Part shown: positions 1 to 64,000 of the stretch, in pieces
Numbering within the stretch: position 1 is the first letter of the stretch
Layout of the letters: each line of letters begins with the position of its first letter
Virus record (IMG/VR): IMGVR_UViG_3300000553_000009
Location: 62,316-126,315 of that record
DNA: 64,000 bases
Origin: a virus
Strand: one strand, 5' to 3'
Made by a program: the position numbers and the translations under genes
Notes under the pieces: model-generated
Told to the model about the DNA's origin: nothing
The model's database searches: none
The model's input: the letters and a program-made list of their open reading frames with translations, nothing else

Positions 1-114
1 AAAAACTTTCATGTGCAAGGAAATATTTCTCCTCCCACATATGACAATGTAACTGTAAATCCACTGTATATTCCATCTTCTACCGTTTTTACTACTATTT
101 CCGGGGCACTATAA
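1..114 (+). CDS. 3' end of a phage protein (partial)
   Basis: An open frame enters from the left edge and stops at TAA 112-114, leaving 37 C-terminal residues rich in Ser, Thr, Pro and Val and ending SGAL. The composition would suit a beta-rich structural or fibre protein, but too little is present to assign a family. The next start codon follows after one base, so the two genes are probably cotranscribed. Confidence 0.6.
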   Translation, partial: KNFHVQGNISPPTYDNVTVNPLYIPSSTVFTTISGAL

Positions 115-115
115 T

Positions 116-523
116 ATGGCGGACTCATCTTCAACTACAACTACTAGTGGGCCAACGACCACTTCTACTCCAACAACTCCCACTACTGGAACTACTGGAA
201 CTACTGGAACTACATCCACCACCCGAAAGCCAACAACCCCCACTACTCCTCATGGAACCACCACTACAACATGTAATCCGTGTTATCCATTTGTTCCAAC
301 TACTCCCCAATTTCCTCCTGGATTTATTCTGCCCGCAACTCAGACTGTTCAGCCAGTAATAATACCATTCACCACCCCAATTCCAGTGAATCCATTAACC
401 ATGGGTATTACTACGACCACTACGACCACTACAACCTCTACTACGACCACTACAACTACTACTATTCCAAATGTTGTGCCCGTTCCTCCATGTAAATTCA
501 ATTGTAATTCTCTTAGCTATTAA
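116..523 (+). CDS. Thr/Pro-rich mucin-like protein
   Basis: 135 residues, extremely rich in Thr with Ser, Pro and Gly. There are two low-complexity blocks (about residues 5-52 and 98-116) separated by a Pro/Val/Ile-rich stretch. Four Cys occur in two close groups (CNPC near 53-56, and Cys near 126 and 130), which could form disulfides or bind metal. No signal peptide or membrane segment. No family is recognised. It lies between a structural gene end and a glycosyltransferase, so a surface-exposed, O-glycosylated virion protein is a reasonable inference, but nothing in the sequence proves it. The ACC/ACT/ACA repeats are likely to vary in length between isolates. Confidence 0.6.
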   Translation: MADSSSTTTTSGPTTTSTPTTPTTGTTGTTGTTSTTRKPTTPTTPHGTTTTTCNPCYPFVPTTPQFPPGFILPATQTVQPVIIPFTTPIPVNPLTMGITTTTTTTTTSTTTTTTTTIPNVVPVPPCKFNCNSLSY

Positions 524-533
524 TAATTAAGAC

Positions 534-1358
534 ATGAGAAAATTGACTATTGGAATGGCGACCCATGATGACTATGATGGGGTTTATTTCACTATCCAAC
601 ATATTAGAATGTTTCACAAGGAGATTTTAAACGATATAGAATTCGTAATCGTGGATAATAATCCCAAAAGTCCTTGTGGACATGCCATTAGAGAACTTAC
701 CGATTGGATAAAAGAACCTATTCAATATCTACCATTTACAAAATATCAATCTACCTCAATTAAAAACAAAGTATTTGAATTAGCAGATACTCCATATGTC
801 CTTTGTATTGATTGTCATGTCATGCTGGAGGCAGGATCAATTGAAAAATTGATCTCTTTTTATGATAGTTTCGAAGATAATGGAAATTTACTACAAGGCC
901 CATTAATTTATGATGATATGACTTCCATTAGTACTCATTTTGACCTCTCGACCTGGAGTTCGCATATGTGGGGAACTTGGGCAACGGATGATAGAGGGCA
1001 ACATCCTTCAAACTCTCCTTTTGAAATTCCTGCACAGGGAATGGGGCTATTTTCATGTAGAAAAGAGTCCTGGTTAGGATTTAATAAAGAATTTAGAGGA
1101 TTTGGAGGAGAAGAGGGCTATATTCATGAAAAATATAGACAACACGGCAAAAAAACCCTATGTTTGCCCTTTTTAAGATGGTTACATAGATTTGGAAGGC
1201 CCAATGGAGCAAATTATCCTAATAATTTAGAAGAACGCTTCCGAAATTACTATATTGGACATAAAGAACTTAGTTTAGATATCTCTAATCTACTAAATCA
1301 TTTTAATGATCTTGATTTATATCCTTTGCTTGAGAGCATAGATAAAGAATTAAAGTAA
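534..1358 (+). CDS. Glycosyltransferase, GT-A fold (GT2/GT27-like)
   Basis: 274 residues. The N-terminus (LTIGMATHDDYDGVYFTI) and the strand FVIVDNN are typical of the nucleotide-sugar-binding half of a GT-A fold. The usual DxD metal motif appears as IDCHVML near residue 92, so the second Asp is replaced. The C-terminal part has GFGGEEGYIHEKYRQHG, resembling the acceptor-side motif of polypeptide GalNAc transferases and other GT2/GT27-like enzymes. It probably transfers a sugar to a protein or glycan. The Thr-rich protein directly upstream (10-bp gap) is an obvious candidate acceptor, but that is inference. It converges on the minus-strand gene at 1350. Confidence 0.75.
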   Translation: MRKLTIGMATHDDYDGVYFTIQHIRMFHKEILNDIEFVIVDNNPKSPCGHAIRELTDWIKEPIQYLPFTKYQSTSIKNKVFELADTPYVLCIDCHVMLEAGSIEKLISFYDSFEDNGNLLQGPLIYDDMTSISTHFDLSTWSSHMWGTWATDDRGQHPSNSPFEIPAQGMGLFSCRKESWLGFNKEFRGFGGEEGYIHEKYRQHGKKTLCLPFLRWLHRFGRPNGANYPNNLEERFRNYYIGHKELSLDISNLLNHFNDLDLYPLLESIDKELK

Positions 1359-1583
1359 TCCCAATTTCAATTCTTGAGTAACATCATGTAACATTGACGG
1401 AAACCTCTCTTTGATATAATCATCAATAGCATCGTGTCTTTTTAATGTTCGATAGTCCATTTTTAAATCTTTTGCCTTATTTTCTATATAAATAGTGGCC
1501 TCAGCAAAACACATCCATCGACTAAACTCTTCCAATTCCATTAATTCCGAGCCTCCCCCCCTTTTTTCTATTTTAACTAACAT
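1350..1583 (-). CDS. Small hypothetical protein
   Basis: 77 residues, mostly charged and helical, with no recognised family. The 3' end overlaps the convergent glycosyltransferase gene by 9 bp. An internal Met at residue 15 (MELEEFSRW) is an alternative start and would remove a Gly-rich N-terminus encoded by a run of C on the plus strand. It is the last gene of a short minus-strand group. Confidence 0.5.
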   Translation of the reverse strand: MLVKIEKRGGGSELMELEEFSRWMCFAEATIYIENKAKDLKMDYRTLKRHDAIDDYIKERFPSMLHDVTQELKLGLL

Positions 1584-1606
1584 ATTACTAGTATTATATA
1601 TTGGTT

Positions 1607-2077
1607 TTAATTATTAATATCTCCAATCATAGTCTCAAATGTCTCGTTTGGAGACAGAGGTTCACTAATAAGGACAGAATCGTATTGAACATTAACTCTA
1701 TACTTATTCCTACACTTTTCACATTCCACAATATTTTCTAATTTTGGGGAAAATAGCCCCTGAAATGTATTTCCTCCGCATATACAAGGCAATTCTACTA
1801 ATTGGCTATCAAAGATCTTTTCATACTCAGTAATTACCTCCACTTGTTCGGCAATTACTGTCTCATATTCCGCAAATACCTCATCGTTTGATGACTTGGT
1901 TTTAATTTGAGATGATTTCCGAAAATGATATATACCAAATCCTAAAAGTTTTAAGTATGATACTACAATAAATGTTTTCCAAAAAGGAATGAAATCTGAA
2001 ACTCCAAATGCCAGTACTGCGCCAGCCCCAATTAAAGCGATAATTATTCCGCCATATTTCCAATATGTTTGTGTCAT
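1607..2077 (-). CDS. Membrane protein with cytoplasmic zinc-ribbon-like domain
   Basis: 156 residues. Two N-terminal hydrophobic segments (about residues 8-28 and 31-49) look like a membrane hairpin. The C-terminal half holds two Cys pairs, CIC near 98-100 and CEKC near 118-121, spaced as in a small zinc ribbon. The C-terminus ends in an acidic Asn-rich tail. No specific family recognised. It is probably an inner-membrane phage protein expressed from the same minus-strand group as its neighbours. Confidence 0.6.
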   Translation of the reverse strand: MTQTYWKYGGIIIALIGAGAVLAFGVSDFIPFWKTFIVVSYLKLLGFGIYHFRKSSQIKTKSSNDEVFAEYETVIAEQVEVITEYEKIFDSQLVELPCICGGNTFQGLFSPKLENIVECEKCRNKYRVNVQYDSVLISEPLSPNETFETMIGDINN

Positions 2078-2106
2078 ACTTTATTTTACTACGATTTAGT
2101 TAAAAA

Positions 2107-2493
2107 TCAATACATTTCATCGAAATTATCCTCTTCATCATCAGCATGGCGACACCCTATTGTATATTTTTCTAAAGTAGGATCAACATTTTGCAGAAGA
2201 TATATAACTGCTTTTTCCGTATTCTTTTTTAAGAGAAAAAGTGCTTTCTTGTTTTTTATTCCTTTGGTTTTCAATATTCCTTCCAAGGTTTTACATGCCT
2301 GAATCCCATTATCTACCATTGCCCCAAAATATGTAGGTAGTTCCGCCATTTCGTAAGGAAGAGTATTTGGGCCGGTGTGTGTTTCCTTTTCCTCTTTCTT
2401 AAATAACCGCATTTGTGTAGTAGGATCAAGATCATAATCTATCTCTCCTGATGCGAAACTTGTGGAATATGGGGATTGTCCTTTAGAAGCCAT
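2107..2493 (-). CDS. Hypothetical late protein with acidic C-terminus
   Basis: 128 residues: a polar N-terminus, a helical Lys-rich middle and an acidic tail (HADDEEDNFDEMY). No family recognised. A late-promoter motif TTAAATA lies 5 nt before its ATG, which supports this start. The gene is divergent from the late gene at 2526, with the two motifs back to back. Confidence 0.65.
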   Translation of the reverse strand: MASKGQSPYSTSFASGEIDYDLDPTTQMRLFKKEEKETHTGPNTLPYEMAELPTYFGAMVDNGIQACKTLEGILKTKGIKNKKALFLLKKNTEKAVIYLLQNVDPTLEKYTIGCRHADDEEDNFDEMY

Positions 2494-2498
2494 GTAAT

Positions 2499-2505
2499 TA
2501 TTTAA
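2499..2505 (-). promoter_or_regulatory. Late promoter motif TTAAATA
   Basis: TTAAATA on the minus strand, 5 nt before the ATG at 2493. Same geometry as the other late motifs in the window. Confidence 0.7.
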
Positions 2506-2513
2506 CTAAAATG

Positions 2514-2520
2514 CTAAATA
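2514..2520 (+). promoter_or_regulatory. Late promoter motif CTAAATA
   Basis: CTAAATA followed by 5 nt (TATCC) and ATG 2526. The upstream ATG at 2511 overlaps the motif and is therefore unlikely to be used. Confidence 0.7.
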
Positions 2521-2525
2521 TATCC

Positions 2526-3053
2526 ATGAGAACTGATTTGTTTGCCCAGGCATTCCTAAAAGTATTAAAAGAAGCAGACCAACCTTCCTTGGAACGTAAG
2601 GCAATGGAAGGAACATTGGATAGTGGAACGAATCCAGAAGATTTTGATACTAACATGGATATGCCTGATCAAAATTCTCAAGAAGGTCCAGTAGGTGATG
2701 AAGTAGCCGATGCCATGTCTCGTAGAAATGAGCAAATGGTGAAAGAACTTCAAGTATGGATTGATGAAATCGAACAATTTTTAAATTTCCTTAATAGTGA
2801 AGAACCTACCAGTATTCAATCAAGACTTGCTGCTGCGGTTCCTGATACTGTCATGGATAAAATGAAGCAATCTCAACAGACTAAAATTAGTCGGGTTGCT
2901 TCAGACTTGGCATCGTTACACCAGAATTTCTTAGGATTCATGGCACAGACATCCAACTCTAGATATAAGTACGTGGCCATTCCTCTGACATTTGGGTTAA
3001 GCATTCTTGGAGGTTTGAGTATGATTGGTTCTGCTATCAGCAATTTCTGTTAA
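2526..3053 (+). CDS. Late protein with capsid-targeting-like N-terminus and C-terminal hydrophobic segment
   Basis: 175 residues from the ATG placed 5 nt after the late motif. The first 16 residues (MRTDLFAQAFLKVLKE) form an amphipathic helix ending L-K-E followed by Ala, which fits a T4 gp21-type prohead cleavage site. The middle is acidic and helical. The last 30 residues are hydrophobic and glycine-rich (PLTFGLSILGGLSMIGSAI), like a membrane-active segment. Family not recognised. I infer an internal virion protein. A strong hairpin terminator follows. Confidence 0.65.
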   Translation: MRTDLFAQAFLKVLKEADQPSLERKAMEGTLDSGTNPEDFDTNMDMPDQNSQEGPVGDEVADAMSRRNEQMVKELQVWIDEIEQFLNFLNSEEPTSIQSRLAAAVPDTVMDKMKQSQQTKISRVASDLASLHQNFLGFMAQTSNSRYKYVAIPLTFGLSILGGLSMIGSAISNFC

Positions 3054-3074
3054 TCCCCGGATTATACCTTTTTC

Positions 3075-3106
3075 AAAAAAATCCAGTAATTTATTACTGG
3101 ATTTTT
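3075..3106 (+). terminator. Rho-independent terminator
   Basis: A 9-bp perfect stem ATCCAGTAA/TTACTGGAT (3081-3089 with 3094-3102), 4-nt loop, extended by an A-run before and a T-run after. It lies 28 bp after the stop of the gene at 2526 and could act in both directions. Confidence 0.85.
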
Positions 3107-3118
3107 CGCATCTTAGCA

Positions 3119-3125
3119 CTAAATA
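3119..3125 (+). promoter_or_regulatory. Late promoter motif CTAAATA
   Basis: CTAAATA, 5 nt, then ATG 3131. It lies just after the terminator at 3075-3106, so the next gene is a separate late unit. Confidence 0.75.
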
Positions 3126-3130
3126 TTATT

Positions 3131-3376
3131 ATGAAAAAGAAAGATCAAGAAGCAATTACCAAGTTATATGTAGAGAATTATGGGCAGGGATTGGACGAAT
3201 TCGATCCCCATAATACTACAATGCCAGAGGGACCGCTAGAAAGAATTCAAACCAGTCTATTTGAGTTTGCCAATACTGTAGAAAATGCCGCACAAGACAA
3301 TGAATCTCATCATTTAGCTGCGTGTGTACAAGCTCTTAGAACCGCGTCACATTATTTGGCAGAGTATTTAAAGTAA
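3131..3376 (+). CDS. Small late protein
   Basis: 81 residues, helical and acidic. The N-terminus MKKKDQEAITKLYVENYGQG is again a short helix ending V-E, loosely like the capsid-targeting leaders of neighbouring late proteins. No family recognised. It is a single-gene unit with its own late motif upstream. Its terminator hairpin lies inside the 3' end of the convergent primase gene, which it overlaps by 9 bp. Confidence 0.6.
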   Translation: MKKKDQEAITKLYVENYGQGLDEFDPHNTTMPEGPLERIQTSLFEFANTVENAAQDNESHHLAACVQALRTASHYLAEYLK

Positions 3377-4489
3377 TCCTCCAAACAACATCTTACATTT
3401 GATAATACCCAATCCCCCACATTGGGTATTATCTTTTATAAATGATGGAGATATTTGATCAAGTTTATGCTTAATACAAATTTCATTGAAATCTTTGTAT
3501 TTTCCCCAATTTTTAGGCCAAATGAAAACACATTCCCCTTGCTCTAATAATTTTAGAGTCTTTTCACGGGAAGTTTTATCAATCCATTGACTATCAAGTA
3601 CCCAAATTTTCTTAAAAAACTTCAATTCTTCCAATTGATCTTGTTGTATCTGGGTATAACGATGATATCCAGTATTGATCCCTGCTACTGCCAATCCATT
3701 TTTTACAAAGAATGAATCTATTGGTCCTTCAAAGATAAAAACAGTATCAAAGTTTGGATCTATTTTATCCATTCCACATATAGACTTATCTCCCCCCTGC
3801 TTGGAGGTATAAGATGCCTTTTCATCCCAAGAAAATAGTTTTCTCGACTGATAGAATATAATTTTTCCATCTGTATCTTTAAAGGGAATGATTAACCTAT
3901 GTTTATGTACGACATCTTTTAACGAAATGTATAAAGCATCTGGGCCATTCTTGGCTGTTCTCAGCCTTCTCTCATCAATTACTTTGTTAGCTTCGATAAC
4001 TGCCAAATTTTGTTTATAGAATTCAACTTGAGTAGAATCAAACAAATTTATTGAATCCTCTGGAAGCGTAGGAATCACTTGTGCGGGCTTGCCACTTGCT
4101 TCATCGGGGAGTGTCGCCATCCTTGCCCCTGAGTTGCCTATATCCTCTCTGAGAGCGTCATCATCCATTCCAGAAACTAAACGAATCCAGTTGTAAGGCT
4201 TGAGACTACTTCCACAATTATGACAGTAGATCAGATCATCTTCTACCAAAAAGAAACATCTTCTTTTCTTACCCCAAGACTTTCCCTCTCTACAAATTGG
4301 ACAACACGATCTATATGTTTTTCCATAGGCATTATAACTTACTTTGTAGCCAAATTCATAAAATTTTTCCACGGTATATTCCAGAGGAATATTAAAATCA
4401 ATCGGCGGTTTTTTCGTTTTCGATAAACTGCGCTTTAGACGTATTTCTAACGTATCTCGGGACTCTTTCAATATATTCGATGATACCAT
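3368..4489 (-). CDS. 61: DNA primase (T4 gp61-like)
   Basis: 373 residues. An N-terminal zinc-binding module CPIC (about 63-66) ... CHNC (about 89-92) precedes a TOPRIM core with FIFEGPIDSFF (E-G-P-x-D) and WVLDSQ as the second acidic motif. This is the architecture of bacteriophage primases, which make RNA primers on the lagging strand together with gp41 (encoded at 10504 here). The N-terminal 30 residues overlap the upstream gene by 92 nt; no later Met precedes the zinc motif, so a non-ATG start further in cannot be excluded. The last ~20 residues are encoded by a hairpin that serves as terminator for the opposite gene. Confidence 0.85.
   Translation of the reverse strand: MVSSNILKESRDTLEIRLKRSLSKTKKPPIDFNIPLEYTVEKFYEFGYKVSYNAYGKTYRSCCPICREGKSWGKKRRCFFLVEDDLIYCHNCGSSLKPYNWIRLVSGMDDDALREDIGNSGARMATLPDEASGKPAQVIPTLPEDSINLFDSTQVEFYKQNLAVIEANKVIDERRLRTAKNGPDALYISLKDVVHKHRLIIPFKDTDGKIIFYQSRKLFSWDEKASYTSKQGGDKSICGMDKIDPNFDTVFIFEGPIDSFFVKNGLAVAGINTGYHRYTQIQQDQLEELKFFKKIWVLDSQWIDKTSREKTLKLLEQGECVFIWPKNWGKYKDFNEICIKHKLDQISPSFIKDNTQCGGLGIIKCKMLFGGLL
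3401..3433 (+). terminator. Terminator embedded in the convergent primase gene
   Basis: 13-bp perfect stem GATAATACCCAAT/ATTGGGTATTATC (3401-3413 with 3421-3433) with a 7-nt loop and TTTTAT after it on the plus strand. On the minus strand no T-run follows. It therefore suits termination of the plus-strand gene ending at 3376, although it lies in primase coding sequence. Confidence 0.75.
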
Positions 4490-4670
4490 TTTTTAAAGCG
4501 AAGTCAAATTGTTCTTTGGGAATCCACAAGTTCTCCATAGTAGGAGTAGATAGAAATCCATACTGTTTTTGCTTATTTTCTTGAATGAAAACTAAAATCT
4601 TTCCAGCGTGATCACCTGTAATACAGGCGTATGCCTTGCCCAGTCTCATTCCTCGAAATATACTTATCAT
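4398..4670 (-). CDS. Hypothetical protein overlapping primase start
   Basis: 90 residues. The first half resembles a small beta-barrel (RGMRLGKAYACITGDHAGKI), and the rest is mixed. Family not recognised. Its start overlaps the upstream stop as ATGA (4667-4670), a typical translational coupling. Its 3' end overlaps the primase start by 92 nt, which is long for this compact genome; one of the two boundaries may be wrong. Confidence 0.55.
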   Translation of the reverse strand: MISIFRGMRLGKAYACITGDHAGKILVFIQENKQKQYGFLSTPTMENLWIPKEQFDFALKNGIIEYIERVPRYVRNTSKAQFIENEKTAD

Positions 4671-4960
4671 ACTTTACTTTTCATAAAAAGACCAATCTGC
4701 TCCATGAAAAGATTATTGAGTGCAGATTGTTGCATCTTATCGTTAAAAACTGTCATAACAACCGGATTTCCATCTACATCATACCCTATTAATTTATAGC
4801 AATCTAAAAATTCCATTATTGTATTAGATAATGCAAGATTCAACTGATTTTTTCTGGGAAGATTTCTTTTTTCCTCAATTTTGACCTTTAGTGCTTCCTT
4901 CAATATCTGAGTTATCTCAGCATCATTGAATTCCGTAAGTTCAAAATTGTCATCTTCCAT
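4667..4960 (-). CDS. Hypothetical protein
   Basis: 97 residues, acidic N-terminus, helical. No recognised family. A late motif CTAAATA lies 5 nt before the ATG even though the gene sits within the replication operon, so it may also be read late. It ends with an ATGA overlap to the next gene. Confidence 0.6.
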   Translation of the reverse strand: MEDDNFELTEFNDAEITQILKEALKVKIEEKRNLPRKNQLNLALSNTIMEFLDCYKLIGYDVDGNPVVMTVFNDKMQQSALNNLFMEQIGLFMKSKV

Positions 4961-4965
4961 TCATA

Positions 4966-4972
4966 TATTTAG
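4966..4972 (-). promoter_or_regulatory. Late promoter motif CTAAATA
   Basis: Minus-strand CTAAATA, 5 nt, ATG 4960. It overlaps the last codons of the upstream gene, so it lies inside an operon. Confidence 0.6.
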
Positions 4973-5310
4973 ATCGCCTTGAGAAAATTACTATCTTCGG
5001 TTTTTTGAGGAATTCCTTTTTCAATCAAATTTGTTATGATAACTTCCATTGATTGTGTCTTTAGATTGTAATTTTTAGTAAACTTATTTCCCCCATCATT
5101 AAATTCAAATGCAACTTCTCCTACAGACTCCTTATTTTGATAACAAGTTATGATTAGAGAATATCCCCCTGGATCAATCATAATTGTCCACTTTCGAGGA
5201 TCAGCTTGTCCATACTCTTTGAATAGTCTAATGGCGATGAATCCACTTTCTCTCAATCTACGAAGAAAGTATCCCCCCGTTGTAATTTTATTTTTCGATG
5301 TATTATTCAT
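4969..5310 (-). CDS. Conserved-looking hypothetical protein next to the clamp gene
   Basis: 113 residues, mixed alpha/beta, with a well-formed core (KWTIMIDPGGYSLIITCYQ, VGEVAFEFNDGG). I recall similar small proteins in T4-like cyanophages but cannot name a function. It is translationally coupled to the sliding clamp gene: clamp stop TGA and this ATG overlap as ATGA at 5307-5310. Confidence 0.6.
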   Translation of the reverse strand: MNNTSKNKITTGGYFLRRLRESGFIAIRLFKEYGQADPRKWTIMIDPGGYSLIITCYQNKESVGEVAFEFNDGGNKFTKNYNLKTQSMEVIITNLIEKGIPQKTEDSNFLKAI

Positions 5311-6020
5311 TTAGTTAATGATGTTAAAATGTAAGACAATGCCACTTTTCCATTTTGGATTTGTATATTTCCAATTCCTAGTTTATTAATTCTGAAATTA
5401 AAGTATAGCTCATCACTAAAATTCAATAATCTTATATTGTCCAGATTCACTATAAATTCTTCCATTACAAAATCCACGGAATCACCAATTATAGTCAATA
5501 CATCAGTATTCATTCTAGTTTTATCTCCTAATGACCAAACCAAATGATCATCATCGGTAAACACATATAACTTGTTTGTATCTTTAAATGTTGAGCTATT
5601 TTTTAATATCGATTGCATAAATGCTTTCGATACCTTAAATTCCCAGTCATATTTTTGACTTTTAATTTTTGATAGTGTGACCTTTGGTGCTACCAGCACT
5701 CCATCTCCGTGCAAATGATATTTAAACTTGGTAGTTGTCCCCTTATATTCCAAATTATTGGAATTAATTATTAATTCCACTGTATCGGTAGGAATTAAAT
5801 CCAAAGTCTTTGACAACTTATTCAAAGAGGGTAAATTCAATATTGTTTCAATATCAAAATTTTCTTCCATGGAGGACCAAAGAAACAAACTCTTATCTGT
5901 TGCCGAAGTGATCGCATACATACTATCATTTTCAATATGCAAAATTGCGGCGTCACTTACTTTTGAAAGACCATTGAGAAAATTTTGAAAATCCTGTTTT
6001 TTAAACTTGAGGCTTGGCAT
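5307..6020 (-). CDS. 45: DNA polymerase sliding clamp (T4 gp45-like)
   Basis: 237 residues from the internal ATG (MPSLKFKKQDFQNFL); an upstream in-frame ATG at 6065 would increase overlap with the preceding gene from 20 to 65 bp and adds a Arg/Ser-rich tail atypical of clamps. Length matches T4 gp45 (228). Two similar beta-rich halves are visible, and the C-terminus (FNFRINKLGIGNIQ..VALSYILTSL) resembles gp45. In T4 the trimeric ring gives polymerase processivity and also activates late transcription with gp55 (encoded here at 28872). The genes for the clamp loader large subunit (gp44) are not in the window. Confidence 0.7.
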   Translation of the reverse strand: MPSLKFKKQDFQNFLNGLSKVSDAAILHIENDSMYAITSATDKSLFLWSSMEENFDIETILNLPSLNKLSKTLDLIPTDTVELIINSNNLEYKGTTTKFKYHLHGDGVLVAPKVTLSKIKSQKYDWEFKVSKAFMQSILKNSSTFKDTNKLYVFTDDDHLVWSLGDKTRMNTDVLTIIGDSVDFVMEEFIVNLDNIRLLNFSDELYFNFRINKLGIGNIQIQNGKVALSYILTSLTK

Positions 6021-6501
6021 TCGATTTCTGCTTTGGGATTGTGTCCTTCTCTTCCAAAAAACCAATAATCTTAGTCAATTTTTTTGATATTTCTCTCAAA
6101 AGATCATTCGTAACTTTCTGAGTTGACTGATCGAATGATAACATCATTTGTCCATCATCAGGATGAACTGGGGGAAATATTCCAATCGTATGTGGAAGTA
6201 CTGGAGGATAATTATTTGGAGATGCTGGGAAAGTTGGACTAATAGGAACTACGTGTGCTTCTTGAATATATTCGGGAGGAACATATTGGGGGGGAGGAGG
6301 CAGTTGCGCTCGAACAAGATTTTGTGCTTGTTCGAGCGCCCCTCGAATTTTCATGCTACCATCCTGTCTATGACCACCCACCACAGTATTCTCAGATGTC
6401 ATTTGTTCCAGCATTCGAGATTCCCCGAACAGTGGACCCGCCACTTCCATTAATGCTTGCATGTCTGCGGGTGACATGGGAGGTAAGTCATAGTTATTCA
6501 T
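6001..6501 (-). CDS. Proline-rich hypothetical protein
   Basis: 166 residues. A helical N-terminus, a Pro-rich central stretch (about 68-110, containing LPPPPQYVPPEYI) and a C-terminal helix with KKLTKIIGFLEEK. Looks like a flexible linker protein or scaffold. Family not recognised. It sits between the gp32 and gp45 genes (4-bp gap to gp32) and overlaps the clamp start by 20 bp, so it belongs to the replication operon. Confidence 0.6.
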   Translation of the reverse strand: MNNYDLPPMSPADMQALMEVAGPLFGESRMLEQMTSENTVVGGHRQDGSMKIRGALEQAQNLVRAQLPPPPQYVPPEYIQEAHVVPISPTFPASPNNYPPVLPHTIGIFPPVHPDDGQMMLSFDQSTQKVTNDLLREISKKLTKIIGFLEEKDTIPKQKSNAKPQV

Positions 6502-6505
6502 AGTA

Positions 6506-7447
6506 TTAGTCTAAATCCAATCCAGCGATAAGTTGATCTACCGTATCTTCAACTTCTTCCGTTTTTTCTACTCTCTTAGTAGAAGTCTTCTTAGGTTTTG
6601 GATCCGTATCATGAAACATTGGAATGTCATCATTTACCTCATCCTCATCAGGAACTACTGGAAGTTCTTTTTCCCTTTTAGGAGCAGATTTCTTCTCTTC
6701 CTTATCCTTCCTAGGCGCACTCTTCGTATCACAGAAGTAGTGCTCATCAAGCATAGCTTGAAGTTCCTCGTAAGTCTTAACCGGATAAACCTGATTTAGA
6801 TCATGAAGATTTTCATAAATCTTATCAACATCTTCATCCGTTATAACTGTTTTGGATTTTGTAGTGATAATTGAATTTTTGAAAGTGGTAAAAACTCCTT
6901 GCTTCTCGGCAACAATCTTAAGATCATGGCCCGCAGTAGGATCGAAAATTTCCCAACCAAGTTCATCTGCCTGAACACCTTCAGTTGCAGCATCAATTTT
7001 TTCCTTCAGTTGAATTCCCATCTTGAGAATCTTAACTGTCCCATTATTCTCCGGTGTGGACGGATCATCAATAACATAAACATTAATGAACCAGTTTTCT
7101 GCTTCCTTAATATCTCCATCATAATCCTTGTTATCCGCATTTGGATTTTCCGTTTTCCATTCCTTCCATTGTTTCCATCTCAGATTTGAGATTGGATCTT
7201 TTTCATTGAAAGTTCTTAGACTTAAAGCACTGATAAAAGAACCAGTTGCCTTGGAGGTCCAAGAATTAACATAGTGATGGAATAAAGGCTCAACGCCTTC
7301 ATCCAAGATTGGAAGCAATCGTAGGGTATATGTTTTACCCGCTGGGAACTTCATGACATTGGCGAATTGACCGCCACCACTATTTCCCTGTTTATTGAGA
7401 GATTCTTTTATACGTTCAAACATACTGACTCCGAATTTTTTACTCAT
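6506..7447 (-). CDS. 32: Single-stranded DNA-binding protein (T4 gp32-like)
   Basis: 313 residues. The basic N-terminus (MFERIKESLNKQG) corresponds to the cooperativity domain; an OB-fold core follows, with ENWFINVYVIDDPSTPENNGTV matching the T4 strand 'ILVVKDPAAPENEGKV'; the C-terminus is Lys/Glu-rich then acidic, ending DQLIAGLDLD as in gp32. It coats ssDNA and recruits polymerase, primase-helicase and UvsY. The zinc module is missing: where T4 has CPVC this protein has DPIS, and the only Cys is elsewhere. Upstream lies a repeated TTTTG tract with no sigma70-like promoter that I could see. Confidence 0.85.
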   Translation of the reverse strand: MSKKFGVSMFERIKESLNKQGNSGGGQFANVMKFPAGKTYTLRLLPILDEGVEPLFHHYVNSWTSKATGSFISALSLRTFNEKDPISNLRWKQWKEWKTENPNADNKDYDGDIKEAENWFINVYVIDDPSTPENNGTVKILKMGIQLKEKIDAATEGVQADELGWEIFDPTAGHDLKIVAEKQGVFTTFKNSIITTKSKTVITDEDVDKIYENLHDLNQVYPVKTYEELQAMLDEHYFCDTKSAPRKDKEEKKSAPKREKELPVVPDEDEVNDDIPMFHDTDPKPKKTSTKRVEKTEEVEDTVDQLIAGLDLD

Positions 7448-7494
7448 TTTTTATTACTTTTTAGTTTGTTTTGTTTTGTTTTAGAATGCTAATC

Positions 7495-8136
7495 TTATAA
7501 TAGCTCGTTTAATTTGTCTTGTATTTTAATTTTAGCTTGTTTTGTGAATTCTCGCATTTTACTGGACGCATAATACTTATTTTTTGTCTTTTGAAAAGTT
7601 CCGTAGAAATCTGAAAAGATGAAATCTATTATTCTTGAATCCAATTTTGGTGCTGAGAAAGACAACGCATGTAACGCATAGTAATTGATTTCGTGTTCTT
7701 TCAAATGCTTTACGAAACTTGGAATTGTCTCCTCTATATTTAGCTCATATTGCTCTAAAGTCAAGCCTTTTTCTTTGCAAAAATTGAAAATAAATTTCAA
7801 ACTCTGCTGAAGTCGTTCCAGACTTTTTTGAGAATCGGGGTCTTGAACCTCAAGCATCTTCATATATTGAGCATAGCACGAAACGGCCTTCTGCCCAGTG
7901 TAAAAAACCAATTTATATTCTGCTGGTTCTGGATAAACTTTATGGGGGGCAATAAAAAAATCCTCTTGATCTATAGTCGGATAAGATGTAAAAAAACGGT
8001 CAAGCTTTTCAAGATAAGGAATTTTTTCCTCATCAAATTTAGCAAAATTCTTTCTTATTGTATAAGGTTCCCATTTGGCCTTCCTTGATACTACCAGATG
8101 ATTATTGTAAATCCTTTGTTGATTTTCTGATATCAT
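7495..8136 (-). CDS. 59: Possible gp59-like helicase loader
   Basis: 213 residues, all-helical, basic, close to T4 gp59 in length (217). The middle (CYAQYMKMLE ... SLKFIFNFCKEKG) and the later segment with FVKHLKEHEINYYALHALSF can be laid over gp59 with the same helix pattern, and the gene lies next to gp32, as in T4. Similarity is weak by eye, so this is a positional call. If right, it loads gp41 helicase onto gp32-coated forks. Alternative: an unrelated helical phage protein. Confidence 0.4.
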   Translation of the reverse strand: MISENQQRIYNNHLVVSRKAKWEPYTIRKNFAKFDEEKIPYLEKLDRFFTSYPTIDQEDFFIAPHKVYPEPAEYKLVFYTGQKAVSCYAQYMKMLEVQDPDSQKSLERLQQSLKFIFNFCKEKGLTLEQYELNIEETIPSFVKHLKEHEINYYALHALSFSAPKLDSRIIDFIFSDFYGTFQKTKNKYYASSKMREFTKQAKIKIQDKLNELL

Positions 8137-9000
8137 TTATCTTTCTCCTATGAGTAGTTTTTGTTTTTCTATATATGCTAACCTAGATTTTCTCATATTT
8201 TCTCTAGCTTCCAATGACATTTTTCTACCTACATTCACTTGCCTTAATTTTTCCTTCGTTTCTTCTGTATGTACTCTACCTAGTTGGGATCGACTCATTT
8301 TTTGTTTAGTTTCTTCTGAATGAGTTTTTCCCAAATTTGCCAATCTCATATTTTCGACATGTTTTTCGGATTTGTGTTTTCCCAAGCTCGATTGACTCAT
8401 TTTCAATTTAGTTTCCTCTGACAGAATCATACCTAAATGTCCTTTGCCAATATTTTGCTTCCACTCCTCAGAAAATTCTGGTCTTGATTTTCCTAATTTA
8501 GACTGTCGCATTTTCACCAAAGCTTCTGGCGAATGTCCTTTATGTGGAACGCCGGTTTTAGTTTTCCGCATTTTTTCAATAGCTTCTTTGGATTTAGGTT
8601 TTCCTAAACTAGCTAAACTAATTTTCCTTCTGGTTTCTTCCGAGACAGTCAATCCGGTCCTATCCGTGGAATACTTACATATATTATAACCTTTATTTAC
8701 ATTTGTAGAATCAAACAATTCTATATAATAAGATTCTCTTTCAAGAAGTTTTTTATTGTCTTTAGTTTTATCAAAAACTTCAAATATTTCTAATATTTCT
8801 ACCGTAAAGGATGACCATCCATGTTTTTTAATAGCGTTCTGTATATAATATCCCTTAATACCTTTTCGGTTTTCAGAATTTTTATGTTGGTTCAATCGGA
8901 GATACAGGTTTACTGCCTTGCCTATATAAATTTTATTACTGCCTGTAGAAGTTAATTTATATACTCCTGCCTCTTTTGGATATTCATTTCTTGGTCCCAT
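8137..9000 (-). CDS. GIY-YIG homing endonuclease with NUMOD3 repeats
   Basis: 287 residues. Catalytic domain at about 8-100: GVYKLT (GIY), IYIGKA (YIG), RL..H (Arg), and EREsyYIELFD supplying the catalytic Glu. From about 115 on there are some nine degenerate NUMOD3 repeats (consensus like HSEETKEKMR..LG), which bind DNA. It is one of five close paralogues in the window. It sits between the possible gp59 gene and a small gene, overlapping the latter by 17 bp, with its own late motif. Free-standing enzymes of this kind nick or cut alleles lacking the insertion and spread by repair. Confidence 0.9.
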   Translation of the reverse strand: MGPRNEYPKEAGVYKLTSTGSNKIYIGKAVNLYLRLNQHKNSENRKGIKGYYIQNAIKKHGWSSFTVEILEIFEVFDKTKDNKKLLERESYYIELFDSTNVNKGYNICKYSTDRTGLTVSEETRRKISLASLGKPKSKEAIEKMRKTKTGVPHKGHSPEALVKMRQSKLGKSRPEFSEEWKQNIGKGHLGMILSEETKLKMSQSSLGKHKSEKHVENMRLANLGKTHSEETKQKMSRSQLGRVHTEETKEKLRQVNVGRKMSLEARENMRKSRLAYIEKQKLLIGER

Positions 9001-9274
9001 TTACATATTTATCGTTTCGGACCCATTTTGTAACATACTTACTTTTGGCTATAGTAGGATCGAATTCTAAAAACACTCTAACTAATTCATAATCTGTATC
9101 CAGATTCAGAATCTCCTTCATCACAGTTTTCAATTTCTCTGTTTGAAGAACATGAATGAATACATTTTGAACGGATAGTTTTTTACCCTTCAAATTCATT
9201 ACAAAGGTACAAAACGATAAGAATAAGTGGTTAGACTCATCTTCTATTAAATCTGATGCGGGGTCATAATTCAT
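8984..9274 (-). CDS. Small hypothetical protein
   Basis: 96 residues, helical, with FLSFCTFVMNLKGKKLSVQN and a basic C-terminus (WVRNDKYVNGTKK). Not recognised. It follows the DHH gene by 3 bp, so it is in the same operon; the downstream endonuclease overlaps its last 17 bp, showing that the mobile gene inserted right at its 3' end. Confidence 0.55.
   Translation of the reverse strand: MNYDPASDLIEDESNHLFLSFCTFVMNLKGKKLSVQNVFIHVLQTEKLKTVMKEILNLDTDYELVRVFLEFDPTIAKSKYVTKWVRNDKYVNGTKK
9006..9012 (-). promoter_or_regulatory. Late promoter motif ATAAATA
   Basis: Minus-strand ATAAATA, 5 nt before the endonuclease ATG at 9000; it lies within the 3' coding end of the upstream gene. Confidence 0.6.
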
Positions 9275-9277
9275 AAA

Positions 9278-10147
9278 TTAAAGTTGAAGCATTTTAGTTG
9301 TAAATTCCAAAAACTTCTCCGTCACATGACCACCAGCGGCCCATTCTCCCCCACCACCATTACAAAGATTCTCTGACATAAAAACTATATCTGCTTTGGA
9401 ATTGAGAGGCTTTCTAAAAGAGACGAACTTGGTGTCTGGATGAACCACAATAATAACATCGTGATCATGAATGTCCATCAATTTTTTGGATATTTCGTTC
9501 ACGGAAAGCTTGGAAAATACTGCCAAAACTGACCAAGATTTAAAATTTCCCACGTATACATCCAGATTAGAAACTTCATAATCAATTTCCTTGAAAAATT
9601 GTTCGGCCTGCTCTAATTCCTGATTAGTAAATCCATCATAACCATTCCAAAATCTCTTAACGAATTCCGCAAATCTATTATACTTCGTCTTTCTATATAA
9701 GGCATTTAAGTATTCTGATTCTGAATATTTTAAAGTGTACTTATTATAATCATCTACATAAGCCACAAGAGTTTTAATTTCTGTTGAAATTTCTACCTTA
9801 TCCTTGAATTTTTTATAAATCAATTTTGAACAGGATGAACATTCCTCTGAGATTAAGGTAGAATCAAACGTGTTTAATTTCTCTCCTCGATCTGATATGA
9901 AAACCACTTTAGAGTCATCAATCTTATTAATGAGAGATTGATCCAGTACCATCCCAACCACAAATACTTTATCATAATTATCTAAATTATCATCTACCCA
10001 ATTTGAATATTGAGTTAAAAAATCTCCAAAAAACACAGATTTATAATCCATATTAGGAAAAATATTTCCCAAAAGAACGGTGGAACATGCTCCGTCCAAG
10101 TCAGAATTAGCCCAAATGAAAATTTTCGACATATCATAATTATCCAT
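9278..10147 (-). CDS. DHH-family phosphoesterase-like protein
   Basis: 289 residues from MDNYDMSKIF; a second ATG (10132) is equally possible, while a longer form from 10201 would overlap the upstream gene by 62 bp. The N-terminal FIWANSDLDGACSTVLLG is the DxDG motif of DHH phosphoesterases (RecJ, nanoRNase), and the C-terminal GGGGEWAAGGHV fits the DHHA1 substrate-binding GGGH motif. The signature DHH triad itself is not present: the expected place reads ISDRGEK. It may be a nuclease or oligonucleotide phosphatase with an altered metal site, or a binding protein. Operon with gp41. Confidence 0.65.
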   Translation of the reverse strand: MDNYDMSKIFIWANSDLDGACSTVLLGNIFPNMDYKSVFFGDFLTQYSNWVDDNLDNYDKVFVVGMVLDQSLINKIDDSKVVFISDRGEKLNTFDSTLISEECSSCSKLIYKKFKDKVEISTEIKTLVAYVDDYNKYTLKYSESEYLNALYRKTKYNRFAEFVKRFWNGYDGFTNQELEQAEQFFKEIDYEVSNLDVYVGNFKSWSVLAVFSKLSVNEISKKLMDIHDHDVIIVVHPDTKFVSFRKPLNSKADIVFMSENLCNGGGGEWAAGGHVTEKFLEFTTKMLQL

Positions 10148-10502
10148 AATATGTAATTTGACAACTTGGTCTTCCAAAGTAAGGGTCAAATGATAGTTCA
10201 TTATATGAGTGCTTTCCTGCTAATTCCAACATATTTTTTTGAATTTTCTTCTGTCTGTCATCTTCAAATTCTTCATAAGAAGTAAAAATGTAATGTAAGG
10301 GACGATAAGATATTGAAACATCATTAGACCCAACCGAAAACTGTGGTTTTCTGGCCCATGTCATTTCTTCCGCTATATGTTTGGCCTCAGTTTTTGTACA
10401 CTTTATAGCAAATAAAGGAATTTCCGTGTCTCTCGACCCATACATTCCCTTAGAATATATACAAATGGCCCAATTTTCTATTTCTTCTTGTATGTGTTCC
10501 AT
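10140..10502 (-). CDS. Hypothetical protein
   Basis: 120 residues, mixed alpha/beta, with CTKTEAKHIAEEMTWARKP and an aromatic C-terminus. No family recognised. It begins 1 bp after the gp41 stop and overlaps the start of the DHH gene, so it is cotranscribed with both. Confidence 0.55.
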   Translation of the reverse strand: MEHIQEEIENWAICIYSKGMYGSRDTEIPLFAIKCTKTEAKHIAEEMTWARKPQFSVGSNDVSISYRPLHYIFTSYEEFEDDRQKKIQKNMLELAGKHSYNELSFDPYFGRPSCQITYYG

Positions 10503-10503
10503 A

Positions 10504-11823
10504 TTATTGACTCGCCAGCCTTTCTAATAAGGACATTTCCTCTCGTCCCATCAATTCTTCATCTTCATTACTTTGCTGGATAGAAAGAGTTTCATAAATA
10601 ATTTTCATTGCTTGAATCATACCTCTCGGGCCAAATCTATTTTTCATCATTCCTAATCTTATTAGACCAAGTTCCATGTCTTCTTCGGTTTGAAAAATTG
10701 ACATGATACAGTCACAAGTAGCAGCAATTCCCAAACTTTCAGCAATACCTTCCATGCCAGGATTTTCTTTACCATAGACCGAACGGTTCGTCTGGCACCC
10801 GGTTATAATAGGACATTTAAAAATATAGGACATTGCCCTAACTTGTTCACATATATATTTGATTCTTTCATAAGAATTAGATCCCTTGTCACTATAGAGT
10901 AATGATAGATAATCAATTACAATAGCATCAATATGTTCTCCTGAATCGATTAACTTTTGAATAAAAGAAGTTAATTGTTTTGGAGTAATTGTAGATGGAG
11001 GAAATTCTTTAATGAAAATTTTAGCCGTTGGAAGTCTTTTGTGTTCCTCTTCCAGAGCATATCTAAGAGTATGAGTATCAGTTTTGAAATCCTTCATGGG
11101 GATTTTTGTAACATTAGAGGCAATTCTCTTAGCATAAAGCAATTCAGACATCTCCAACGAGATTACCAAAACAGTTTTATCCTGCATTGCAATATTTGAT
11201 GCAACATTTCCAAGAAAAATACTCTTACCGATATTAGCTTGTCCAGCAAACATATACAGTGCCTTCCCATCCTCTCTGAATCCCCCTCCAAGGGCATCAT
11301 CAAGCCATGCCCATCCCGAGGGAATACAGGCATCCTCGTTCAAAATATCATCAATTATTCTCTCTGTATCTCTAAAGAGTTCCAGTCCTTTTTCAATATC
11401 CAAACAAATCTTACAAATCTCTTCAAAAGAATCCAAAACCTCTATGGGATTCTTAACTTTCCTTTCAAGATTCTCTGAAATTTCTTCCAGAGCTACACAA
11501 GTTGCCCTTTCTTTTAGAAATCTTTCCGTATTGACATATAATTCCTTAACATTTAAATTTTTATCAATATCTCGAAAGGATTCTATTAACTTTTTGAATC
11601 CAGTCTTGAGAATATCCGTATTCAGATACATTTTAATCTCTGTCAGAGTGGGCAGAGATTGATGTTCCTCATAAAAATTCTTGATTATCTCAAAATAATT
11701 CGAGATATTCTGATTTTCAAAGTATTCGGGTTTAATGTAATCCGATATCGCGGCCAAATATGTGGAGTCGGTCATAGCACGATATGCTAACACCCGCTCA
11801 AAATCGGTAAGGTCAATGCCCAT
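10504..11823 (-). CDS. 41: Replicative DNA helicase (T4 gp41, DnaB-like)
   Basis: 439 residues (T4 gp41 has 475). An N-terminal helical domain (about 1-160) is followed by the RecA-like motor: Walker A MFAGQANIGKS near 192-202, VLVISLEMS (catalytic Glu), Walker B AIVIDYLSLLY near 299-309, and the distal GMMKNRFGPRG segment expected of the arginine-finger beta-hairpin. It unwinds the fork ahead of the polymerase and acts with the primase encoded at 3368. No intein is present, although this gene is a known intein site in related phages. Starts 11 bp inside the upstream gene. Confidence 0.9.
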   Translation of the reverse strand: MGIDLTDFERVLAYRAMTDSTYLAAISDYIKPEYFENQNISNYFEIIKNFYEEHQSLPTLTEIKMYLNTDILKTGFKKLIESFRDIDKNLNVKELYVNTERFLKERATCVALEEISENLERKVKNPIEVLDSFEEICKICLDIEKGLELFRDTERIIDDILNEDACIPSGWAWLDDALGGGFREDGKALYMFAGQANIGKSIFLGNVASNIAMQDKTVLVISLEMSELLYAKRIASNVTKIPMKDFKTDTHTLRYALEEEHKRLPTAKIFIKEFPPSTITPKQLTSFIQKLIDSGEHIDAIVIDYLSLLYSDKGSNSYERIKYICEQVRAMSYIFKCPIITGCQTNRSVYGKENPGMEGIAESLGIAATCDCIMSIFQTEEDMELGLIRLGMMKNRFGPRGMIQAMKIIYETLSIQQSNEDEELMGREEMSLLERLASQ

Positions 11824-12193
11824 GAGCTATAATACGTCTTTTATTTGTACAAAGGTCTTGAGAGAAATAACAATCTCCGATTACTTTAAATATATAGTCA
11901 TGAAAAGGCATTGAATAATCAGATCGATTAGTGAAGATATAACATTCCTCTCCATTGTGGAAATATACCATGTCATCTAAAATAGTTTTCGGAAAGTACT
12001 TACTCCACGGTTTTTCATAGGTACTCTGATACCATCTAGTAAACCAATCGGCAACTTCCTCGTAATTTTTACATACAATTGCTCCTGCTCCATCTCCCCC
12101 ATCTTCTGATATACGTTCAAAAAACCACTTGAATAGATCTTCTGCCCATAAATTCGAGACAGTTATAATTGAATGTGGATCTTTAGTGTCCAT
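11813..12193 (-). CDS. Conserved-looking hypothetical protein
   Basis: 126 residues, aromatic-rich (LFKWFFERISEDGGDGAGAI, DWFTRWYQSTYEKPWSKYF). No family recognised; probably globular. It overlaps the glycosyltransferase upstream by 11 bp and gp41 downstream by 11 bp, so it is translationally coupled to both. Confidence 0.6.
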   Translation of the reverse strand: MDTKDPHSIITVSNLWAEDLFKWFFERISEDGGDGAGAIVCKNYEEVADWFTRWYQSTYEKPWSKYFPKTILDDMVYFHNGEECYIFTNRSDYSMPFHDYIFKVIGDCYFSQDLCTNKRRIIAHGH

Positions 12194-12857
12194 ACTTACT
12201 AATAAAATATTTTTCTCCTTTTTTCCAGTCTTCCGTGAACTCTGTTAACCCCGGTGATTCGTGTGTTATTAACACATCTCCAACTCCCACTTTCAGTCCA
12301 GCCTTATGACAATCCATAGAGAAATTTAGGTCATAAAAATCGAAAGGCGCAGGATTATCCTCATCAAATCTCATTTTATTCATAACTTTTCTATTCAATG
12401 CCATGAATACTCCATCAATTAAAATTGCTCTGTGAGGGTAAACTCCAAAACTTGTCATGTATTTTCTATCAGCATTGCCATGTGCTACTGCTCCATGAAG
12501 ATTAGTAGAATTGTAACCACCCATAAGATGCCACAGAGCAGGGGACTTAATTTCTATTTGCGATGCTCCTGCCACTCCTACTAAATCAAACTGATCAAAC
12601 AGTCGTTCTAATTTTGGAAGAGGATCACATTCTAAAATAACATCATCATGGATTAACAACAGTGCATCCACGTCTTCTTCTAAGGCTTTGGATATAGCCC
12701 AATTATAAATGAATGGTAATGATTCCTTATTTTCCTTGATAAGGAAGGGTACAACCTCGAATCTTTCATTAAAAATAGTCCAACATTTTTGTAAATTTGT
12801 CAATTCTCCCTGCTTTTTCTTGCTCGCTGAGCAAACCATCGCTTTTTCGATATCCAT
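12183..12857 (-). CDS. Glycosyltransferase-like protein (StrF/GT2_5 type)
   Basis: 224 residues from ATG 12857; an in-frame GTG at 12872 would put the start within the promoter. DALLLIHDDVIL near 69-80 supplies the DxD-like metal site of a GT-A fold, and DGVFMALNRKVMNKMRFDE plus DLNFSMDCHKAGLKVGVGD is typical of StrF-like glycosyltransferases, which are often found in T4-like phages. It heads the gp41 operon, with a sigma70-like promoter directly upstream, so it is probably an early gene. Confidence 0.7.
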   Translation of the reverse strand: MDIEKAMVCSASKKKQGELTNLQKCWTIFNERFEVVPFLIKENKESLPFIYNWAISKALEEDVDALLLIHDDVILECDPLPKLERLFDQFDLVGVAGASQIEIKSPALWHLMGGYNSTNLHGAVAHGNADRKYMTSFGVYPHRAILIDGVFMALNRKVMNKMRFDEDNPAPFDFYDLNFSMDCHKAGLKVGVGDVLITHESPGLTEFTEDWKKGEKYFISKYGH

Positions 12858-12862
12858 GCCTG

Positions 12863-12891
12863 ATATTAACACGGATTTGGAGAATTGTCAA
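12863..12891 (-). promoter_or_regulatory. Sigma70-like promoter, -10 next to ATG
   Basis: Minus strand TTGACA (12886-12891), 17-bp spacer, TAATAT (12863-12868), then 5 nt to ATG 12857. Transcription would begin at or within a base or two of the start codon. Confidence 0.7.
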
Positions 12892-12909
12892 CTATTTTTG
12901 GAAATTTTG

Positions 12910-12916
12910 ATAAATA
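12910..12916 (+). promoter_or_regulatory. Late promoter motif ATAAATA
   Basis: ATAAATA, 5 nt (CCTAT), ATG 12922. It is divergent from the sigma70-like promoter at 12863-12891, so this 65-bp gap controls an early leftward and a late rightward unit. Confidence 0.75.
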
Positions 12917-12921
12917 CCTAT

Positions 12922-14433
12922 ATGTCTAAGTTCGGATTTGAATACTTTGTTAAGCGCCAGGAAGTTATAAAGGAAATGGCAAGACCCAGCCCATTAGATT
13001 CTATGGGAGAAGTGGGACAATTAACAAAATCCATAATGGATAAAGTGGTGGGAGTTATAGGTCATGGGGGAGAAATTGATGGGGAATTTGTGCCCGGATT
13101 AGGAGGAAATAGACCAGTTAATAGAATGCTGAGATATGTCATTTACATGATGACAAAGATGGATAAAAATACTGAAGATCAAGATAGGGCATCCGAAGAA
13201 GAATCTCAATCAGAAATTACTGGAATGGCAACCCATATTTTAGGAATTCCGAGAGAAGGATATAGAAAAAAATATACCCCAGATGCTCTATACAGAGCGG
13301 CGATAATAAAAGGAATTACTGGGGATTATCATGATTATGTTATATCTCCCGAATTTAAGGAAAAAGTATTAAATCCTAATAATATTTTAAATTATGTTGC
13401 CAGAAACCGAGTTCCCAATGCTTCTGCTCATGGATTTGCGGCAAAAAGAGAAAAATTACATGGAATGTCTGCGGAAGATATTGACTTGGCGCAAACCGGA
13501 CTAAAAGATATTGTTAAAAAAATCAATAGAGCAGAAGCAGCAAAAAGACAACGAAAGATTCCAGATGTTGAAGAAGCGCCCAAATCGGATGAACAAGTCA
13601 CTAATGATTCCACAGTAAATCTTGATATTATCAGAATTGCCATTAAAGTTCTTATCCAGAAAAGCAATGTGGTGAAACAGGTAGTCAATACGACTCTTTC
13701 TAAATTTAGTGACGTAGATCAAGAAACTCTAAAACATGTTTTAGAGGACTGGGCTGTAAAATATAGAGAAAATGTAGAGGTTGTGGATACCCTATATAGG
13801 GCAAATGTCCCTACTTTGCAAGTGTTACTTGCTAGTTATGAAAAATTGGAAGAAGTTGGTATAGATATGCCAGTCTTCTACAAGACCATGAAAAGAATTA
13901 AGACCACTTATTCTTCTGATCGGGCAGTTGTCAATCTAATTGACATGCTTACCTATAGTGTAAATCAACTTCTAAGTAAAATGGTAGATCCTCAGAAAGA
14001 ACAACATGTTCAGGAATTTCCTGGATATGATAATGATATCATTAATACCTTTCTAAAAACCCCAGAAGATAAGGCAAAATTTGCCAAATATCATAATTGG
14101 TTGAAAATAGAAAAGGAAAGGAAAGCCCAGAAGCTTCAAAATGATATTATTGCCTTGAAATGGGTAGAACATGAAGTACCAGGAGAAAGAGAATGGGTCC
14201 GTGAGGGATTTGAGGATTTCCAAAAAAAAAGACCTGAGATGAAAACTCAACAGTTCGGTGCAGGTAATGAAGCTCAGAAAGCTTTAGGGCAAGCCCCGAG
14301 AAATGAATCCTATGTAATGGATTACATGTCCGAGCAGATTTCCAAAGATAGATTTAAACCAATTGGAGAATTTAAGGATCGTGGATTTAAAAAGGTCAAA
14401 AACTATGACCAATGGCTACAAGTTAATGGATAA
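12922..14433 (+). CDS. Large late protein with capsid-targeting-like leader
   Basis: 503 residues from the ATG set by the late motif; the open frame extends further upstream but only across the divergent promoter. The leader (MSKFGFEYFVKRQEVIKE, then MARP) is a helix ending I-K-E. The rest is helical and Lys/Glu-rich, with no recognised family. Residues about 18-75 (EMARP ... VPGLGG ... RMLRYVIY) and about 135-195 match the next gene, so the two are paralogues, with this one carrying an extra ~300-residue C-terminal part. Likely an internal virion protein. Confidence 0.7.
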   Translation: MSKFGFEYFVKRQEVIKEMARPSPLDSMGEVGQLTKSIMDKVVGVIGHGGEIDGEFVPGLGGNRPVNRMLRYVIYMMTKMDKNTEDQDRASEEESQSEITGMATHILGIPREGYRKKYTPDALYRAAIIKGITGDYHDYVISPEFKEKVLNPNNILNYVARNRVPNASAHGFAAKREKLHGMSAEDIDLAQTGLKDIVKKINRAEAAKRQRKIPDVEEAPKSDEQVTNDSTVNLDIIRIAIKVLIQKSNVVKQVVNTTLSKFSDVDQETLKHVLEDWAVKYRENVEVVDTLYRANVPTLQVLLASYEKLEEVGIDMPVFYKTMKRIKTTYSSDRAVVNLIDMLTYSVNQLLSKMVDPQKEQHVQEFPGYDNDIINTFLKTPEDKAKFAKYHNWLKIEKERKAQKLQNDIIALKWVEHEVPGEREWVREGFEDFQKKRPEMKTQQFGAGNEAQKALGQAPRNESYVMDYMSEQISKDRFKPIGEFKDRGFKKVKNYDQWLQVNG

Positions 14434-14818
14434 TTTTATGAATATATTTCAAAATTTATATGAACAATTAATGTTAGAAATGGCAAGACCATTATCTAAA
14501 CCTCTCCTTGCGGGACAAGAAGCTACTAATAGATATGTCAAACTATTAGATCAATTAGGAAGGTACTTCAAATTGGGAAAAGGCCCAGATGGGCAACCAT
14601 TAACTGACAATGAGGGTAATGTGATACCGGGATTAGATAATAGTACTCTACAACATCGAAAACTATTATATTTTTTCTTGACTTTGATAAAACAAAAAGT
14701 TCCCACCGTCAATTCCACACAATTGAAGAAAGTTAATGATTATGCGAATCAAATACTAACCGATAATGGACTACCCGCTTACAATGGAGGGGCAAAATAT
14801 AATCTAAAAATAGCATAG
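14426..14818 (+). CDS. Late protein, first part; in-frame TAG ends it
   Basis: 130 residues from ATG 14426 (overlapping the upstream stop by 8 bp); ATG 14438 is an alternative. The leader MNIFQNLYEQLMLE followed by MARP parallels the upstream paralogue, and GNVIPGLDNSTLQHRKLLYF corresponds to its VPGLGGNRPVNRMLRYVIY. It stops at TAG 14816-14818, but the same frame continues through 14828-15031, and that continuation is also homologous to the paralogue. So the TAG interrupts what was, or still is by readthrough, one ~200-residue protein. Confidence 0.65.
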   Translation: MDNFMNIFQNLYEQLMLEMARPLSKPLLAGQEATNRYVKLLDQLGRYFKLGKGPDGQPLTDNEGNVIPGLDNSTLQHRKLLYFFLTLIKQKVPTVNSTQLKKVNDYANQILTDNGLPAYNGGAKYNLKIA

Positions 14819-14827
14819 GATATATTC

Positions 14828-15031
14828 ATGAGAGAACATCCCGGTATTTTATCCAATGAATTCGAATCTGATCTATACGATCCTCAAAACATGGCAGATT
14901 TTATTAGTGCCTCCCGTGTAACATCAAATACCCAATCTTTAAAAGCAGTAAAAACAAAAGAACATTCCACTGGAATGGGCATTTCTGATTTAAATGCTAT
15001 TACTTCCAAAACTCGTCCACAGAGGCTTTAA
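14828..15031 (+). CDS. Continuation of the interrupted late protein
   Basis: 67 residues if started at its own ATG, in the same frame as the gene before it and separated from it only by TAG and three codons. GILSNEFESDLYDPQNMADF ... GMGISDLNAIT aligns with the 12922 paralogue's YVISPEFKEKVLNPNNILNY ... GMSAEDIDLAQT. It is therefore the C-terminal half of the preceding protein, made either by readthrough or by reinitiation, or not made at all. Confidence 0.55.
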   Translation: MREHPGILSNEFESDLYDPQNMADFISASRVTSNTQSLKAVKTKEHSTGMGISDLNAITSKTRPQRL

Positions 15032-15768
15032 GCAGATAATACTCGGTTCTTTCCGATTTCAAAATATACTGGATCTTTTTCAATACCAATAAATTTTCTA
15101 TTAGTATTTTTTGCCGAAACGCCTACTGAAAATCCACCGGCGGCGAAATCTAACACTGTATCCTCTTCTTGAGTATAAGTTTTTATTAGATATTCCATCA
15201 AAGTTATAGGTTTCTGTGTAGGATGATATCGAGTATATCCCTTATTTGCCTCCCAACATCCAGTAATGATACTTGTAGGATTTTTATCAGTATAAGTAAA
15301 GATCTTTGATTCATTATCTACATAATCTCCAATACCTTTTGAATTTTTTGTGACATTCCAAGTCGTCATAGGTTTATCTCTTGGAACTTTTATAGGATAA
15401 TAATTATGTTTGTAATTTTTAGAGAAAACTATGACATTTTCATGCTTACGCATAGGCTGTTGTTTAGCCTGATGCATTCCTCTTGGGATATGTTTATCCC
15501 AAAACCACTCATATCTAAACCATTCTCTATTAGAGCTTACCAAGTCAGAAGTGAACGGTTGTTGTCCTGTCATGACAATCACTCCATTTTCTTTAATTAT
15601 TCTTTTTAATTGAGTCCATAGGGGATCAAAAGGAATAATCACATCCCATGAGTACTACCTGTAGTTAGATGAATATGGGGGATCGGACAACACAAGGTCT
15701 ATGGAATTGTCTGGAAGATTTTTCATTTCTTCCAGACAATCGCCTAAAATGAATTGAAAATTATTCAT
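15028..15768 (-). pseudogene. DNA adenine/cytosine methyltransferase interrupted by in-frame TAG
   Basis: The frame starts at ATG 15768, overlapping the uvsX stop (ATGA). Residues 1-37 include GDCLEEM and the catalytic LVLSDPPYSSNY (motif IV, DPPY); codon 38 is TAG (15655-15657); the frame then runs on with WDVIIPFDPLWTQLK, a target-recognition region, and the SAM-binding motif VLDFAAGGFSVGV near the C-terminus. Motif IV before motif I indicates the beta class (N6-adenine or N4-cytosine). Without readthrough, the piece from 15642 lacks the catalytic DPPY and should be inactive. Otherwise the gene is intact, so the stop is recent, suppressed, or a sequence error. Confidence 0.8.
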
Positions 15769-17309
15769 TCTTCGTCTGATGGAATTTCTTCCTCTTCTAA
15801 TTCGTCTAACTTTTTAGATACTTTTCGTCTAATTGCCTTGAGTTTTTCCAATGGATCATCAGATACTTCATTATCTTCTTCATCATTATCCTCATCATCC
15901 ATTACGTCTTCTTCATCATATGGAGCTTCTTCATTAGAATATTTCCAAGCAGTTTGAATACGATTTTCTAATTCGGGTAAAAGAGTTTTTTCCCAAAGTT
16001 CCTTCTTCTTTCTCCAAGCTTTATAGAACCCTAATTGATTACCATTCCAATCTTTATATGTTTTACCACCAAGAACTACAACACCAAGACCTTTCATAAG
16101 ATCTAAAAGTCCATAATACCGATCCAATCCAGTTGCAAATGAAAGATATAGTTCCACTTCAAGATATTGTTTGATAAATCTGTTTTTAACAGATAGACAA
16201 CGAAGAATAACTCCAGAGAAGTTTCTCTGCCCTGCTGCTAATGTATTATCTACAGTTTTTCCTTCATCATCTTTCATTGGTTTTCGAGCCAATTGAATGG
16301 TGACGGAAGGTTTGTAGGCAGCACCCTTACCGCCAGGCATATTCTTATCCAGTGAAGGATACATCGCAGAAGGATCATCATATACTTCATTAGTTACTAT
16401 GATAGTTGTTTTCGTAAGCTTACCCCAATTCACACAAGTTTTTAAGAAGTTCTTAATTGACTTGGCAAATGTTCCCATATCAGCGGAAGTTGCTCCTTTA
16501 TCCATTCTAGCTTCTCCCAATTCGGTTTCCATATTAGCCAACGAATCAACTATAATGACAAACTTTCCAATTGCTCCTGCTTCTGCAACTTTTTTCAGGA
16601 AGTTGCGAACGGCATTTCGAGTATTCTCAATGGTTGTAGTTGGAACATACTTAACTTTTGTTGGATCAATCCCAAATGCTTTACATCCATCTCCCTCAAT
16701 AGCATTTTCACTATCAAAAACTACTACATGTTTTCCCATCTTCTGAGAATTTGCAATAAGTTTTTGAACAAAAAAAGTTTTTCCACAGTTATGACTACAT
16801 AACCCACCACTCCAATACCGTTGATTCATATGATTAACTGATATATCATACACAAGTTGTGGTTCAATTTTTTCTATATTCGTTATTTCCAAATCACCAG
16901 ACTGTGTTAATAGCATCTCCCCAATCTCTAAGTTTTTAGTAAACTCCCAAGTTTTATCATCTCTCTGAAATTGGTGTATCTCAGAACATTCCACACTATA
17001 ATCTCCTACCGTGACCCTATAACACTCCGAGATAGGTCGCTCAAATATTTTATTAATATCCGTCCATCCATCAGGAGAGTCCACTAAATATCTACAATTA
17101 TATTTCATCATTTCAGGAATAGTTATTTCCTCTGAGTAATTCGATACATGTATGTCAAATAATTGAATTATTTTGTCCTCAGTATGTTTCGACACCATTC
17201 CCCCGTGAAAAAGTTTCGACACTAACTCCCGGTCTACTTCTGCGAGTTCTCCAATCTCTGTAAACGTGTAAAACTCTTTAAGTTCCTCTAATATTTCTTG
17301 TACTGTCAT
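15765..17309 (-). CDS. uvsX: UvsX recombinase C-terminal part with split-intein C-half
   Basis: 514 residues. Residues 1-174 are an intein C-terminal fragment: ECSEIHQFQRDDKTW resembles block B, VYDISVNH...YWSGGLCSHN is a classic block F/G ending His-Asn, and Cys175 is the +1 nucleophile. The exteins then resume in the P-loop (CGKTFF), followed by VVVFDSENA, the Walker B-like FVIIVDSLA, the PGGKG segment and an acidic tail typical of UvsX. Trans-splicing with the 18445 product would regenerate GPSMCGKT. Residues 1-60 are extra helical sequence of unknown role. The recombinase pairs homologous DNA with UvsY (31989) and gp32. Confidence 0.9.
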   Translation of the reverse strand: MTVQEILEELKEFYTFTEIGELAEVDRELVSKLFHGGMVSKHTEDKIIQLFDIHVSNYSEEITIPEMMKYNCRYLVDSPDGWTDINKIFERPISECYRVTVGDYSVECSEIHQFQRDDKTWEFTKNLEIGEMLLTQSGDLEITNIEKIEPQLVYDISVNHMNQRYWSGGLCSHNCGKTFFVQKLIANSQKMGKHVVVFDSENAIEGDGCKAFGIDPTKVKYVPTTTIENTRNAVRNFLKKVAEAGAIGKFVIIVDSLANMETELGEARMDKGATSADMGTFAKSIKNFLKTCVNWGKLTKTTIIVTNEVYDDPSAMYPSLDKNMPGGKGAAYKPSVTIQLARKPMKDDEGKTVDNTLAAGQRNFSGVILRCLSVKNRFIKQYLEVELYLSFATGLDRYYGLLDLMKGLGVVVLGGKTYKDWNGNQLGFYKAWRKKKELWEKTLLPELENRIQTAWKYSNEEAPYDEEDVMDDEDNDEEDNEVSDDPLEKLKAIRRKVSKKLDELEEEEIPSDEE

Positions 17310-18414
17310 GATTATTAATTTTATTTTTTATTATCGTTCTAAACTGTAAAATCTTATCCTGTCGATTATCTATCTTTTCCCAAAAATATAAAATCTCGAA
17401 ATTATTGTGGTTAGCCAATTCCTCTTTGTTAAGATCTTTTTTTAAACTATCAGTTACTGTTATAAACGGAGTGTCCTTAACTCGGGGGTGAAACATTATT
17501 CCGTTGTATTCAATAATTAAATTAAGTTGCGGTATTGTAAAATCGTAAAAATATATTGATTTATTTTTATGGTCATAAATAAAATATTCATCGTCATCCA
17601 CATATATCTGGAAGTCTTGGGGAACTCCCAATCCGGCTATTATTTCCTTAAAAAATAAGGAAGAAGCTTTCGAATACCGTTTAAAACATGATGTCCTTTT
17701 CCATAAAATCTCGTCCTTCTCTGATTGGGGCCGAGCATTAAACGTGGTTGAGCATTTATTCGCTATAATAGATTGAATATTTAAAGCCTCAGATTCCGAT
17801 ACATTATGTCGAGTCATTATAGATTCCAATGACCGAGTATTTTGTAATATAGATATTCTTATTTTAGCGTCATCTGCTGAGAACCCTCTAAATGTCCAAA
17901 ACTCAATATTTTTACAGGACCATCTTTTTTTATAGCCACCCAATTTAATTATTGTATCCTTATTGGATTGAACTTTTCGCCTAACCCTATCTTCATATTT
18001 AAGTTTAGCTTCTTCCTGTGAAATACCATAATACTCTGCTAACTTAGCAGGATCTTTAAAATTATGAGCTTTCTTAACATTTATTTTTTCTAATTCCTCC
18101 AGAGATTTTTGAGCATTTGTAGTCTTCATTCTCTCCATCGCTCTTTCTTTAACCGCTAAATCTAAATACCGACCGCCCTGTAAGCGTAATATTTCCGATT
18201 TAGCAGAATCTAAATCCCAAAATCTCTCTAAAAAATGTGAGATATTTCGTACAGTATGCGTCGGAAATAAATCACTTATTATAGGACGCTTGTGTTTCCA
18301 TATCAGTAGGTACTCTCTATATTTTCTCCATGTATCACTTTTAGTTCCCCTATAATTTTTTACCTTTTTCATAAGGGACATGAAATGTTGTTTATTAGAT
18401 AATTTTTTAGCCAT
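17278..18414 (-). CDS. Vsr-like/EDxHD homing endonuclease inside fractured uvsX
   Basis: 378 residues. The N-terminal two thirds is basic and helical with repeated HTH-like segments (KLAEYYGISQEEAKLKYEDR, SIMTRHNVSESEALNIQSII). The C-terminal domain has QLNLIIEYNGIMFHP, the Vsr/EDxHD-type nuclease signature, followed by DSLKKDLNKEE and FEILYFWEK. Enzymes of this type occur between the two halves of split inteins in 'fractured' phage genes (gp41, nrd, IMPDH), and here it lies exactly between the uvsX halves. It overlaps the downstream half by 32 bp and has its own late motif. Confidence 0.8.
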   Translation of the reverse strand: MAKKLSNKQHFMSLMKKVKNYRGTKSDTWRKYREYLLIWKHKRPIISDLFPTHTVRNISHFLERFWDLDSAKSEILRLQGGRYLDLAVKERAMERMKTTNAQKSLEELEKINVKKAHNFKDPAKLAEYYGISQEEAKLKYEDRVRRKVQSNKDTIIKLGGYKKRWSCKNIEFWTFRGFSADDAKIRISILQNTRSLESIMTRHNVSESEALNIQSIIANKCSTTFNARPQSEKDEILWKRTSCFKRYSKASSLFFKEIIAGLGVPQDFQIYVDDDEYFIYDHKNKSIYFYDFTIPQLNLIIEYNGIMFHPRVKDTPFITVTDSLKKDLNKEELANHNNFEILYFWEKIDNRQDKILQFRTIIKNKINNHDSTRNIRGT

Positions 18415-18419
18415 ACTAT

Positions 18420-18426
18420 TATTTAG
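18420..18426 (-). promoter_or_regulatory. Late promoter motif CTAAATA
   Basis: Minus-strand CTAAATA, 5 nt, ATG 18414 of the Vsr-like endonuclease. It lies in the 30-bp gap after the intein N-half gene. Confidence 0.7.
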
Positions 18427-18444
18427 TATGGCGATCCGATTTTT

Positions 18445-18753
18445 TCATTGACCCCCCGGCGAGGTATATCGCCGCCTATAAACTCTGAGTTTTTGATTTC
18501 CGGTTAAACACATAGAAGGCCCAGCAAATTGAATTACTCGACCTTCTTGTGCTCCACCATACAATGATCCTGAAATAATAGCATTCAAAGCTAAAGAACC
18601 AGTATCAATCCAAGCGTCCACCCTCGAAAGAGTGGATTCGCTTAGATAGGTGGCATATGGATTGACTTCATCAATCGAATCCATAAGTTTCTTGTACTTC
18701 GCAAAGCTTTCTACTTCTTTTTTTTCTTTAATTTCTTTAACTTTAGCTGCCAT
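18445..18753 (-). CDS. uvsX: UvsX recombinase N-terminal part with very short intein N-half
   Basis: 102 residues. Residues 1-81 are the UvsX N-terminus up to the first half of the P-loop (VIQFAGPSM). Cys82 begins the intein: CLTGNQKLRVY is block A, and the gene ends 21 residues later. Such a short N-half is the atypical split architecture (AceL-TerL type), not the ~90-residue N-half of gp41-1-like inteins. The splice junction GPSM/C...N/CGKT lies in the ATP-binding loop, so no active recombinase exists until trans-splicing with the 15765 product. Confidence 0.88.
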   Translation of the reverse strand: MAAKVKEIKEKKEVESFAKYKKLMDSIDEVNPYATYLSESTLSRVDAWIDTGSLALNAIISGSLYGGAQEGRVIQFAGPSMCLTGNQKLRVYRRRYTSPGGQ

Positions 18754-18755
18754 AA

Positions 18756-19631
18756 TTAATTCCCTTCAATTTCCTTAGACTGTTTACGTTTAATATTATT
18801 CTGTTTCATTTTCTCTTTAGATTCTAAGGAATGTTTCCTTCCAAGTCCCGCCTGTCTTAACTTTTCCTTATGTTCTTCGGAAAGTTTTCTCCCCGTTTTT
18901 GCAAAACTCATATTTTGTTTTGCTTTCTCCGATTTAGGTTTTCTCATTTTTTCTTTGGCTTCTTCGGAATGTGTTCTCCCAAGATTAACTTGTCTAAATT
19001 TTTCCTTGGTTTCCTCTGATTTAGGTTTTCTCATTTTTTGCTTCGCCTCTTCAGAATGTTTTTTCCCTAATCTGCTTAGACTCATTTTTTCTTTGGTTTC
19101 TTGAGAATGCTTTCTCCCCAATCCAGTAGATTTTCCTAATCTAACCCGACTCATTTTTTCTTTAGTTTCCTTAGAAGCAGTTTTTCCTAGTTTGGCTTGT
19201 CTATATTTTTGTTTTATTTCCTCTGATGGTATCTTCCCTCTATTAGAATCTCCTATTTTTCTTTTTGTTTCTTCGGAGACGGGCATTCCAGTTCTATCAG
19301 TGGAAAACTTACATATATTATATCCTATATCTATATTAGTGGAATCAAACAATTCAATATAATGGGATTCTCTTTCTAATAAGAAAGTATTATCTTTTAA
19401 TTTATCAAAATTATCAATTATTTCCAAAATTTCGACGGAAAACGATTTCCATCTATGTTTAATCAAGGCATATTGAAGATATGATAATCTTTTATTACCC
19501 TGTTTAACATTTCTATAATGATAGAGTCTTTTTCTAATATTAATTGATTTTCCAATATATATTTTTCCATTATTAATACAAGTTAGTTTGTAGACCCCGG
19601 CGACATTTGGATATTCTGGATGAGTTCCCAT
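18756..19631 (-). CDS. GIY-YIG homing endonuclease with NUMOD3 repeats
   Basis: 291 residues. Catalytic domain at 8-100 (GVYKLT, IYIGKS, LLERESHYIELFD), then about ten NUMOD3 repeats, two of them shortened to KMRKPKSEE. A close paralogue of the enzymes at 8137, 29496, 36575 and 50025. It inserted immediately upstream of uvsX, 2 bp from its start, so the same recombinase gene has attracted two unrelated endonucleases. It has its own late motif. Confidence 0.9.
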   Translation of the reverse strand: MGTHPEYPNVAGVYKLTCINNGKIYIGKSINIRKRLYHYRNVKQGNKRLSYLQYALIKHRWKSFSVEILEIIDNFDKLKDNTFLLERESHYIELFDSTNIDIGYNICKFSTDRTGMPVSEETKRKIGDSNRGKIPSEEIKQKYRQAKLGKTASKETKEKMSRVRLGKSTGLGRKHSQETKEKMSLSRLGKKHSEEAKQKMRKPKSEETKEKFRQVNLGRTHSEEAKEKMRKPKSEKAKQNMSFAKTGRKLSEEHKEKLRQAGLGRKHSLESKEKMKQNNIKRKQSKEIEGN

Positions 19632-19636
19632 CCATA

Positions 19637-19643
19637 TATTTAA
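19637..19643 (-). promoter_or_regulatory. Late promoter motif TTAAATA
   Basis: Minus-strand TTAAATA, 5 nt before ATG 19631; it overlaps the stop codon of the upstream gene. Confidence 0.65.
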
Positions 19644-19996
19644 TCAACCAGATCATTTATGGAAATAACTTTAGGATTCTTAGCCGCTGGTTGAGCCAAT
19701 TCAGGAGGAGTATTAATTCTTCCATATTGAGCAATCATATCAGCATTTAGTTCCACATTTGAAATTACAATATTGGCCTTATTATAAACCCATGTATTGT
19801 TTTCTCTCTTCGCCTTATCAATAAGTTCAAAGAAAAACAAAGGGAAAGTTTGAATTCCCAATTGTCCATTATCTTGAAGTTGAACATAAAGGATTACTGG
19901 ATTATATAGAGAAAGAGTTGTATCTGTCTCGTCTTCCAGAGTTCCAATAATAGTTCTTCCTACTTGGTCTGCTATTACTACGTATATTGGTTGCAT
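19640..19996 (-). CDS. Small beta-rich hypothetical protein (Sm-like?)
   Basis: 118 residues. The first 60 residues (IYVVIADQVGRTIIGTLEDE, LYNPVILYVQL) look like a small SH3/Sm-like beta-barrel that could bind RNA or protein; the C-terminus is Pro/Ala-rich and ends in an acidic peptide (ISINDLVD) that may dock to a partner such as the clamp. Comparable proteins recur in T4-like marine phages, but the function is unknown. Gap of 5 bp to the upstream gene. Confidence 0.6.
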   Translation of the reverse strand: MQPIYVVIADQVGRTIIGTLEDETDTTLSLYNPVILYVQLQDNGQLGIQTFPLFFFELIDKAKRENNTWVYNKANIVISNVELNADMIAQYGRINTPPELAQPAAKNPKVISINDLVD

Positions 19997-20001
19997 ATGT
20001 C

Positions 20002-20451
20002 TTAATTTATCACGATTTCTTTGTTTGTCAAGAGGTCTTGCTTCTCTTTTAAAATATTTGCAAAAGCTTTTCCGACATTATTTTTCTTCTTTGCGAGAGC
20101 TTTGAAATGGTTCATTAAAGATTCAAAGGTTTGTAAAACCGTAGTCACTCTACACGGCAATGCAGTACTTAATATGTAGGGTCGATCCGATATAATAGCT
20201 TCGAACATATCAGTTATATCTTGTGTGGACCACTCTGGAACTTTTACTCTTATATCATCATATTCAAATTCAGACTGTTCAACATTTTTACTTGTCCCTA
20301 CTAATATCTGAATCAGTTGTTGTCTAAGTTCCTCCATTTTTGGATTTTGAAACTTTAAGGAATCATTTCCATTCAATAGTTCAGTGAAATTTTGAAACAC
20401 TGCGTTTTCTGCGGCATCTAAGCCCTTAACATAAGCATCATTTATAGTCAT
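20002..20451 (-). CDS. Hypothetical protein downstream of DNA polymerase
   Basis: 149 residues from MTINDAYVKGLDAAEN, chosen because it lies just after the polymerase stop; an ATG further upstream (20496) would overlap polymerase by 41 bp. Helical, with VPEWSTQDITDMFEAIISDR. No family recognised. The RegA repressor that follows polymerase in T4 was considered, but I see no similarity. Confidence 0.55.
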   Translation of the reverse strand: MTINDAYVKGLDAAENAVFQNFTELLNGNDSLKFQNPKMEELRQQLIQILVGTSKNVEQSEFEYDDIRVKVPEWSTQDITDMFEAIISDRPYILSTALPCRVTTVLQTFESLMNHFKALAKKKNNVGKAFANILKEKQDLLTNKEIVIN

Positions 20452-20455
20452 AATT

Positions 20456-23035
20456 TTAATTAAAAAAGTCTTCCAATTCAACTCGAACATTTTCATTCGG
20501 CTTTCTAAGTTTCCAATTTACTGCTTCATAAAATCTTTCAATTGAAGAATAGAGAATTTTTAGGAACATTTTATCGTAATCAATATCAAATTCTTTCTCA
20601 AACTCTTCAGGATATTTAGATTTGAACCCAATAATGTCAATACCGTACTTATTCGGGGTCTTCAAATATACAGATTTTACTTTATCCCCTGATTTAAAGA
20701 TATCGTATTTTGAAGTTAGCCCCAATTTATCTACTAATAAATCATGATAATATGCAGCTTTAACGTGAGATGGCATACCTTTTACAGTATCAAATCCTTT
20801 ACATTGTTTACAATATTTTTCGTAATTATTGATTCCACTATTTTTATAAATTGCATCCACCCCTAACCCTTGAAAAATCTCATATGCTTCATTAAACATC
20901 TTATTTGTCGTTGCCAAGGATTTATTCATTATCATTGATTCAATAATACCCTTAACATAAGGTTTAATGGCTTTTGGCATAGTACTTTTAACTACATCAA
21001 CTCCTTTATACTTGAATTTATTAACAGGAGTTCCCTCATCGTCTAATATATGTAAAACATAATACTTTTTACCGAGAAATATTCCAGAATCACAAATAGC
21101 TTCTCTCTTAAAGACAAATCTTGGATCGGTGGATAATAATGCTTTCTTGGCCCATGCATTACATCCATCATTAATATGCTTTTCAAGTTTATTACAGATA
21201 TCGAAAAAAACCTGTGAAATATTTCCCAATTCGTCTTTTAAAAAAGTATTATATTTTTCCAATAACTTTAATGATATATAAACGCTGTCCGTATCGTTAT
21301 ATATAATATGTGCCTCTGCTTTATCATATAAATCTGGATAATTTATATCTATAAAGCTTAAAAATAATTCATTACTCTTTTTAATAACTGCTTGTCCAGT
21401 TTCCGTTACGGAAGATCCAATATCATTATCACCCAATGGAGCATATTGACTGGCACAATATCCATAAGTTGAATTAAGAGTAATCTTATAGGCGTGTTGA
21501 ACCGTGTCATATCGTTGAATATCTGCTTGTCTTTTAACTATCTCTTCTTTAGTTAAATTTGGCTTGTCTTGTTGTAAAGCTATTTTACGTTCAAACATCT
21601 TAGACTTCATATCCTTTCGTTTTGAATATAAAAAGTCCAAGAATTCTGGCATAATTCCTTTCTTTTTCTGAGAAAATAAAATATTTGATTTAGATAAACA
21701 TGCTTTTTCAGATGTTAGAAACTCTACAAATGATTCTTTTGATAATTTAAATAATTTTCCAGACACATGATAGATATGATATTCATCATCTACCTTTTCC
21801 AATCTTCCAATTTTTGTTTCTGGGGAAAGATTCAATGAAATCATAACACTTGGATATAGAGAATTGGCATCGAAACTAACCACACTCTCACAAAATCCCA
21901 ATTTGGGATCTGCTACATATCCCCCAACAATAGTCTCAGATGATTTTGGTCTGATAAAAGTAGGAATTTTTTCATTTCTATTTCTAGCTTGAATTGCCAC
22001 TGCACCATTCACAACTGGAACAGTTTTGATAGCATTCTCCATATTACACAATCCTAGATGAGAAATGAATCTAACCAGATTAATATATTTGAGTTTTTCA
22101 TCAAGTTCCACCAGAAGTTCCACATCAATGTAATTATAATTAACAAAATTATTCCAATCATTTTGAGCCAATTCCGACAACGACCCATCATAACTTAATT
22201 TATTTTTTCCCAATTCAATCTCCCCGACATAATCTAATTTATAAGATTCCAAGGGAACCAAGGCAAATTTTTTATACATTACATAATAATCAAGACAAGA
22301 AATACCTTCAATCACATATTCCTTTGAGGGCATTCCAAATTTTCCTTCTTGGTTGATCTTTTCATAGATTCTGCCAATTGGAGATAATTCATTTACCCAC
22401 CCTTCTTCCAATACGTTATTGATTCTATTGATTAGGTAAGGAATATCGAATCCGGCTGAATTATAACCGCATAATACATCAGGAAAATCAGAAGAAAAAT
22501 GACCAATAAATTTTTTCAAAAGATCTTCTTCTGATTTACAATGATAATATTTGATATTAGGCTTATCTGAAATGTAAGGCTTCAATCCAAACTGGGTGTA
22601 TATCTTGCTGACAGAATCGTATGCCGTAATCAAATTAATAACATTCTCTGCTAATTCCGGCTCGGGAAATTTTGCTCCCACCGCCCCAGGACATTCCAAG
22701 TCAAAAAACATTACTTTCAATGGATATTGAGCAAAATCGTCATCTCCACAACAATGATAATAATTATCAATTAAAAATTGTTGATATGGAGGAAGATTTT
22801 CGAAGATTCTCTTAATTCCTGAATCTTTTACAAACTTACTTCGATCCCACTGCGTATTAAATTCTCGTATTTTTAATGAGGTTCCAAAAATAGAAGTTTC
22901 GGTTCCTTTTTTATCTTCTAAATAGATATAAGGATTATAGTCTAACTCTTGATGGGTTCTATTGCCAGAACTATCCCACCCCCAAAGATGAATTGCTTTG
23001 TCTTTATTTGAATACACACAGTTTCTATAACTCAT
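20456..23035 (-). CDS. 43: DNA polymerase, family B (T4 gp43)
   Basis: 859 residues (T4: 898). All motifs are visible in order: exonuclease I VMFFDLECPG near 108, exonuclease II CGYNSAGFDIPYL near 188, exonuclease III YNYIDVELL near 299; polymerase motif A SFDANSLYPSVM near 383, motif B KITLNSTYGY near 512, motif C YNDTDSVYIS near 581, and KKYYVL near 658. It replicates the phage genome with 3'-5' proofreading, using the gp45 clamp. A sigma70-like promoter is directly upstream. Unlike in some relatives, it is a single uninterrupted polypeptide. Confidence 0.97.
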   Translation of the reverse strand: MSYRNCVYSNKDKAIHLWGWDSSGNRTHQELDYNPYIYLEDKKGTETSIFGTSLKIREFNTQWDRSKFVKDSGIKRIFENLPPYQQFLIDNYYHCCGDDDFAQYPLKVMFFDLECPGAVGAKFPEPELAENVINLITAYDSVSKIYTQFGLKPYISDKPNIKYYHCKSEEDLLKKFIGHFSSDFPDVLCGYNSAGFDIPYLINRINNVLEEGWVNELSPIGRIYEKINQEGKFGMPSKEYVIEGISCLDYYVMYKKFALVPLESYKLDYVGEIELGKNKLSYDGSLSELAQNDWNNFVNYNYIDVELLVELDEKLKYINLVRFISHLGLCNMENAIKTVPVVNGAVAIQARNRNEKIPTFIRPKSSETIVGGYVADPKLGFCESVVSFDANSLYPSVMISLNLSPETKIGRLEKVDDEYHIYHVSGKLFKLSKESFVEFLTSEKACLSKSNILFSQKKKGIMPEFLDFLYSKRKDMKSKMFERKIALQQDKPNLTKEEIVKRQADIQRYDTVQHAYKITLNSTYGYCASQYAPLGDNDIGSSVTETGQAVIKKSNELFLSFIDINYPDLYDKAEAHIIYNDTDSVYISLKLLEKYNTFLKDELGNISQVFFDICNKLEKHINDGCNAWAKKALLSTDPRFVFKREAICDSGIFLGKKYYVLHILDDEGTPVNKFKYKGVDVVKSTMPKAIKPYVKGIIESMIMNKSLATTNKMFNEAYEIFQGLGVDAIYKNSGINNYEKYCKQCKGFDTVKGMPSHVKAAYYHDLLVDKLGLTSKYDIFKSGDKVKSVYLKTPNKYGIDIIGFKSKYPEEFEKEFDIDYDKMFLKILYSSIERFYEAVNWKLRKPNENVRVELEDFFN

Positions 23036-23041
23036 TGAGTG

Positions 23042-23069
23042 AGTTTAGCCGATTTTTCGAGAAAATCAA
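23042..23069 (-). promoter_or_regulatory. Sigma70-like promoter of the polymerase gene
   Basis: Minus strand TTGATT, 16-bp spacer, TAAACT, then 6 nt to ATG 23035. Same crowded geometry as the other early-type promoters. Confidence 0.55.
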
Positions 23070-23073
23070 GTCC

Positions 23074-24264
23074 TCAATTCCACTTTTTCAGATATTTTCG
23101 CTCAGGGGAATTGAATGGAGTATCAATCGCCTCTAAAAAGCACCCAACATTATGAGGATGCTCAAGGAATCTGGTCGCTCCTACGTCTCTCAGAGCTTGT
23201 GGTAACTGATAATATTTGGTTCTATTTTTCCAATTGAGAATTTTATCCACTTTATGTTCAAGTTCTGCCGCGTCTTTAAACCTTAAAAAATCGGGAGCAT
23301 TCTTATAAGTTTCCATATCTTGACACAGGCAAGGAATACCCAGTTGGGCAGCTTCAATAAATTTAATGTCAGACTTACTTCTATTGAATGGGTTGTCCAT
23401 CAAAGGGGCTAAAAATAATTGAGCATTTAAAGAAGATAAAAATGTAGGATATTCCATCAGATTTTTCCAAGGATGAAACTCAATCTGTTTGGATAAAATG
23501 AAAGGATGAAGAGGAGGAGGAAATGCGCCAATAAAAACAAATTGATATTTGCCCACGTTATCAATAATGAACTTAAGAACATGGCTAAAGTCGTCCTGTT
23601 GACCATTCTGGTTCTTCATATCAAAGTGAGCACCTGAACCCGCATAAACAATCCGGGGCTTCTTTTTATTCTTATCGTAAGCCTCAATAATTCTACGATA
23701 ATTATATTGGTGACCTATCCACCAATAAGGCATGAAATTAGGAACAACTGTAATTTTTTGTTGTCCGGTTTTTTCCATATAAAGATTTTTCATATATTCA
23801 CAGGTGACTGTAACATCATCTGCCATATTAATCATATCAACACAATTCTGACGAATCATATCACAATCAAATCCATGTTTTGAAGCATTATAATCGGGTA
23901 TTTCTTCCTTAAAAACAACATCATCAACTTCATAAATCAATTTAAATCCGCATTCTGGTTGAATTGCCTTTAAAAATTCAAAAAATTGTTTTTGATGGGG
24001 GGCCGCTTGCCTTTGAAGAGTAATTGATTTGATTCCTGTATAGAATCCCTTATCTCCTACCATTTTAGTAAGATCAGCAACATCACCATATCCAGTCATT
24101 CTGATATGATTGGATAAAAATCCTCTTCTATAAAAAAAACACCCATCCATACCAGCAGCAAAGTTAATGTAGCGATTTCCTACCGGCTCTGGAGTAGAGA
24201 CTACACTTGTTTTTGAAATATATGGGGATTTTGGAAAGGGGGGAGAAAATGGAGGTATCAACAT
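23074..24264 (-). CDS. Glycosyltransferase, GT-B fold (GT1/GT4-like)
   Basis: 396 residues. After a Pro-rich start, the N-domain includes FKLIYEVDDVVFKEEIP near 110 (a YEVDD signature of phage GT-B enzymes) and VTCEYMKNLY; the C-domain includes PRIVYAGSGAHFD near 222, FVFIGAFPPP, FHPW and SKSDIKFIEAAQLGIPCLCQD near 320, the nucleotide-sugar-binding region with the conserved Glu. It transfers a sugar to an unknown acceptor. It lies between polymerase and an endonuclease gene, outside the glycan island at 40269-48687. Confidence 0.8.
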   Translation of the reverse strand: MLIPPFSPPFPKSPYISKTSVVSTPEPVGNRYINFAAGMDGCFFYRRGFLSNHIRMTGYGDVADLTKMVGDKGFYTGIKSITLQRQAAPHQKQFFEFLKAIQPECGFKLIYEVDDVVFKEEIPDYNASKHGFDCDMIRQNCVDMINMADDVTVTCEYMKNLYMEKTGQQKITVVPNFMPYWWIGHQYNYRRIIEAYDKNKKKPRIVYAGSGAHFDMKNQNGQQDDFSHVLKFIIDNVGKYQFVFIGAFPPPLHPFILSKQIEFHPWKNLMEYPTFLSSLNAQLFLAPLMDNPFNRSKSDIKFIEAAQLGIPCLCQDMETYKNAPDFLRFKDAAELEHKVDKILNWKNRTKYYQLPQALRDVGATRFLEHPHNVGCFLEAIDTPFNSPERKYLKKWN

Positions 24265-24272
24265 ATCTATAA

Positions 24273-25373
24273 TTACTCATCCATAATATAAAAGTCAAGT
24301 AGATATCCAGAATTAATAACCGATTGTTTTTTGAGAAGATTTTTTTCTAATTCTTTTTCGTAAGTCCACTTAGATTTCACTTCAATAATTCTATTATCTT
24401 TAGGAATAAAAATATCAGGATAATATACTTTAGTCTTACCGTTTAAAATATATCTAAAGGTCGGTACTTCATCTCTTCCTATTTTAATATCTTCTATAAG
24501 ATATCCTTCGGATAATAATTTATATATTCCTCGCAATTCATATCCCTGATATATAATTTCTATACCATCAATAATAGAAGTTTTGAACCGTAATCCTGAG
24601 TCCTGATTTTTAGTAAAATATTTTTTAACTTGCATAGGATTACGAACACCATATTTTTCTTCAAATTTATCACTTTGCCAATCTCTATAATTTTCCCAAC
24701 TTCCATAATTTTTAAATATGGAAGTTGCAGACATTTCTTTATTTTTACTAGTATTAGCCGCCTCTTTTTGACCTCTAATATGTATTTTCTGTTCATCTAA
24801 TATTCTAAAAATAACACAAGAATCATATTTTAATAATTTAGAAATATATTTTGCCCCATACCCTTCGGCGTATAAAGAGCAAATACGGTCAACTTCATCC
24901 TCAGAAACATTGCGCTGGACTTGCGTTTTTTGTTTTTCATATCGTCTTTCTATATTTCTAGCCTCTTTAGGAGTTCTAATATGAATACCGTTTCTCTTAA
25001 GCCAGGTACTAATAGTCATACTCTGAACACCAAATAAATCACATATTTCTGATGTTCCGTATCCCTCATCTACGTATAATTTTCTAATTTCCTCATCTTT
25101 TCCCAATAATTTGGGATGGGTGAACTTAAAATCTCCAAATTTAGAATTATTCTCAACCCTAAATTTTCCCATAGTGGATCTAGCTTGATCCAAGGTTCTA
25201 GTATTTAACCTATTGGCTCTAAACCATTTAGTTATAGTATCACAGGAGCACTTATATCTGTCCGCAATATATAAAATGGGAGCACCCTGAACATAATATA
25301 GATCAATAATTTCCTTTTCTTTACCGATTAAATTTTTATGATTAAATAGTTTAACAATAGTAATAGCATCCAT
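24273..25373 (-). CDS. PD-(D/E)xK homing endonuclease with HTH repeats
   Basis: 366 residues. Three N-terminal HTH modules are visible (YIADRYKCSCDTITKWFR near 35, SEICDLFGVQSMTISTWLKR near 110, AKYISKLLKYDSCVIFRILD near 175), each with a short downstream basic tail. The C-terminal domain has VYYPDIFIPKDNRIIEVKSK, a D...ExK nuclease core. The layout is that of a free-standing homing endonuclease. It sits between gp46 and a glycosyltransferase gene, with a late motif 5 nt before its ATG. Confidence 0.8.
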   Translation of the reverse strand: MDAITIVKLFNHKNLIGKEKEIIDLYYVQGAPILYIADRYKCSCDTITKWFRANRLNTRTLDQARSTMGKFRVENNSKFGDFKFTHPKLLGKDEEIRKLYVDEGYGTSEICDLFGVQSMTISTWLKRNGIHIRTPKEARNIERRYEKQKTQVQRNVSEDEVDRICSLYAEGYGAKYISKLLKYDSCVIFRILDEQKIHIRGQKEAANTSKNKEMSATSIFKNYGSWENYRDWQSDKFEEKYGVRNPMQVKKYFTKNQDSGLRFKTSIIDGIEIIYQGYELRGIYKLLSEGYLIEDIKIGRDEVPTFRYILNGKTKVYYPDIFIPKDNRIIEVKSKWTYEKELEKNLLKKQSVINSGYLLDFYIMDE

Positions 25374-25378
25374 ATTAT

Positions 25379-25385
25379 TATTTAT
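25379..25385 (-). promoter_or_regulatory. Late promoter motif ATAAATA
   Basis: Minus-strand ATAAATA, 5 nt, ATG 25373. It lies in the 30-bp gap after the gp46 gene. Confidence 0.65.
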
Positions 25386-25403
25386 GGTTACGCTTACTAT
25401 TTT

Positions 25404-27221
25404 TCAAATAATTCTTCTAGTTATTCCATTTTCTTTCTCTAAATTAACAATCTCCCCATCAATATGCTTCAAAGTCTCTTTTCTATGAGAAATTGTATAA
25501 CAAGACATACTATTAGCTTCAATTCTTTCCTTAATTACTTCAATTAGAAGATCAACTCCTCTTTCATCAAAAGCTGAATCTAGAATCTCGTCTAAAAATT
25601 CGACATTAGAAGATATTCCTGAAATTTTTCTCTTAATATCCTTAAAGGCCCACGCGCACGCAATGTCAACCGTTCTTCTTTCCCCGCCCGAGAAGTTCCA
25701 ATACGAGATATTTTTACCCTTCTCATTGGTAATCTGTTCCTCAAAATATTCATCGAACTTACATCTCATGGTCATTCCCAACTTCGTTATATATTTTTGA
25801 ATGGACCTGTTGAGCATATCTAAAAGCCTCTTGATAATGAATGACTTAACTCCTTCTTCTCCAAGAATAAACTTACAAGTTTCGTAATCTTCCGTTTTTT
25901 GTTTAAAAGTCGAATAATTTAATTCCTCTTCTTCTTTTCTTTTTTCAGTTTCTTGGATATATTCTTCCATAGAAGTCAAATTATCTTCTACTAAACCAAT
26001 ATCTTGATCAATATCCGCCAATTGTCTCTTGAAATCCTTCAAACTTATTTCAAGGTCTATCAATTTTTTACAATTAAATATGTTATTTTGTAATTCTGTA
26101 TTGGTAAGAATCAATTTTGTGGAGATTTTTTCTCTACTATCACTCAAAGAATTCATATCAATCTCAATGAGACAGATTTTAGTATGAATCTCTCCCATTT
26201 CTTCTGTTAGAGTTCTTCGCAATTCTGATAAGTGGGCCACATGATCACCAGTTATCAATTGTAGGCATTCAGGACAAACGACTCCACTACTAGGTCTTAA
26301 AGTATTATCTTGTTCTTTTTTCTTTAGAGAATATTCTGCTTTTCGAATAGATAAATCCGTGGATAAAGAAGAAAGTCTTTTATTTATTTTATCAATTGCA
26401 CTACTAAGCTTTTCCTTTTCTTCTTCTAACGTAGTTCCATTATCAATTATTAATTCTTTTAAATTGATAAAATCTTCTTCCGTTTTTAAAATTTTATTAT
26501 TTAAATCAGATTTTCGATTATTTAAAATCTCTGATCTTTCTTCTGATTGTTTTTTGTGAAGATCGTATTGCTTTCTTTGAGAAGTTATACTATTTTCAAT
26601 TTCTTCCTTCTTGGCTACGGATATTGAAAGATCGGATTTATTATCCTTAATATTCTCCTTTAATTCTTTGAGCATCTTGCCAAATATCTCCAATGAGAAA
26701 ATATCTTCAATAAATTTCCTTTTCTCCTCTGGTTTCTTCGCCATGAAAGGAATATTATCACTCAAAGATAAAATATCGCAACTTTTACAGATAGTAGGAT
26801 TCGATCCAATCAATTCACAAATATATTTGTTAGTATTCGTAATAGAATCCTTTGAAATATCTTCATCAATATCTCCAAGCTTGATCAATTTAACTGTCGA
26901 GGGCTTTAAAGTTCTTTCAATTCTATATGAATTAGTGGAAGAATCTGTTTGAACCTTAAATGTTAGTTGAATTTTACCCTCTCCTCTTGTTATATTGTTG
27001 AGACAAAATTCTTTTTTAATGTCTCGAATAGTAGTCCCAAATAAAGCATAATAATATGCCTCAATAACACTGGACTTTCCTGATCCATTGGCTCGTTCGG
27101 GACTATCTATATTTTTACCCACTATAAGATTAAATCCATCCTGAAAATCAATGGAGATAGTTTCATTTCCAACACTAAGGAAATTTTGAGTAGTTAATTT
27201 TTCAAATGTGATTTTTTTCAT
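25404..27221 (-). CDS. 46: Recombination nuclease ATPase subunit (T4 gp46, SbcC/Rad50-like)
   Basis: 605 residues. Walker A RANGSGKSSVIEAYYYALFG near 43-62; two long coiled-coil arms flank a zinc hook VCPECLQL near 315; then the ABC signature YWNFSGGERRTVDIACAWAF near 505 and Walker B with FLDEILDSAF near 540. The SMC-like architecture is complete and close to T4 gp46 (560 residues). With gp47 it resects DNA ends for recombination-dependent replication. It follows gp47 in the same order as an SbcD-SbcC operon. Confidence 0.95.
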   Translation of the reverse strand: MKKITFEKLTTQNFLSVGNETISIDFQDGFNLIVGKNIDSPERANGSGKSSVIEAYYYALFGTTIRDIKKEFCLNNITRGEGKIQLTFKVQTDSSTNSYRIERTLKPSTVKLIKLGDIDEDISKDSITNTNKYICELIGSNPTICKSCDILSLSDNIPFMAKKPEEKRKFIEDIFSLEIFGKMLKELKENIKDNKSDLSISVAKKEEIENSITSQRKQYDLHKKQSEERSEILNNRKSDLNNKILKTEEDFINLKELIIDNGTTLEEEKEKLSSAIDKINKRLSSLSTDLSIRKAEYSLKKKEQDNTLRPSSGVVCPECLQLITGDHVAHLSELRRTLTEEMGEIHTKICLIEIDMNSLSDSREKISTKLILTNTELQNNIFNCKKLIDLEISLKDFKRQLADIDQDIGLVEDNLTSMEEYIQETEKRKEEEELNYSTFKQKTEDYETCKFILGEEGVKSFIIKRLLDMLNRSIQKYITKLGMTMRCKFDEYFEEQITNEKGKNISYWNFSGGERRTVDIACAWAFKDIKRKISGISSNVEFLDEILDSAFDERGVDLLIEVIKERIEANSMSCYTISHRKETLKHIDGEIVNLEKENGITRRII

Positions 27222-27264
27222 TAGTATCCTTGACTTACTTTTATATAATGTGCCTCTTCTTCAA

Positions 27265-28281
27265 TTATCTATTCAGCAAAAGCAGTTCTTTTATTATTTT
27301 ATCCACACGCTTCTGTTTTTCTTCTTCAAGCTTCAATTGTTCAATATACTCATCAAACTGATCAGCTAAATCAATAGAATCTATCTCAACTTCTTCTAAT
27401 GTCTTTTGAACTACATTATATTCAGTATTAAATTGAAATGGTTTGAATTTTGAGATATACGTCTGTATTTTCTCAACTTGTTTATCAGTCATTTCAATAT
27501 CTATAATTAATTTGATGATATTATTTTCGATATCATCTTTTTTATAGGTCTTAATATTCGAAACAAAGAGTTTTTTAAATCTAGGAGAAATATCGTTCTC
27601 GAAAAATTGCAAATCAGCAGTTTCCAAATCCAAAATATAATATCCTTTCAGATTATCTACATCTGAAAAATCCATCGGAAAGGTATTACCAATGTAATTT
27701 ATTACTCCCTCATTATATTGTTTGGCATTTCTATGATGAAAATGTCCAGAGAATACAGTATCGGTCTTTGACAAGAGATCTAAAGCGGATAGACCATGAT
27801 CACAAATCTTGAAATTATTCATTTTGAATGATTTGATTTCAAAATGACCAAAAATATAATCGAATTTTTCATCTGGAAGTTCATTATTCCAAGGAACAAA
27901 TAGTAATCTATTATCAAATGCATCAACTACATAATTTTTATCAACAATAGTAATATTTTGATGTCCACTTAATAGTCCTAAGCTATGAATATCACTTCGA
28001 TTCTTATAGAAGGCATCGTGATTTCCAATAACCATCAAAATATTAAAGTCTTTTAAAATATCAAAGATCTTTGATGCTACATGCATTGTCTGCACGCTTA
28101 TCTCCGATCTATTGTGAAAGAAATCACCTAAAAAGAAAATATCCTTTATTTCATGAAAATTTAATTCAGCGACAATCCATTCAGCCCAATCCAAGGCAAT
28201 CTTAAGCCAAGCTTCCGAATTTCCATATATTCCCAAATGTAAATCTGAGAATAACGCTACTTTAGGATTTAAGATTTTCAT
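27265..28281 (-). CDS. 47: Recombination nuclease subunit (T4 gp47, SbcD/Mre11-like)
   Basis: 338 residues from MKILNPKVALFSDLHLG, the same length as T4 gp47 (339); an earlier ATG (28317) would enlarge the overlap with the upstream gene from 20 to 56 bp. All Mre11 phosphoesterase motifs are present: FSDLHLG, FFLGDFFHNR, MVIGNHDAFYKN, FGHFEI, and FSGHFHHRN. Mn-dependent exo/endonuclease, forms a complex with gp46. The C-terminal helical tail (EEVEIDSIDLADQFDEYIEQ) is the likely gp46-binding part. Confidence 0.93.
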   Translation of the reverse strand: MKILNPKVALFSDLHLGIYGNSEAWLKIALDWAEWIVAELNFHEIKDIFFLGDFFHNRSEISVQTMHVASKIFDILKDFNILMVIGNHDAFYKNRSDIHSLGLLSGHQNITIVDKNYVVDAFDNRLLFVPWNNELPDEKFDYIFGHFEIKSFKMNNFKICDHGLSALDLLSKTDTVFSGHFHHRNAKQYNEGVINYIGNTFPMDFSDVDNLKGYYILDLETADLQFFENDISPRFKKLFVSNIKTYKKDDIENNIIKLIIDIEMTDKQVEKIQTYISKFKPFQFNTEYNVVQKTLEEVEIDSIDLADQFDEYIEQLKLEEEKQKRVDKIIKELLLLNR

Positions 28282-28555
28282 ATCCTTGATTGTATTTTTC
28301 CCCATCCATGATTCCATTCTTATAAAAGAATCCTGCCGCCGTAATGGATATTCCGAAATCCATGCAAATATCTAACACAACCCATCGAGGGGCATCCGTT
28401 TTTGCTTCTCGCATCATTGGAACGTGTCCAGTTTTATACTGTCGATAATAAATTAACTCGTAACCACGCTTATCTAATTCTTCAAATAATATACCTTCCA
28501 TAATATCGTGTTCATTTTCGGTTAAACTCAAAGTAAAGTAAAAAACATCTTTCAT
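28262..28555 (-). CDS. Hypothetical protein between gp55 and gp47
   Basis: 97 residues from MKDVFYFTLSLTENEHD. This start is preferred because its ATGA overlaps the stop of the small membrane protein gene. Mixed alpha/beta with WVVLDICMDFGISITAAGFF. Family not recognised. Confidence 0.6.
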   Translation of the reverse strand: MKDVFYFTLSLTENEHDIMEGILFEELDKRGYELIYYRQYKTGHVPMMREAKTDAPRWVVLDICMDFGISITAAGFFYKNGIMDGEKYNQGYENLKS

Positions 28556-28707
28556 GTCTTCTTTTCTGCTAAAATTAGGCCCACATTTGCCATCGAATAT
28601 GCGAACCACACCAATGCCCAAGCGTACTGGCCTTTTAGGAAGTATGACACGCCAACTGAAAAATACAAGATCGCCGATATTGAAATTACGATTTGTTCAA
28701 AATTCAC
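28552..28707 (-). CDS. Small membrane protein, GTG start
   Basis: 51 residues, starting at GTG (VNFEQIVISISAILYFSVGV). Two hydrophobic segments, about 6-24 and 28-46, separated by KGQYAW, form a membrane hairpin ending in AEKKT. The GTG overlaps the preceding gene by 11 bp and the TGA overlaps the next ATG (ATGA), so the frame is enclosed by two couplings. A protein of very similar layout is common in T4-like marine phages; its function is not known. Confidence 0.7.
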   Translation of the reverse strand: MNFEQIVISISAILYFSVGVSYFLKGQYAWALVWFAYSMANVGLILAEKKT

Positions 28708-28879
28708 TTTTCGAGGAAAATTTAATTTCAATATTTTCGGCGGGAACAGGCACGGATAAATTGGCTTCTACGTCCCAACCATCCTTAGTTCTAGTAATAA
28801 TTATTTGTTGAATATCATGATCTCTCTTGGTTGAAAGATCCAATAAGAAGGTCAATCGTTTAAGAAGTTCTTCATTCAT
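28697..28879 (-). CDS. Small hypothetical protein after gp55
   Basis: 60 residues from MNEELLKRLTFLLDLSTKRD, whose ATG overlaps the gp55 stop. An alternative longer reading from 28948 would lie inside the gp55 coding region and is rejected. Helix followed by beta strands; no family recognised. Confidence 0.55.
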   Translation of the reverse strand: MNEELLKRLTFLLDLSTKRDHDIQQIIITRTKDGWDVEANLSVPVPAENIEIKFSSKSEF

Positions 28880-29327
28880 CACAACCTCCGTCCTCATAAT
28901 CATGTTCAAGCATTGGGCGCACATACACTGCTCCATGAGAGGAATCATTCATTTCCTCTTCATACATCATTTGTTTATATTCCTGAAGCCCCTCATGTTG
29001 TTTCTTTTCCTTTTTGATCCTATTGGAAAATGCATTCCAAGCAATCTTATTGAAATATGAAAATGGATTGAATTCCGATTCAAGTTTAAATTTCTTGGAT
29101 TCCAATGCCGCGTACATTTTTACGATAGCATCACCCACCATTTCTTCTTTCCAACTGGGAGTGTAAGAAAGGAATCTCCAATTATAGCTAAGTCCCTCTG
29201 CTATTTTCACGACATTTTCCGCTAAGATATTTATCATCTTATTATTTTCATAATAATCATTCAATTGTTCTCGAAATAACTTCGAGGATACATAATACTT
29301 TTCCTTTATTTCCTTGTTGGTAATCAT
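28872..29327 (-). CDS. 55: Late-transcription sigma factor (T4 gp55-like)
   Basis: 151 residues (T4 gp55: 185). KIAEGLSYNWRFLSYTPSWK near 47-66 and MVGDAIVKMYAALES ... FNPFSYFNKIAWNAFSNRIKKEKK near 68-115 match the gp55/sigma region 2 core, which contacts the -10 element. With gp45 (5307) it should direct host RNA polymerase to the many (C/T/A)TAAATA motifs in this window. The T4 C-terminal clamp-binding peptide is not obvious; the C-terminus is acidic. Confidence 0.85.
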   Translation of the reverse strand: MITNKEIKEKYYVSSKLFREQLNDYYENNKMINILAENVVKIAEGLSYNWRFLSYTPSWKEEMVGDAIVKMYAALESKKFKLESEFNPFSYFNKIAWNAFSNRIKKEKKQHEGLQEYKQMMYEEEMNDSSHGAVYVRPMLEHDYEDGGCDE

Positions 29328-29331
29328 AAAT

Positions 29332-29499
29332 TTATTCTGGTTCTACTATTACTGCTTTTTTAAGTTCTGGGGTTCTATCATCTATCCAAGTACTATGAGG
29401 CTCTATTAACATTGCTTTGGAATTGGGTCCATTGTAATCTAGTACTGCTTTCCATTTATCTACTATTCTTTTTAATTCTTCTGGTGACGTTTCGCTCAT
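29332..29499 (-). CDS. Small hypothetical protein
   Basis: 55 residues (MSETSPEELKRIVDKWKAVL...), acidic, helical N-terminus. Its ATG overlaps the stop of the upstream endonuclease (ATGA) and it ends 4 bp before gp55. Coding potential rests on this coupling and a clean frame. Before the endonuclease inserted, it probably followed uvsW directly. Confidence 0.55.
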   Translation of the reverse strand: MSETSPEELKRIVDKWKAVLDYNGPNSKAMLIEPHSTWIDDRTPELKKAVIVEPE

Positions 29500-30251
29500 A
29501 AATCAATTTTAATAACGGGGATTACTATATTAGTTTTTCTTTTAGATTCTCTTAATTTATCTTTATGTTCTTGAGAGAAAGGCTTGCCCAATTTGGCCAG
29601 TCTCATCTTTAATTTAGTTTCATCTGAGCGTTTCTTTCCTAGATTAGATTGTCTATTTTTTTCTTTAGATTCTTCAGTATGCTTCTTACCCATACGACTT
29701 TTTCTTATATTTTCTCTAGCTTCCTTGGATCTAGGTTGTCTCATCTTTTCCTTCGATTCTTCAGAATGAGTTTTTCCTAAATTATAATTTCTCATCTTTT
29801 CTCTATTCTCTTCAGTTGACATTTTATTTTTAATAGCTTCTTTATGATGATCAGATAAAGGCTTTCCGAGTTTAGCCTTGCTCATTTTTTCTTTTGTATC
29901 ATCTGAATGGACCAATCCGGTCCTATCTTGGGAATAGGTGCAGATATTGTATCCTATATCTTTATTAGTGGATTCAAATACTCCTATATAATATGCCTCC
30001 TTCTCTAATAAAAATTTATTATCTTTAGTTTTATCAAAATTTTCAAAAGTTTCTATAATTTCAACTACAAAAGAATTCCATCCATACTTTATAATCACAT
30101 TTTCAAAATAACATCTACCTTTAGATCTACGTTCACAGTATCTATGTGAATTTAATCGTTTATTTAAATTAATAGCTTTACCTATATATACTTTACCATT
30201 ATATATACAAGTTAATTTATAAATTCCCGCGACATTTGGATAGCTAGTCAT
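29496..30251 (-). CDS. GIY-YIG homing endonuclease with NUMOD3 repeats
   Basis: 251 residues from MTSYPNVAGIYKLT; this ATG overlaps the uvsW stop as ATGA, and a longer reading upstream would run inside uvsW. Catalytic domain GIYKLT, VYIGKA, RL.SHR, LLEKEAYYIGVFE; about eight NUMOD3 repeats follow. The last residues, IVIPVIKIDL, are unlike other NUMOD3 tails and may be the displaced original C-terminus of uvsW. There is no late motif before it, so it depends on uvsW transcription. Confidence 0.88.
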   Translation of the reverse strand: MTSYPNVAGIYKLTCIYNGKVYIGKAINLNKRLNSHRYCERRSKGRCYFENVIIKYGWNSFVVEIIETFENFDKTKDNKFLLEKEAYYIGVFESTNKDIGYNICTYSQDRTGLVHSDDTKEKMSKAKLGKPLSDHHKEAIKNKMSTEENREKMRNYNLGKTHSEESKEKMRQPRSKEARENIRKSRMGKKHTEESKEKNRQSNLGKKRSDETKLKMRLAKLGKPFSQEHKDKLRESKRKTNIVIPVIKIDL

Positions 30252-31675
30252 TTTAGTATTAATTTGCCGAGCAAATTTATTTCCGATTCTTTCCACGGAA
30301 TTTGTTCTTCTGTGTAAAATTGTTTTCTCTCTTCCACATGTCTCTTGGAATATTTTAGATTATCATAGATATCGAATAACACAAGTTGATCCTTTGAATC
30401 ATGTAATCTTAATCCTCTTCCAATTGACTGTATAGTTCTGATGAAACTTTTACCTCCAGACACAAACATAATATAATGAAGATTCTTAATATTTATACCA
30501 GTTGAAAATATTTTAGACATGGCAATACAGACAATATTATCCTGTATTTCCATCTTATTTGTTATGGACTGTCTTTCTTCCACAGGCATTTCACCATTGA
30601 TAAAATAAACCTCTTTGCCTTCTAATTCAAGAGCGGCCAATAAATTATTACCATGCTCAAGTCTGTTGACAAGAATTAGAACATTTTTATCCAATCTCTT
30701 CACCAGAACCTTTATCATATTATTTCTCAAAGAAGACTCATGAATAAATTGAAGTTCTTCCTCATATCCCTTAATTTTAAGGGAATGATTTAATTTAATA
30801 ATCTTAATTATCGCATTAGATAAGTATCCCTCATCTCTGAGTTCTTTGGATTTCTTTTCGTAAATCACTCTTCCAAATGTTCCAATGACTTTCCATTTAT
30901 CCATTAATGCTTTTGGAAGAGTTCCAGTGAATCCAAACTTATAAGGAGTTTTTATCTTATGTAATACTTTTGCTAATTTACTGGAAGTGTTTACTTTGTG
31001 ACACTCATCAGTTATAACCAAATCAACTTCTGTCAACCACTTGAAATTTGAAAATTGAGAACATAAATTTTCAGAATTGGCAATTATTACCTGAGTGTCC
31101 TGAGGTTTCGTCCCACCCGTCCAGCCTGAATATGTAAATGTTACTCCATAATCTTCAAAGTCTCCCATAAGTTGATCTACCAGAGATAACCCAGGAACGA
31201 CCAGGAGGCACTTGAAATCATCCGAAACCTTTTCCTTGTAAGTCTGCAAGAGGGATGCTTGCAACAAGCTCTTACCTGATCCTGTGGCACTTACGATGGT
31301 TCCGTGATGACTAGAGAAAGCACATTCCAATGTTTCTCTTTGATATTCTCTTAAATCATATCTAAGAGTATCCGACATGGATAAAACTATTCCGAATTGA
31401 ACATATACTCGTTTTCTAAAAGCTTCAGTATATTCAACTTCTCCCAATTGTTTTTCTCGAATAAATTTTTGAATATCATCTTCCAATCCAAAATCGAAAG
31501 ATCCATTAGATCCGATGGCATAATCTCTATCAGGAATATGCTTATTGACTTTTTTAATATAATAACTTCCCGCCTTTTTAACGGAAAAATGGTTACGAAT
31601 CAAACCGAAAATTGAGGAGTCTTCACAACTCAATTTTCCCTTTCTCGATTTTTCATCATAATCCAAAGTTATCAT
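30248..31675 (-). CDS. uvsW: SF2 helicase UvsW
   Basis: 475 residues (T4: 503). An N-terminal DNA-binding region of about 110 residues precedes RecA domain 1 with the Q-motif-like LREYQRETLE, Walker A SATGSGKS near 130, DECH near 221, FTGTLP motif III; domain 2 includes ILVNRLEHGNN, MSKIFSTGINIKNL and QSIGRGLR motif VI. UvsW unwinds branched DNA and R-loops, switching the phage from origin- to recombination-dependent replication. The C-terminus (EEQIPWKESEINL...) may have been altered by the adjacent endonuclease insertion. Confidence 0.93.
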   Translation of the reverse strand: MITLDYDEKSRKGKLSCEDSSIFGLIRNHFSVKKAGSYYIKKVNKHIPDRDYAIGSNGSFDFGLEDDIQKFIREKQLGEVEYTEAFRKRVYVQFGIVLSMSDTLRYDLREYQRETLECAFSSHHGTIVSATGSGKSLLQASLLQTYKEKVSDDFKCLLVVPGLSLVDQLMGDFEDYGVTFTYSGWTGGTKPQDTQVIIANSENLCSQFSNFKWLTEVDLVITDECHKVNTSSKLAKVLHKIKTPYKFGFTGTLPKALMDKWKVIGTFGRVIYEKKSKELRDEGYLSNAIIKIIKLNHSLKIKGYEEELQFIHESSLRNNMIKVLVKRLDKNVLILVNRLEHGNNLLAALELEGKEVYFINGEMPVEERQSITNKMEIQDNIVCIAMSKIFSTGINIKNLHYIMFVSGGKSFIRTIQSIGRGLRLHDSKDQLVLFDIYDNLKYSKRHVEERKQFYTEEQIPWKESEINLLGKLILK

Positions 31676-31926
31676 TTATAAAAATCCACTTCTCCATTTT
31701 GGGTTAGCTTAATTTCTTCATAAGGAGCAATTCTACGACGATAAACTTCTTGCTTCACACATTCCAAAACTCCTATAATATCATTGTAAGTTTGATATGA
31801 TTCTTGTTTAAGAAAAAGATAATCGTTTAGTAGATCATGAATTTTATAATTCAAATCTCCCGCACACATTGGTTTAACCCCAGGAACCTTTAAAAGTTTT
31901 CTTGTATCTTGTTTAATATATGGCAT
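31672..31926 (-). CDS. DUF6899-like small protein
   Basis: 84 residues. MPYIKQDTRKLL at the start, then GDLNYKIHDLLNDYLF and IIGVLECVKQEVYRRRIAPYE: this pattern is the one I know from DUF6899 proteins, which are widespread in phages and bacteria, function unknown. Coupled to uvsW by ATGA. Confidence 0.7.
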   Translation of the reverse strand: MPYIKQDTRKLLKVPGVKPMCAGDLNYKIHDLLNDYLFLKQESYQTYNDIIGVLECVKQEVYRRRIAPYEEIKLTQNGEVDFYK

Positions 31927-31929
31927 ATG

Positions 31930-31983
31930 TTATTCGCTTTCCAATCTTTTATAAAGTTTATCATCGAAGATATTCCTAAATAT
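31930..31983 (-). other. Possible fossil of a uvsY 3' end
   Basis: Directly after the uvsY stop, another frame reads IFRNIFDDKLYKRLESE then TAA, similar to the real uvsY C-terminus IKNIIDIKRLEES. It may be a leftover gene end from a past insertion. Only ~12 aligned residues, so chance is possible. Confidence 0.3.
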
Positions 31984-31988
31984 ACAAC

Positions 31989-32387
31989 TTAAGACTCTTC
32001 GAGCCTTTTTATATCAATAATATTTTTAATATCCTGTGCTATGAATGAAACCGACTTTACAAGTAGTTCCAAATATTCTATAAGATATTCCAATTCCTGA
32101 ATTTTATCATTAATTTCGGACAATAGAGGAGTGTCGATATTTTCAAGAGTTTTTTTGGTAATATTTGATACCGGACTCGACTCAATCATTTTGGTCGCCT
32201 CATCATTCCAAAGCTTTTTCTTTTCCTTGATAAGCTTTCCCTTGGCAATCTTAGTCTCAATCAACCGAGAAACCCAAAAATGCTTTTCCGCAGGAACTCT
32301 TTTAGCCCTTTGTTCTAAATTGAAGTCAGTTATATCGCAGAATTCTGTGTACTGTAACTGGTATTTAGATAGTAAATTTGAGTTCAT
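31989..32387 (-). CDS. uvsY: Recombination mediator UvsY
   Basis: 132 residues (T4: 137). All-helical; the segment RVPAEKHFWVSRLIETKIAK and the following Lys-rich helix correspond to the T4 UvsY region containing KWLNKHSSIKKEML, and the C-terminal helix is hydrophobic as needed for hexamer formation. UvsY displaces gp32 and loads UvsX on ssDNA. It is adjacent to uvsW as in T4. A good sigma70-like promoter ends 5 nt before its ATG. Confidence 0.75.
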   Translation of the reverse strand: MNSNLLSKYQLQYTEFCDITDFNLEQRAKRVPAEKHFWVSRLIETKIAKGKLIKEKKKLWNDEATKMIESSPVSNITKKTLENIDTPLLSEINDKIQELEYLIEYLELLVKSVSFIAQDIKNIIDIKRLEES

Positions 32388-32392
32388 ATTAG

Positions 32393-32422
32393 AATATATA
32401 TCACACTTTTTACGAATGTCAA
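32393..32422 (-). promoter_or_regulatory. Sigma70-like promoter of uvsY
   Basis: Minus strand TTGACA (32417-32422), 18-bp spacer, TATATT (32393-32398), 5 nt to ATG 32387. Drives the uvsY-uvsW-gp55 direction. Confidence 0.7.
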
Positions 32423-32463
32423 TATTTTAGCAAAATATTCCATTTTAAAATCTACTCCAACGA

Positions 32464-32470
32464 GTAAATA
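32464..32470 (+). promoter_or_regulatory. Late promoter motif GTAAATA
   Basis: GTAAATA, 5 nt, ATG 32476. A slightly off-consensus first base. Confidence 0.55.
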
Positions 32471-32475
32471 TAATC

Positions 32476-33318
32476 ATGTATACTGAATATTACGTTTATA
32501 TATTAAAAGATCAAGATGGAATTATAAGATATGTGGGAAAAACCGGAGACTATAAAAACAGAATAGCTTCACATTTTAAAAAATCTAGTAATCCATTAGT
32601 TAGAGAACATATAAATAAAAACTGGACTCATGACCATATTATATGTTCCAGTGATGAAATCGAAATATTAAAGATAGAAAAAAACATAATCGAAAAATAT
32701 AAACCACAACTTTACAATATAAAAAATTTTGGAGGTATATCTGGGAAATATAATAAAAATCCATCAGTAAAGATAAAAAATATCAATACTAATAATGTAC
32801 TTCAATTTAAAACACAAAAAGAAGCCGCCCTTTTTCTAAATGTTCATAAATCCACTGTATCTTATTTAATAAAAGGTAAAAAATCTCATATTTCTGGACA
32901 ATGGGTTTTAGAAAACACAGATCCGTCCATTATAAATATAAATCCCAGAAAAACAGGGTTTTTAGTAGATAAACAAGAAAGATATTTTAAATTATATGAT
33001 ACCGTCGAAAATACCTATATTGAATTTAAATCTGTTACTGATTGTGCGAATAAATTAAAAACAAACACTACTTCTATTTCTAGATTAAAAAAAGGAAGTC
33101 TACAATCCATAAAAAATGGTAGATATAAATTATCAGTTAATAATATCAGTCAATATAAACCCATAAAAATATATGATAAATTAACCAACACAGTATTACA
33201 ATTTAATAAAAAATCAGAATTTTGTAAAGAATTTAATATTCATTCATCATATGCTTCCCAATTATCTTCTGGAAAAATAAAACACATTCATAATAGATTT
33301 GAATTATATATTTCTTAA
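32476..33318 (+). CDS. GIY-YIG endonuclease with NUMOD1-like repeats
   Basis: 280 residues. The catalytic domain (YYVYILKDQDGIIRYVGKTG, with Arg and Glu further on) is a different GIY-YIG subtype from the NUMOD3 group. Residues about 96-280 hold three NUMOD1-type modules, each with a phrase like NVLQFKTQKEAALFLNVHKS followed by an HTH (STVSYLIKGK, TSISRLKKGS, SYASQLSSGK). Likely a free-standing homing endonuclease; it stands at the divergent junction between the minus-strand replication block and the plus-strand late block. Confidence 0.82.
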   Translation: MYTEYYVYILKDQDGIIRYVGKTGDYKNRIASHFKKSSNPLVREHINKNWTHDHIICSSDEIEILKIEKNIIEKYKPQLYNIKNFGGISGKYNKNPSVKIKNINTNNVLQFKTQKEAALFLNVHKSTVSYLIKGKKSHISGQWVLENTDPSIININPRKTGFLVDKQERYFKLYDTVENTYIEFKSVTDCANKLKTNTTSISRLKKGSLQSIKNGRYKLSVNNISQYKPIKIYDKLTNTVLQFNKKSEFCKEFNIHSSYASQLSSGKIKHIHNRFELYIS

Positions 33319-33321
33319 ATA
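33315..33321 (+). promoter_or_regulatory. Late promoter motif TTAAATA
   Basis: TTAAATA, 5 nt (AAAAC), ATG 33327; overlaps the stop of the endonuclease gene. Confidence 0.75.
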
Positions 33322-33326
33322 AAAAC

Positions 33327-33557
33327 ATGAGATTAACAATTGAAGACCATGATAAATTAGCAAACCTTTACATGGAAAGTGTTTTGGTTGAGATGGATGT
33401 GGGAAGTGTTGTAGGGGGAAGTCCTACACATGGAGGAGCAATTGAAAATGGAGATAATTATGCCAAGGGAGATACAAGAATTCCAAAAGTTTTAGGAGCT
33501 ATACAAACCCGAAAGGGAAAACTTAAGAGAAAAGGCAAAGTTCGGAGAAAAGTCTAA
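33327..33557 (+). CDS. Small late protein with capsid-targeting-like leader
   Basis: 76 residues. The leader MRLTIEDHDKLANLYMESVL ends L-V-E before Met-Asp, matching the (L/I)-x-E pattern. The remainder is Gly-rich then strongly basic (RKGKLKRKGKVRRKV), suitable for DNA condensation inside the head. No family recognised. Confidence 0.65.
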   Translation: MRLTIEDHDKLANLYMESVLVEMDVGSVVGGSPTHGGAIENGDNYAKGDTRIPKVLGAIQTRKGKLKRKGKVRRKV

Positions 33558-33567
33558 CAGTTTTCGC

Positions 33568-33607
33568 TTATAACTACTAATAATAGTAATAACATTAGTA
33601 GTTATAA
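33568..33607. repeat. AT-rich perfect hairpin
   Basis: 14-bp inverted repeat (33568-33581 with 33594-33607; core ATAACTACTAAT/ATTAGTAGTTAT) with a 12-nt loop, in the 205-bp gap after the gene ending at 33557. No clear T-run follows, so it is a weak terminator or another regulatory structure. Confidence 0.55.
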
Positions 33608-33730
33608 TATTTATTATTGTTATTATAATTCTTATTACTACCAAAGCCCGCCCGCTACACCCATTAACTAATTTAACAATTACTAAAGTCAAGAGGTTTT
33701 ATTGAAAAAAATAAAAATAGTTAAAAATAC

Positions 33731-33759
33731 TTGACAATAACAATAATACGGTATATAAT
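33731..33759 (+). promoter_or_regulatory. Consensus sigma70 promoter, -10 three nt from ATG
   Basis: TTGACA (33731-33736), 17-bp spacer, TATAAT (33754-33759), a perfect consensus. The start codon at 33763 follows after 3 nt, so the normal start point would lie at or just after the ATG. Confidence 0.8.
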
Positions 33760-33762
33760 TAG

Positions 33763-34218
33763 ATGACAACCTGGGAGAGATTACCTGAAGATACTACTAA
33801 TTATATAGGTTTTATATATATTATTATTAATAATTATAAAGAAAATACTATAGACCCACCAATAAAAAAGTACTATATAGGAAAAAAACAATTACTTAAA
33901 AAGACAAGATTAAAGAAAAACAATACTAGAAAAAGAGATAAAATTGTATGGAAAGATAATGATGTGGAAAAATATTGGGGATCTTCCAAAGAATTATTAC
34001 AAGATATTGAAAAATATGGTATAGAAAATTTTAGAAGAGTAGTAATAGAAATGTGTACATCAAAATGGCATATGACTTATTCAGAACTAGCCTGGCAAAT
34101 GGAATTTAATGCTATTATTGACCCAACATTCTATAATGGAATATTAAATTGCAGATTGGTAAAATGTCCAAAGGGATATGTTGACATTGAAAGAAACCGT
34201 GATAACCTCAATTTATGA
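33763..34218 (+). CDS. SegE-like GIY-YIG endonuclease
   Basis: 151 residues. FIYIII and KYYIGKK are the two halves of a GIY-YIG motif; KDNDVEKYWGSSKELLQDIE and the later YSELAWQMEFNAI (catalytic Glu region) follow the SegE-type layout, which lacks an added repeat domain. It probably cuts rival phage DNA. It has the only perfect-consensus sigma70 promoter in the window, so it should be expressed early. It is coupled to the next gene (ATGA). Confidence 0.7.
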   Translation: MTTWERLPEDTTNYIGFIYIIINNYKENTIDPPIKKYYIGKKQLLKKTRLKKNNTRKRDKIVWKDNDVEKYWGSSKELLQDIEKYGIENFRRVVIEMCTSKWHMTYSELAWQMEFNAIIDPTFYNGILNCRLVKCPKGYVDIERNRDNLNL

Positions 34219-34721
34219 GCATTTGGATGAGGAGATTTGGAGTTACAGTAGAATCAATTGATCAAATATTTAATTCTACTAATAAAATGGTAGGGCAATA
34301 TCTCTTAAATCAAGGGTTGCCAATAACATTTGATTTTTCTAATAAGTTTAATAAAGCAATTTATACACATTATTTTTTAAATAATTTATGTGAATATATT
34401 AGAACATATCCATATGATAATAAATTAATGCTTTATAATGACACCTTATCAAAGGATGTATTTCGCAATTCTATAATAAAAAAGGTTAAAAGGATTTTTG
34501 GAATTAAAATCTGGAATGGGGTATGGGATTTCTACACTTTTGTAGGTAAGCTAAAAGACAACGATATTACTCTAGTAGATCAATTTGAAGTTTATATTGA
34601 AGCAGAGACAAAACCCAAGACATTTAGGCATATTAAGAAATACCTAGAGAAAGAAGGATTCAAAGCATTATCAGATAACTATTTCAAAGATATAGCAAAT
34701 AAAATGGCTATTTGTAGTTAA
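34215..34721 (+). CDS. Hypothetical protein
   Basis: 168 residues, helical with aromatic clusters (IWNGVWDFYTFVGK). No family recognised and no leader of the capsid-targeting kind. Coupled to the SegE-like gene by ATGA, so it is probably also early. Confidence 0.55.
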   Translation: MSIWMRRFGVTVESIDQIFNSTNKMVGQYLLNQGLPITFDFSNKFNKAIYTHYFLNNLCEYIRTYPYDNKLMLYNDTLSKDVFRNSIIKKVKRIFGIKIWNGVWDFYTFVGKLKDNDITLVDQFEVYIEAETKPKTFRHIKKYLEKEGFKALSDNYFKDIANKMAICS

Positions 34722-34726
34722 AGGGA

Positions 34727-34733
34727 TTAAATA
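34727..34733 (+). promoter_or_regulatory. Late promoter motif TTAAATA
   Basis: TTAAATA, 5 nt (GTTGC), ATG 34739. Confidence 0.75.
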
Positions 34734-34738
34734 GTTGC

Positions 34739-35104
34739 ATGAGTAGATTCTTAGAACTATTGGAGCAATTAAATCCTGAAACCTCTGGTGATCCTAAATG
34801 GGCATTAATAGACTTTTTAAAATCGAAAGGTATTCATGTCTCTTTGGTGAAAAATACCGATATGTTGTATATTGATACGGGTCACCGCACAGTTTGTGTC
34901 ACTGTTTCCAATAAGGAAGAAGAGTCACAGGAAAGTGATTTAGTTAATGACATATCCAAAGATGACACTAATAAATTACAACCACAAGCTGCCCAGATAG
35001 CAAAACAGCAACAGCAACTTGCTCCAAAGGCAATTCAAAATGCTAAAGTTCGCACTCAAAATCTTCAAAAGGAATTACAGCGTCCTGTTAAACCTATTCA
35101 ATGA
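34739..35104 (+). CDS. Late protein with short capsid-targeting-like leader
   Basis: 121 residues. MSRFLELLEQLNPE begins with a helix containing L-L-E. Residues 20-58 form a small alpha/beta unit (WALIDFLKSKGIHVSLVKN); the C-terminal half is Gln/Lys-rich and probably unstructured (AAQIAKQQQQLAPKA). No family recognised. Coupled to the next gene by ATGA. Confidence 0.6.
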   Translation: MSRFLELLEQLNPETSGDPKWALIDFLKSKGIHVSLVKNTDMLYIDTGHRTVCVTVSNKEEESQESDLVNDISKDDTNKLQPQAAQIAKQQQQLAPKAIQNAKVRTQNLQKELQRPVKPIQ

Positions 35105-35721
35105 AATCAAAAACTTTAGAATTACTGGATTACTATCTTAGGGTTATCAAAGAACAGGGCGATGATCCTTCCATGACTACGCCTACTGCGCCGGAAGATT
35201 CTCCTGCCCCTGATCCCTCTCAACCACCTACGGATGAACCAGAACCTCCACAAGAAGATAATGCTCCTCCGACATCATTGGCAGAAAATAAGTACGTGGA
35301 AGCATTAATCTATGGCGCATTATATACTCCAACTCCCCAACAGGTGATTCTTCTTAATAAAATGAAGGATCTTTTAGTAAAAGATAAGTATATAAATCCG
35401 AAAACTGACGTATTACCTATTCTTTTAAGAATGATTAATTTTAACTTCACACAAGTACCATCAGGAACAAATACCCCAAATCCATCGGAAGAATTAGCTT
35501 TGACACCGGAATTGGAAAATTCTTATATAAACGAATTAATTGATGCTACCATTCATGAACCTGATCCAGAGGAAACAATGACTCTTAATAATCTTAGAGA
35601 TGCCTTCCAAAAGGGATTGGTTAAAAATGCCAGAGAGGAAGCAATGCCGGAAATTTTAAGTATTATTTCCAATGAAACCGGGGAAACTGAATTTAAAAAA
35701 GATTTACCAACACTTGATTAA
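35101..35721 (+). CDS. Late protein with two internal repeats
   Basis: 206 residues. Leader MKSKTLELLDYYLRVIKE (I-K-E, then Gln-Gly). Residues 22-58 are Pro/Asp/Glu-rich linker. Two homologous ~50-residue helical units follow: one from ENKYVEALIYGALYTPTPQQ, the second from ENSYINELIDATIHEPDPEE, each ending in a P-I-L or E-I-L helix. Probably an internal virion or scaffold protein. No known family. Confidence 0.6.
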   Translation: MKSKTLELLDYYLRVIKEQGDDPSMTTPTAPEDSPAPDPSQPPTDEPEPPQEDNAPPTSLAENKYVEALIYGALYTPTPQQVILLNKMKDLLVKDKYINPKTDVLPILLRMINFNFTQVPSGTNTPNPSEELALTPELENSYINELIDATIHEPDPEETMTLNNLRDAFQKGLVKNAREEAMPEILSIISNETGETEFKKDLPTLD

Positions 35722-35724
35722 ATA
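35718..35724 (+). promoter_or_regulatory. Late promoter motif TTAAATA
   Basis: TTAAATA, 5 nt (ATACT), ATG 35730; overlaps the upstream stop codon. Confidence 0.75.
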
Positions 35725-35729
35725 ATACT

Positions 35730-36122
35730 ATGAGATTTAAAGATAATGAATTAATGTGGGAAGCATATAGTGCGCCTATGAGTTTTGGTGGTGGCCAGGA
35801 TGAACAGGAACTTGTATTATCTTTGGGAAGTGATCAAGATTTAGGGGTTGGAGACGAATTTGAATCTGATGAACTATCTGATGATGATTTAGATGGAATT
35901 ATGGATGATGGTGATGTGGGGGAAGATGAAATTGATAAACTTGTCATGATAGAACTTAAAAAACTTGCCAAATATTCCGATATGATTCTTCAACATTGTT
36001 CAGAAGTTGAACTAGAACCTTGGATGCTGGCCAAATTAGTCAAGGCCGCAACTTATGTCTGTGATATTTGGGACCAAATAGATCATGGAGCAGACTTCGC
36101 AAATGATGGCATCGCCCTGTAA
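35730..36122 (+). CDS. Acidic late protein
   Basis: 130 residues. Leader MRFKDNELMWEAYSAP (cleavable after W-E/A). Residues 40-75 are a dense Asp/Glu tract; the C-terminus is helical (IELKKLAKYSDMILQHCSEV ... LAKLVKAATYVCDIWDQID). Similar helical modules occur in virion-associated proteins of T4-like marine phages, function unknown. Confidence 0.6.
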   Translation: MRFKDNELMWEAYSAPMSFGGGQDEQELVLSLGSDQDLGVGDEFESDELSDDDLDGIMDDGDVGEDEIDKLVMIELKKLAKYSDMILQHCSEVELEPWMLAKLVKAATYVCDIWDQIDHGADFANDGIAL

Positions 36123-36128
36123 TGAAAC

Positions 36129-36578
36129 ATGAAATCTTTCAAACTATATTTTGTAGAAAAAACTATTCTTGGTTTGGAAGAAACCATTTATATTGATGAA
36201 ATTGGACAACTTAAAGCAAAGCTCGATACTGGTAATGGCGCATTTAATGTTCTCCACGGGGAGGATATCCAACAAGATGGAAAACTTGTTCGCTTTACCA
36301 CCGACAAGGCAATCGTTTTGGAAAAGCCCATATCCAGTAGAATCACAATTAACCTTGGAGCAGGCAATACGGAAGAACGTCCGGTTGTCCTTCTGAATGT
36401 AAAAATTGGAAATAAGATTTTTAAAGACATTCCGTTTTCCATAGGAGACAGAAAAGATAATGTTCATAAGGTTCTAATTGGTAAGAATTTTATACAGACA
36501 AATCTCAACGCACTTGTGGATGTATCCTTGATAGATGTAGCCAGTAAAAATTTAGAGGCAGATTATAAAAATGTATGA
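36129..36578 (+). CDS. Retropepsin-like aspartic protease (zinc-protease/RimK-associated family)
   Basis: 149 residues. ETIYIDEIGQLKAKLDTGNG near 18-37 holds the catalytic Asp-Thr-Gly, followed by NVLHGEDI, VRF, RPVVLLNVKIGN and DRKDNVHKVLIGKNFI near 111-126; this is the ordered motif set of the PF05618 retropepsin-like fold. The N-terminus MKSFKLYFVEKT resembles a T4 internal-protein leader, so the protease may be packaged in the head. Its last 25 residues (LNALVDVSLIDVASKNLE...) are duplicated at the end of the adjacent endonuclease. Confidence 0.72.
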   Translation: MKSFKLYFVEKTILGLEETIYIDEIGQLKAKLDTGNGAFNVLHGEDIQQDGKLVRFTTDKAIVLEKPISSRITINLGAGNTEERPVVLLNVKIGNKIFKDIPFSIGDRKDNVHKVLIGKNFIQTNLNALVDVSLIDVASKNLEADYKNV

Positions 36579-37330
36579 AATCATATCCAACAGGAGCGGG
36601 AATATATAAATTGACTTGTGTCAAGAATGGAAAGGTATATATAGGAAAGTCCGTTAATATTTATTTTAGACTTAGTTATCATAAAAGCTGTGAAAAAAAA
36701 TCTAAGGGGAGAGGATATTTTGAAAATTCTATAATAAAATATGGATGGGATTATTTTAATATCGAGATATTAGAAACTGTCGATAATTTTGATAAATTAA
36801 AAGACAACGTCGCTCTTCTTGAAAGAGAAGCATATTATATAAAATTATTTGATTCTACCAATACTTCTAAGGGATATAATATATGTTCGTATTCTACCGA
36901 TAGAACTGGAATACCAAATTCTGAAGAGACGAGAAAAAATATAAGTCAAGGTCAATTAGGACGAAAGCTTTCAGAAGAAACAAAAGAAAAGATTAGACAA
37001 TCTAGACTTGGAAAAGCCGGTACCCCCCATTCTGAAGCGACTAAAGAACACCTAAGACAAATTAATACTGGAAAAAAACTTTCAGAAGAACAGAAAAGTA
37101 AACTGAGACAATTTCGACTCGGGACAAAACACTCCGAAGAAACCAAATTAAAGTTAAGTTTGGCCAGAATTGGCAACTCTAATGCCCGTGGGTTTAAACA
37201 TTCAGAAGAGACTAAAGAAAAATGTAGGTTAGGTAAACTAAAAAGTAAGCAATCCACAACAGAACTTGATGCTCTAATTGATGTTAGTTTATTAAATGTA
37301 GCAGATAAGAATTTGGAGGTATCGGTATGA
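36575..37330 (+). CDS. GIY-YIG NUMOD3 endonuclease carrying the displaced end of its target gene
   Basis: 251 residues, coupled to the protease gene by ATGA. Catalytic domain (GIYKLT, VYIGKS, LLEREAYYIKLFD), then about six NUMOD3 repeats. The last 21 residues, beginning LDALIDVSLLNVADKNLEV, are not endonuclease sequence: 13 of 19 match the C-terminus of the protease upstream. The stop overlaps the next gene's ATG, as the protease stop once did. The endonuclease frame therefore reads into the original 3' end of the gene it invaded. Confidence 0.9.
   Translation: MKSYPTGAGIYKLTCVKNGKVYIGKSVNIYFRLSYHKSCEKKSKGRGYFENSIIKYGWDYFNIEILETVDNFDKLKDNVALLEREAYYIKLFDSTNTSKGYNICSYSTDRTGIPNSEETRKNISQGQLGRKLSEETKEKIRQSRLGKAGTPHSEATKEHLRQINTGKKLSEEQKSKLRQFRLGTKHSEETKLKLSLARIGNSNARGFKHSEETKEKCRLGKLKSKQSTTELDALIDVSLLNVADKNLEVSV
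37265..37330 (+). repeat. Displaced copy of the protease gene 3' end
   Basis: The coding equivalent of 36504-36578 with about 13 identical residues of 19, diverged at the DNA level; now used as the C-terminus of the endonuclease. Confidence 0.75.
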
Positions 37331-37887
37331 ATCATTTAACTCAAAAGGAACTTTTATCGGAGGGATTTTGGTCAAAGTTTGGGCAAGGATTGAAAAGTGC
37401 TGGGAAAGCTGGATGGGAAGTTGGAAAATTTTCGGCTAAACATGTAGCTCCATCAGTATATAATCCACTTGCTGCAACAGCAAATGCCACCAAAGAATTA
37501 AATCAAAATATAATCAAGGCTACCACCCCAACTGAAAAATATATCTCAGATCAATTACATATGAGAGGATATGTAGTAGAGGGCCAAATTGAACCTATTC
37601 CAATGCCAAGAGGATTTTCCAAAGAAAAACAAACATTCTTTGTCACTGTCAATAAAATGGCATTCAACCCCACAAGTAAAAAAATGGAAGTATCTACTCT
37701 ACCAAGAGATTTAGATATTCCTTTAGTTGTGGATAAGTATGGAAGCATTATAGAAAATCTGAGAAATAACCCAGAAAAAATTAAGGCATTTAAAGGAAAG
37801 ACTATCACTCGTCCTCCAAAACCAAATCCTCAAGTAATAAATACGCCAGTTGCTCCTGCAACTCCGGTTACTTCTGTAGCCCCTTGA
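37327..37887 (+). CDS. Late protein with capsid-targeting-like leader
   Basis: 186 residues. Leader MNHLTQKELLSE, then Gly-Phe-Trp (L-S-E/G cleavage pattern). Residues 13-60 form an amphipathic Gly/Ala/Lys-rich stretch (GFWSKFGQGLKSAGKAGWEV) that could be membrane-active; a small beta domain follows (TFFVTVNKMAFNP), then a Pro/Val/Ala tail. No family recognised. Coupled upstream by ATGA. Confidence 0.62.
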   Translation: MNHLTQKELLSEGFWSKFGQGLKSAGKAGWEVGKFSAKHVAPSVYNPLAATANATKELNQNIIKATTPTEKYISDQLHMRGYVVEGQIEPIPMPRGFSKEKQTFFVTVNKMAFNPTSKKMEVSTLPRDLDIPLVVDKYGSIIENLRNNPEKIKAFKGKTITRPPKPNPQVINTPVAPATPVTSVAP

Positions 37888-37911
37888 CATTAAGAAATTT
37901 CATGCTACTTT
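37884..37911 (+). promoter_or_regulatory. Sigma70-like promoter
   Basis: TTGACA, 16-bp spacer, TACTTT, 8 nt to ATG 37920; it begins at the stop codon of the preceding gene. Confidence 0.55.
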
Positions 37912-37919
37912 AGATTTTT

Positions 37920-38189
37920 ATGAACATAGAAATCGTAGCAATAACAGACCAAAACTTTTCTTTAATTTCAAACGGACTTAAAGAAACCATTACTGAACAA
38001 GTAGAATCCTTAGATGAAACTACCGTAGAACTTCCAGTGATTGAGATTCTACCCGATCCAGTAACAGTATCAACTCCTTCCAAAAGAGGTCCAAGACCTG
38101 TCCCATTAGAAAATCATAGTTCTACTGGAACAGGTTGGTTTGAAGGAACTTCTTGGGGAACTTCTGAGAATAAGCACACCTTCAACTAA
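37920..38189 (+). CDS. Small hypothetical protein
   Basis: 89 residues: acidic Thr/Glu-rich N-terminal half, Pro-rich middle and a Gly/Ser/Trp-rich C-terminus (GTGWFEGTSWGTSENK). Probably unstructured. No family recognised. A sigma70-like promoter ends 8 nt upstream. Confidence 0.5.
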   Translation: MNIEIVAITDQNFSLISNGLKETITEQVESLDETTVELPVIEILPDPVTVSTPSKRGPRPVPLENHSSTGTGWFEGTSWGTSENKHTFN

Positions 38190-38212
38190 AATTGCTTTCT
38201 CTAACTAAGAGA

Positions 38213-38219
38213 TTAAATA
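38213..38219 (+). promoter_or_regulatory. Late promoter motif TTAAATA
   Basis: TTAAATA with a 7-nt gap to ATG 38227, one of three motifs with 7 instead of 5 nt. Confidence 0.6.
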
Positions 38220-38226
38220 ATATCAC

Positions 38227-38973
38227 ATGGCAACTAAATCTACCCCCAGGGCGAGACGTAAAGAAGTTAAAAATATTGAGATAGAAACCGCGTTAGCTCA
38301 TAATTATGCTAAATTGGATTTTAAATTTAGAAAAAGAGATTACTCCTTTACGGAAAAACAGAAAGCATTAATTAATGTAATTTTAGATCCTGATATTAAA
38401 GTTGTGATGATTGATGGGGTAGCGGGAACTTCTAAAAGTTTGATTTCTGTTTACTGTGGCTTGACCATGTTACTGAAACAATCCACAAATAAGATGCTTT
38501 TCATGCGATCTGTAGTAGAAAGTTCTCAAAAAGGATTGGGATTTTTGAAAGGCACGCTCGAAGAAAAAATGGAAGTTTGGAGACATGTACTAGATAGTAA
38601 ATGTGAAGAACTGATTGAGCCTTTACATCTTCCGTTAGTTATGGCCTCTGGAAAATTAGAAGCTCTTCCAATTAATTATATTCGAGGGGCATCATGGAAA
38701 AATATGTATGTGGTGGTGGATGAATGTCAAAATCTAGATTATGATGCATATAAATTGATAATGAGTCGGATTGGTGACAATACAAAACTTATTATGTGTG
38801 GGGATTCTGATCAATGTGATATTAAGGATTCTGGATTTAAAAAAGTATATGAAATATTTAATGATTATGATTCCCAAAATATGGGGATAGTGTCTTTTAA
38901 ATTTGAGGAGTCTGACATTGTTAGGTGTGAATTATGTAAGTATATAGTGGGAAAATTTCGAATAGATAGATAA
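38227..38973 (+). CDS. phoH: PhoH-like P-loop ATPase
   Basis: 248 residues. FTEKQKALINVI, Walker A MIDGVAGTSKSLI near 67-79, FMRSVVESSQKGLGFLKGTL, the Walker B MYVVVDECQNLD near 160-171, and IMCGDSDQCDI near 190 are the PhoH-family motifs. PhoH-like proteins are widespread in marine phages and may be RNA-linked ATPases or helicases; the actual phage role is unsettled. Confidence 0.9.
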   Translation: MATKSTPRARRKEVKNIEIETALAHNYAKLDFKFRKRDYSFTEKQKALINVILDPDIKVVMIDGVAGTSKSLISVYCGLTMLLKQSTNKMLFMRSVVESSQKGLGFLKGTLEEKMEVWRHVLDSKCEELIEPLHLPLVMASGKLEALPINYIRGASWKNMYVVVDECQNLDYDAYKLIMSRIGDNTKLIMCGDSDQCDIKDSGFKKVYEIFNDYDSQNMGIVSFKFEESDIVRCELCKYIVGKFRIDR

Positions 38974-39042
38974 CAAGAGAAGATTTTTCATTTTCCGATA
39001 AAAAAGAAACCAGTTATAATAAATAATAGTTTATTCTCGGAA

Positions 39043-39261
39043 ATGAATAGACGATCACATTTATCTTTTTCTAATATTATTTTTACTAGAAAATTTAAAA
39101 CTAAATCTGATAATATTTTACTTTGTTTAGACCAGTCTAGTAATTATGATTGTTATGATACTTTTAAAACTAATAGTACCCTCTATCATAGATGTAAAAA
39201 CTATAAATTGCTAAGACGGATCAAAAAAATTTTGGATGGTAAATCTACAAAAACCAATTGA
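39043..39261 (+). CDS. Doubtful small ORF in a 320-bp gap
   Basis: 72 residues, basic, with three Cys and no recognised features. The gap 38974-39293 otherwise holds only AT-rich sequence and the promoter at 39258. No late motif at 5 nt and no coupling, so coding status is uncertain. Confidence 0.25.
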   Translation: MNRRSHLSFSNIIFTRKFKTKSDNILLCLDQSSNYDCYDTFKTNSTLYHRCKNYKLLRRIKKILDGKSTKTN

Positions 39262-39285
39262 CAAATTAAAAAAATGTGGTAAATT
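39258..39285 (+). promoter_or_regulatory. Sigma70-like promoter
   Basis: TTGACA (39258-39263), 16-bp spacer, TAAATT (39280-39285), 8 nt to ATG 39294. Confidence 0.6.
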
Positions 39286-39293
39286 ATTGTTAT

Positions 39294-40025
39294 ATGAGAG
39301 TAAGTATATCTGGATCGGCCGGGGTTGGAAAATCAACATTGGTCGATGCTTTTAAGAGAAGGTGGCCAATGTATCAATATCCCATGAAGACTTATAGAGA
39401 TATTTTAATTGAGAATAATCTTGGGCATTCCACAAATACTTCGGATGAGTCTCAACTGTTGATTTTAGATTGGATGATGGTGGAGCAAAAGAGTCGCCCA
39501 AAAGGGTCGAAGACAATATATGATCGTTGTTCCTGGGACAACCTGTCATACACCCTACAAGGAAATGCGCTTGGAAAAATTTCTGATGAAGTCACTGCCG
39601 CATCCATTTCTTTAGTAAAAGAATCTTTAAAGGATATTGATATTATATTTTGGATCAAATATAATCCAAAAATTAAATTAGTTGAAGATGGAGTAAGAGA
39701 TGTTAAGAAAGAATTTGTCAAAGGAACGGAGGCAGTATTTACGGATTTGTTTCATCAATATATGGAAAATTTAGAACTAGATTTATTCTATCCAAAAGAG
39801 GATTGTCCTGCAATAATTGCAATTGATGATAGTTTCTCTAGCGTTGATGATCGTTTAATGTTTATTGGTGAATTTCTAGACCAGAATGGTGATCTTATTG
39901 AAACTAAGGATAGCATATTAGATCCTGCCAATAATGACATGATGTTGCAAATGTTGAAGGAACAGGAAAAGGAAAAGGCCGCCGATGAGAGACTTAAGAA
40001 AATTATACAAGAATTTAAAAAATAA
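39294..40025 (+). CDS. P-loop kinase/NTPase (AAA_28, nucleoside-kinase-like)
   Basis: 243 residues from ATG 39294; a GTG at 39276 would lie in the -10 element. Walker A ISGSAGVGKSTLVDAF near 4-19, IYDRCSWDNLSY near 80 (the DR-containing lid/substrate motif of deoxynucleoside-kinase-like proteins), IIFWIKY as the Walker B-like strand, and a Lys/Glu-rich C-terminal coil. It may phosphorylate a (deoxy)nucleoside for phage DNA synthesis or another small molecule. Confidence 0.7.
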   Translation: MRVSISGSAGVGKSTLVDAFKRRWPMYQYPMKTYRDILIENNLGHSTNTSDESQLLILDWMMVEQKSRPKGSKTIYDRCSWDNLSYTLQGNALGKISDEVTAASISLVKESLKDIDIIFWIKYNPKIKLVEDGVRDVKKEFVKGTEAVFTDLFHQYMENLELDLFYPKEDCPAIIAIDDSFSSVDDRLMFIGEFLDQNGDLIETKDSILDPANNDMMLQMLKEQEKEKAADERLKKIIQEFKK

Positions 40026-40279
40026 TGCCCTCTAAATCTTATAATCCAAAAGCTTGTTGTGGAGATGATTGTTATTATTTTAATATAGGAGATGAGAAAA
40101 AATATGGAGAATGTTGGGGAGATGTTGAAGTGGTTGGCGAAGAATGTTATGATTATGGAGATGATAATATTGATTGGAATTGGGTCCATTCATGTCAAGC
40201 CCATAAGGACATGTACGATAATCAATGGGAATCCGATTCTGTAAAATACTATATAAAGGAACCAGAAAATGATAAATAA
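40025..40279 (+). CDS. Small Cys-rich acidic protein
   Basis: 84 residues with seven Cys (CCGDDC, GECWGD, EECYDYG, HSCQAH) and several His and Asp: a probable metal-binding domain. Its start overlaps the upstream stop (TAATG) and its end overlaps the next glycosyltransferase by 11 bp, so it is coupled to both. Family not recognised. Confidence 0.6.
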   Translation: MPSKSYNPKACCGDDCYYFNIGDEKKYGECWGDVEVVGEECYDYGDDNIDWNWVHSCQAHKDMYDNQWESDSVKYYIKEPENDK

Positions 40280-41123
40280 TGAACGAATTGGCATAGGAAT
40301 AGTGACCTGCTCTAGAAAAAATATATTTCAGAAATTACATAAATCTTTAATTCAATGCGAAGATATTATTGATCGATTGGTAGTTTTTGAGGATGTTAAA
40401 GGCGAAAGACCCTTTGGTGATGGGGGATATGCTGAAGATATGTTATTCAATTGGAACGGATCACATAGATGTGTGCTGGCCAATGAAAATAAAGGGGTAG
40501 GAAAAGCGAAAAATTATTGTCTTCGAGATCTACTAATTGATGGATGCGACCATATATTTCTAATTGAAGACGATATTTGCATCAGAGATTCTTCAGTATT
40601 TGAAAAATATATTGAAGCTTCTAAGGTTTCTGGTATTCAACATTTCAATTATTCCCAACATGGAGTAATGAATAAGACTTATGGTTGCGGGGTAGATACT
40701 CCAATGCCAAATCCTCGATTTATAATGGATTATGGTCCTCTTAGGATTCCACTGTACCCTCATTGTGTGGGCGCATTCTCATATTACTCTAGAAAATGTT
40801 TAGAAGATGTAGGACTACTTGATGAACGATATTACAATGCCTGCGAGCACGTAGATCATACTTATGAAGTTATTAAAGCGGGAATGCATCCTCCATTTTG
40901 GTATTTTGCAGATATTGACCACTCAGATTTTTATTTAGAGGATGATCCATGGTCAATAGAAAAATCTACAATTTCATCAAATCCCCGACATAAAGAAATG
41001 ATGATTGATGCAGATAAGATATTTGTAACCAAGCATGGACTACTACCCGCACAAATACCATTGACTTCTGAGAAAGAAGTGATAAATTCATTAAAGCAAA
41101 TAAAAAAAAATCATGAAAAATAG
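40269..41123 (+). CDS. Glycosyltransferase family 2-like (first gene of glycan island)
   Basis: 284 residues. IGIGIVTCSRKNIFQKLHKS is a GT2 N-terminus; DHIFLIEDDICIRD near 95-108 supplies the DxD site; SYYSRKCLEDVGLLDERYYN is the acceptor-side motif. It ends at TAG, rare as a stop in this window; readthrough would add only a short tail before another stop, so here TAG looks like a true stop. It opens an eleven-gene sugar-modification cluster with tight overlaps. Confidence 0.78.
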   Translation: MINNERIGIGIVTCSRKNIFQKLHKSLIQCEDIIDRLVVFEDVKGERPFGDGGYAEDMLFNWNGSHRCVLANENKGVGKAKNYCLRDLLIDGCDHIFLIEDDICIRDSSVFEKYIEASKVSGIQHFNYSQHGVMNKTYGCGVDTPMPNPRFIMDYGPLRIPLYPHCVGAFSYYSRKCLEDVGLLDERYYNACEHVDHTYEVIKAGMHPPFWYFADIDHSDFYLEDDPWSIEKSTISSNPRHKEMMIDADKIFVTKHGLLPAQIPLTSEKEVINSLKQIKKNHEK

Positions 41124-41667
41124 TTTAGATTCTTTATGGATCGGAGCAACCACCAGAAAAATACAGCAGATTAGAGAAGAGTGGGAGTGGCTTATATTTA
41201 AAATTAAAGAGAAGGGATATTCTCAAAATATTTTAGAAATTGGATGTTATGATGGGGGGTCGTCTTGGTATTTAAATCATTTTGCCAAGAACATGATTAC
41301 TATAGATAATAATTATCCTTGTAGATTTGATCCTTCTCAATTAGGAGAAGGATATTTATATGTAGGAGGAGATAGTCATGATCCAAAAATGGATGAATAT
41401 TTTTCTAGATATGAATGGGATTTTGTGTTTATTGATGGTGATCACTCTTATGAAGGAGTAAAAGCAGATTTCTATAATATTTTACCTTTCCTGAAGGAAG
41501 AAACTATAGTTGCATTTCACGATATAGCAATCTCAGATTTTCATAACACTCATGGTTGTCATGTGGGAGAGTTTTGGAGAGACTTAAAAGACAAATATCC
41601 ACCATCACAAATTAATGAGTTTTCTCTTAATAAAGAGTGGGCAGGAATAGGAATAATAACACTTTAA
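41113..41667 (+). CDS. SAM-dependent methyltransferase (Methyltransf_24-like)
   Basis: 184 residues. ILEIGCYDGGSSWYLNHF near 40-57 is the SAM-binding motif I, and FVFIDGDHSYEGVKADF near 111-127 is the signature of class I methyltransferases of the cephalosporin-hydroxylase/Methyltransf_24 group, usually acting on sugars or small molecules. Likely methylates a glycan made by its neighbours. Overlaps the glycosyltransferase before it by 11 bp. Confidence 0.75.
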   Translation: MKNSLDSLWIGATTRKIQQIREEWEWLIFKIKEKGYSQNILEIGCYDGGSSWYLNHFAKNMITIDNNYPCRFDPSQLGEGYLYVGGDSHDPKMDEYFSRYEWDFVFIDGDHSYEGVKADFYNILPFLKEETIVAFHDIAISDFHNTHGCHVGEFWRDLKDKYPPSQINEFSLNKEWAGIGIITL

Positions 41668-41671
41668 TATT

Positions 41672-42184
41672 ATGAGAAATCAACTTTTTAAAAGAAGGAC
41701 AGCGGAATTTATTGAAACGGGATCACATACAGGAATAGGAATTCAATTGGCATTAATGTCAGGATTTTCTAAAATATATTCCATAGAGTTAGTGGATAAT
41801 TATTTCAATGAGTGTGTAGAAAAATTTAAAAATAATAGTAATGTATATTTAATTTTAGGGGATTCTTATTTTAAACTTAAAGAATTACTAGATAATAATC
41901 CTAATATTCCATTTACTTATTGGCTGGATGGGCATTATAGCGGAGGAGATACTGGATTTGGAGTAGAGGAATCTCCTCTAATGAAAGAATTGGAAACTAT
42001 TTTGAGCAGAGAAGTAAAAGGAGAACTTATCTATGTGGATGATATGAGACTATATAGAGAGTTTAATGAGTCTTTAAATTTTCCCAATATGGTAAAACTT
42101 ATTAAAAGATATCAACCCGATGCGGTCATTTGGTATGAGTCTAGTCCGTATGACATAGAAGATATATTAGCTATAGAATATTAA
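41672..42184 (+). CDS. Methyltransferase-like protein
   Basis: 170 residues. FIETGSHTGIGIQLAL near 13-28 resembles a SAM-binding loop, followed by KIYSIELVDNY, VYLILGDSYFKL and TYWLDGHYSGGDT near 90-102, the order expected of a class I methyltransferase that lacks a separate lid domain. Substrate unknown, presumably a sugar of the island. Confidence 0.62.
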   Translation: MRNQLFKRRTAEFIETGSHTGIGIQLALMSGFSKIYSIELVDNYFNECVEKFKNNSNVYLILGDSYFKLKELLDNNPNIPFTYWLDGHYSGGDTGFGVEESPLMKELETILSREVKGELIYVDDMRLYREFNESLNFPNMVKLIKRYQPDAVIWYESSPYDIEDILAIEY

Positions 42185-42186
42185 TT

Positions 42187-42933
42187 ATGAATTTAACATT
42201 ATTGACATGTAACTATAATACACCTGGATTAATAGTAAATCTATTAAAATCTTTAAAACATACTTCTTCAAATTTACCTAAAGTAGTAGTTATGAACACT
42301 TCGACCATAGATTCTGATGACTTGAAGAAATATGGCATTCCATATTATAATTTTAGAGGAGGAATACACGGAGAAGCTATTAATTTGGGATTAACTAAAA
42401 TAACTACTCGATATGTATTATTAGTAGATTCTGATGTATTATTTCTAAAAGATTTTTCCCCCGCATTTGAGAAATTCAAGTCTTCTAATTTAGCTTTAAT
42501 GGGTAAAGTAGTAGGCGATTGTGCCGGAAAAAGCTTATATCCCAGGGTTGAACCTTGGTATTGTTTTATGGATTTATATCAATTAAAACAGCATAAAATT
42601 AAATTTTTTGATAGAGAAAGAACAGAAAGAAGCAAAGCCAGATTAACAAATCCTCCAAGAGTATATGATATTGGTTCGACTATGTTCGAGGATATAACAA
42701 AAGAAAATCTACTTATCGGAGATGTGAATTTAGAAAATAAGTTCTTTAAACATTACGGGGGAATGTCTTGGAGAGCGAAAAAATATGATCCTTTTCAAGC
42801 TGATACTGATATTGATTTTGGGGGAACACATCCCCATAAATGTCTTTTTGATTTAGGGCTTTACATTGAACAATTATATTTTAAGGAAACAGAATATTTA
42901 GTTCCGATAGATATTAAAAATATATTCCAATGA
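42187..42933 (+). CDS. Glycosyltransferase family 2-like
   Basis: 248 residues. LTLLTCNYNTPGLIVNLLKS at the N-terminus, RYVLLVDSDVLFLKDF near 77-92 with the DSD metal site, and a C-terminal half with GGMSWRAKKYDPFQAD and GGTHPHKC. GT-A fold, retaining/inverting status and acceptor unknown. Coupled to the next gene (ATGA). Confidence 0.75.
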   Translation: MNLTLLTCNYNTPGLIVNLLKSLKHTSSNLPKVVVMNTSTIDSDDLKKYGIPYYNFRGGIHGEAINLGLTKITTRYVLLVDSDVLFLKDFSPAFEKFKSSNLALMGKVVGDCAGKSLYPRVEPWYCFMDLYQLKQHKIKFFDRERTERSKARLTNPPRVYDIGSTMFEDITKENLLIGDVNLENKFFKHYGGMSWRAKKYDPFQADTDIDFGGTHPHKCLFDLGLYIEQLYFKETEYLVPIDIKNIFQ

Positions 42934-43670
42934 GTAAATTTGACTTGACCAATACCTCTTTTATAATACACTATAGAAAAGATTCTTTAGATAGGGCTTT
43001 TAATTTAAGAACTATATGTAGATTTTTTCTTGAAAAAATTGATTATGGTCAATTAATTATAATCAATGATAATAATAAAGTAGATGATGAAATGGAACAG
43101 TTTAAAAATAATGTAAATAATATAGTTCCATTATTTTTTCAGAATGATGATCATTTTAAAAAATCGGCCTCTTTCAATGCCGCCAGTAATTATGCTACTG
43201 GAGAATTACTATGTTTTTATGATGTAGATGTATTGATAGAACCTCGTTTTTTAAAAGAGGCCCAAGATAAAATACTACGGGGGGAATATGATCACATATA
43301 TCCTTTTAATGGTACATTCTTTAATGTGAAACAGGAATACTTTCCTAGATTTTTAAATACTTTTAACTTTGAATTATTGCTACTTTCTAAAGAACTGGAA
43401 TATTTAGAATTTGCATCTGATACTTCTCCTGGTGGATGTAATATAATATCTAAAGAGGCATTTAAAAAAATCGGAGGATATGATGAATCATTTATTGGCT
43501 GGGGTTTTGAGGACACTGACTTTAAAGAAAGATCATGTAGACAAAATAAAATACATTATTTGTCAGACAAAGATGCTATATGTTGGCATTTAAATCATGA
43601 TAATTCTATACGATTGGAAAATCCACATTATCAACGTAATTTACAAATCTTTATTAAAAATAACAGATGA
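42930..43670 (+). CDS. Glycosyltransferase (Glyco_transf_7C-like C-terminus)
   Basis: 246 residues. SFIIHYRKDSLDRAFNLRTI start, ASNYATGELLCFYDVDVLIE near 85-104 with DVD, and KKIGGYDESFIGWGFEDTDF near 183-202, the classic C-terminal motif of galactosyl-/chondroitin-polymerase-type GT-A enzymes. Probably extends a polysaccharide or glycan chain. ATGA coupling on both sides. Confidence 0.82.
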   Translation: MSKFDLTNTSFIIHYRKDSLDRAFNLRTICRFFLEKIDYGQLIIINDNNKVDDEMEQFKNNVNNIVPLFFQNDDHFKKSASFNAASNYATGELLCFYDVDVLIEPRFLKEAQDKILRGEYDHIYPFNGTFFNVKQEYFPRFLNTFNFELLLLSKELEYLEFASDTSPGGCNIISKEAFKKIGGYDESFIGWGFEDTDFKERSCRQNKIHYLSDKDAICWHLNHDNSIRLENPHYQRNLQIFIKNNR

Positions 43671-44497
43671 TAGAAGTTAATTTATTTGATTTAGCATTCC
43701 AACATACCAGAGGTATGATAGGTGAAGTTACCTCCACCTACATTTATCCACCAACAAACATTAAGTGGATTGACTCTAAGATGGAATTTGATGGGATAAC
43801 AGTATTCACTGAAAATATGATTTTTGATCCGGTAGTAGATCAAGTAAAATCCAGATTAAAAGTAGCATGGTTGATGGAACCTCCCGCAATTAATCCTTAT
43901 ACATATTCTAAAATAAAGGAAATAGAAGATAAGTTTGATTATATATTAACCTTTGAGGAGGAGTTATTAAAAACTGGATCAAAATATGTAAAATATATTG
44001 TGGGGCAAAGTAGAGTGCCCGATTCAATTGCGAATTTTTATGAAAAATCTAAACACATATCATTAATATCGTCTGGAAAATCAATGAGTACAGGTCACAG
44101 ATTTAGAGGAGAGATTGTGAATAGATTGCATGCTAAATATAATTTTGATTTGTGGGGATATGCCTTTAAACCATTCAAGGAAAAAACAGAACCTTTAATA
44201 GATTATGAATTTAGTATTGCAGTGATGAATTCTAAAATCAATAATTACTTTACTGAAATATTATTAGATTGTTTTAGATTGGGAACAATTCCTATTTTTT
44301 GGGGATGTCCCAACATCGGAGAATACTTTGATATTAGAGGTATGCATTTCTTTGACACTGTTCAAGAGTTGGATTATATTCTTGGCAATTTAAGACCATA
44401 TAAAGATTACTTAAAATATGCAAAAGAGAACTTTAATCTATGTAAAGAATATATTCACACTGATGATTATATTTCAAAAATTTTAGAAAAATTATGA
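43667..44497 (+). CDS. Fucosyltransferase-like protein (GT10)
   Basis: 276 residues. The distinctive element is NNYFTEILLDCFRLGTIPIF followed by WGCPNIGEYFD near 185-215, equivalent to the Y-x-TEK-L-DA--AGT-P-YWG motif of alpha-1,3/4-fucosyltransferases, though TEI replaces TEK. The N-terminal half is the acceptor domain. It suggests a GDP-sugar donor. With the GT11-like gene at 47168, the island has two fucosyltransferase-like enzymes. Confidence 0.75.
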   Translation: MIEVNLFDLAFQHTRGMIGEVTSTYIYPPTNIKWIDSKMEFDGITVFTENMIFDPVVDQVKSRLKVAWLMEPPAINPYTYSKIKEIEDKFDYILTFEEELLKTGSKYVKYIVGQSRVPDSIANFYEKSKHISLISSGKSMSTGHRFRGEIVNRLHAKYNFDLWGYAFKPFKEKTEPLIDYEFSIAVMNSKINNYFTEILLDCFRLGTIPIFWGCPNIGEYFDIRGMHFFDTVQELDYILGNLRPYKDYLKYAKENFNLCKEYIHTDDYISKILEKL

Positions 44498-45144
44498 AAC
44501 CTAAGATAAGTGTAAGGTATAGAAACTTTGATTTTTTTATATATGACGTTCCGACAAATACTCATATTGTATCTCATTTGATAAAATCTGGAATAGGGTG
44601 GGACACCGAACAATTAGAATTTATTATATCTAGTATTGCAAATAAATCCAAAAATATGATTGATGTTGGAGGGGAAATAGGTTCATATTCAATTCCGCTG
44701 TCCCCATATTTTAATAAGATACATACCTTTGAACCAAATATTGAAAATTATAGTCTTATTAAAGATACAATAGATAAAAATAATATAACCCAAATATCAT
44801 TGTATAACTTAGCATGTGGAGATGTCAACAGTACATGTACAGTGGTAGGCACATACTCCACTGAGATATCCTTAAAAGAAGGCATAACTAAAATTGTACG
44901 ATTGGATGATTTTATCACGGATGAAATTTCGTTTATTAAAATAGATGTGGAAGGATTTGAATATGATGTTTTGCGGGGGGCAAAACAAATTATTGATAAG
45001 TATAAGCCGATAATATATTTAGAAACTCACCCTACCATGGTATCTGATTCTCTTAGTAATTGCGAAACATGGTTATTAAATATGGGATACGAATCATTTA
45101 ATATCGTATCTCCATCTGATAAATTTTGGAAATATAATCAATGA
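44494..45144 (+). CDS. FkbM-family methyltransferase
   Basis: 216 residues. NMIDVGGEIGSYSIPLSPYF near 53-72 (motif I), IHTFEPNIENYSLI, and EISFIKIDVEGFEYDVLRGA near 150-169, the hallmark KIDVEGFE...L.GA motif of FkbM methyltransferases, which O-methylate sugars and other small molecules. ATGA couplings upstream and downstream. Confidence 0.88.
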   Translation: MKPKISVRYRNFDFFIYDVPTNTHIVSHLIKSGIGWDTEQLEFIISSIANKSKNMIDVGGEIGSYSIPLSPYFNKIHTFEPNIENYSLIKDTIDKNNITQISLYNLACGDVNSTCTVVGTYSTEISLKEGITKIVRLDDFITDEISFIKIDVEGFEYDVLRGAKQIIDKYKPIIYLETHPTMVSDSLSNCETWLLNMGYESFNIVSPSDKFWKYNQ

Positions 45145-45953
45145 AAATATTAGTATTAGGATCATCAGGACAAATTGGACATCCAACCTGTAAATATCTA
45201 AGATCAAAGGGATATGAAGTAGTAGAATGGGATATTAAAAAAGAATTATGTCAGGACTTAAGAGTAATTAATGACAAGCTAATAAGGATTATGTCAAATT
45301 GTGATTTTGTATATTATTTTGCATGCGATGTAGGCGGAGCGAAATATTTGGAAAAATATCAAAACACTTTTGGTTTTATAAAAAATAATATGGATATAAT
45401 GTCTCATACATTTCAAGCACTTAATATAACCCAAACTCCATTTATTTTTACTTCTTCCCAAATGTCAGAATTATCATACTCCATGTATGGTACATTGAAA
45501 AAGGTAGGAGAAACTATTACGAAAGATCTTGGAGGATTGGTGGTTAGACTGTGGAATGTCTATGGACCAGAAGAAGATGAACTGAAATCACATGTTATAA
45601 CGGATTTTTGCAATATGGCAAAAAGAGACGGAGTAATTAAAATGAGAACAGATGGAACGGAATCCAGACAATTACTCTACGCTGAAGATTGTGCGGAATG
45701 TCTATTGACTCTCACAGAACATTATGATAAACTGGATAAGAATAAGGATTTCCATATAACAAGTTTTCAATGGAAAACAATGTTAGATGTTGCTAATTGT
45801 GTGAAGAATATTTCAGGATGTGATATAATTCCATCAACTAGAAAAGATGAGACTCAGATGAATGCGATGAATGAACCAGATCCATATATATTAGATTTCT
45901 GGTCGCCAATGACAACTCTACAAGAAGGGATTAAAAAAATTTATAACTCATGA
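45141..45953 (+). CDS. NAD-dependent sugar epimerase/dehydratase (SDR)
   Basis: 270 residues. MKILVLGSSGQIGHPTCKYL gives the GxxGxxG Rossmann motif; FVYYFACDVGG, PFIFTSSQMSE (Ser of the catalytic triad), YGTLKKVGE near 118-126 (Y-x3-K), and VVRLWNVYGPEE near 135-146 are standard extended-SDR features. It makes or modifies a nucleotide sugar for the island's transferases. No phage-encoded sugar-1-phosphate nucleotidyltransferase is visible in the window. Confidence 0.87.
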   Translation: MKILVLGSSGQIGHPTCKYLRSKGYEVVEWDIKKELCQDLRVINDKLIRIMSNCDFVYYFACDVGGAKYLEKYQNTFGFIKNNMDIMSHTFQALNITQTPFIFTSSQMSELSYSMYGTLKKVGETITKDLGGLVVRLWNVYGPEEDELKSHVITDFCNMAKRDGVIKMRTDGTESRQLLYAEDCAECLLTLTEHYDKLDKNKDFHITSFQWKTMLDVANCVKNISGCDIIPSTRKDETQMNAMNEPDPYILDFWSPMTTLQEGIKKIYNS

Positions 45954-46558
45954 ATAAAAAACAATTAAAAATAATTAAATCTGAAGTGGATAGTATTGAT
46001 TTGACCAAATTATCAGAACTATCTACTGTAGATGGGCCAGATTTTTCAAAGGCCGGTATTGAAGTGTATAAATTTTATGCATATCTGAGTACATTGGTAG
46101 ATAATGCTTTGATAATGGAAATAGGAACCAGATATGGAAAATCTGCATTGGCTCTATCATTTAATCCTAAAAATAAAGTAATATCTTATGATATTTTAGA
46201 ACAAGGAGCATCCCAAATAGTTAAAGATAATTTAGAATTTAGAATTTCTAATTTTATGGAAGATGTAACTATTGATTGGAATTTAGTGGACATTTTACTT
46301 ATTAATGTAGATCCTCATGATGGAATTAAAGACCGAGAATTTTTAACTTTTCTTAGAGAAAAGGGTTGGTGAGGAATTCTTATATTAGACGATATTCTGC
46401 CCAATTGGTCGGTAATTGTAAGTGGGGCCAATCCAGTAAAAATGAATAATTGGTGGAATAGTTTGGAAGATGAAAAATATGACTTGTCCGATGTTGGTCA
46501 TTTTTCAGGAACCGGGCTGGTCAATTTAGGCACTAACTGGTCAGTAGAAATAATATAA
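45950..46558 (+). pseudogene. Class I methyltransferase interrupted by in-frame TGA
   Basis: Residues 1-140 (stop TGA 46370-46372) contain LIMEIGTRYGKSALALSF (motif I) and VDILLINVDPHDGIKDREFL. The same frame continues for 61 codons to TAA 46556-46558 with GILILDDILPNWS (the LLDDI strand of this methyltransferase fold), NNWWNSL and SGTGLVN. TAA overlaps the next ATG. One stop, at the residue before GILILDDI, is the only defect, so it is a recent nonsense change, a readthrough site or a sequence error. Confidence 0.75.
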
Positions 46559-47178
46559 TGTTACTCGAATTTAATCTATTACAAAAATATAATATTGCCC
46601 CTACGGGAGTAATTCATGTAGGTATGCATAAAGCAGAGGAATATCCAATATATAAAAAGGCAGGAGTTAAGCATATGCTTTTTATTGAAGCTAATAAAAA
46701 ATTAGTGGATGAATTTCTGACTAGATCTGATATAGATGATTTAGTATATGTTGCTAATGCGGCAATTTCCAATAAGAAAGAGGTTATACAATTCATAATA
46801 ACTAATAATGGAGAGTCTTCTTCTATTTTAGAGTTAAAGGATCACTCTAAAATATATCCACACATCGTAGAAACTCAAAGAATTGAAATGACTACCAAAA
46901 CTTTAGATAATATTATGGATATCATGGATGGTTATCGCCCGAGTTCAGACTTTAACATTATTAATCTCGATATCCAAGGAGCAGAGTTGAAAGCTATGCA
47001 AGGATTTACTGATTGGAAATATATTGATGCGGTATTCACGGAAGTCAATTATAGAGAAATGTATGCCGGATGTCCAATGATCGAGGAGATAACGGAATTT
47101 CTATTATCCAAGGGATTAAATAAAGTGGAAGAAGTTGATACTGGCTGTGGCTGGGGAGATGCATTATATGTCAGATAA
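46558..47178 (+). CDS. FkbM-family methyltransferase (second)
   Basis: 206 residues. GVIHVGMHKAEEYPIYKKAG near 17-36, MLFIEANKKL, and FNIINLDIQGAELKAMQGF near 132-150, an FkbM motif with INLDIQGAE in place of IKIDVEGFE. A second sugar methyltransferase of the same family as 44494 but clearly diverged. Its last 11 bp overlap the GT11-like gene. Confidence 0.85.
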   Translation: MLLEFNLLQKYNIAPTGVIHVGMHKAEEYPIYKKAGVKHMLFIEANKKLVDEFLTRSDIDDLVYVANAAISNKKEVIQFIITNNGESSSILELKDHSKIYPHIVETQRIEMTTKTLDNIMDIMDGYRPSSDFNIINLDIQGAELKAMQGFTDWKYIDAVFTEVNYREMYAGCPMIEEITEFLLSKGLNKVEEVDTGCGWGDALYVR

Positions 47179-47920
47179 TAATTGTTATGCTACTGTTGTG
47201 GGAGGACTTGGAAATCAACTATTCATAGTTGCTGCCGCATATGCCTATGCTAAAAAGACCAATAGAAAACTGTTCATAGATCCTACGCAATGGACAGCAT
47301 CACAGGGAAAATATCCCTTTGAATATCAAAGATCCATTTTTCAAAATTTCAAATATAAATGTTCTTTAGATGTCCCTACTATAATTAGTGAGCAGAGATT
47401 TAATTATGATGAACTTCCAAATCCAAATCCAAATTACAGTGCATCATTACATGGATATTTTCAATCTTTGAAGTATTTCGAGAATTATACGGAAGATTTT
47501 ATTAAAAAATTAAGTCTTCCAGAAGTTAATACATCATTCATTAAGAAAAAAAATGTGGCCTTTCATATTAGACGAGGGGATTATTTAAAGTTCCCCATAC
47601 ATTATATTTGCAATACAGAGTATTTTAAAGACCGATTTAGAGAATTTGCGGGATACCAGATAAATGTTTTTACGGACAGTCCCGACATAGTTCTTAAAGA
47701 ATTTGAAAACGAGGAATTCAATCTGATTGAGACTTCTTCGGAATTAAATGACTTGACTATGATGAGCAAGCATGATAATATTGTTTGCAGCAATTCCTCG
47801 TTTTCATGGTGGGCAGCACTTTTAGGAAAAATGAATAAAGTGATAGTTCCGGATAAATGGTTTTTGGGAATAGATTGTGAAGATATATATCTTCCAAATA
47901 TGACTCGAATTAATATATGA
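47168..47920 (+). CDS. Alpha-1,2-fucosyltransferase-like (GT11)
   Basis: 250 residues from MSDNNCYATVVGGLGNQLF; an upstream in-frame ATG (47135) would overlap the previous gene by 44 bp. GGLGNQLF near 11-18, FHIRRGDYLKFP near 135-146 (the GDP-fucose-binding HxRRGD) and SNSSFSWWAALLGK near 207-220 are all three conserved GT11 motifs. Adds fucose (or a similar deoxysugar) to an acceptor glycan. Confidence 0.88.
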   Translation: MSDNNCYATVVGGLGNQLFIVAAAYAYAKKTNRKLFIDPTQWTASQGKYPFEYQRSIFQNFKYKCSLDVPTIISEQRFNYDELPNPNPNYSASLHGYFQSLKYFENYTEDFIKKLSLPEVNTSFIKKKNVAFHIRRGDYLKFPIHYICNTEYFKDRFREFAGYQINVFTDSPDIVLKEFENEEFNLIETSSELNDLTMMSKHDNIVCSNSSFSWWAALLGKMNKVIVPDKWFLGIDCEDIYLPNMTRINI

Positions 47921-48687
47921 CCGCTCTTGCAGTTTGCCCCACTTACGGAAGACTACCATACTTAGGTAGAATGTTAGCCAGTTTTCTTCATCAAGAATAT
48001 AGCGATAAGCATTTAGTTATTGTAAATGATGATAAAAATATTGAATTGAAATGTGCCAGTCCAATGGTGACTATATTAAATTGTTCTCAAAGAATGATTA
48101 TAGGAGAAAAAAGAAACCTGGGAACGGCTTTTGGGCATTATGATATTATCTTTCCTTGGGACGATGATGATGTATTTCTTCCTAATCGAATGAATAATCA
48201 TATTCAGAAATATTCTGATGAAAATATCAAAGCGTATAGAAATTATAGTACATATATAATATATGGAGATGAATTTACCACTGCCGATGGAACTCCAAAT
48301 GATATTTCTTTTAGAAAATCGGAATGGTTTAAATTAAATGGGTATCAAGAGAAAACCTGGATAGGAGAAGACACAGAGTTTTTCAATAAACTGATAGATA
48401 ATATCTGGGTTGAAAATAATCCGGATAATAAAGATTATGTTTATAATTTTGGAGGAGTCAATTATCACTTATCTTGTAATTCAAATCCGGATAGTCTGGA
48501 AGAGATAGCATTCAATCAATTGAAAACCATGGGACTAGTGGGTAAGACATTTTGGATTGAACCAGATTTTGAAGAATATTTTAAATTTTTGAAACTTGAT
48601 AGTTTATATAAAAAAGTCAAAATGAAAATTCCGATAACACATAATTCAGACGCTAAAATAACCATACCATATGTTTACCACAATTGA
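47917..48687 (+). CDS. Glycosyltransferase family 2 (last gene of glycan island)
   Basis: 256 residues. LAVCPTYGRLPYLGRMLASF N-terminus, LVIVNDDKNIE, HYDIIFPWDDDDVFLPNRM near 74-92 with the DDDD metal site, and WIGEDTEFFNKL near 147 as the acceptor-side ED motif. A typical GT-A enzyme. ATGA coupling to the fucosyltransferase. Its C-terminus overlaps the gp62-like gene by 17 bp. Confidence 0.85.
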   Translation: MTALAVCPTYGRLPYLGRMLASFLHQEYSDKHLVIVNDDKNIELKCASPMVTILNCSQRMIIGEKRNLGTAFGHYDIIFPWDDDDVFLPNRMNNHIQKYSDENIKAYRNYSTYIIYGDEFTTADGTPNDISFRKSEWFKLNGYQEKTWIGEDTEFFNKLIDNIWVENNPDNKDYVYNFGGVNYHLSCNSNPDSLEEIAFNQLKTMGLVGKTFWIEPDFEEYFKFLKLDSLYKKVKMKIPITHNSDAKITIPYVYHN

Positions 48688-49036
48688 TTATTTAATGTAT
48701 AAAAAGAACAAACAAGATCTAGATGCCGATTTATTGGCTAACTTCGTTCCTTTTATTACGACCAAAACTTTTTCTTATTACAATGGAGGAACATACTGTG
48801 ATTACATAAATGACACTTTAAATGTTTATTCCAATATTTTTACCACTATAGAAGATCAATTTAGATTTTTTGATAATGTCATTCCACTTCTGAAAAGAAG
48901 AAAATCTGAATATATTAAAAAGTCAAAATCTGAAAAAGTTGAATCGCGAACTGTTCCCGATTTTTATTCAAAGAGAGAACTTGACATGATGGAAAATATG
49001 AATAAGTATGACTATGGAACCTACAGTATCGATTGA
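48671..49036 (+). CDS. 62: Possible clamp-loader small subunit (gp62-like)
   Basis: 121 residues, helical. FTTIDYLMYKKNKQDLDADL near the start, PFITTKTFSYYNG, DYINDTLNVYS and QFRFFDNVIPLLKRRKSEYI follow the pattern (dYL..i...K.L..D, PF..NK.LS, N.MN, R+R+) of gp62 proteins in T4-like cyanophages, which are much smaller than T4 gp62 (187). In those phages gp62 pairs with gp44 to load gp45. The AAA+ gene at 52913 is not a gp44. Call is by pattern only. Confidence 0.5.
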   Translation: MFTTIDYLMYKKNKQDLDADLLANFVPFITTKTFSYYNGGTYCDYINDTLNVYSNIFTTIEDQFRFFDNVIPLLKRRKSEYIKKSKSEKVESRTVPDFYSKRELDMMENMNKYDYGTYSID

Positions 49037-49430
49037 TAAACTAAAACCTCTACATTCTCATATTGACTTATCTGATAAGTCTTTACCTACGGATTTTGGA
49101 ATGGATGAATATATGTTATCTCGTCTCATGGACGATGTAATGCTTCTGGAATTTTGCGATTTACAAGGATCAGATGATGGTGTGGAATATATCATGCGAG
49201 GAGGTATCGCAATTCCCATCAATAATGTCATGAATGCTTGGAGAAAAGGAATTGTAATTCTCAAGGGTCCAAATGTTCGATACACTGAAGTTGGAGAAAT
49301 TGTCATGTTTCCTGCCAATATGGGAGTCCAAATCTCAAATATTGAAGTAGAAGGACACGGAACTATTAAAAAGGGACTTTTTCTAAACGAACAACGAATG
49401 TTCGGAGTCTGTAAGGAGAAGGTTAAATAA
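49008..49430 (+). CDS. GroES-like co-chaperonin candidate (gp31-like)
   Basis: 140 residues. A helical N-terminus (residues 1-50) then a beta-rich part: GIAIPINNVMNAWRKGIVIL, GPNVRYTEVGEIVMFPANMG, and a C-terminal KKGLFLNEQRMFGV. The order (strand, V-G-E/D-x-V-x-F-P, mobile loop, F-L-N-E-x-x-x-x-G-V) resembles GroES-fold proteins, and T4 gp31 is a diverged member needed to fold the major capsid protein. Sequence identity is too low to be sure. Confidence 0.45.
   Translation: MTMEPTVSIDKLKPLHSHIDLSDKSLPTDFGMDEYMLSRLMDDVMLLEFCDLQGSDDGVEYIMRGGIAIPINNVMNAWRKGIVILKGPNVRYTEVGEIVMFPANMGVQISNIEVEGHGTIKKGLFLNEQRMFGVCKEKVK
49423..49429 (+). promoter_or_regulatory. Late promoter motif TTAAATA
   Basis: TTAAATA, 6 nt, then GTG 49436; it overlaps the upstream TAA. 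This supports the GTG start, because the adjacent ATG at 49434 is followed by TGA. Confidence 0.6.
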
Positions 49431-49435
49431 CATAT

Positions 49436-49969
49436 GTGACCGATAAGCAGAGATACGAAAAAATTTCCATGGATGCTAGGGGCAGTCTTAGAGACGCCTG
49501 GGGTAGATTTGCTAATAAATGGCAAGACGTTGAAGCTTATAAGACGGATATTAAAATATCTGACCGTCAAATTCAAAGAGGAGAACTTAAAAATATACTT
49601 ACAAATAATTCTTGTGAAATAATATTTGTACGTAGAAGACCTGAACGCGCTCCCAATAGACCAGAGATTAGAAGAATGTTATGCACAAATGCAATGAATA
49701 TTCTAGCATCTCAAAATGACCTAATGTCATTGGGATATCATCCTCCGAAAACCACTCGGAGAATTGACGAGATTAAGCATAATATTGTGGTGGTTTGGGA
49801 CATTATAATGAAAGATTATAGAAATGTTTCCATGGATACTTGCTACTTGAGGCAGACTATACCTGACGATGATACTTTTTGGAAATATTATAACAAAATA
49901 CTTTTCAACCTGACAATTGATCAAAAACAAAATTTTATGGATTCTGTGTTGGACATTACAGTAAAGTAA
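49436..49969 (+). CDS. Hypothetical protein, GTG start (WYL_2/SH3-barrel-like segment)
   Basis: 177 residues. GELKNILTNNSCEIIFVRRR ... RRMLCTNAMNILASQ near 50-90 resembles the small SH3-like barrel of PF10902-type phage proteins (strand, basic patch, R-x-M-x-C-T), which often occur near transcription and replication genes. The flanking segments are helical. The start is GTG, fixed by the late motif. Confidence 0.45.
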   Translation: MTDKQRYEKISMDARGSLRDAWGRFANKWQDVEAYKTDIKISDRQIQRGELKNILTNNSCEIIFVRRRPERAPNRPEIRRMLCTNAMNILASQNDLMSLGYHPPKTTRRIDEIKHNIVVVWDIIMKDYRNVSMDTCYLRQTIPDDDTFWKYYNKILFNLTIDQKQNFMDSVLDITVK

Positions 49970-49981
49970 TGTAATTATAAT

Positions 49982-50032
49982 ATGATTAGAGTAGAAGACC
50001 AGCTTAAAAATACTAAATACATGAATGAGTGA
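49982..50032 (+). pseudogene. Remnant 5' end of the gene now starting at 50872
   Basis: A 16-codon frame, MIRVEDQLKNTKYMNE then TGA. Its first nine residues match MLRLDNQLK of the gene at 50872, which now lies on the other side of the endonuclease. The endonuclease's late motif and ATG begin inside it. Interpreted as the original start of that gene, cut off by the insertion. Confidence 0.6.
50013..50019 (+). promoter_or_regulatory. Late promoter motif CTAAATA
   Basis: CTAAATA, 5 nt, ATG 50025 of the endonuclease; it lies inside the remnant 5' end. Confidence 0.7.
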
Positions 50033-50885
50033 TCATTCTAAATATCCAAAAGAGGCCGGTATCTATAAATTAACTTGTTCTGATAATGGAAAAGTGTATA
50101 TAGGAAAATCAGTAAACATTCATGTTAGACTTATAAACCATAAAAGTTATGAAAACAAGTCTAAAGGGAAATGTTATTTCCAAAATGCTATAATAAAATA
50201 TGGTTGGAACGCTTTCACGGTTGAAATACTAGAAATATTCGAAAATTTTGATAAGTTAAAAGATAACGATAGTCTTCTTTCAAGAGAATCATACTATATA
50301 GAACTATTTGATTCTGCCAATGTTGACAAAGGATACAACTTATGTAAATATTCTAATGATATGACTGGTCGAAAACTTTCCGAAGAAACGAAAGAAAAAA
50401 TGAGAAAGCCTAAATCCGAGGAACATATAGCAAAAATGAGAAATCGCCCGTGTTCAAAAGAAACAAGAGATAAAATAAGACAGTCTCAGATAGGAAGACA
50501 ACACTCCGAAGAATCTAAAGAAAAAATGAGAAGGGCGAATATAGGAAAAAAATTATCTGAAGAAACTAAAGAAAAAATAGGAAAGGCTGGAAAGGGGAGA
50601 CGACACTCCAAAGAAGCTAAAGAGAAAATGAGACTAGCTAATATGGGAAAAAAACACTCCGAAGAAACCAAAGAAAAACTTCGAAATATATCCGAAGAAA
50701 AGAGAGAAGAAACAAGACAAATGGGAAAGTCAAACTTGGGCAGAAAACACTCCGATGAAACCAAGAAAAAAATAAGCGAAGCCGGAAAGAAAAACTCTGG
50801 GAAACATCACTCGGAAGAAACAAAAGAGAAAATGAGATTATCTCACCAGAAACGATGGAATATAAAAAAATATGCTACGACTTGA
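50025..50885 (+). CDS. GIY-YIG homing endonuclease with NUMOD3 repeats
   Basis: 286 residues. Catalytic domain (GIYKLT, VYIGKS, LLSRESYYIELFD) at 10-105, then about ten NUMOD3 repeats, the most regular array in the window. Its 3' end overlaps the gene at 50872 by 14 bp: the ATG that now begins that gene is inside the endonuclease's last codons. The remnant of the older start lies at 49982. The endonuclease thus carries a replacement 5' end for its target. Confidence 0.9.
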   Translation: MSDHSKYPKEAGIYKLTCSDNGKVYIGKSVNIHVRLINHKSYENKSKGKCYFQNAIIKYGWNAFTVEILEIFENFDKLKDNDSLLSRESYYIELFDSANVDKGYNLCKYSNDMTGRKLSEETKEKMRKPKSEEHIAKMRNRPCSKETRDKIRQSQIGRQHSEESKEKMRRANIGKKLSEETKEKIGKAGKGRRHSKEAKEKMRLANMGKKHSEETKEKLRNISEEKREETRQMGKSNLGRKHSDETKKKISEAGKKNSGKHHSEETKEKMRLSHQKRWNIKKYATT

Positions 50886-51207
50886 CAACCAACTAAAAAG
50901 TTTAATATTTAAACATGTGGATTTTCAATTGGATGGGAAATCCATTAAGAAAGGAAAAATTCAAATATTCAATACTAAACAATTTTTCATAAAGTTTAAA
51001 TTAGATAATGGAGGAGATATTAAAGAATATGAGTTGCCCTATCCTTTTAAAGTCGTAAAAATTCCAAATGGATATTTGTTTGATTATTCCTTATCTGCAT
51101 TCATTCCAAGAACTGAAGAAATGTATTGGAAAATGAAATGTATGAACAAATCAGAAGCTTCCAAGCTTCATGACAGTTATCTCTACGTTTTGACACTTTC
51201 CTCTTGA
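50872..51207 (+). CDS. Hypothetical protein with replaced 5' end
   Basis: 111 residues, beta-rich (GKIQIFNTKQFFIKFKLDNG) with a mixed C-terminus. No family recognised. The start MLRLDNQLK is within the endonuclease's 3' end and parallels MIRVEDQLK at 49982, so the current N-terminus probably arrived with the endonuclease while the rest is native. Confidence 0.6.
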   Translation: MLRLDNQLKSLIFKHVDFQLDGKSIKKGKIQIFNTKQFFIKFKLDNGGDIKEYELPYPFKVVKIPNGYLFDYSLSAFIPRTEEMYWKMKCMNKSEASKLHDSYLYVLTLSS

Positions 51208-51231
51208 TTTGAATCAAAATCGTGGTAAAGT
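51204..51231 (+). promoter_or_regulatory. Sigma70-like promoter
   Basis: TTGATT (51204-51209), 16-bp spacer, TAAAGT (51226-51231), 7 nt to ATG 51239. Confidence 0.5.
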
Positions 51232-51238
51232 CGAACAA

Positions 51239-52849
51239 ATGACAGGACTTTTACTCAACTTTCCCGAAGGATACGAACCAAACAATGCACAGAAAATCAT
51301 TCTCACTAAGATGGAAAAAGCCATCGGAGAGAATAAAAAATTCATAATTGTGAATGCACCAACTGGAAGTGGTAAAAGTTTACTTCCCAAAACATTGGCA
51401 AATGTTGTAAATGGTCCATCCGAAAATTTTAAAAAATGTGTAGATAACTATTCAATTTTTGGAGATGATGGCCCAGATTTAATGGAAGATGAAAATTTTG
51501 GAGTTTATGCATTGACAATAACCAAAGCATTACAAGATCAATATAAAAATACTTTTCCTGATACTGGAATCTTAAAAGGGCAAGGAAATTATCAATGTGG
51601 ATTAGATGATTCCATGACAGTTGATATTGCCCCTTGCATATATGTGAAAGGGTTAAAACAAGATTGTTGGAAATGTAATAAATGTCCATACTATAATCAT
51701 AGAAATGAAATGCTTAAGAGTACTTTTTCCTCTTTAAATTATAGTATGTTTTTTTCCCTTCCGTCTCATTTGAGAAAAAGAAAAGTTATTGTGTGTGATG
51801 AGGGATCGGAATTGGAAGATCAATTGATAAATCTTTTTACATGTGAAGTGGATTTACCATTTTTAGTAAAAACGAATACGGAAGTTTCATCATTTCCAAT
51901 GCAGGAAACAGATCAAAAAGTCTTAGCATGGGCAACTTCATTACTTAGAAGTGTTGCCGATAATGTGGAAAATTATAAAGATCTTATCAAAAATGAAAAA
52001 CGAGGAATTGATTTATCTAAAAGACGTTCCGAATATACTAAACTGACCAATCTTCAAAAATCCTTGGAGACACTGATTCATACTTATTATGATGCTCAAT
52101 ATCTTATAGAGCGTATAGATAAAAAGATAAGATTTATCCCACTTAAAATAGATAAACTTTCCAAATTCATTTTTGATTGCGCGGAACATGTGGTTATTAT
52201 GTCTGCTACCATTATTGATCCTGTCAACTTTTGTAAAAACTTAGGAATAACAGATTATGAATATATTGAAGTATCCACTGGATTTGATCCAGAGAAAGCT
52301 CCAATATATGTAATGGTAAAACAGAAATTAAATTTTGGAAATCTTAAGGATATGTTGCCCAAACTGGCAACACAAGTAGCAGGGTTATTGGAAGAACATA
52401 AAAATGAAAAGGGAATCATACACACTCACACCCAGTATATTACAGATTATATTAAAGATAATGTTCATTCGTCCAGGTTACTTTGTAGGGCGCCGGGAGT
52501 TCGCAATGAAGAGCTACTTGACATGCATGAACAAAGTCCACACGCGACAGTTTTGGTGTCTCCAAGCATGACCTACGGAGTTGACCTTCACGGTGATTTG
52601 GCAACTTTTCAAATTCTTTTAAAAGCTCCATGGTTGCCAACAAAAGAGATAAGGGTTGAAAAAATGATGAAACTTGATAAATCGTGGTACACTAATAAAA
52701 TGCTGTGTACTTTGGTTCAAGCATGCGGAAGAGGAATACGATCCCTCGATGATGAATGTATCACTTATATTTTAGATGGGTCCATTTACGATACGATAGA
52801 AGAAAACAAACAAAAACTTCCAAAATTCTTTATAGATAGATTTCAATGA
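51239..52849 (+). CDS. DinG/XPD-like SF2 helicase with Fe-S cysteines
   Basis: 536 residues from ATG 51239; the frame is open further up, but only through the promoter. NAPTGSGKSLLPKTL near 40 (Walker A), a Cys set YQCGLDD...APC...QDCWKC in the 115-155 region that suits a 4Fe-4S cluster, VIVCDEGSELED (DEAH-box variant DEGS) near 192, VVIMSATIIDP motif III, and TLVQACGRGIRSLDDE motif VI. A 5'-3' helicase of the Rad3/DinG group, probably for repair or recombination. Confidence 0.85.
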   Translation: MTGLLLNFPEGYEPNNAQKIILTKMEKAIGENKKFIIVNAPTGSGKSLLPKTLANVVNGPSENFKKCVDNYSIFGDDGPDLMEDENFGVYALTITKALQDQYKNTFPDTGILKGQGNYQCGLDDSMTVDIAPCIYVKGLKQDCWKCNKCPYYNHRNEMLKSTFSSLNYSMFFSLPSHLRKRKVIVCDEGSELEDQLINLFTCEVDLPFLVKTNTEVSSFPMQETDQKVLAWATSLLRSVADNVENYKDLIKNEKRGIDLSKRRSEYTKLTNLQKSLETLIHTYYDAQYLIERIDKKIRFIPLKIDKLSKFIFDCAEHVVIMSATIIDPVNFCKNLGITDYEYIEVSTGFDPEKAPIYVMVKQKLNFGNLKDMLPKLATQVAGLLEEHKNEKGIIHTHTQYITDYIKDNVHSSRLLCRAPGVRNEELLDMHEQSPHATVLVSPSMTYGVDLHGDLATFQILLKAPWLPTKEIRVEKMMKLDKSWYTNKMLCTLVQACGRGIRSLDDECITYILDGSIYDTIEENKQKLPKFFIDRFQ

Positions 52850-52905
52850 CACCTAAAGAGGAACTCACATTTCTCAAAAAAGCATTAAAATTTTTAAAAA
52901 AATAA
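52846..52905 (+). CDS. Possible 19-codon mini-gene
   Basis: ATGA overlap with the helicase stop, then MTPKEELTFLKKALKFLKK and TAA. A basic amphipathic helix. The coupling and codon pattern are suggestive, but the frame is too short to be certain. Confidence 0.3.
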   Translation: MTPKEELTFLKKALKFLKK

Positions 52906-52912
52906 AACACAA

Positions 52913-54040
52913 ATGACACAGTTAATAACACAATTACTAAAACAAATAACTTGGATTGATAGAAATATAAAAATTCCCCGTGAATATGCTATGAAACCTG
53001 ATTATCCATCAGAGTTTCAACAATATTTTGGAACTACTCCTTTCGCATCCTTAAAGTTCGATAAAATTCTCTATAGAAATAAGTTTAAAAGCTTTGTGAA
53101 GTATCTCATGGATTTGGATTTTGTGCCGGTTCAAATGGGAACGTCATCATTCAAATTAGTGAACTTTCATAGAAATATTTTAATTGTGGGAGAGATTGCG
53201 GACATCATTAAAGAAGAATCAGAGGAGGAAGAAGAGCAAGGATATGCTGTTAATAATAACGAAGAGGTATTTGTTTCTTTTTATCCAACTATGGAAAATA
53301 AAGGATTTGTCACTGAACTTATTAAAAAAGTTGATTCTAAGTTTTTAAGAGAAGAGTTGATTGTTCGTAATAAGTTTTTCATGGTGGCACAGAATCAAAG
53401 AGGTTTATATTCTCAAAGGACCACATTTAAAGCAATTCCTATTAAGGATGATAGATATGATTTATTTTACGGTAAAAAGTTTCCCCACGAAGATTTTAAA
53501 AAGTTCATAACAGATGAAACTGAACATTTAATGTTATTTTATGGAGAACCAGGCACAGGCAAGTCAAATTATCTCAAAAATCTTATAATCAATTCCAGAA
53601 AGAATGTTATATACATTCCACCGGGAATGTTAAGGGTGATTTCTTCTCCAGATTTTGTATCTTATGTGATGGAAAATAAAAATAGTATTTTGATTGTAGA
53701 AGACGCAGAAGATGTTCTTTCAATAGATAGGAACGCTGCGACAACAAATCTATTACAAATTTGCGACGGATTTTTACGCGACTGCCTCAACTTGAAGGTA
53801 CTGGCAACTTTTAACGCGCCTATAAGTAAAATTGATCCAGCTTTATTACGTAAAGGGAGATTATATATGAGTCATGAATTTGTAAAATTAACTCCCAGCG
53901 AATCTAATAAATTGGCGGATTTCTGTGGAATAAATTATAATTTTACGGAGGATTCTTCATTGGCGGAAATTTTTAATGTTAAGAAATCTACTTCTGCTCT
54001 ATCCAAACCTACTACTGCTATTGGTTTTGGAAACTTTTAA
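52913..54040 (+). CDS. AAA+ ATPase (BCS1/26S-ATPase-like)
   Basis: 375 residues. A 200-residue N-terminal domain with an acidic insert (EEESEEEEEQGY region near 105) precedes the AAA+ module: LMLFYGEPGTGKSNYLKNLI near 207-226 (Walker A), SILIVEDAEDVLSI near 262-275 (Walker B), VLATFNAPISKIDPALLRKG near 301-320 (sensor 1 plus arginine finger). This resembles BCS1/ClpX-like remodelers more than the gp44 clamp loader. Target unknown. It converges on the endonuclease cassettes. Confidence 0.8.
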   Translation: MTQLITQLLKQITWIDRNIKIPREYAMKPDYPSEFQQYFGTTPFASLKFDKILYRNKFKSFVKYLMDLDFVPVQMGTSSFKLVNFHRNILIVGEIADIIKEESEEEEEQGYAVNNNEEVFVSFYPTMENKGFVTELIKKVDSKFLREELIVRNKFFMVAQNQRGLYSQRTTFKAIPIKDDRYDLFYGKKFPHEDFKKFITDETEHLMLFYGEPGTGKSNYLKNLIINSRKNVIYIPPGMLRVISSPDFVSYVMENKNSILIVEDAEDVLSIDRNAATTNLLQICDGFLRDCLNLKVLATFNAPISKIDPALLRKGRLYMSHEFVKLTPSESNKLADFCGINYNFTEDSSLAEIFNVKKSTSALSKPTTAIGFGNF

Positions 54041-55068
54041 ATTTCGTTCGATGAATCAGACTCATTTAAGAGTTTTAGTTTTAAAACACGTCTTTGTTTA
54101 TTAGAATTTCTTATTTTTTGTTTAGTTTCCTCACTATGCGGAAATCGTTTTCTATTCTTTTGAGCAATAGACATTTTTAACTTAGACTCTTCGGACATAG
54201 GGATTCCTTTTTTCAGGCTGGGTTTGCCTTTCCGAGAAATAGACATTTTCATTCTGGATTCTTCTGATACCGATTTTCCTTTTCTTGGACTGGCTTTTCC
54301 CTTATGGGCATTCGAAATTTTTAACTTAGTTTCTTCAGACATAGGAGAACGAGTTTTTCCTTTTCGAGCTAAAGACATTTTGAGTTTTGTTTCCTCTGTA
54401 TGTTTTCGCCCTCTAACGGAATCAGCTAATTTTTGGCGATGTTCAGGAGTTCTACACTTAGCTTTATCCGATAGATATTGTCTTTGCTCCGGTGTTAAAT
54501 TTAATTTTTTCCCTTTATTGATATTAGGAATTCCTTTCCGCAATCCCGCCAATCGTTGACGTTCCTCTTCTGAGCAAGATTTACCGAAATTATGGTGATT
54601 CTCTCCCGATCTGGCCAATGACATATTATTTCTAGCTTCCAATGACATTTTAGTTCCTAGTTTAAGAGAAGACATTCTTTGTTTGCACTCTTCGGTATGT
54701 TTAAATCCTTTATTAGATTCTACTCTTTTTCGTTTAGTTTCTTCGGATTGAACTATTCCAGTCGGATCTATTCCTCTGGCAGATATATTATATCCATTAG
54801 GAACTAACGAATTATATCTTACTATCATTTGTTCTTCTAAGTCTAATAAACTTTCCTTGTCAAAATCTGGAAGATAATATATTTCTAATTCAAAGTTTTC
54901 CTTTCCATATTTTTCTATGGCTTTTCTTATAATTTGCGTATTGGGTCTATTATGTTGGGCCATCCTTCTTTTCATGTTACTAGTCTCCCCGATATAGTAT
55001 TTGTCATTCACAATACATCTCATAATGTAAACTCCTGCTCGTCTCTCAAATACATCTGTTAATTTCAT
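54037..55068 (-). CDS. GIY-YIG NUMOD3 endonuclease of cassette 1
   Basis: 343 residues. AGVYIMRCIVNDKYYIGETS begins a GIY-YIG domain of a subtype different from the five 'YPxxAG' paralogues (the E comes in LLDLEEQMIVRYNS). About eleven NUMOD3-like repeats follow (K.LSEE/SEETKLKMS...). It is paralogous to 55398 and is directly preceded by a ribbon-helix-helix gene (5-bp gap). The cassette points against the flanking genes. Confidence 0.88.
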   Translation of the reverse strand: MKLTDVFERRAGVYIMRCIVNDKYYIGETSNMKRRMAQHNRPNTQIIRKAIEKYGKENFELEIYYLPDFDKESLLDLEEQMIVRYNSLVPNGYNISARGIDPTGIVQSEETKRKRVESNKGFKHTEECKQRMSSLKLGTKMSLEARNNMSLARSGENHHNFGKSCSEEERQRLAGLRKGIPNINKGKKLNLTPEQRQYLSDKAKCRTPEHRQKLADSVRGRKHTEETKLKMSLARKGKTRSPMSEETKLKISNAHKGKASPRKGKSVSEESRMKMSISRKGKPSLKKGIPMSEESKLKMSIAQKNRKRFPHSEETKQKIRNSNKQRRVLKLKLLNESDSSNEI

Positions 55069-55073
55069 AATAA

Positions 55074-55208
55074 TTATTTTAAATAGTTTTCTAATAGCCT
55101 TTTAATAACCTCAGACATGGTTATCCCAGTGTCCTTGGCGTTTTGTCTTAATTTTTCTTTCATAATTTTAGTTAGAAAGACTTCTATTTTTTCTTTATTG
55201 GTGGGCAT
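55074..55208 (-). CDS. Ribbon-helix-helix protein of cassette 1
   Basis: 44 residues: MPTNKEKIEVFLTKIMKEKL ... GITMSEVIKRLLENYLK. KIEVFL is the DNA-contacting beta strand and the two helices (KIMKEKLRQNAKD and MSEVIKRLLENYL) complete a ribbon-helix-helix fold. Very similar to the gene at 56050. It is likely a dimeric repressor that controls its own promoter and the endonuclease gene downstream. Has a late motif 5 nt before the ATG. Confidence 0.75.
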   Translation of the reverse strand: MPTNKEKIEVFLTKIMKEKLRQNAKDTGITMSEVIKRLLENYLK

Positions 55209-55213
55209 AATAT

Positions 55214-55220
55214 TATTTAG
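55214..55220 (-). promoter_or_regulatory. Late promoter motif CTAAATA
   Basis: Minus-strand CTAAATA, 5 nt, ATG 55208 of the ribbon-helix-helix gene. Confidence 0.7.
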
Positions 55221-55270
55221 CTTTTTTCGTCATGTTTTTTTCATGATTAAGTTTAAACTAAATACCATGG

Positions 55271-55278
55271 TATAAATA
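55271..55278 (+). promoter_or_regulatory. Late promoter motif TATAAATA of the gp15 remnant
   Basis: TATAAATA, the exact T4 late consensus, 6 nt before GTG 55285. Since the frame that follows ends after 22 codons, it is a leftover of the original gp15 promoter. Confidence 0.6.
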
Positions 55279-55284
55279 GGAGTA

Positions 55285-55353
55285 GTGCAGAGATATTCCT
55301 ATCACAAAGAGCAACTTCAAATGCTAACACAATTTGTGGCGGCATTTGAATAG
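55285..55353 (+). pseudogene. Remnant 5' end of gp15
   Basis: Twenty-two codons from GTG: residues 3-22 read RYSYHKEQLQMLTQFVAAFE, then TAG. They align without gaps to residues 1-22 of the intact gp15 at 56302 (KYAYYREQMSMLTQFSAAFD), about 12 identities. The rest of the gene is missing and cassette 2 follows, so this is the old gp15 beginning displaced by the insertion. Confidence 0.85.
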
Positions 55354-55397
55354 TTAAAAATCCTTTTTATAGTACCGCGGGATACGAATTAATTCGT

Positions 55398-56063
55398 TTA
55401 ATTCATTAATTCATTTAATTGTTGTAATAATTGAGAAAGTTTTTTTCTTTTTTGATCAATTCTTATTTTTTCTTTATGCTCTGGTGATTGCTTTCGACCT
55501 TTTAATGGACTGATCTTTCCTCTATGTGAAAGGGATTGTTTCAATCTCCATTGAGAGGATCTTGGAGGGTGTGTTCTTCCGACCTGCGACCGGGACATTT
55601 GTTCTCTGGTTTCTATAGATAATGGCCCCTTTAATTTACCCTTTTTTCTGTCGGACATTTTTTTCTTAGTTTCATCAGAAAATATTCTTTTGGGATTATC
55701 TATCCATGATTGTTTTATTTTAAAAATGGCCTCTGGAGTATGTTTATATCCAGTACTATCATTTCCCCGTTTTGATATATTATAACCGAACGGCACCAAA
55801 GAATTAAACTTTATAATTAGTTGTTCTTCTAAGTCTAATAAGTCACATTTTTTAAAATATGAAAAATATTCCACGTATACACTAAAATTATCAATCCCAT
55901 ATTTTTTAATGGCGCTATGGATTACTTGATTTCCGATAGCGTTTCGATGAGTAAAAAGTCTTTCTTTTATATCTACGCTCTCTCCAATATAGTATTTATG
56001 ATTTATATTATTCTGTATAATATAAATCCCCGGTATACGATTAAATGTATCAGTAAGTTTCAT
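55398..56063 (-). CDS. GIY-YIG endonuclease of cassette 2
   Basis: 221 residues. PGIYIIQNNINHKYYIGESV and DLLDLEEQLIIKFNSLVPFG mirror the cassette 1 enzyme. Shorter repeat tail of about five NUMOD3-like units, ending LSQLLQQLNELMN. It overlaps its ribbon-helix-helix gene by 14 bp. Inserted between the gp15 remnant and the intact gp15. Confidence 0.88.
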   Translation of the reverse strand: MKLTDTFNRIPGIYIIQNNINHKYYIGESVDIKERLFTHRNAIGNQVIHSAIKKYGIDNFSVYVEYFSYFKKCDLLDLEEQLIIKFNSLVPFGYNISKRGNDSTGYKHTPEAIFKIKQSWIDNPKRIFSDETKKKMSDRKKGKLKGPLSIETREQMSRSQVGRTHPPRSSQWRLKQSLSHRGKISPLKGRKQSPEHKEKIRIDQKRKKLSQLLQQLNELMN

Positions 56064-56205
56064 GTTGTGTTTTGAAATATTGTTCTAATGCACGCTTAAT
56101 GACCTCTCCCATAGTTATACCCAACTGATTAGCATTATCTTTGATCTTTGTTTTAGAATCTTCGGATATAAATACTTCTATTTTTTTCTTTTTCATTTTT
56201 TCCAT
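56050..56205 (-). CDS. Ribbon-helix-helix protein of cassette 2
   Basis: 51 residues from ATG 56205: KKKKIEVFISEDSKTKIKDN ... GITMGEVIKRALEQYFK. A longer reading upstream would cover the promoter and repeats and is rejected. Same fold and close similarity to the 55074 gene, so both cassettes have the same two-gene design. Four 11-bp direct repeats lie just upstream and are a candidate operator. Confidence 0.75.
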   Translation of the reverse strand: MEKMKKKKIEVFISEDSKTKIKDNANQLGITMGEVIKRALEQYFKTQHETY

Positions 56206-56210
56206 ATAAG

Positions 56211-56217
56211 TATTTAG
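56211..56217 (-). promoter_or_regulatory. Late promoter motif CTAAATA
   Basis: Minus-strand CTAAATA, 5 nt, ATG 56205. Confidence 0.7.
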
Positions 56218-56218
56218 C

Positions 56219-56261
56219 ATTTTTCCAGATTTTTTCCAGATTTTTTCCAGATTTTTTCCAG
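56219..56261. repeat. Four 11-bp direct repeats, candidate operator
   Basis: Units of ATTTTTTCCAG (the first has one T less) repeat four times, end to end. The 11-bp period is about one DNA turn, which suits side-by-side binding of ribbon-helix-helix dimers. They lie between the promoters of cassette 2 and gp15. Confidence 0.7.
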
Positions 56262-56271
56262 TAATAATTAT

Positions 56272-56294
56272 ATTTAGTATCAACATACTAAATA
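56272..56294. promoter_or_regulatory. Palindromic pair of late motifs upstream of gp15
   Basis: TATTTAGTA/TACTAAATA inverted repeat. The rightward CTAAATA (56288-56294) is 7 nt before the gp15 ATG at 56302. The leftward copy (56272-56278) has no ATG at the usual distance. Confidence 0.65.
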
Positions 56295-56301
56295 TTTTCA
56301 C

Positions 56302-57378
56302 ATGGAAAAATACGCATATTATAGAGAACAGATGAGTATGCTTACTCAATTTTCAGCGGCTTTCGATGGAGCTTTTCTTTATAGATATTCACTTGATGGG
56401 ACTCCACAGGAAAAAATATCTGTCCGATATGTAATGGGGCCAAAACAAAGAGTATTATATGATATTGTAAGTCAAGCTAAAAATATAACTCTTCCCGTAA
56501 TTGCCATGGAACAGACAAATATTAGAAGAGATTCTTCTCGTATTCAGTTTAAGGACCAAAAGATTACGCGACCTAATATGTCCAATCGGAACATATCAAA
56601 GGTTCCATCGCCCGTTCCAGTTATGTGCGACTTGAATGTTTCCTTCATCGCCAATTATAAGGAAGACGTAGATCAAATAGTATCCAACTTTATACCCTGG
56701 TGTAATCCATATTTTATAATTTCATGGAAAGTTCCGCCTGATTTTGGAATGGATTTCATTGATGAACTGAGAACAGAAGTGTCTTGGTCAGGTACGGTGG
56801 ATTATGAAAATCCAGTAAATATTGCCGCGCAAGACAAATATAAAATAGTTGGAAATACATCATTTACTATTAAAGGATGGATATTTCCTGCATTAGAGAC
56901 TCCTCAAGCTCCAATTTATGTAATAAATTCAAATTTTATATCTGTATCATCTGGAAGTCTTTTTAGTTATAATACTTGGGAAACATTATCATCATATGAT
57001 TCTACTGATACCATTTTAATTTCGGCATATCCGGAGATAACTAATTCTTTCTATAATGGAAAACCATATTATGATAATCCTACAATATCTACCAATAATG
57101 ATAGCAACTTTACATATTATGGTAAACGATTCGGATTTAATAATTCTTGGTATCTTTCTGGTAATTATGTCGCTCCTTTGATACTGGAGGAAATAGATAC
57201 ATTCAAATTTCCCACTATTTCCGCATATAGACTTCCAGATAGTTTTATAACAACGGTCAATGACAACATTGCGGTCATTTCTTTAAGTTCCAGATATCTC
57301 TCTGCGGGGTCGTTTACAATTGTAACATCTAATTCCGCTGGTTGGGTATCATCTCCAAATGTAATAACTATTATATAA
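56302..57378 (+). CDS. 15: Tail sheath stabiliser (T4 gp15-like)
   Basis: 358 residues (T4: 272). PVPVMCDLNVSFIANYKEDV followed by DQIVSNFIPWCNPYFIISW near 105-145 matches T4 gp15 'PIKMIYELSIFTRYEDDMFQIVEQILPYFQPHF', and NTSFTIKGWIFPALETP near 188-204 matches 'LTFEVNGWMYPPVDD'. gp15 caps the tail sheath and joins it to the neck. The C-terminal ~140 residues are extra, Ser/Thr/Asn-rich and beta-like. Its 5' end exists twice: the present one and the remnant at 55285. Confidence 0.85.
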   Translation: MEKYAYYREQMSMLTQFSAAFDGAFLYRYSLDGTPQEKISVRYVMGPKQRVLYDIVSQAKNITLPVIAMEQTNIRRDSSRIQFKDQKITRPNMSNRNISKVPSPVPVMCDLNVSFIANYKEDVDQIVSNFIPWCNPYFIISWKVPPDFGMDFIDELRTEVSWSGTVDYENPVNIAAQDKYKIVGNTSFTIKGWIFPALETPQAPIYVINSNFISVSSGSLFSYNTWETLSSYDSTDTILISAYPEITNSFYNGKPYYDNPTISTNNDSNFTYYGKRFGFNNSWYLSGNYVAPLILEEIDTFKFPTISAYRLPDSFITTVNDNIAVISLSSRYLSAGSFTIVTSNSAGWVSSPNVITII

Positions 57379-57401
57379 TGCTTGATATTTAGTCAAATCG
57401 C

Positions 57402-57408
57402 TTAAATA
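57402..57408 (+). promoter_or_regulatory. Late promoter motif TTAAATA
   Basis: TTAAATA, 5 nt (ACGAT), ATG 57414 of the portal gene. Confidence 0.75.
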
Positions 57409-57413
57409 ACGAT

Positions 57414-59228
57414 ATGGCGAATACTATGAATAATCCGAATAATCGGAGTAATTTAAGCAGGGACGGTAAATCGGGCATGTATGATCGCTCATTGACCTCC
57501 TATTTAAAAAATAGATTGCCATATAATTATAGTGTTTTGGATTCCGATGATTCCAAAAATACCAAATATAAGTATTTCCAAAAGGTTGGAATGCGTCGTC
57601 CAGAGGCGATTGCTAAGAATTCCATAACCCTTTCCAATGACTTTAATAATACCGCTTACTCTTCTATTGAAAGAGATAAAAGCTTCGGAGAAGTCATGTA
57701 TGCCGCCGCTTCTGAGGATAAACCTGGAAGAATGCGCGATTACCGCACTATGGCAGCATTCTCAGAGATTAATGATGCTCTGAATGAAATAGCGGATGAA
57801 ACCATAAATGTCGATGATAACGATCAGATAGTTTTACTCAAAATAAAAAATGCAGACTTGGACTCGGATCAAAAGGAAACATTGATGACTGAGTTCGATA
57901 AGTATATCGAACATTTTGATCTACCTAATAATGGATGGAAATATTTTAAGACATTCCTAGTAGAGGGGGAATTATTTTTCGAACAGATAATTCATAAGGA
58001 TTATGTAAATCAGGGTGTTCTTGGAATTGTTAATATTCCTTCCGAAATGATAGATCCCGTATATTCCAATATTCAAAATATGTTGGTAAAAGGATATCTT
58101 TATCAAAAACCTATTTTTGATAAAAACGATCCAAAAAAGATTGAAAAATATGAACCTATTCCCTTCGAGGAAAATCAGGTGGTATATATTAACAATTCGG
58201 AATATAACGAGACAAAAGAATTCATTGTTCCATATATTGAAAATGCCCGTAGAGCGTATAGGCAATTATCGATGATTGAAGATTCCATTGTAATTCATAG
58301 AATGGTCCATGCTCCTCTTCGGTTTGTGTTTAATGTAGATGTGGGACGATTGCCGGTCCCACAAGCGGAAGCATATCTAAGAAAACTTCAATCACAATAT
58401 TGGTCAACTAAAACATTTGATGCGGACCAGGGCGATATCGTAAAGAAATATAGTCCTCAATCCACTTTAGATTCTTATTGGTTCGCTAAGAAACAAGGTC
58501 AAGAGGCAACCTCAGTTCAAGAAATTGGAGGAACTCCGGGTTTAGGGGAACTGGCGGATTTAATGTTTTTTATTAAAAAACTTTATAGATCACTGGGAGT
58601 GCCCACATCGAGATTAGATCCAGAAGATTCATTTCGAGATGGTACAGATATTTTAAGAGAAGAATTAAAGTTTGATACCATGATTATGAGGCAACAAAAG
58701 AAATTTGCTTCTGGTCTTAAAAGAGGATTTATAACTCATTTAAAATTCAGGGAATTATTTGATGAATACGATTTAACTGAACAAAATATTAGTATTACAT
58801 TCAATCCGCCCTCCAATTTTCATGATCTTAGAAATAATCAAAAACTAGAGCTTAAGATTAATTCTTTCAATAATCTTATAAGTACGGGAAAAATTTCTAC
58901 TACATTAGGATTGAAAAAGGTTATGGGATGGCAAGATAAAGAAATTCTTGCAAATCGGGAGTTTCTTCGCAAAGACAGTGCTCTTGAGTGGGAGTTGGCA
59001 CAGATAACATCTCTAGGGCCAGCATGGAAGAAACAATTATTAGATCAAGCTAATGCCGGTGCTCCTCCTGCCGAGGGAGATTTGGGGGGAGGAGCTGGGG
59101 GAGGAGCCGCTATACCCTCATTTGGGGGAGGGCCAGTAGATATAGGAGGGGAAGAAGCTCCAGTTCCCCCGCCCAATGCGGGAAATCCTCCTGTGGCTCC
59201 AGCAGTTCCAGAAGAACCTCCGACTTAA
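57414..59228 (+). CDS. 20: Portal vertex protein (T4 gp20-like)
   Basis: 604 residues (T4: 524). Conserved segments include MRDYRTMAAFSEINDALNEI near 105, LVEGELFFEQII near 182, EDSIVIHRMVHAPLRFVFNV followed by DVGRLPVPQAEAYL near 292-325 (T4: 'APDRRVFYVDTG-MP'), LGELADLMFFIKKLYRSLGV near 378 and PSNFHDL near 475. The portal is the dodecameric ring through which DNA is packaged and ejected. The C-terminal 65 residues are Gly/Pro/Ala-rich and unlike T4. Confidence 0.95.
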   Translation: MANTMNNPNNRSNLSRDGKSGMYDRSLTSYLKNRLPYNYSVLDSDDSKNTKYKYFQKVGMRRPEAIAKNSITLSNDFNNTAYSSIERDKSFGEVMYAAASEDKPGRMRDYRTMAAFSEINDALNEIADETINVDDNDQIVLLKIKNADLDSDQKETLMTEFDKYIEHFDLPNNGWKYFKTFLVEGELFFEQIIHKDYVNQGVLGIVNIPSEMIDPVYSNIQNMLVKGYLYQKPIFDKNDPKKIEKYEPIPFEENQVVYINNSEYNETKEFIVPYIENARRAYRQLSMIEDSIVIHRMVHAPLRFVFNVDVGRLPVPQAEAYLRKLQSQYWSTKTFDADQGDIVKKYSPQSTLDSYWFAKKQGQEATSVQEIGGTPGLGELADLMFFIKKLYRSLGVPTSRLDPEDSFRDGTDILREELKFDTMIMRQQKKFASGLKRGFITHLKFRELFDEYDLTEQNISITFNPPSNFHDLRNNQKLELKINSFNNLISTGKISTTLGLKKVMGWQDKEILANREFLRKDSALEWELAQITSLGPAWKKQLLDQANAGAPPAEGDLGGGAGGGAAIPSFGGGPVDIGGEEAPVPPPNAGNPPVAPAVPEEPPT

Positions 59229-59566
59229 TAATTACTATTAATGGTATGGGCGTATTTCAATGGCTCTAAAGGCTGACACCAAGTCACACAATTAAAAGCG
59301 GAACTATAATAAAAATTAGTGCCATAATTTGCTCCCGTGCTTAAGGTAGGAGAGGAAGAAACACTACAGACCGTGGCATAAAAATTACTTCCATAATTTA
59401 CAGATAATTCAGGATATATGGTAGATTGCCCATATATAATGTAATCATTTGCAGAATTGAAATAGTAATGTGTTCCCGAATTTGCCCAAGTTAAAAGACT
59501 TGCATCGGAAGGAATTCCACACGATTCGGGATAAAAAATGGTTGCACTATTTAAATCATAAGCCAT
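59225..59566 (-). CDS. Beta-rich Ser/Tyr/Asn protein, opposite strand
   Basis: 113 residues. Three similar units (GTHYYFNSANDYIIYGQS, GSNFYATVCSVSS, GTNFYYSSAFNCVTWC) give a fibre-like or lectin-like beta pattern, with four Cys. No known family. Coding is supported by TTAAATA 5 nt before the ATG, although it is the only minus-strand gene in this structural block. Its end overlaps the portal stop by 4 bp. Confidence 0.6.
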   Translation of the reverse strand: MAYDLNSATIFYPESCGIPSDASLLTWANSGTHYYFNSANDYIIYGQSTIYPELSVNYGSNFYATVCSVSSSPTLSTGANYGTNFYYSSAFNCVTWCQPLEPLKYAHTINSNY

Positions 59567-59571
59567 AACTA

Positions 59572-59578
59572 TATTTAA
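59572..59578 (-). promoter_or_regulatory. Late promoter motif TTAAATA (leftward)
   Basis: Minus-strand TTAAATA, 5 nt, ATG 59566. Separated by only 2 bp from the rightward motif at 59581. Confidence 0.7.
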
Positions 59579-59580
59579 TA

Positions 59581-59587
59581 CTAAATA
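59581..59587 (+). promoter_or_regulatory. Late promoter motif CTAAATA (rightward)
   Basis: CTAAATA, 5 nt (GTTTT), ATG 59593. With 59572-59578 it forms a near-palindromic divergent pair. Confidence 0.75.
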
Positions 59588-59592
59588 GTTTT

Positions 59593-60273
59593 ATGTCCGA
59601 TCTTTGTCAAGAACTTAAAATATGCACTAAATGTAGGGAGGAGAGAAGCATCAGTGAATTTGTTGCTGATAAACAGAAAAAGGATGGGTTGAGATCTTCT
59701 TGTAAAAGATGTGGCCAAATATCAAATAAAAAATATTATAACGATAATAAAAATTATTTATTAGAACAGCATAAAGTATATAGAGAAACAATAAAATGCA
59801 GTCCTGTAAAAAATGATAAACAAAAAGAATATCATAAAATACATAATAAAAACTATAGAGAACTTCCAAAAACTAAACTTAGACGATCAGAAATTAGTAA
59901 TATTAGAAAAATTGAAAATAGGCCCTATAAAAATACCCTAAAATTATCTAATCCGAAATTGTATAGTCGGATTAGATGTTTATATACTAAAAAATATAGA
60001 TTAAAAAATCCAGATAAAATCACCCAATATAAGATAAAACGAAGAACGGGGGAACTTCGTTCTATTAAATTTCTGTCTCCTGATGATATATTTAAAATGC
60101 GATTGATATATTTAAAAAGAGATTTTATATCAGAATTGACGGGAATAAAACATCACGTAGACCATATACATCCATTAATCCATCCTGATTTTTGTGGATT
60201 ACACGTCCCATGGAACCTACAGATATTAACCGAATCGGAAAACTGTAAAAAGAGTAATAAACTTATTTATTAA
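59593..60273 (+). CDS. HNH homing endonuclease
   Basis: 226 residues. Two N-terminal Cys pairs (CTKC near 11-14 and CKRC near 37-40) form a zinc finger often found in phage HNH enzymes; a basic middle region follows; the C-terminal HHVDHIHPLIHPDFCGLHVP and WNLQILTESENCKKSNK is a complete HNH nuclease motif. Free-standing between portal and neck genes. Its first residues, MSDLC, match the start of the next gene (MSQLC), so the promoter and first codons may come from that gene. Confidence 0.85.
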   Translation: MSDLCQELKICTKCREERSISEFVADKQKKDGLRSSCKRCGQISNKKYYNDNKNYLLEQHKVYRETIKCSPVKNDKQKEYHKIHNKNYRELPKTKLRRSEISNIRKIENRPYKNTLKLSNPKLYSRIRCLYTKKYRLKNPDKITQYKIKRRTGELRSIKFLSPDDIFKMRLIYLKRDFISELTGIKHHVDHIHPLIHPDFCGLHVPWNLQILTESENCKKSNKLIY

Positions 60274-60276
60274 ATA
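60270..60276 (+). promoter_or_regulatory. Late promoter motif TTAAATA
   Basis: TTAAATA, 5 nt (TAGGT), ATG 60282; overlaps the endonuclease stop. Confidence 0.75.
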
Positions 60277-60281
60277 TAGGT

Positions 60282-61427
60282 ATGAGTCAACTTTGTTCTT
60301 TAACCCCTATTTCTGCTTTCATGAGCACAAATTTAAGCTCAAGGATACAATGTTATCAAGAATTGGGTCAAAGAGTTCTTAGACTTCTTGGACATCCCAT
60401 GATTAATGTAGAGATTCATCCAGATCAGTTATATGACGCCATTTCCATGGCTTGTGAATTTTTTACCAGATATGCGGGATATACAAAAGAATATTTGATT
60501 TTTGATTCCACTTTATATGAGGCAAATAGAGGAATAAGACTGGATCATTTATTCACAGTGGCAAATACAGGATTTACCTTATCACAAAAGTTAAACGAGA
60601 GTACTATTCCCAATCCAGACTTTACAGTTACTCTTAGAGAAAACGTATATATTTCTTTGTCTGCTTTGGATTATTCTTATTTTTTGGGATCTTCTTCTCT
60701 GTCATGTCAAGTACCACTGGACGGCATTTCTATGTTACAAGTGGTTGACGGAACGACATATGCACAATTAACTGCATATAGTCCAGATTTGATAAATGTA
60801 TTTAAAGTTTCTCCTATAAAACCTTTCACTATTCAATGTGAAACAATTCCCGACGTAACTACATATAATAATGTATTTGATTACGACACTCTAGACTATA
60901 GAAAAGTTATAGAAGTGGTTAATTTTGAAGAAGGAAGTGCTAGTGGAATTACTTCTTTATTTTCTTTGGAGGCTACTATGGCACAACAGACCTTCTATAG
61001 CTATGCCATGGGAAATTTTGGATTTGATCTTCTGTCTTGGCATGCAGTAAAAGACTGGCAAAAAACTAGAGAAAAACTTCTGGCGATTCGTAGAGATATA
61101 TATTTCGACAATAGAACTCAATATCTAAGATTTATACCTCAACCTAAAAGCTCTTCCTCATTTGTTGGAGTATTAGAATGTTATGTGGAACGTCCTTTAA
61201 GAGACATAATAAAAGAAAAATGGGTATTGGAATATGCCGTTGCCCTTAGCAAAATTATGTGGGGTAGGATTTTGACTAAAATAGATGGGGTTCAGCTATT
61301 GGGAGGAGGAACGCTAAATGGTCGAGAAGTTCTATCTGAAGGGGTATCCGATAAGAAAGAATTGGAAGAAATGTTAATAGATGGCGGATATGGTGATGTT
61401 TTGCCCATGGATTTTCTTGTAAATTAA
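60282..61427 (+). CDS. 13: Neck/head-completion protein (T4 gp13-like)
   Basis: 381 residues. RVLRLLGHPMINVEIHPDQL followed by YDAISMACEFFTRYAGYTKE near 31-70 has the 'LG-P-vnVEl---Ql---I--Al--f--ya' pattern of gp13-type neck proteins, and the C-terminus KIMWGRILTKIDGVQLLGGG followed by TLNGREVLSEG is the end typical of this family in marine T4-like phages. gp13 closes the head after packaging and connects it to the tail. Longer than T4 gp13 (309), with a beta-rich insert. Confidence 0.65.
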   Translation: MSQLCSLTPISAFMSTNLSSRIQCYQELGQRVLRLLGHPMINVEIHPDQLYDAISMACEFFTRYAGYTKEYLIFDSTLYEANRGIRLDHLFTVANTGFTLSQKLNESTIPNPDFTVTLRENVYISLSALDYSYFLGSSSLSCQVPLDGISMLQVVDGTTYAQLTAYSPDLINVFKVSPIKPFTIQCETIPDVTTYNNVFDYDTLDYRKVIEVVNFEEGSASGITSLFSLEATMAQQTFYSYAMGNFGFDLLSWHAVKDWQKTREKLLAIRRDIYFDNRTQYLRFIPQPKSSSSFVGVLECYVERPLRDIIKEKWVLEYAVALSKIMWGRILTKIDGVQLLGGGTLNGREVLSEGVSDKKELEEMLIDGGYGDVLPMDFLVN

Positions 61428-61455
61428 TAATAGTATTGACAATTCTATTTTATTA

Positions 61456-61462
61456 CTAAATA
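61456..61462 (+). promoter_or_regulatory. Late promoter motif CTAAATA
   Basis: CTAAATA, 7-nt gap, ATG 61470. A TTGACA at 61436-61441 lies upstream but at a poor spacing for a sigma70 -35. Confidence 0.65.
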
Positions 61463-61469
61463 AGGTAGA

Positions 61470-64000
61470 ATGAAACTGTTTAGCTCGTCGGTGAAACCCA
61501 CCTACACTAACTCTCCGCATAATATCTTACAAGTTGAAGCTTTTAACGAAATCTTTTTCGATGTTTTTGAGGTAGAGATAAACAAGAAGAAATATCCAGC
61601 AGAAAAAATTTCCGAATATCAAGGAAATCCTGTGGTATCTATTCCTGTGGTGTTGGAGGGAATAGAAAGTCTGTATCCCTTTATTTTACACAAGGGAAAG
61701 TTTGGGGTATTTTTTAATAAAAATAACAAAGGGTTATCTTCAGATATTTTAAAAGAAGAAGATGATAAGGCAGACACATGGCTAGAAAGTATATTGAATC
61801 CTGTAGTAGTTGATGAATCTAAAATTGAACTGGCGGAGATTTCAAAACGTCATATTCTTAGTCAAATATCGGAAGCAAAATTAAAGGCGACTCAAGAAGT
61901 TAATAATGCATGGAAACAAAAATCCATTCAATTAAAATCTCAAATTAAAGAGGATCAAAAAGTTTTTGAACTGGGATTGAACAAGGCAAGATCTTCTATG
62001 GTAGAAGAATTTCTTAAAATATCAGAAGATATTAAATCGGAATTGTTGGATTGCAATGACTCAAGATTTGAGGAGATCGTCCACACCATCGATAATAAAA
62101 TAGAAGTATTATCTAATTCTTTGAAAGAATCTTTAGATAAGGATTTTAATTCATCTTCTAAATTATTTGATTCTTCAATTAAACAATTGGTTAAGGATTT
62201 ATACTTATCCACTATTGTTCCACAAGTTGACACTGAACTCAAATCAATTGCGCAGGATATTGTAGAGAAAGTCGATTCAATTGACAAAACTTTAAATTCC
62301 AAACTTGAAGACAAAGCAGATATTATTCTATTGGAGGATATTACTTCGGAATTGGATTCCCTACGAGATTCTAATATAGAACTCAATAATACTATTAGTA
62401 AGGGAATTAACAAAGCATTGTCTCGGGTTGGAAATGTTAATACTAAAGTAGATGAGCTAACTATTGCCATTTCTGAAGAATTAGATTCAAAAATATTACA
62501 AGTAGAATCTAATATTAATAAATTTTATACTGAAAAACTTAATTTATTAGAAGAAAAAACTTTTGATATTACAGAGGAGACTAGAAAATATATTATTGAA
62601 TTGGTCCAGGAATCTAGAAATAATTTAATTCAGGAAATTCGTCAACTTAAAAATGAGAAGCCTATTGAATATGTTATAGAATCTACGGGAAAACGAGAAA
62701 TAATAACTGAGGAAAAATTATTAAAGGAGTATGACAAGAAAATTAATACTCGAATAGATAATGAAGTAACTAAGCTTAGAAGATATATCTCAGTATATTC
62801 TGGAGGAGGGTCGGTAGCAATGCAATTTGCAGCGGGTGGAACTATGGGGGGAAATTTAAATATAGTGGGAAATCTTCTAGTAGTCGGGACCATATCAGCG
62901 TCCAGTTATCTAGGATTGCCGTCTTTGTCGGGTGGTGGAACCGGAACTTCTATATTATCCAGTGATAATAATTTTTATGGTATCAATACATTTAACAATA
63001 CCACAAATTTTGAATATCCTGTAAATTTTGATAATAACACTTATTATAATGGAAATACCTACTATACATATGCTGCCCAATTTGATGATATTGCTATTTT
63101 TAATAATGAAACCTATTTCAATAATAATTCCGTAATATTAAATAATGCGCCCGTTATATCCAATAGTTCAGCGGTATTTGGGTCAGTATCAGCATTATCT
63201 TACTTAGGACTACCCGCGCAAGTAGATATTGACAATTTTCTTCCGTTGTCTGGGGGGACACTTACAGGGACAGTAAATATTCCCGCCCTATCTGCAAGTT
63301 CTGCCTTTTTCAATAGTGTGTCATCCAATCAATATTCGGGAATTTCCAAAGGCATGGTGGGGTTATCTCAAGTAGATAACACATCAGATATTAATAAACC
63401 CGTTTCTACCTCTACCCAGAATGCTCTAAATTTAAAATTAGATAGTGTAATCTTTAATAATTTATCAGCCAATTGGCAAAATAGTTATACTACTGTTCAA
63501 TCTAATAGTTCAAATTGGAATTCTGCTTACAGTACCTTATCTTCCAAAGCAAATATTACCACCCTTTCGAGTTATCTACCATTATCGGGAGGAACAATAA
63601 ACGGGGATTTAACAATTGAAGGAGTTGTATATGCCGATAATCTTGCAAATTTGCAAGATATGTCTCAACAATCTTCCAATAATGTTAATATAACAGGAGG
63701 AACTATTCAGGGAGTAACGGGATTAGGGTACGCAGATATTAACGGGCTAGGTGGCATGGCAATACAAACACCATATAATGTTAGTATAACTGGGGGAACT
63801 GCGATCCTCGATTCAATTTCAGCGGCATCATATCAAGGATTACCAACATATAATCTTTCAAAGTATCTTGCAGTATCAGGAGGAAATCTTACAGGTGTCT
63901 TATCATCCAATTCTAATGCAACATTTGTAAATATATCTGCCACTAATTATACCGGGGTCACCCCTACAATGGTTGGATTGGGAAATGTTAATAATATCTC
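61470..64000 (+). CDS. Long tail-fibre-like structural protein (open at right edge)
   Basis: 843 codons without a stop; the 3' end lies outside the window. Residues 1-95 are a mixed N-terminal (attachment) domain; 100-435 are a Ser/Leu/Lys/Glu-rich coiled coil; a Gly hinge (SGGGSVAMQFAAGGTMGGN) near 445 leads to a repetitive distal part with recurring 'YLPLSGGTLTG'-type units (near 591, 703 and 800) and 'GLSQVDNTSDINKP'/'GLGNVNN' units (near 630 and 835), the typical beta-helix repeats of phage fibres. No chaperone or receptor tip is visible yet. Confidence 0.9.
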   Translation, partial: MKLFSSSVKPTYTNSPHNILQVEAFNEIFFDVFEVEINKKKYPAEKISEYQGNPVVSIPVVLEGIESLYPFILHKGKFGVFFNKNNKGLSSDILKEEDDKADTWLESILNPVVVDESKIELAEISKRHILSQISEAKLKATQEVNNAWKQKSIQLKSQIKEDQKVFELGLNKARSSMVEEFLKISEDIKSELLDCNDSRFEEIVHTIDNKIEVLSNSLKESLDKDFNSSSKLFDSSIKQLVKDLYLSTIVPQVDTELKSIAQDIVEKVDSIDKTLNSKLEDKADIILLEDITSELDSLRDSNIELNNTISKGINKALSRVGNVNTKVDELTIAISEELDSKILQVESNINKFYTEKLNLLEEKTFDITEETRKYIIELVQESRNNLIQEIRQLKNEKPIEYVIESTGKREIITEEKLLKEYDKKINTRIDNEVTKLRRYISVYSGGGSVAMQFAAGGTMGGNLNIVGNLLVVGTISASSYLGLPSLSGGGTGTSILSSDNNFYGINTFNNTTNFEYPVNFDNNTYYNGNTYYTYAAQFDDIAIFNNETYFNNNSVILNNAPVISNSSAVFGSVSALSYLGLPAQVDIDNFLPLSGGTLTGTVNIPALSASSAFFNSVSSNQYSGISKGMVGLSQVDNTSDINKPVSTSTQNALNLKLDSVIFNNLSANWQNSYTTVQSNSSNWNSAYSTLSSKANITTLSSYLPLSGGTINGDLTIEGVVYADNLANLQDMSQQSSNNVNITGGTIQGVTGLGYADINGLGGMAIQTPYNVSITGGTAILDSISAASYQGLPTYNLSKYLAVSGGNLTGVLSSNSNATFVNISATNYTGVTPTMVGLGNVNNI

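Follow-up and report, generated by a model that had tools for sequence, protein, structure and literature searches.

In this work we have analyzed a free-standing homing endonuclease gene located at the 3′ end of a protease gene in a 64,000-nt stretch of marine phage DNA (IMG/VR record IMGVR_UViG_3300000553_000009, positions 62,316 to 126,315; hereafter the window), and we conclude that the C-terminal tail of this endonuclease is very likely the displaced native end of the protease and not an endonuclease domain. The assignment rests on the ends of endonuclease-free relatives, which match the tail, on the allele affinities at a second locus (L008) and on a frameshift at a third (L005). In all likelihood homing has taken place here within a coding end, the cassette supplying a substitute for the gene end, whose displaced original persists as a relic; cleavage and endonuclease activity are inferred. 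Homing endonucleases favour conserved coding sequence and are believed to gain access to it under the cover of self-splicing introns or inteins.

The target gene (36129-36578, plus strand) encodes a protease-like protein (PF05618 Zn_protease, Pfam E=1.1e-11). It is followed on the same strand by the free-standing GIY-YIG/NUMOD3 homing endonuclease gene (36575-37330; phrog_314 homing endonuclease, E=3.6e-35), whose start overlaps the protease stop and whose stop overlaps the start of the following gene. The product scores 38.8 bits with PF01541 (cut-off 22.6) and 46.1 bits with PF07460 (cut-off 20.4). The gene lies outside any intron or intein, having its own frame and ATGA overlaps with both neighbours, and the protease frame is complete without splicing. 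The protease ends ...LNALVDVSLIDVASKNLEADYKNV and the endonuclease ends ...TTELDALIDVSLLNVADKNLEVSV; the terminal peptides LNALVDVSLIDVASKNLE and LDALIDVSLLNVADKNLE, respectively, are related, with 13 of 18 residues identical. Local alignment of the two C-termini gave a score of 70, whereas 20,000 shuffles averaged 20.7 and never exceeded 49 (Gumbel p ~2e-7), and the pair ranked second among the 3,003 C-terminus pairs of the long ORFs in the window, the first being a pair of NUMOD3 paralogues. The endonuclease tail lies beyond the NUMOD3 match (Pfam residues 183-216). At the DNA level the two copies are only 59% identical over 63 nt, so they are either old or were never identical. The copy in the protease gene (36501-36578, plus strand) is the putative replacement 3′ end, whose arrival with the endonuclease cassette is inferred, and the copy forming the in-frame C-terminus of the endonuclease (37265-37330, plus strand) is identified by allele comparisons as the displaced native end. 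The original downstream neighbour of the protease (37327-37887, plus strand), now separated from it by the insertion, is recognized by its position and by its overlap with the displaced protease stop, as in empty relatives. The overlap of the endonuclease stop with the next ATG at 37327 (GTATGA) mirrors that of the protease stop in the majority of the closer endonuclease-free relatives. A preliminary description of the region had claimed a shared C-terminal segment and an endonuclease stop overlapping the next ATG as the protease stop once did; both claims held, with both segments at the positions given for them and the same overlap in endonuclease-free relatives, the count of identities being corrected from 13 of 19 to 13 of 18.

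Searches of IMG/VR returned 40 loci with the protease as a query and 80 with a protease alignment. The site at the protease end is occupied in the window, L005/L006, L008/L009 and L146 and empty in dozens of relatives, which defines a presence/absence polymorphism. Most endonuclease-free loci nearest to the window have a single protease end with an ATGA overlap with the following gene. The four endonucleases of this site have a common repeat layout and cluster in the endonuclease tree (a value as low arose in 0 of 500 label shuffles), with a branch support of only 63. A search of viral contigs with the following gene yielded no match for the version present in the window, and a search of genome contigs found distant endonucleases only. 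Two relatives show other arrangements. In L144 (1900-2990) a different endonuclease is found 53 nt beyond the protease end, just within the following gene, whose start is duplicated around it (MTNFTQQEILREGF before and MITQRTLCSEGFW after). The endonuclease-free allele of L007 (5434-6919) has a different downstream gene, whose end consists of tandem repeats (DSNGYEQWYEYDENNN...).

The preliminary description had proposed that a cassette with its own replacement end displaced the native one, and had predicted that alignment with endonuclease-free relatives would reveal one protease end, closer to the 37265-37330 copy. The alignment has been done and the prediction was fulfilled. Among the ten endonuclease-free relatives nearest in the protease body, nine have ends nearer to the tail (37265-37330), one is tied and none is nearer to the present end (36501-36578). 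No empty relative has two ends; one with two would have indicated that both existed beforehand and would have refuted the proposal. The body of the window protease is closest to L001, L003 and L004 and its end groups with the ends of other occupied alleles; the last ~75 nt of the gene are thus, by their affinities, of the foreign (cassette) type. L008 supports the displacement as an independent example of a match to empty alleles: its tail shares 82% nucleotide identity with the empty L013/L014 versus 63% with its own protease end, which is in turn 84% identical to the occupied L005 end. When L005 was compared with the empty L007, 21 of 362 positions differed in the body and 19 of 76 at the end (Fisher p=3e-6), giving a sharp tract edge ~75 nt before the protease stop that corresponds to the left boundary of such an exchange. 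In a tree of 51-nt ends all four occupied ends (window, L005, L008 and L146) fall into one supported set of nine rows (96/82) from which the window and L008 tails are excluded. The comparisons of protease ends rest on short segments (51-63 nt), and AU tests on 51 nt, which have low power, did not reject tail and end as one clade at the 0.05 level (p=0.08 for L008 and 0.22 for the window). L005 taken alone does not show the predicted direction and does not tell end from tail: the protease end is at least as near to the empty alleles as the tail is, the two being 73% identical. The rank correlation between body identity and end or tail identity over the whole set of relatives gave no informative signal.

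The tail is shown to be dispensable. At L005/L006 the relic LLDVSLVDVAGKNMEVDL follows the endonuclease stop in another frame, the frameshift having dropped the tail from the endonuclease; at L146 at most a five-codon vestige, possibly ALNNV, is left before the next ATG; and the match with the nearest paralogue, 61% identical and encoded by the same genome, is confined to residues 3-219 of the window endonuclease. For these three reasons the tail is not considered a part of the endonuclease. It was also sought in NUMOD3 paralogues and in relatives at other genes and was absent there; the tail is therefore not one common to unrelated NUMOD3 endonucleases, and this second refuting condition of the preliminary description does not hold. 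The claim that the native end had been fused in frame to the endonuclease is true for the window, but the fusion is incidental and not selected, since the tail has been frameshifted off in L005/L006 and almost lost in L146. With the relic in frame, the stop of the endonuclease overlaps or adjoins the next start like the former protease stop, and it is possible, though only inferred, that this arrangement preserves translational coupling.

Mirror cases were found at gene starts in the same endonuclease family. An initial free-frame scan of the flanks served for leads only, its null being contaminated by tandem and paralogous homing endonuclease genes. In a start-anchored test with mismatched loci as the null, a displaced start fragment of the downstream gene was detected upstream of 6 of 30 GIY-YIG/NUMOD3 family endonucleases (above 99% of the null; 0.3 expected), and about 20 of the 30 had no recognisable relic. 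In the window such a displaced native start, MIRVEDQLKN (49982-50011, plus strand; score above 99% of the null), precedes a second GIY-YIG/NUMOD3 homing endonuclease gene (50025-50885, plus strand), which encodes the 61% identical paralogue. The intact downstream gene (50872-51207, plus strand) begins MLRLDNQLKS, inferred from start comparison to be the replacement, and in 18 empty relatives the start is no less similar to the relic than to the present start. The relic of L221 matches the undisturbed start in the window at 26 of 33 nt versus 17 of 33 for the gene of L221 itself. Similarly, the relic of L222 matches the starts of L216 and L220 at 23 and 22 of 24 nt, the start of its own gene matching them at 15 and 14 of 24.

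Five more GIY-YIG/NUMOD homing endonuclease genes lie on the minus strand of the window (8137-9000, 18756-19631, 29496-30296, 54037-55068 and 55398-56063), which with those starting at 36575 and 50025 makes seven in 64 kb. A SegE-like GIY-YIG protein (PF19835) without NUMOD3 repeats is encoded a few genes upstream of the protease (33763-34218, plus strand). The sequence TAAATA, which looks like a T4-type late promoter element, occurs shortly before many gene starts, those of endonucleases included (35722-35730, 38206-38227, 50013-50025 and the endonucleases of several loci). At 15765-18753 (minus strand) a UvsX/RecA-like gene is apparently broken at its ATP-binding loop. The two intein-like halves lie in different frames (GPSM-CLTGNQKL... 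and ...SHN-CGKTFF) and enclose a separate endonuclease-like ORF (17278-18414), an arrangement that recalls 'fractured' split-intein genes.

Among the free-standing seg/mob endonucleases of T4, a relic test of the same kind detected none except in mobC. T4 MobC begins with MNYDRIY, the first seven residues of NrdG, and in endonuclease-free T-even phages nrdG directly overlaps nrdD. The nrdG gene of T4 is of the type of Klebsiella phage Boboto (donor) for ~300 nt and then native (139 informative sites). The mobC genes of T4 and Boboto differ by two bases only, both within the relic, where T4 has the native bases. The start of the Boboto endonuclease has 20 nt the same as nrdG of the mobC-free Klebsiella phage W14-2, the nrdG start of Boboto itself matching at 16 of 20. 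The first 40 nt of the OMNI12 endonuclease are identical (40/40) to nrdG of the endonuclease-free LF82-33 and mobillu, compared with 32/40 for the nrdG start of OMNI12, and this endonuclease is near-complete in 30 records. In contrast, segH of RB3 has replaced both flanks and left no relic. In the T4 record (L315; 42446-43538) a Klebsiella-phage-like donor is the source of mobC and of the initial ~300 nt of nrdG, with a sharp crossover within the latter gene.

We propose that the homing endonuclease would invade the 3′ end of the protease coding sequence by cutting near the conserved ...LDALIDV... codons, the cleavage site being inferred. The break would be repaired, by a pathway also inferred, from a donor phage carrying the protease end together with the endonuclease. 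On the left side homologous recombination within the protease gene would import the complete donor end, and therefore the target protein would stay full length. On the right side the old protease end of the recipient and the next gene would be joined behind the endonuclease at a short homology. The old end would become the relic, the endonuclease frame reading through it (window, L008) or not (L005, L146), and its short homology to empty alleles would be available when the element is next transferred. Judging from the T4 case, the relic itself may act as a second, short homology arm, because donor and recipient sequences differ beyond it. In the mirror version, which this endonuclease family shares with T-even HNH endonucleases (T4 mobC, OMNI12), the start of the downstream gene would be displaced upstream of, or into, the N-terminus of the endonuclease and an imported start would serve the downstream gene.

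Three other explanations have been considered. A tandem duplication at insertion, in which the phage would have copied its own protease end by target-site duplication or repair slippage and the copies would then have diverged, would account for two copies flanking a single insertion, and at L005 affinity does not clearly tell the end from the tail. It is nevertheless very unlikely, since the L008 tail resembles the empty ends of other phages more than its own end, the starts of L221, L222 and OMNI12 show the same foreign affinity, and T4 nrdG carries a foreign tract of ~300 nt beside mobC; duplication was rejected on allele affinities, which contradict it wherever relatives are dense. A functional role for the tail in the endonuclease, as a DNA-binding or regulatory peptide copied from the target gene, would agree with the tail being in frame and open in the window and L008. 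This can practically be ruled out: the tail is frameshifted off in L005/L006, a vestige in L146 and missing in the 61% identical paralogue, and its sequence follows the allele of the recipient and not the endonuclease, so the explanation was rejected on frameshift and absence. Ordinary intronless homing into an intergenic site with both flanks co-converted, the duplicated peptide being convergent or due to chance, conforms to what has been described for free-standing phage endonucleases (PMC2988022) and to RB3 segH, but is as good as eliminated by a peptide similarity far above chance that is seen again, with exact allele matches, at further genes, and is refuted by the exact 40-nt OMNI12 relic and the L008 tail.

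Gene-end replacement thus remains the preferred reading, and its closest counterparts are the mobile ORFs (mORFs) of Glomus mitochondria (atp6, atp9, cox2 and nad3 hybrids), in which a foreign C-terminus brought by the ORF completes the invaded gene and the native C-terminus stays downstream of the endonuclease, clustering with relatives of the recipient (PMC3630166, which also cites an earlier case in Allomyces atp6). Likewise, the invaded gene of the window is completed by a foreign end, as is T4 nrdG by its donor tract, expression of the hybrid genes being inferred, and the native end is kept on the far side and clusters with relatives of the recipient (window, L008, mirror cases). The fungal elements are mitochondrial and mostly LAGLIDADG, with GIY-YIG in atp9, whereas the phage cases involve GIY-YIG/NUMOD3 and HNH enzymes, the endonuclease frame sometimes runs on through the relic and there are mirror cases at gene starts. 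Intronless homing has been described for SegF, SegG and MobE of T4 (PMC2988022), with which our cases share free-standing GIY-YIG/HNH genes, starts often overlapping the upstream stop and flank co-conversion; those endonucleases, however, are described as intergenic and cutting a neighbouring gene. Aeh1 mobE in nrdA and T4 mobA in gene 60 similarly lie within coding sequence (PMC2988022), but there the target is split into two coding regions, whereas the protease of the window is restored whole. Prophage e14 in icd and integrases in tRNA genes supply a replacement gene end, so that the target stays whole, and leave the displaced end at the far side. They depend on a site-specific integrase, attachment sites and excision, unlike the window, for which double-strand-break repair is inferred and no att sites are present: only an endonuclease gene lies between the copies, and these are 59-73% identical, not identical att repeats.

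Papers on phage endonucleases describe intergenic location with co-conversion as well as gene-splitting insertions (PMC2988022, PMC2993671, PMC10448857), and in these three we found no account of a replaced gene end accompanied by its displaced relic. No description of such replacement in phages was found in the literature searched, which did not reach the SegH/Hef paper (PMC1275590). The statement of the preliminary description that nothing of this kind was known for free-standing homing endonucleases therefore holds only for phages and within that literature. Fungal mitochondria are the prior home of this kind of element, the occurrence in phages and the mirror cases at gene starts being new within the same limits.

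In a bolder reading, which we regard as likely, gene-end replacement is a general and overlooked route by which free-standing phage homing endonucleases of the GIY-YIG and HNH families, T4 mobC included, enter conserved coding sequence with neither intron nor intein. The cassette would bring the missing 3′ or 5′ end; the end of the recipient would be left behind as a relic, in many cases taken into the endonuclease frame as its C- or N-terminus, and this relic would supply the second homology arm when the element moves on. On the main reading, the window locus and its relatives represent a third solution in phages, that of bringing the gene end that is broken. It would account for unusual extensions at the C- and N-termini of phage endonucleases as well as for the short gene-end duplications adjoining them, and the relic would be a sequence signature locating the cutting sites. 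Gene ends would become recombination hot spots yielding hybrid phage proteins, and the T4 mobC and OMNI12 cases bring the question within ordinary T-even crosses.
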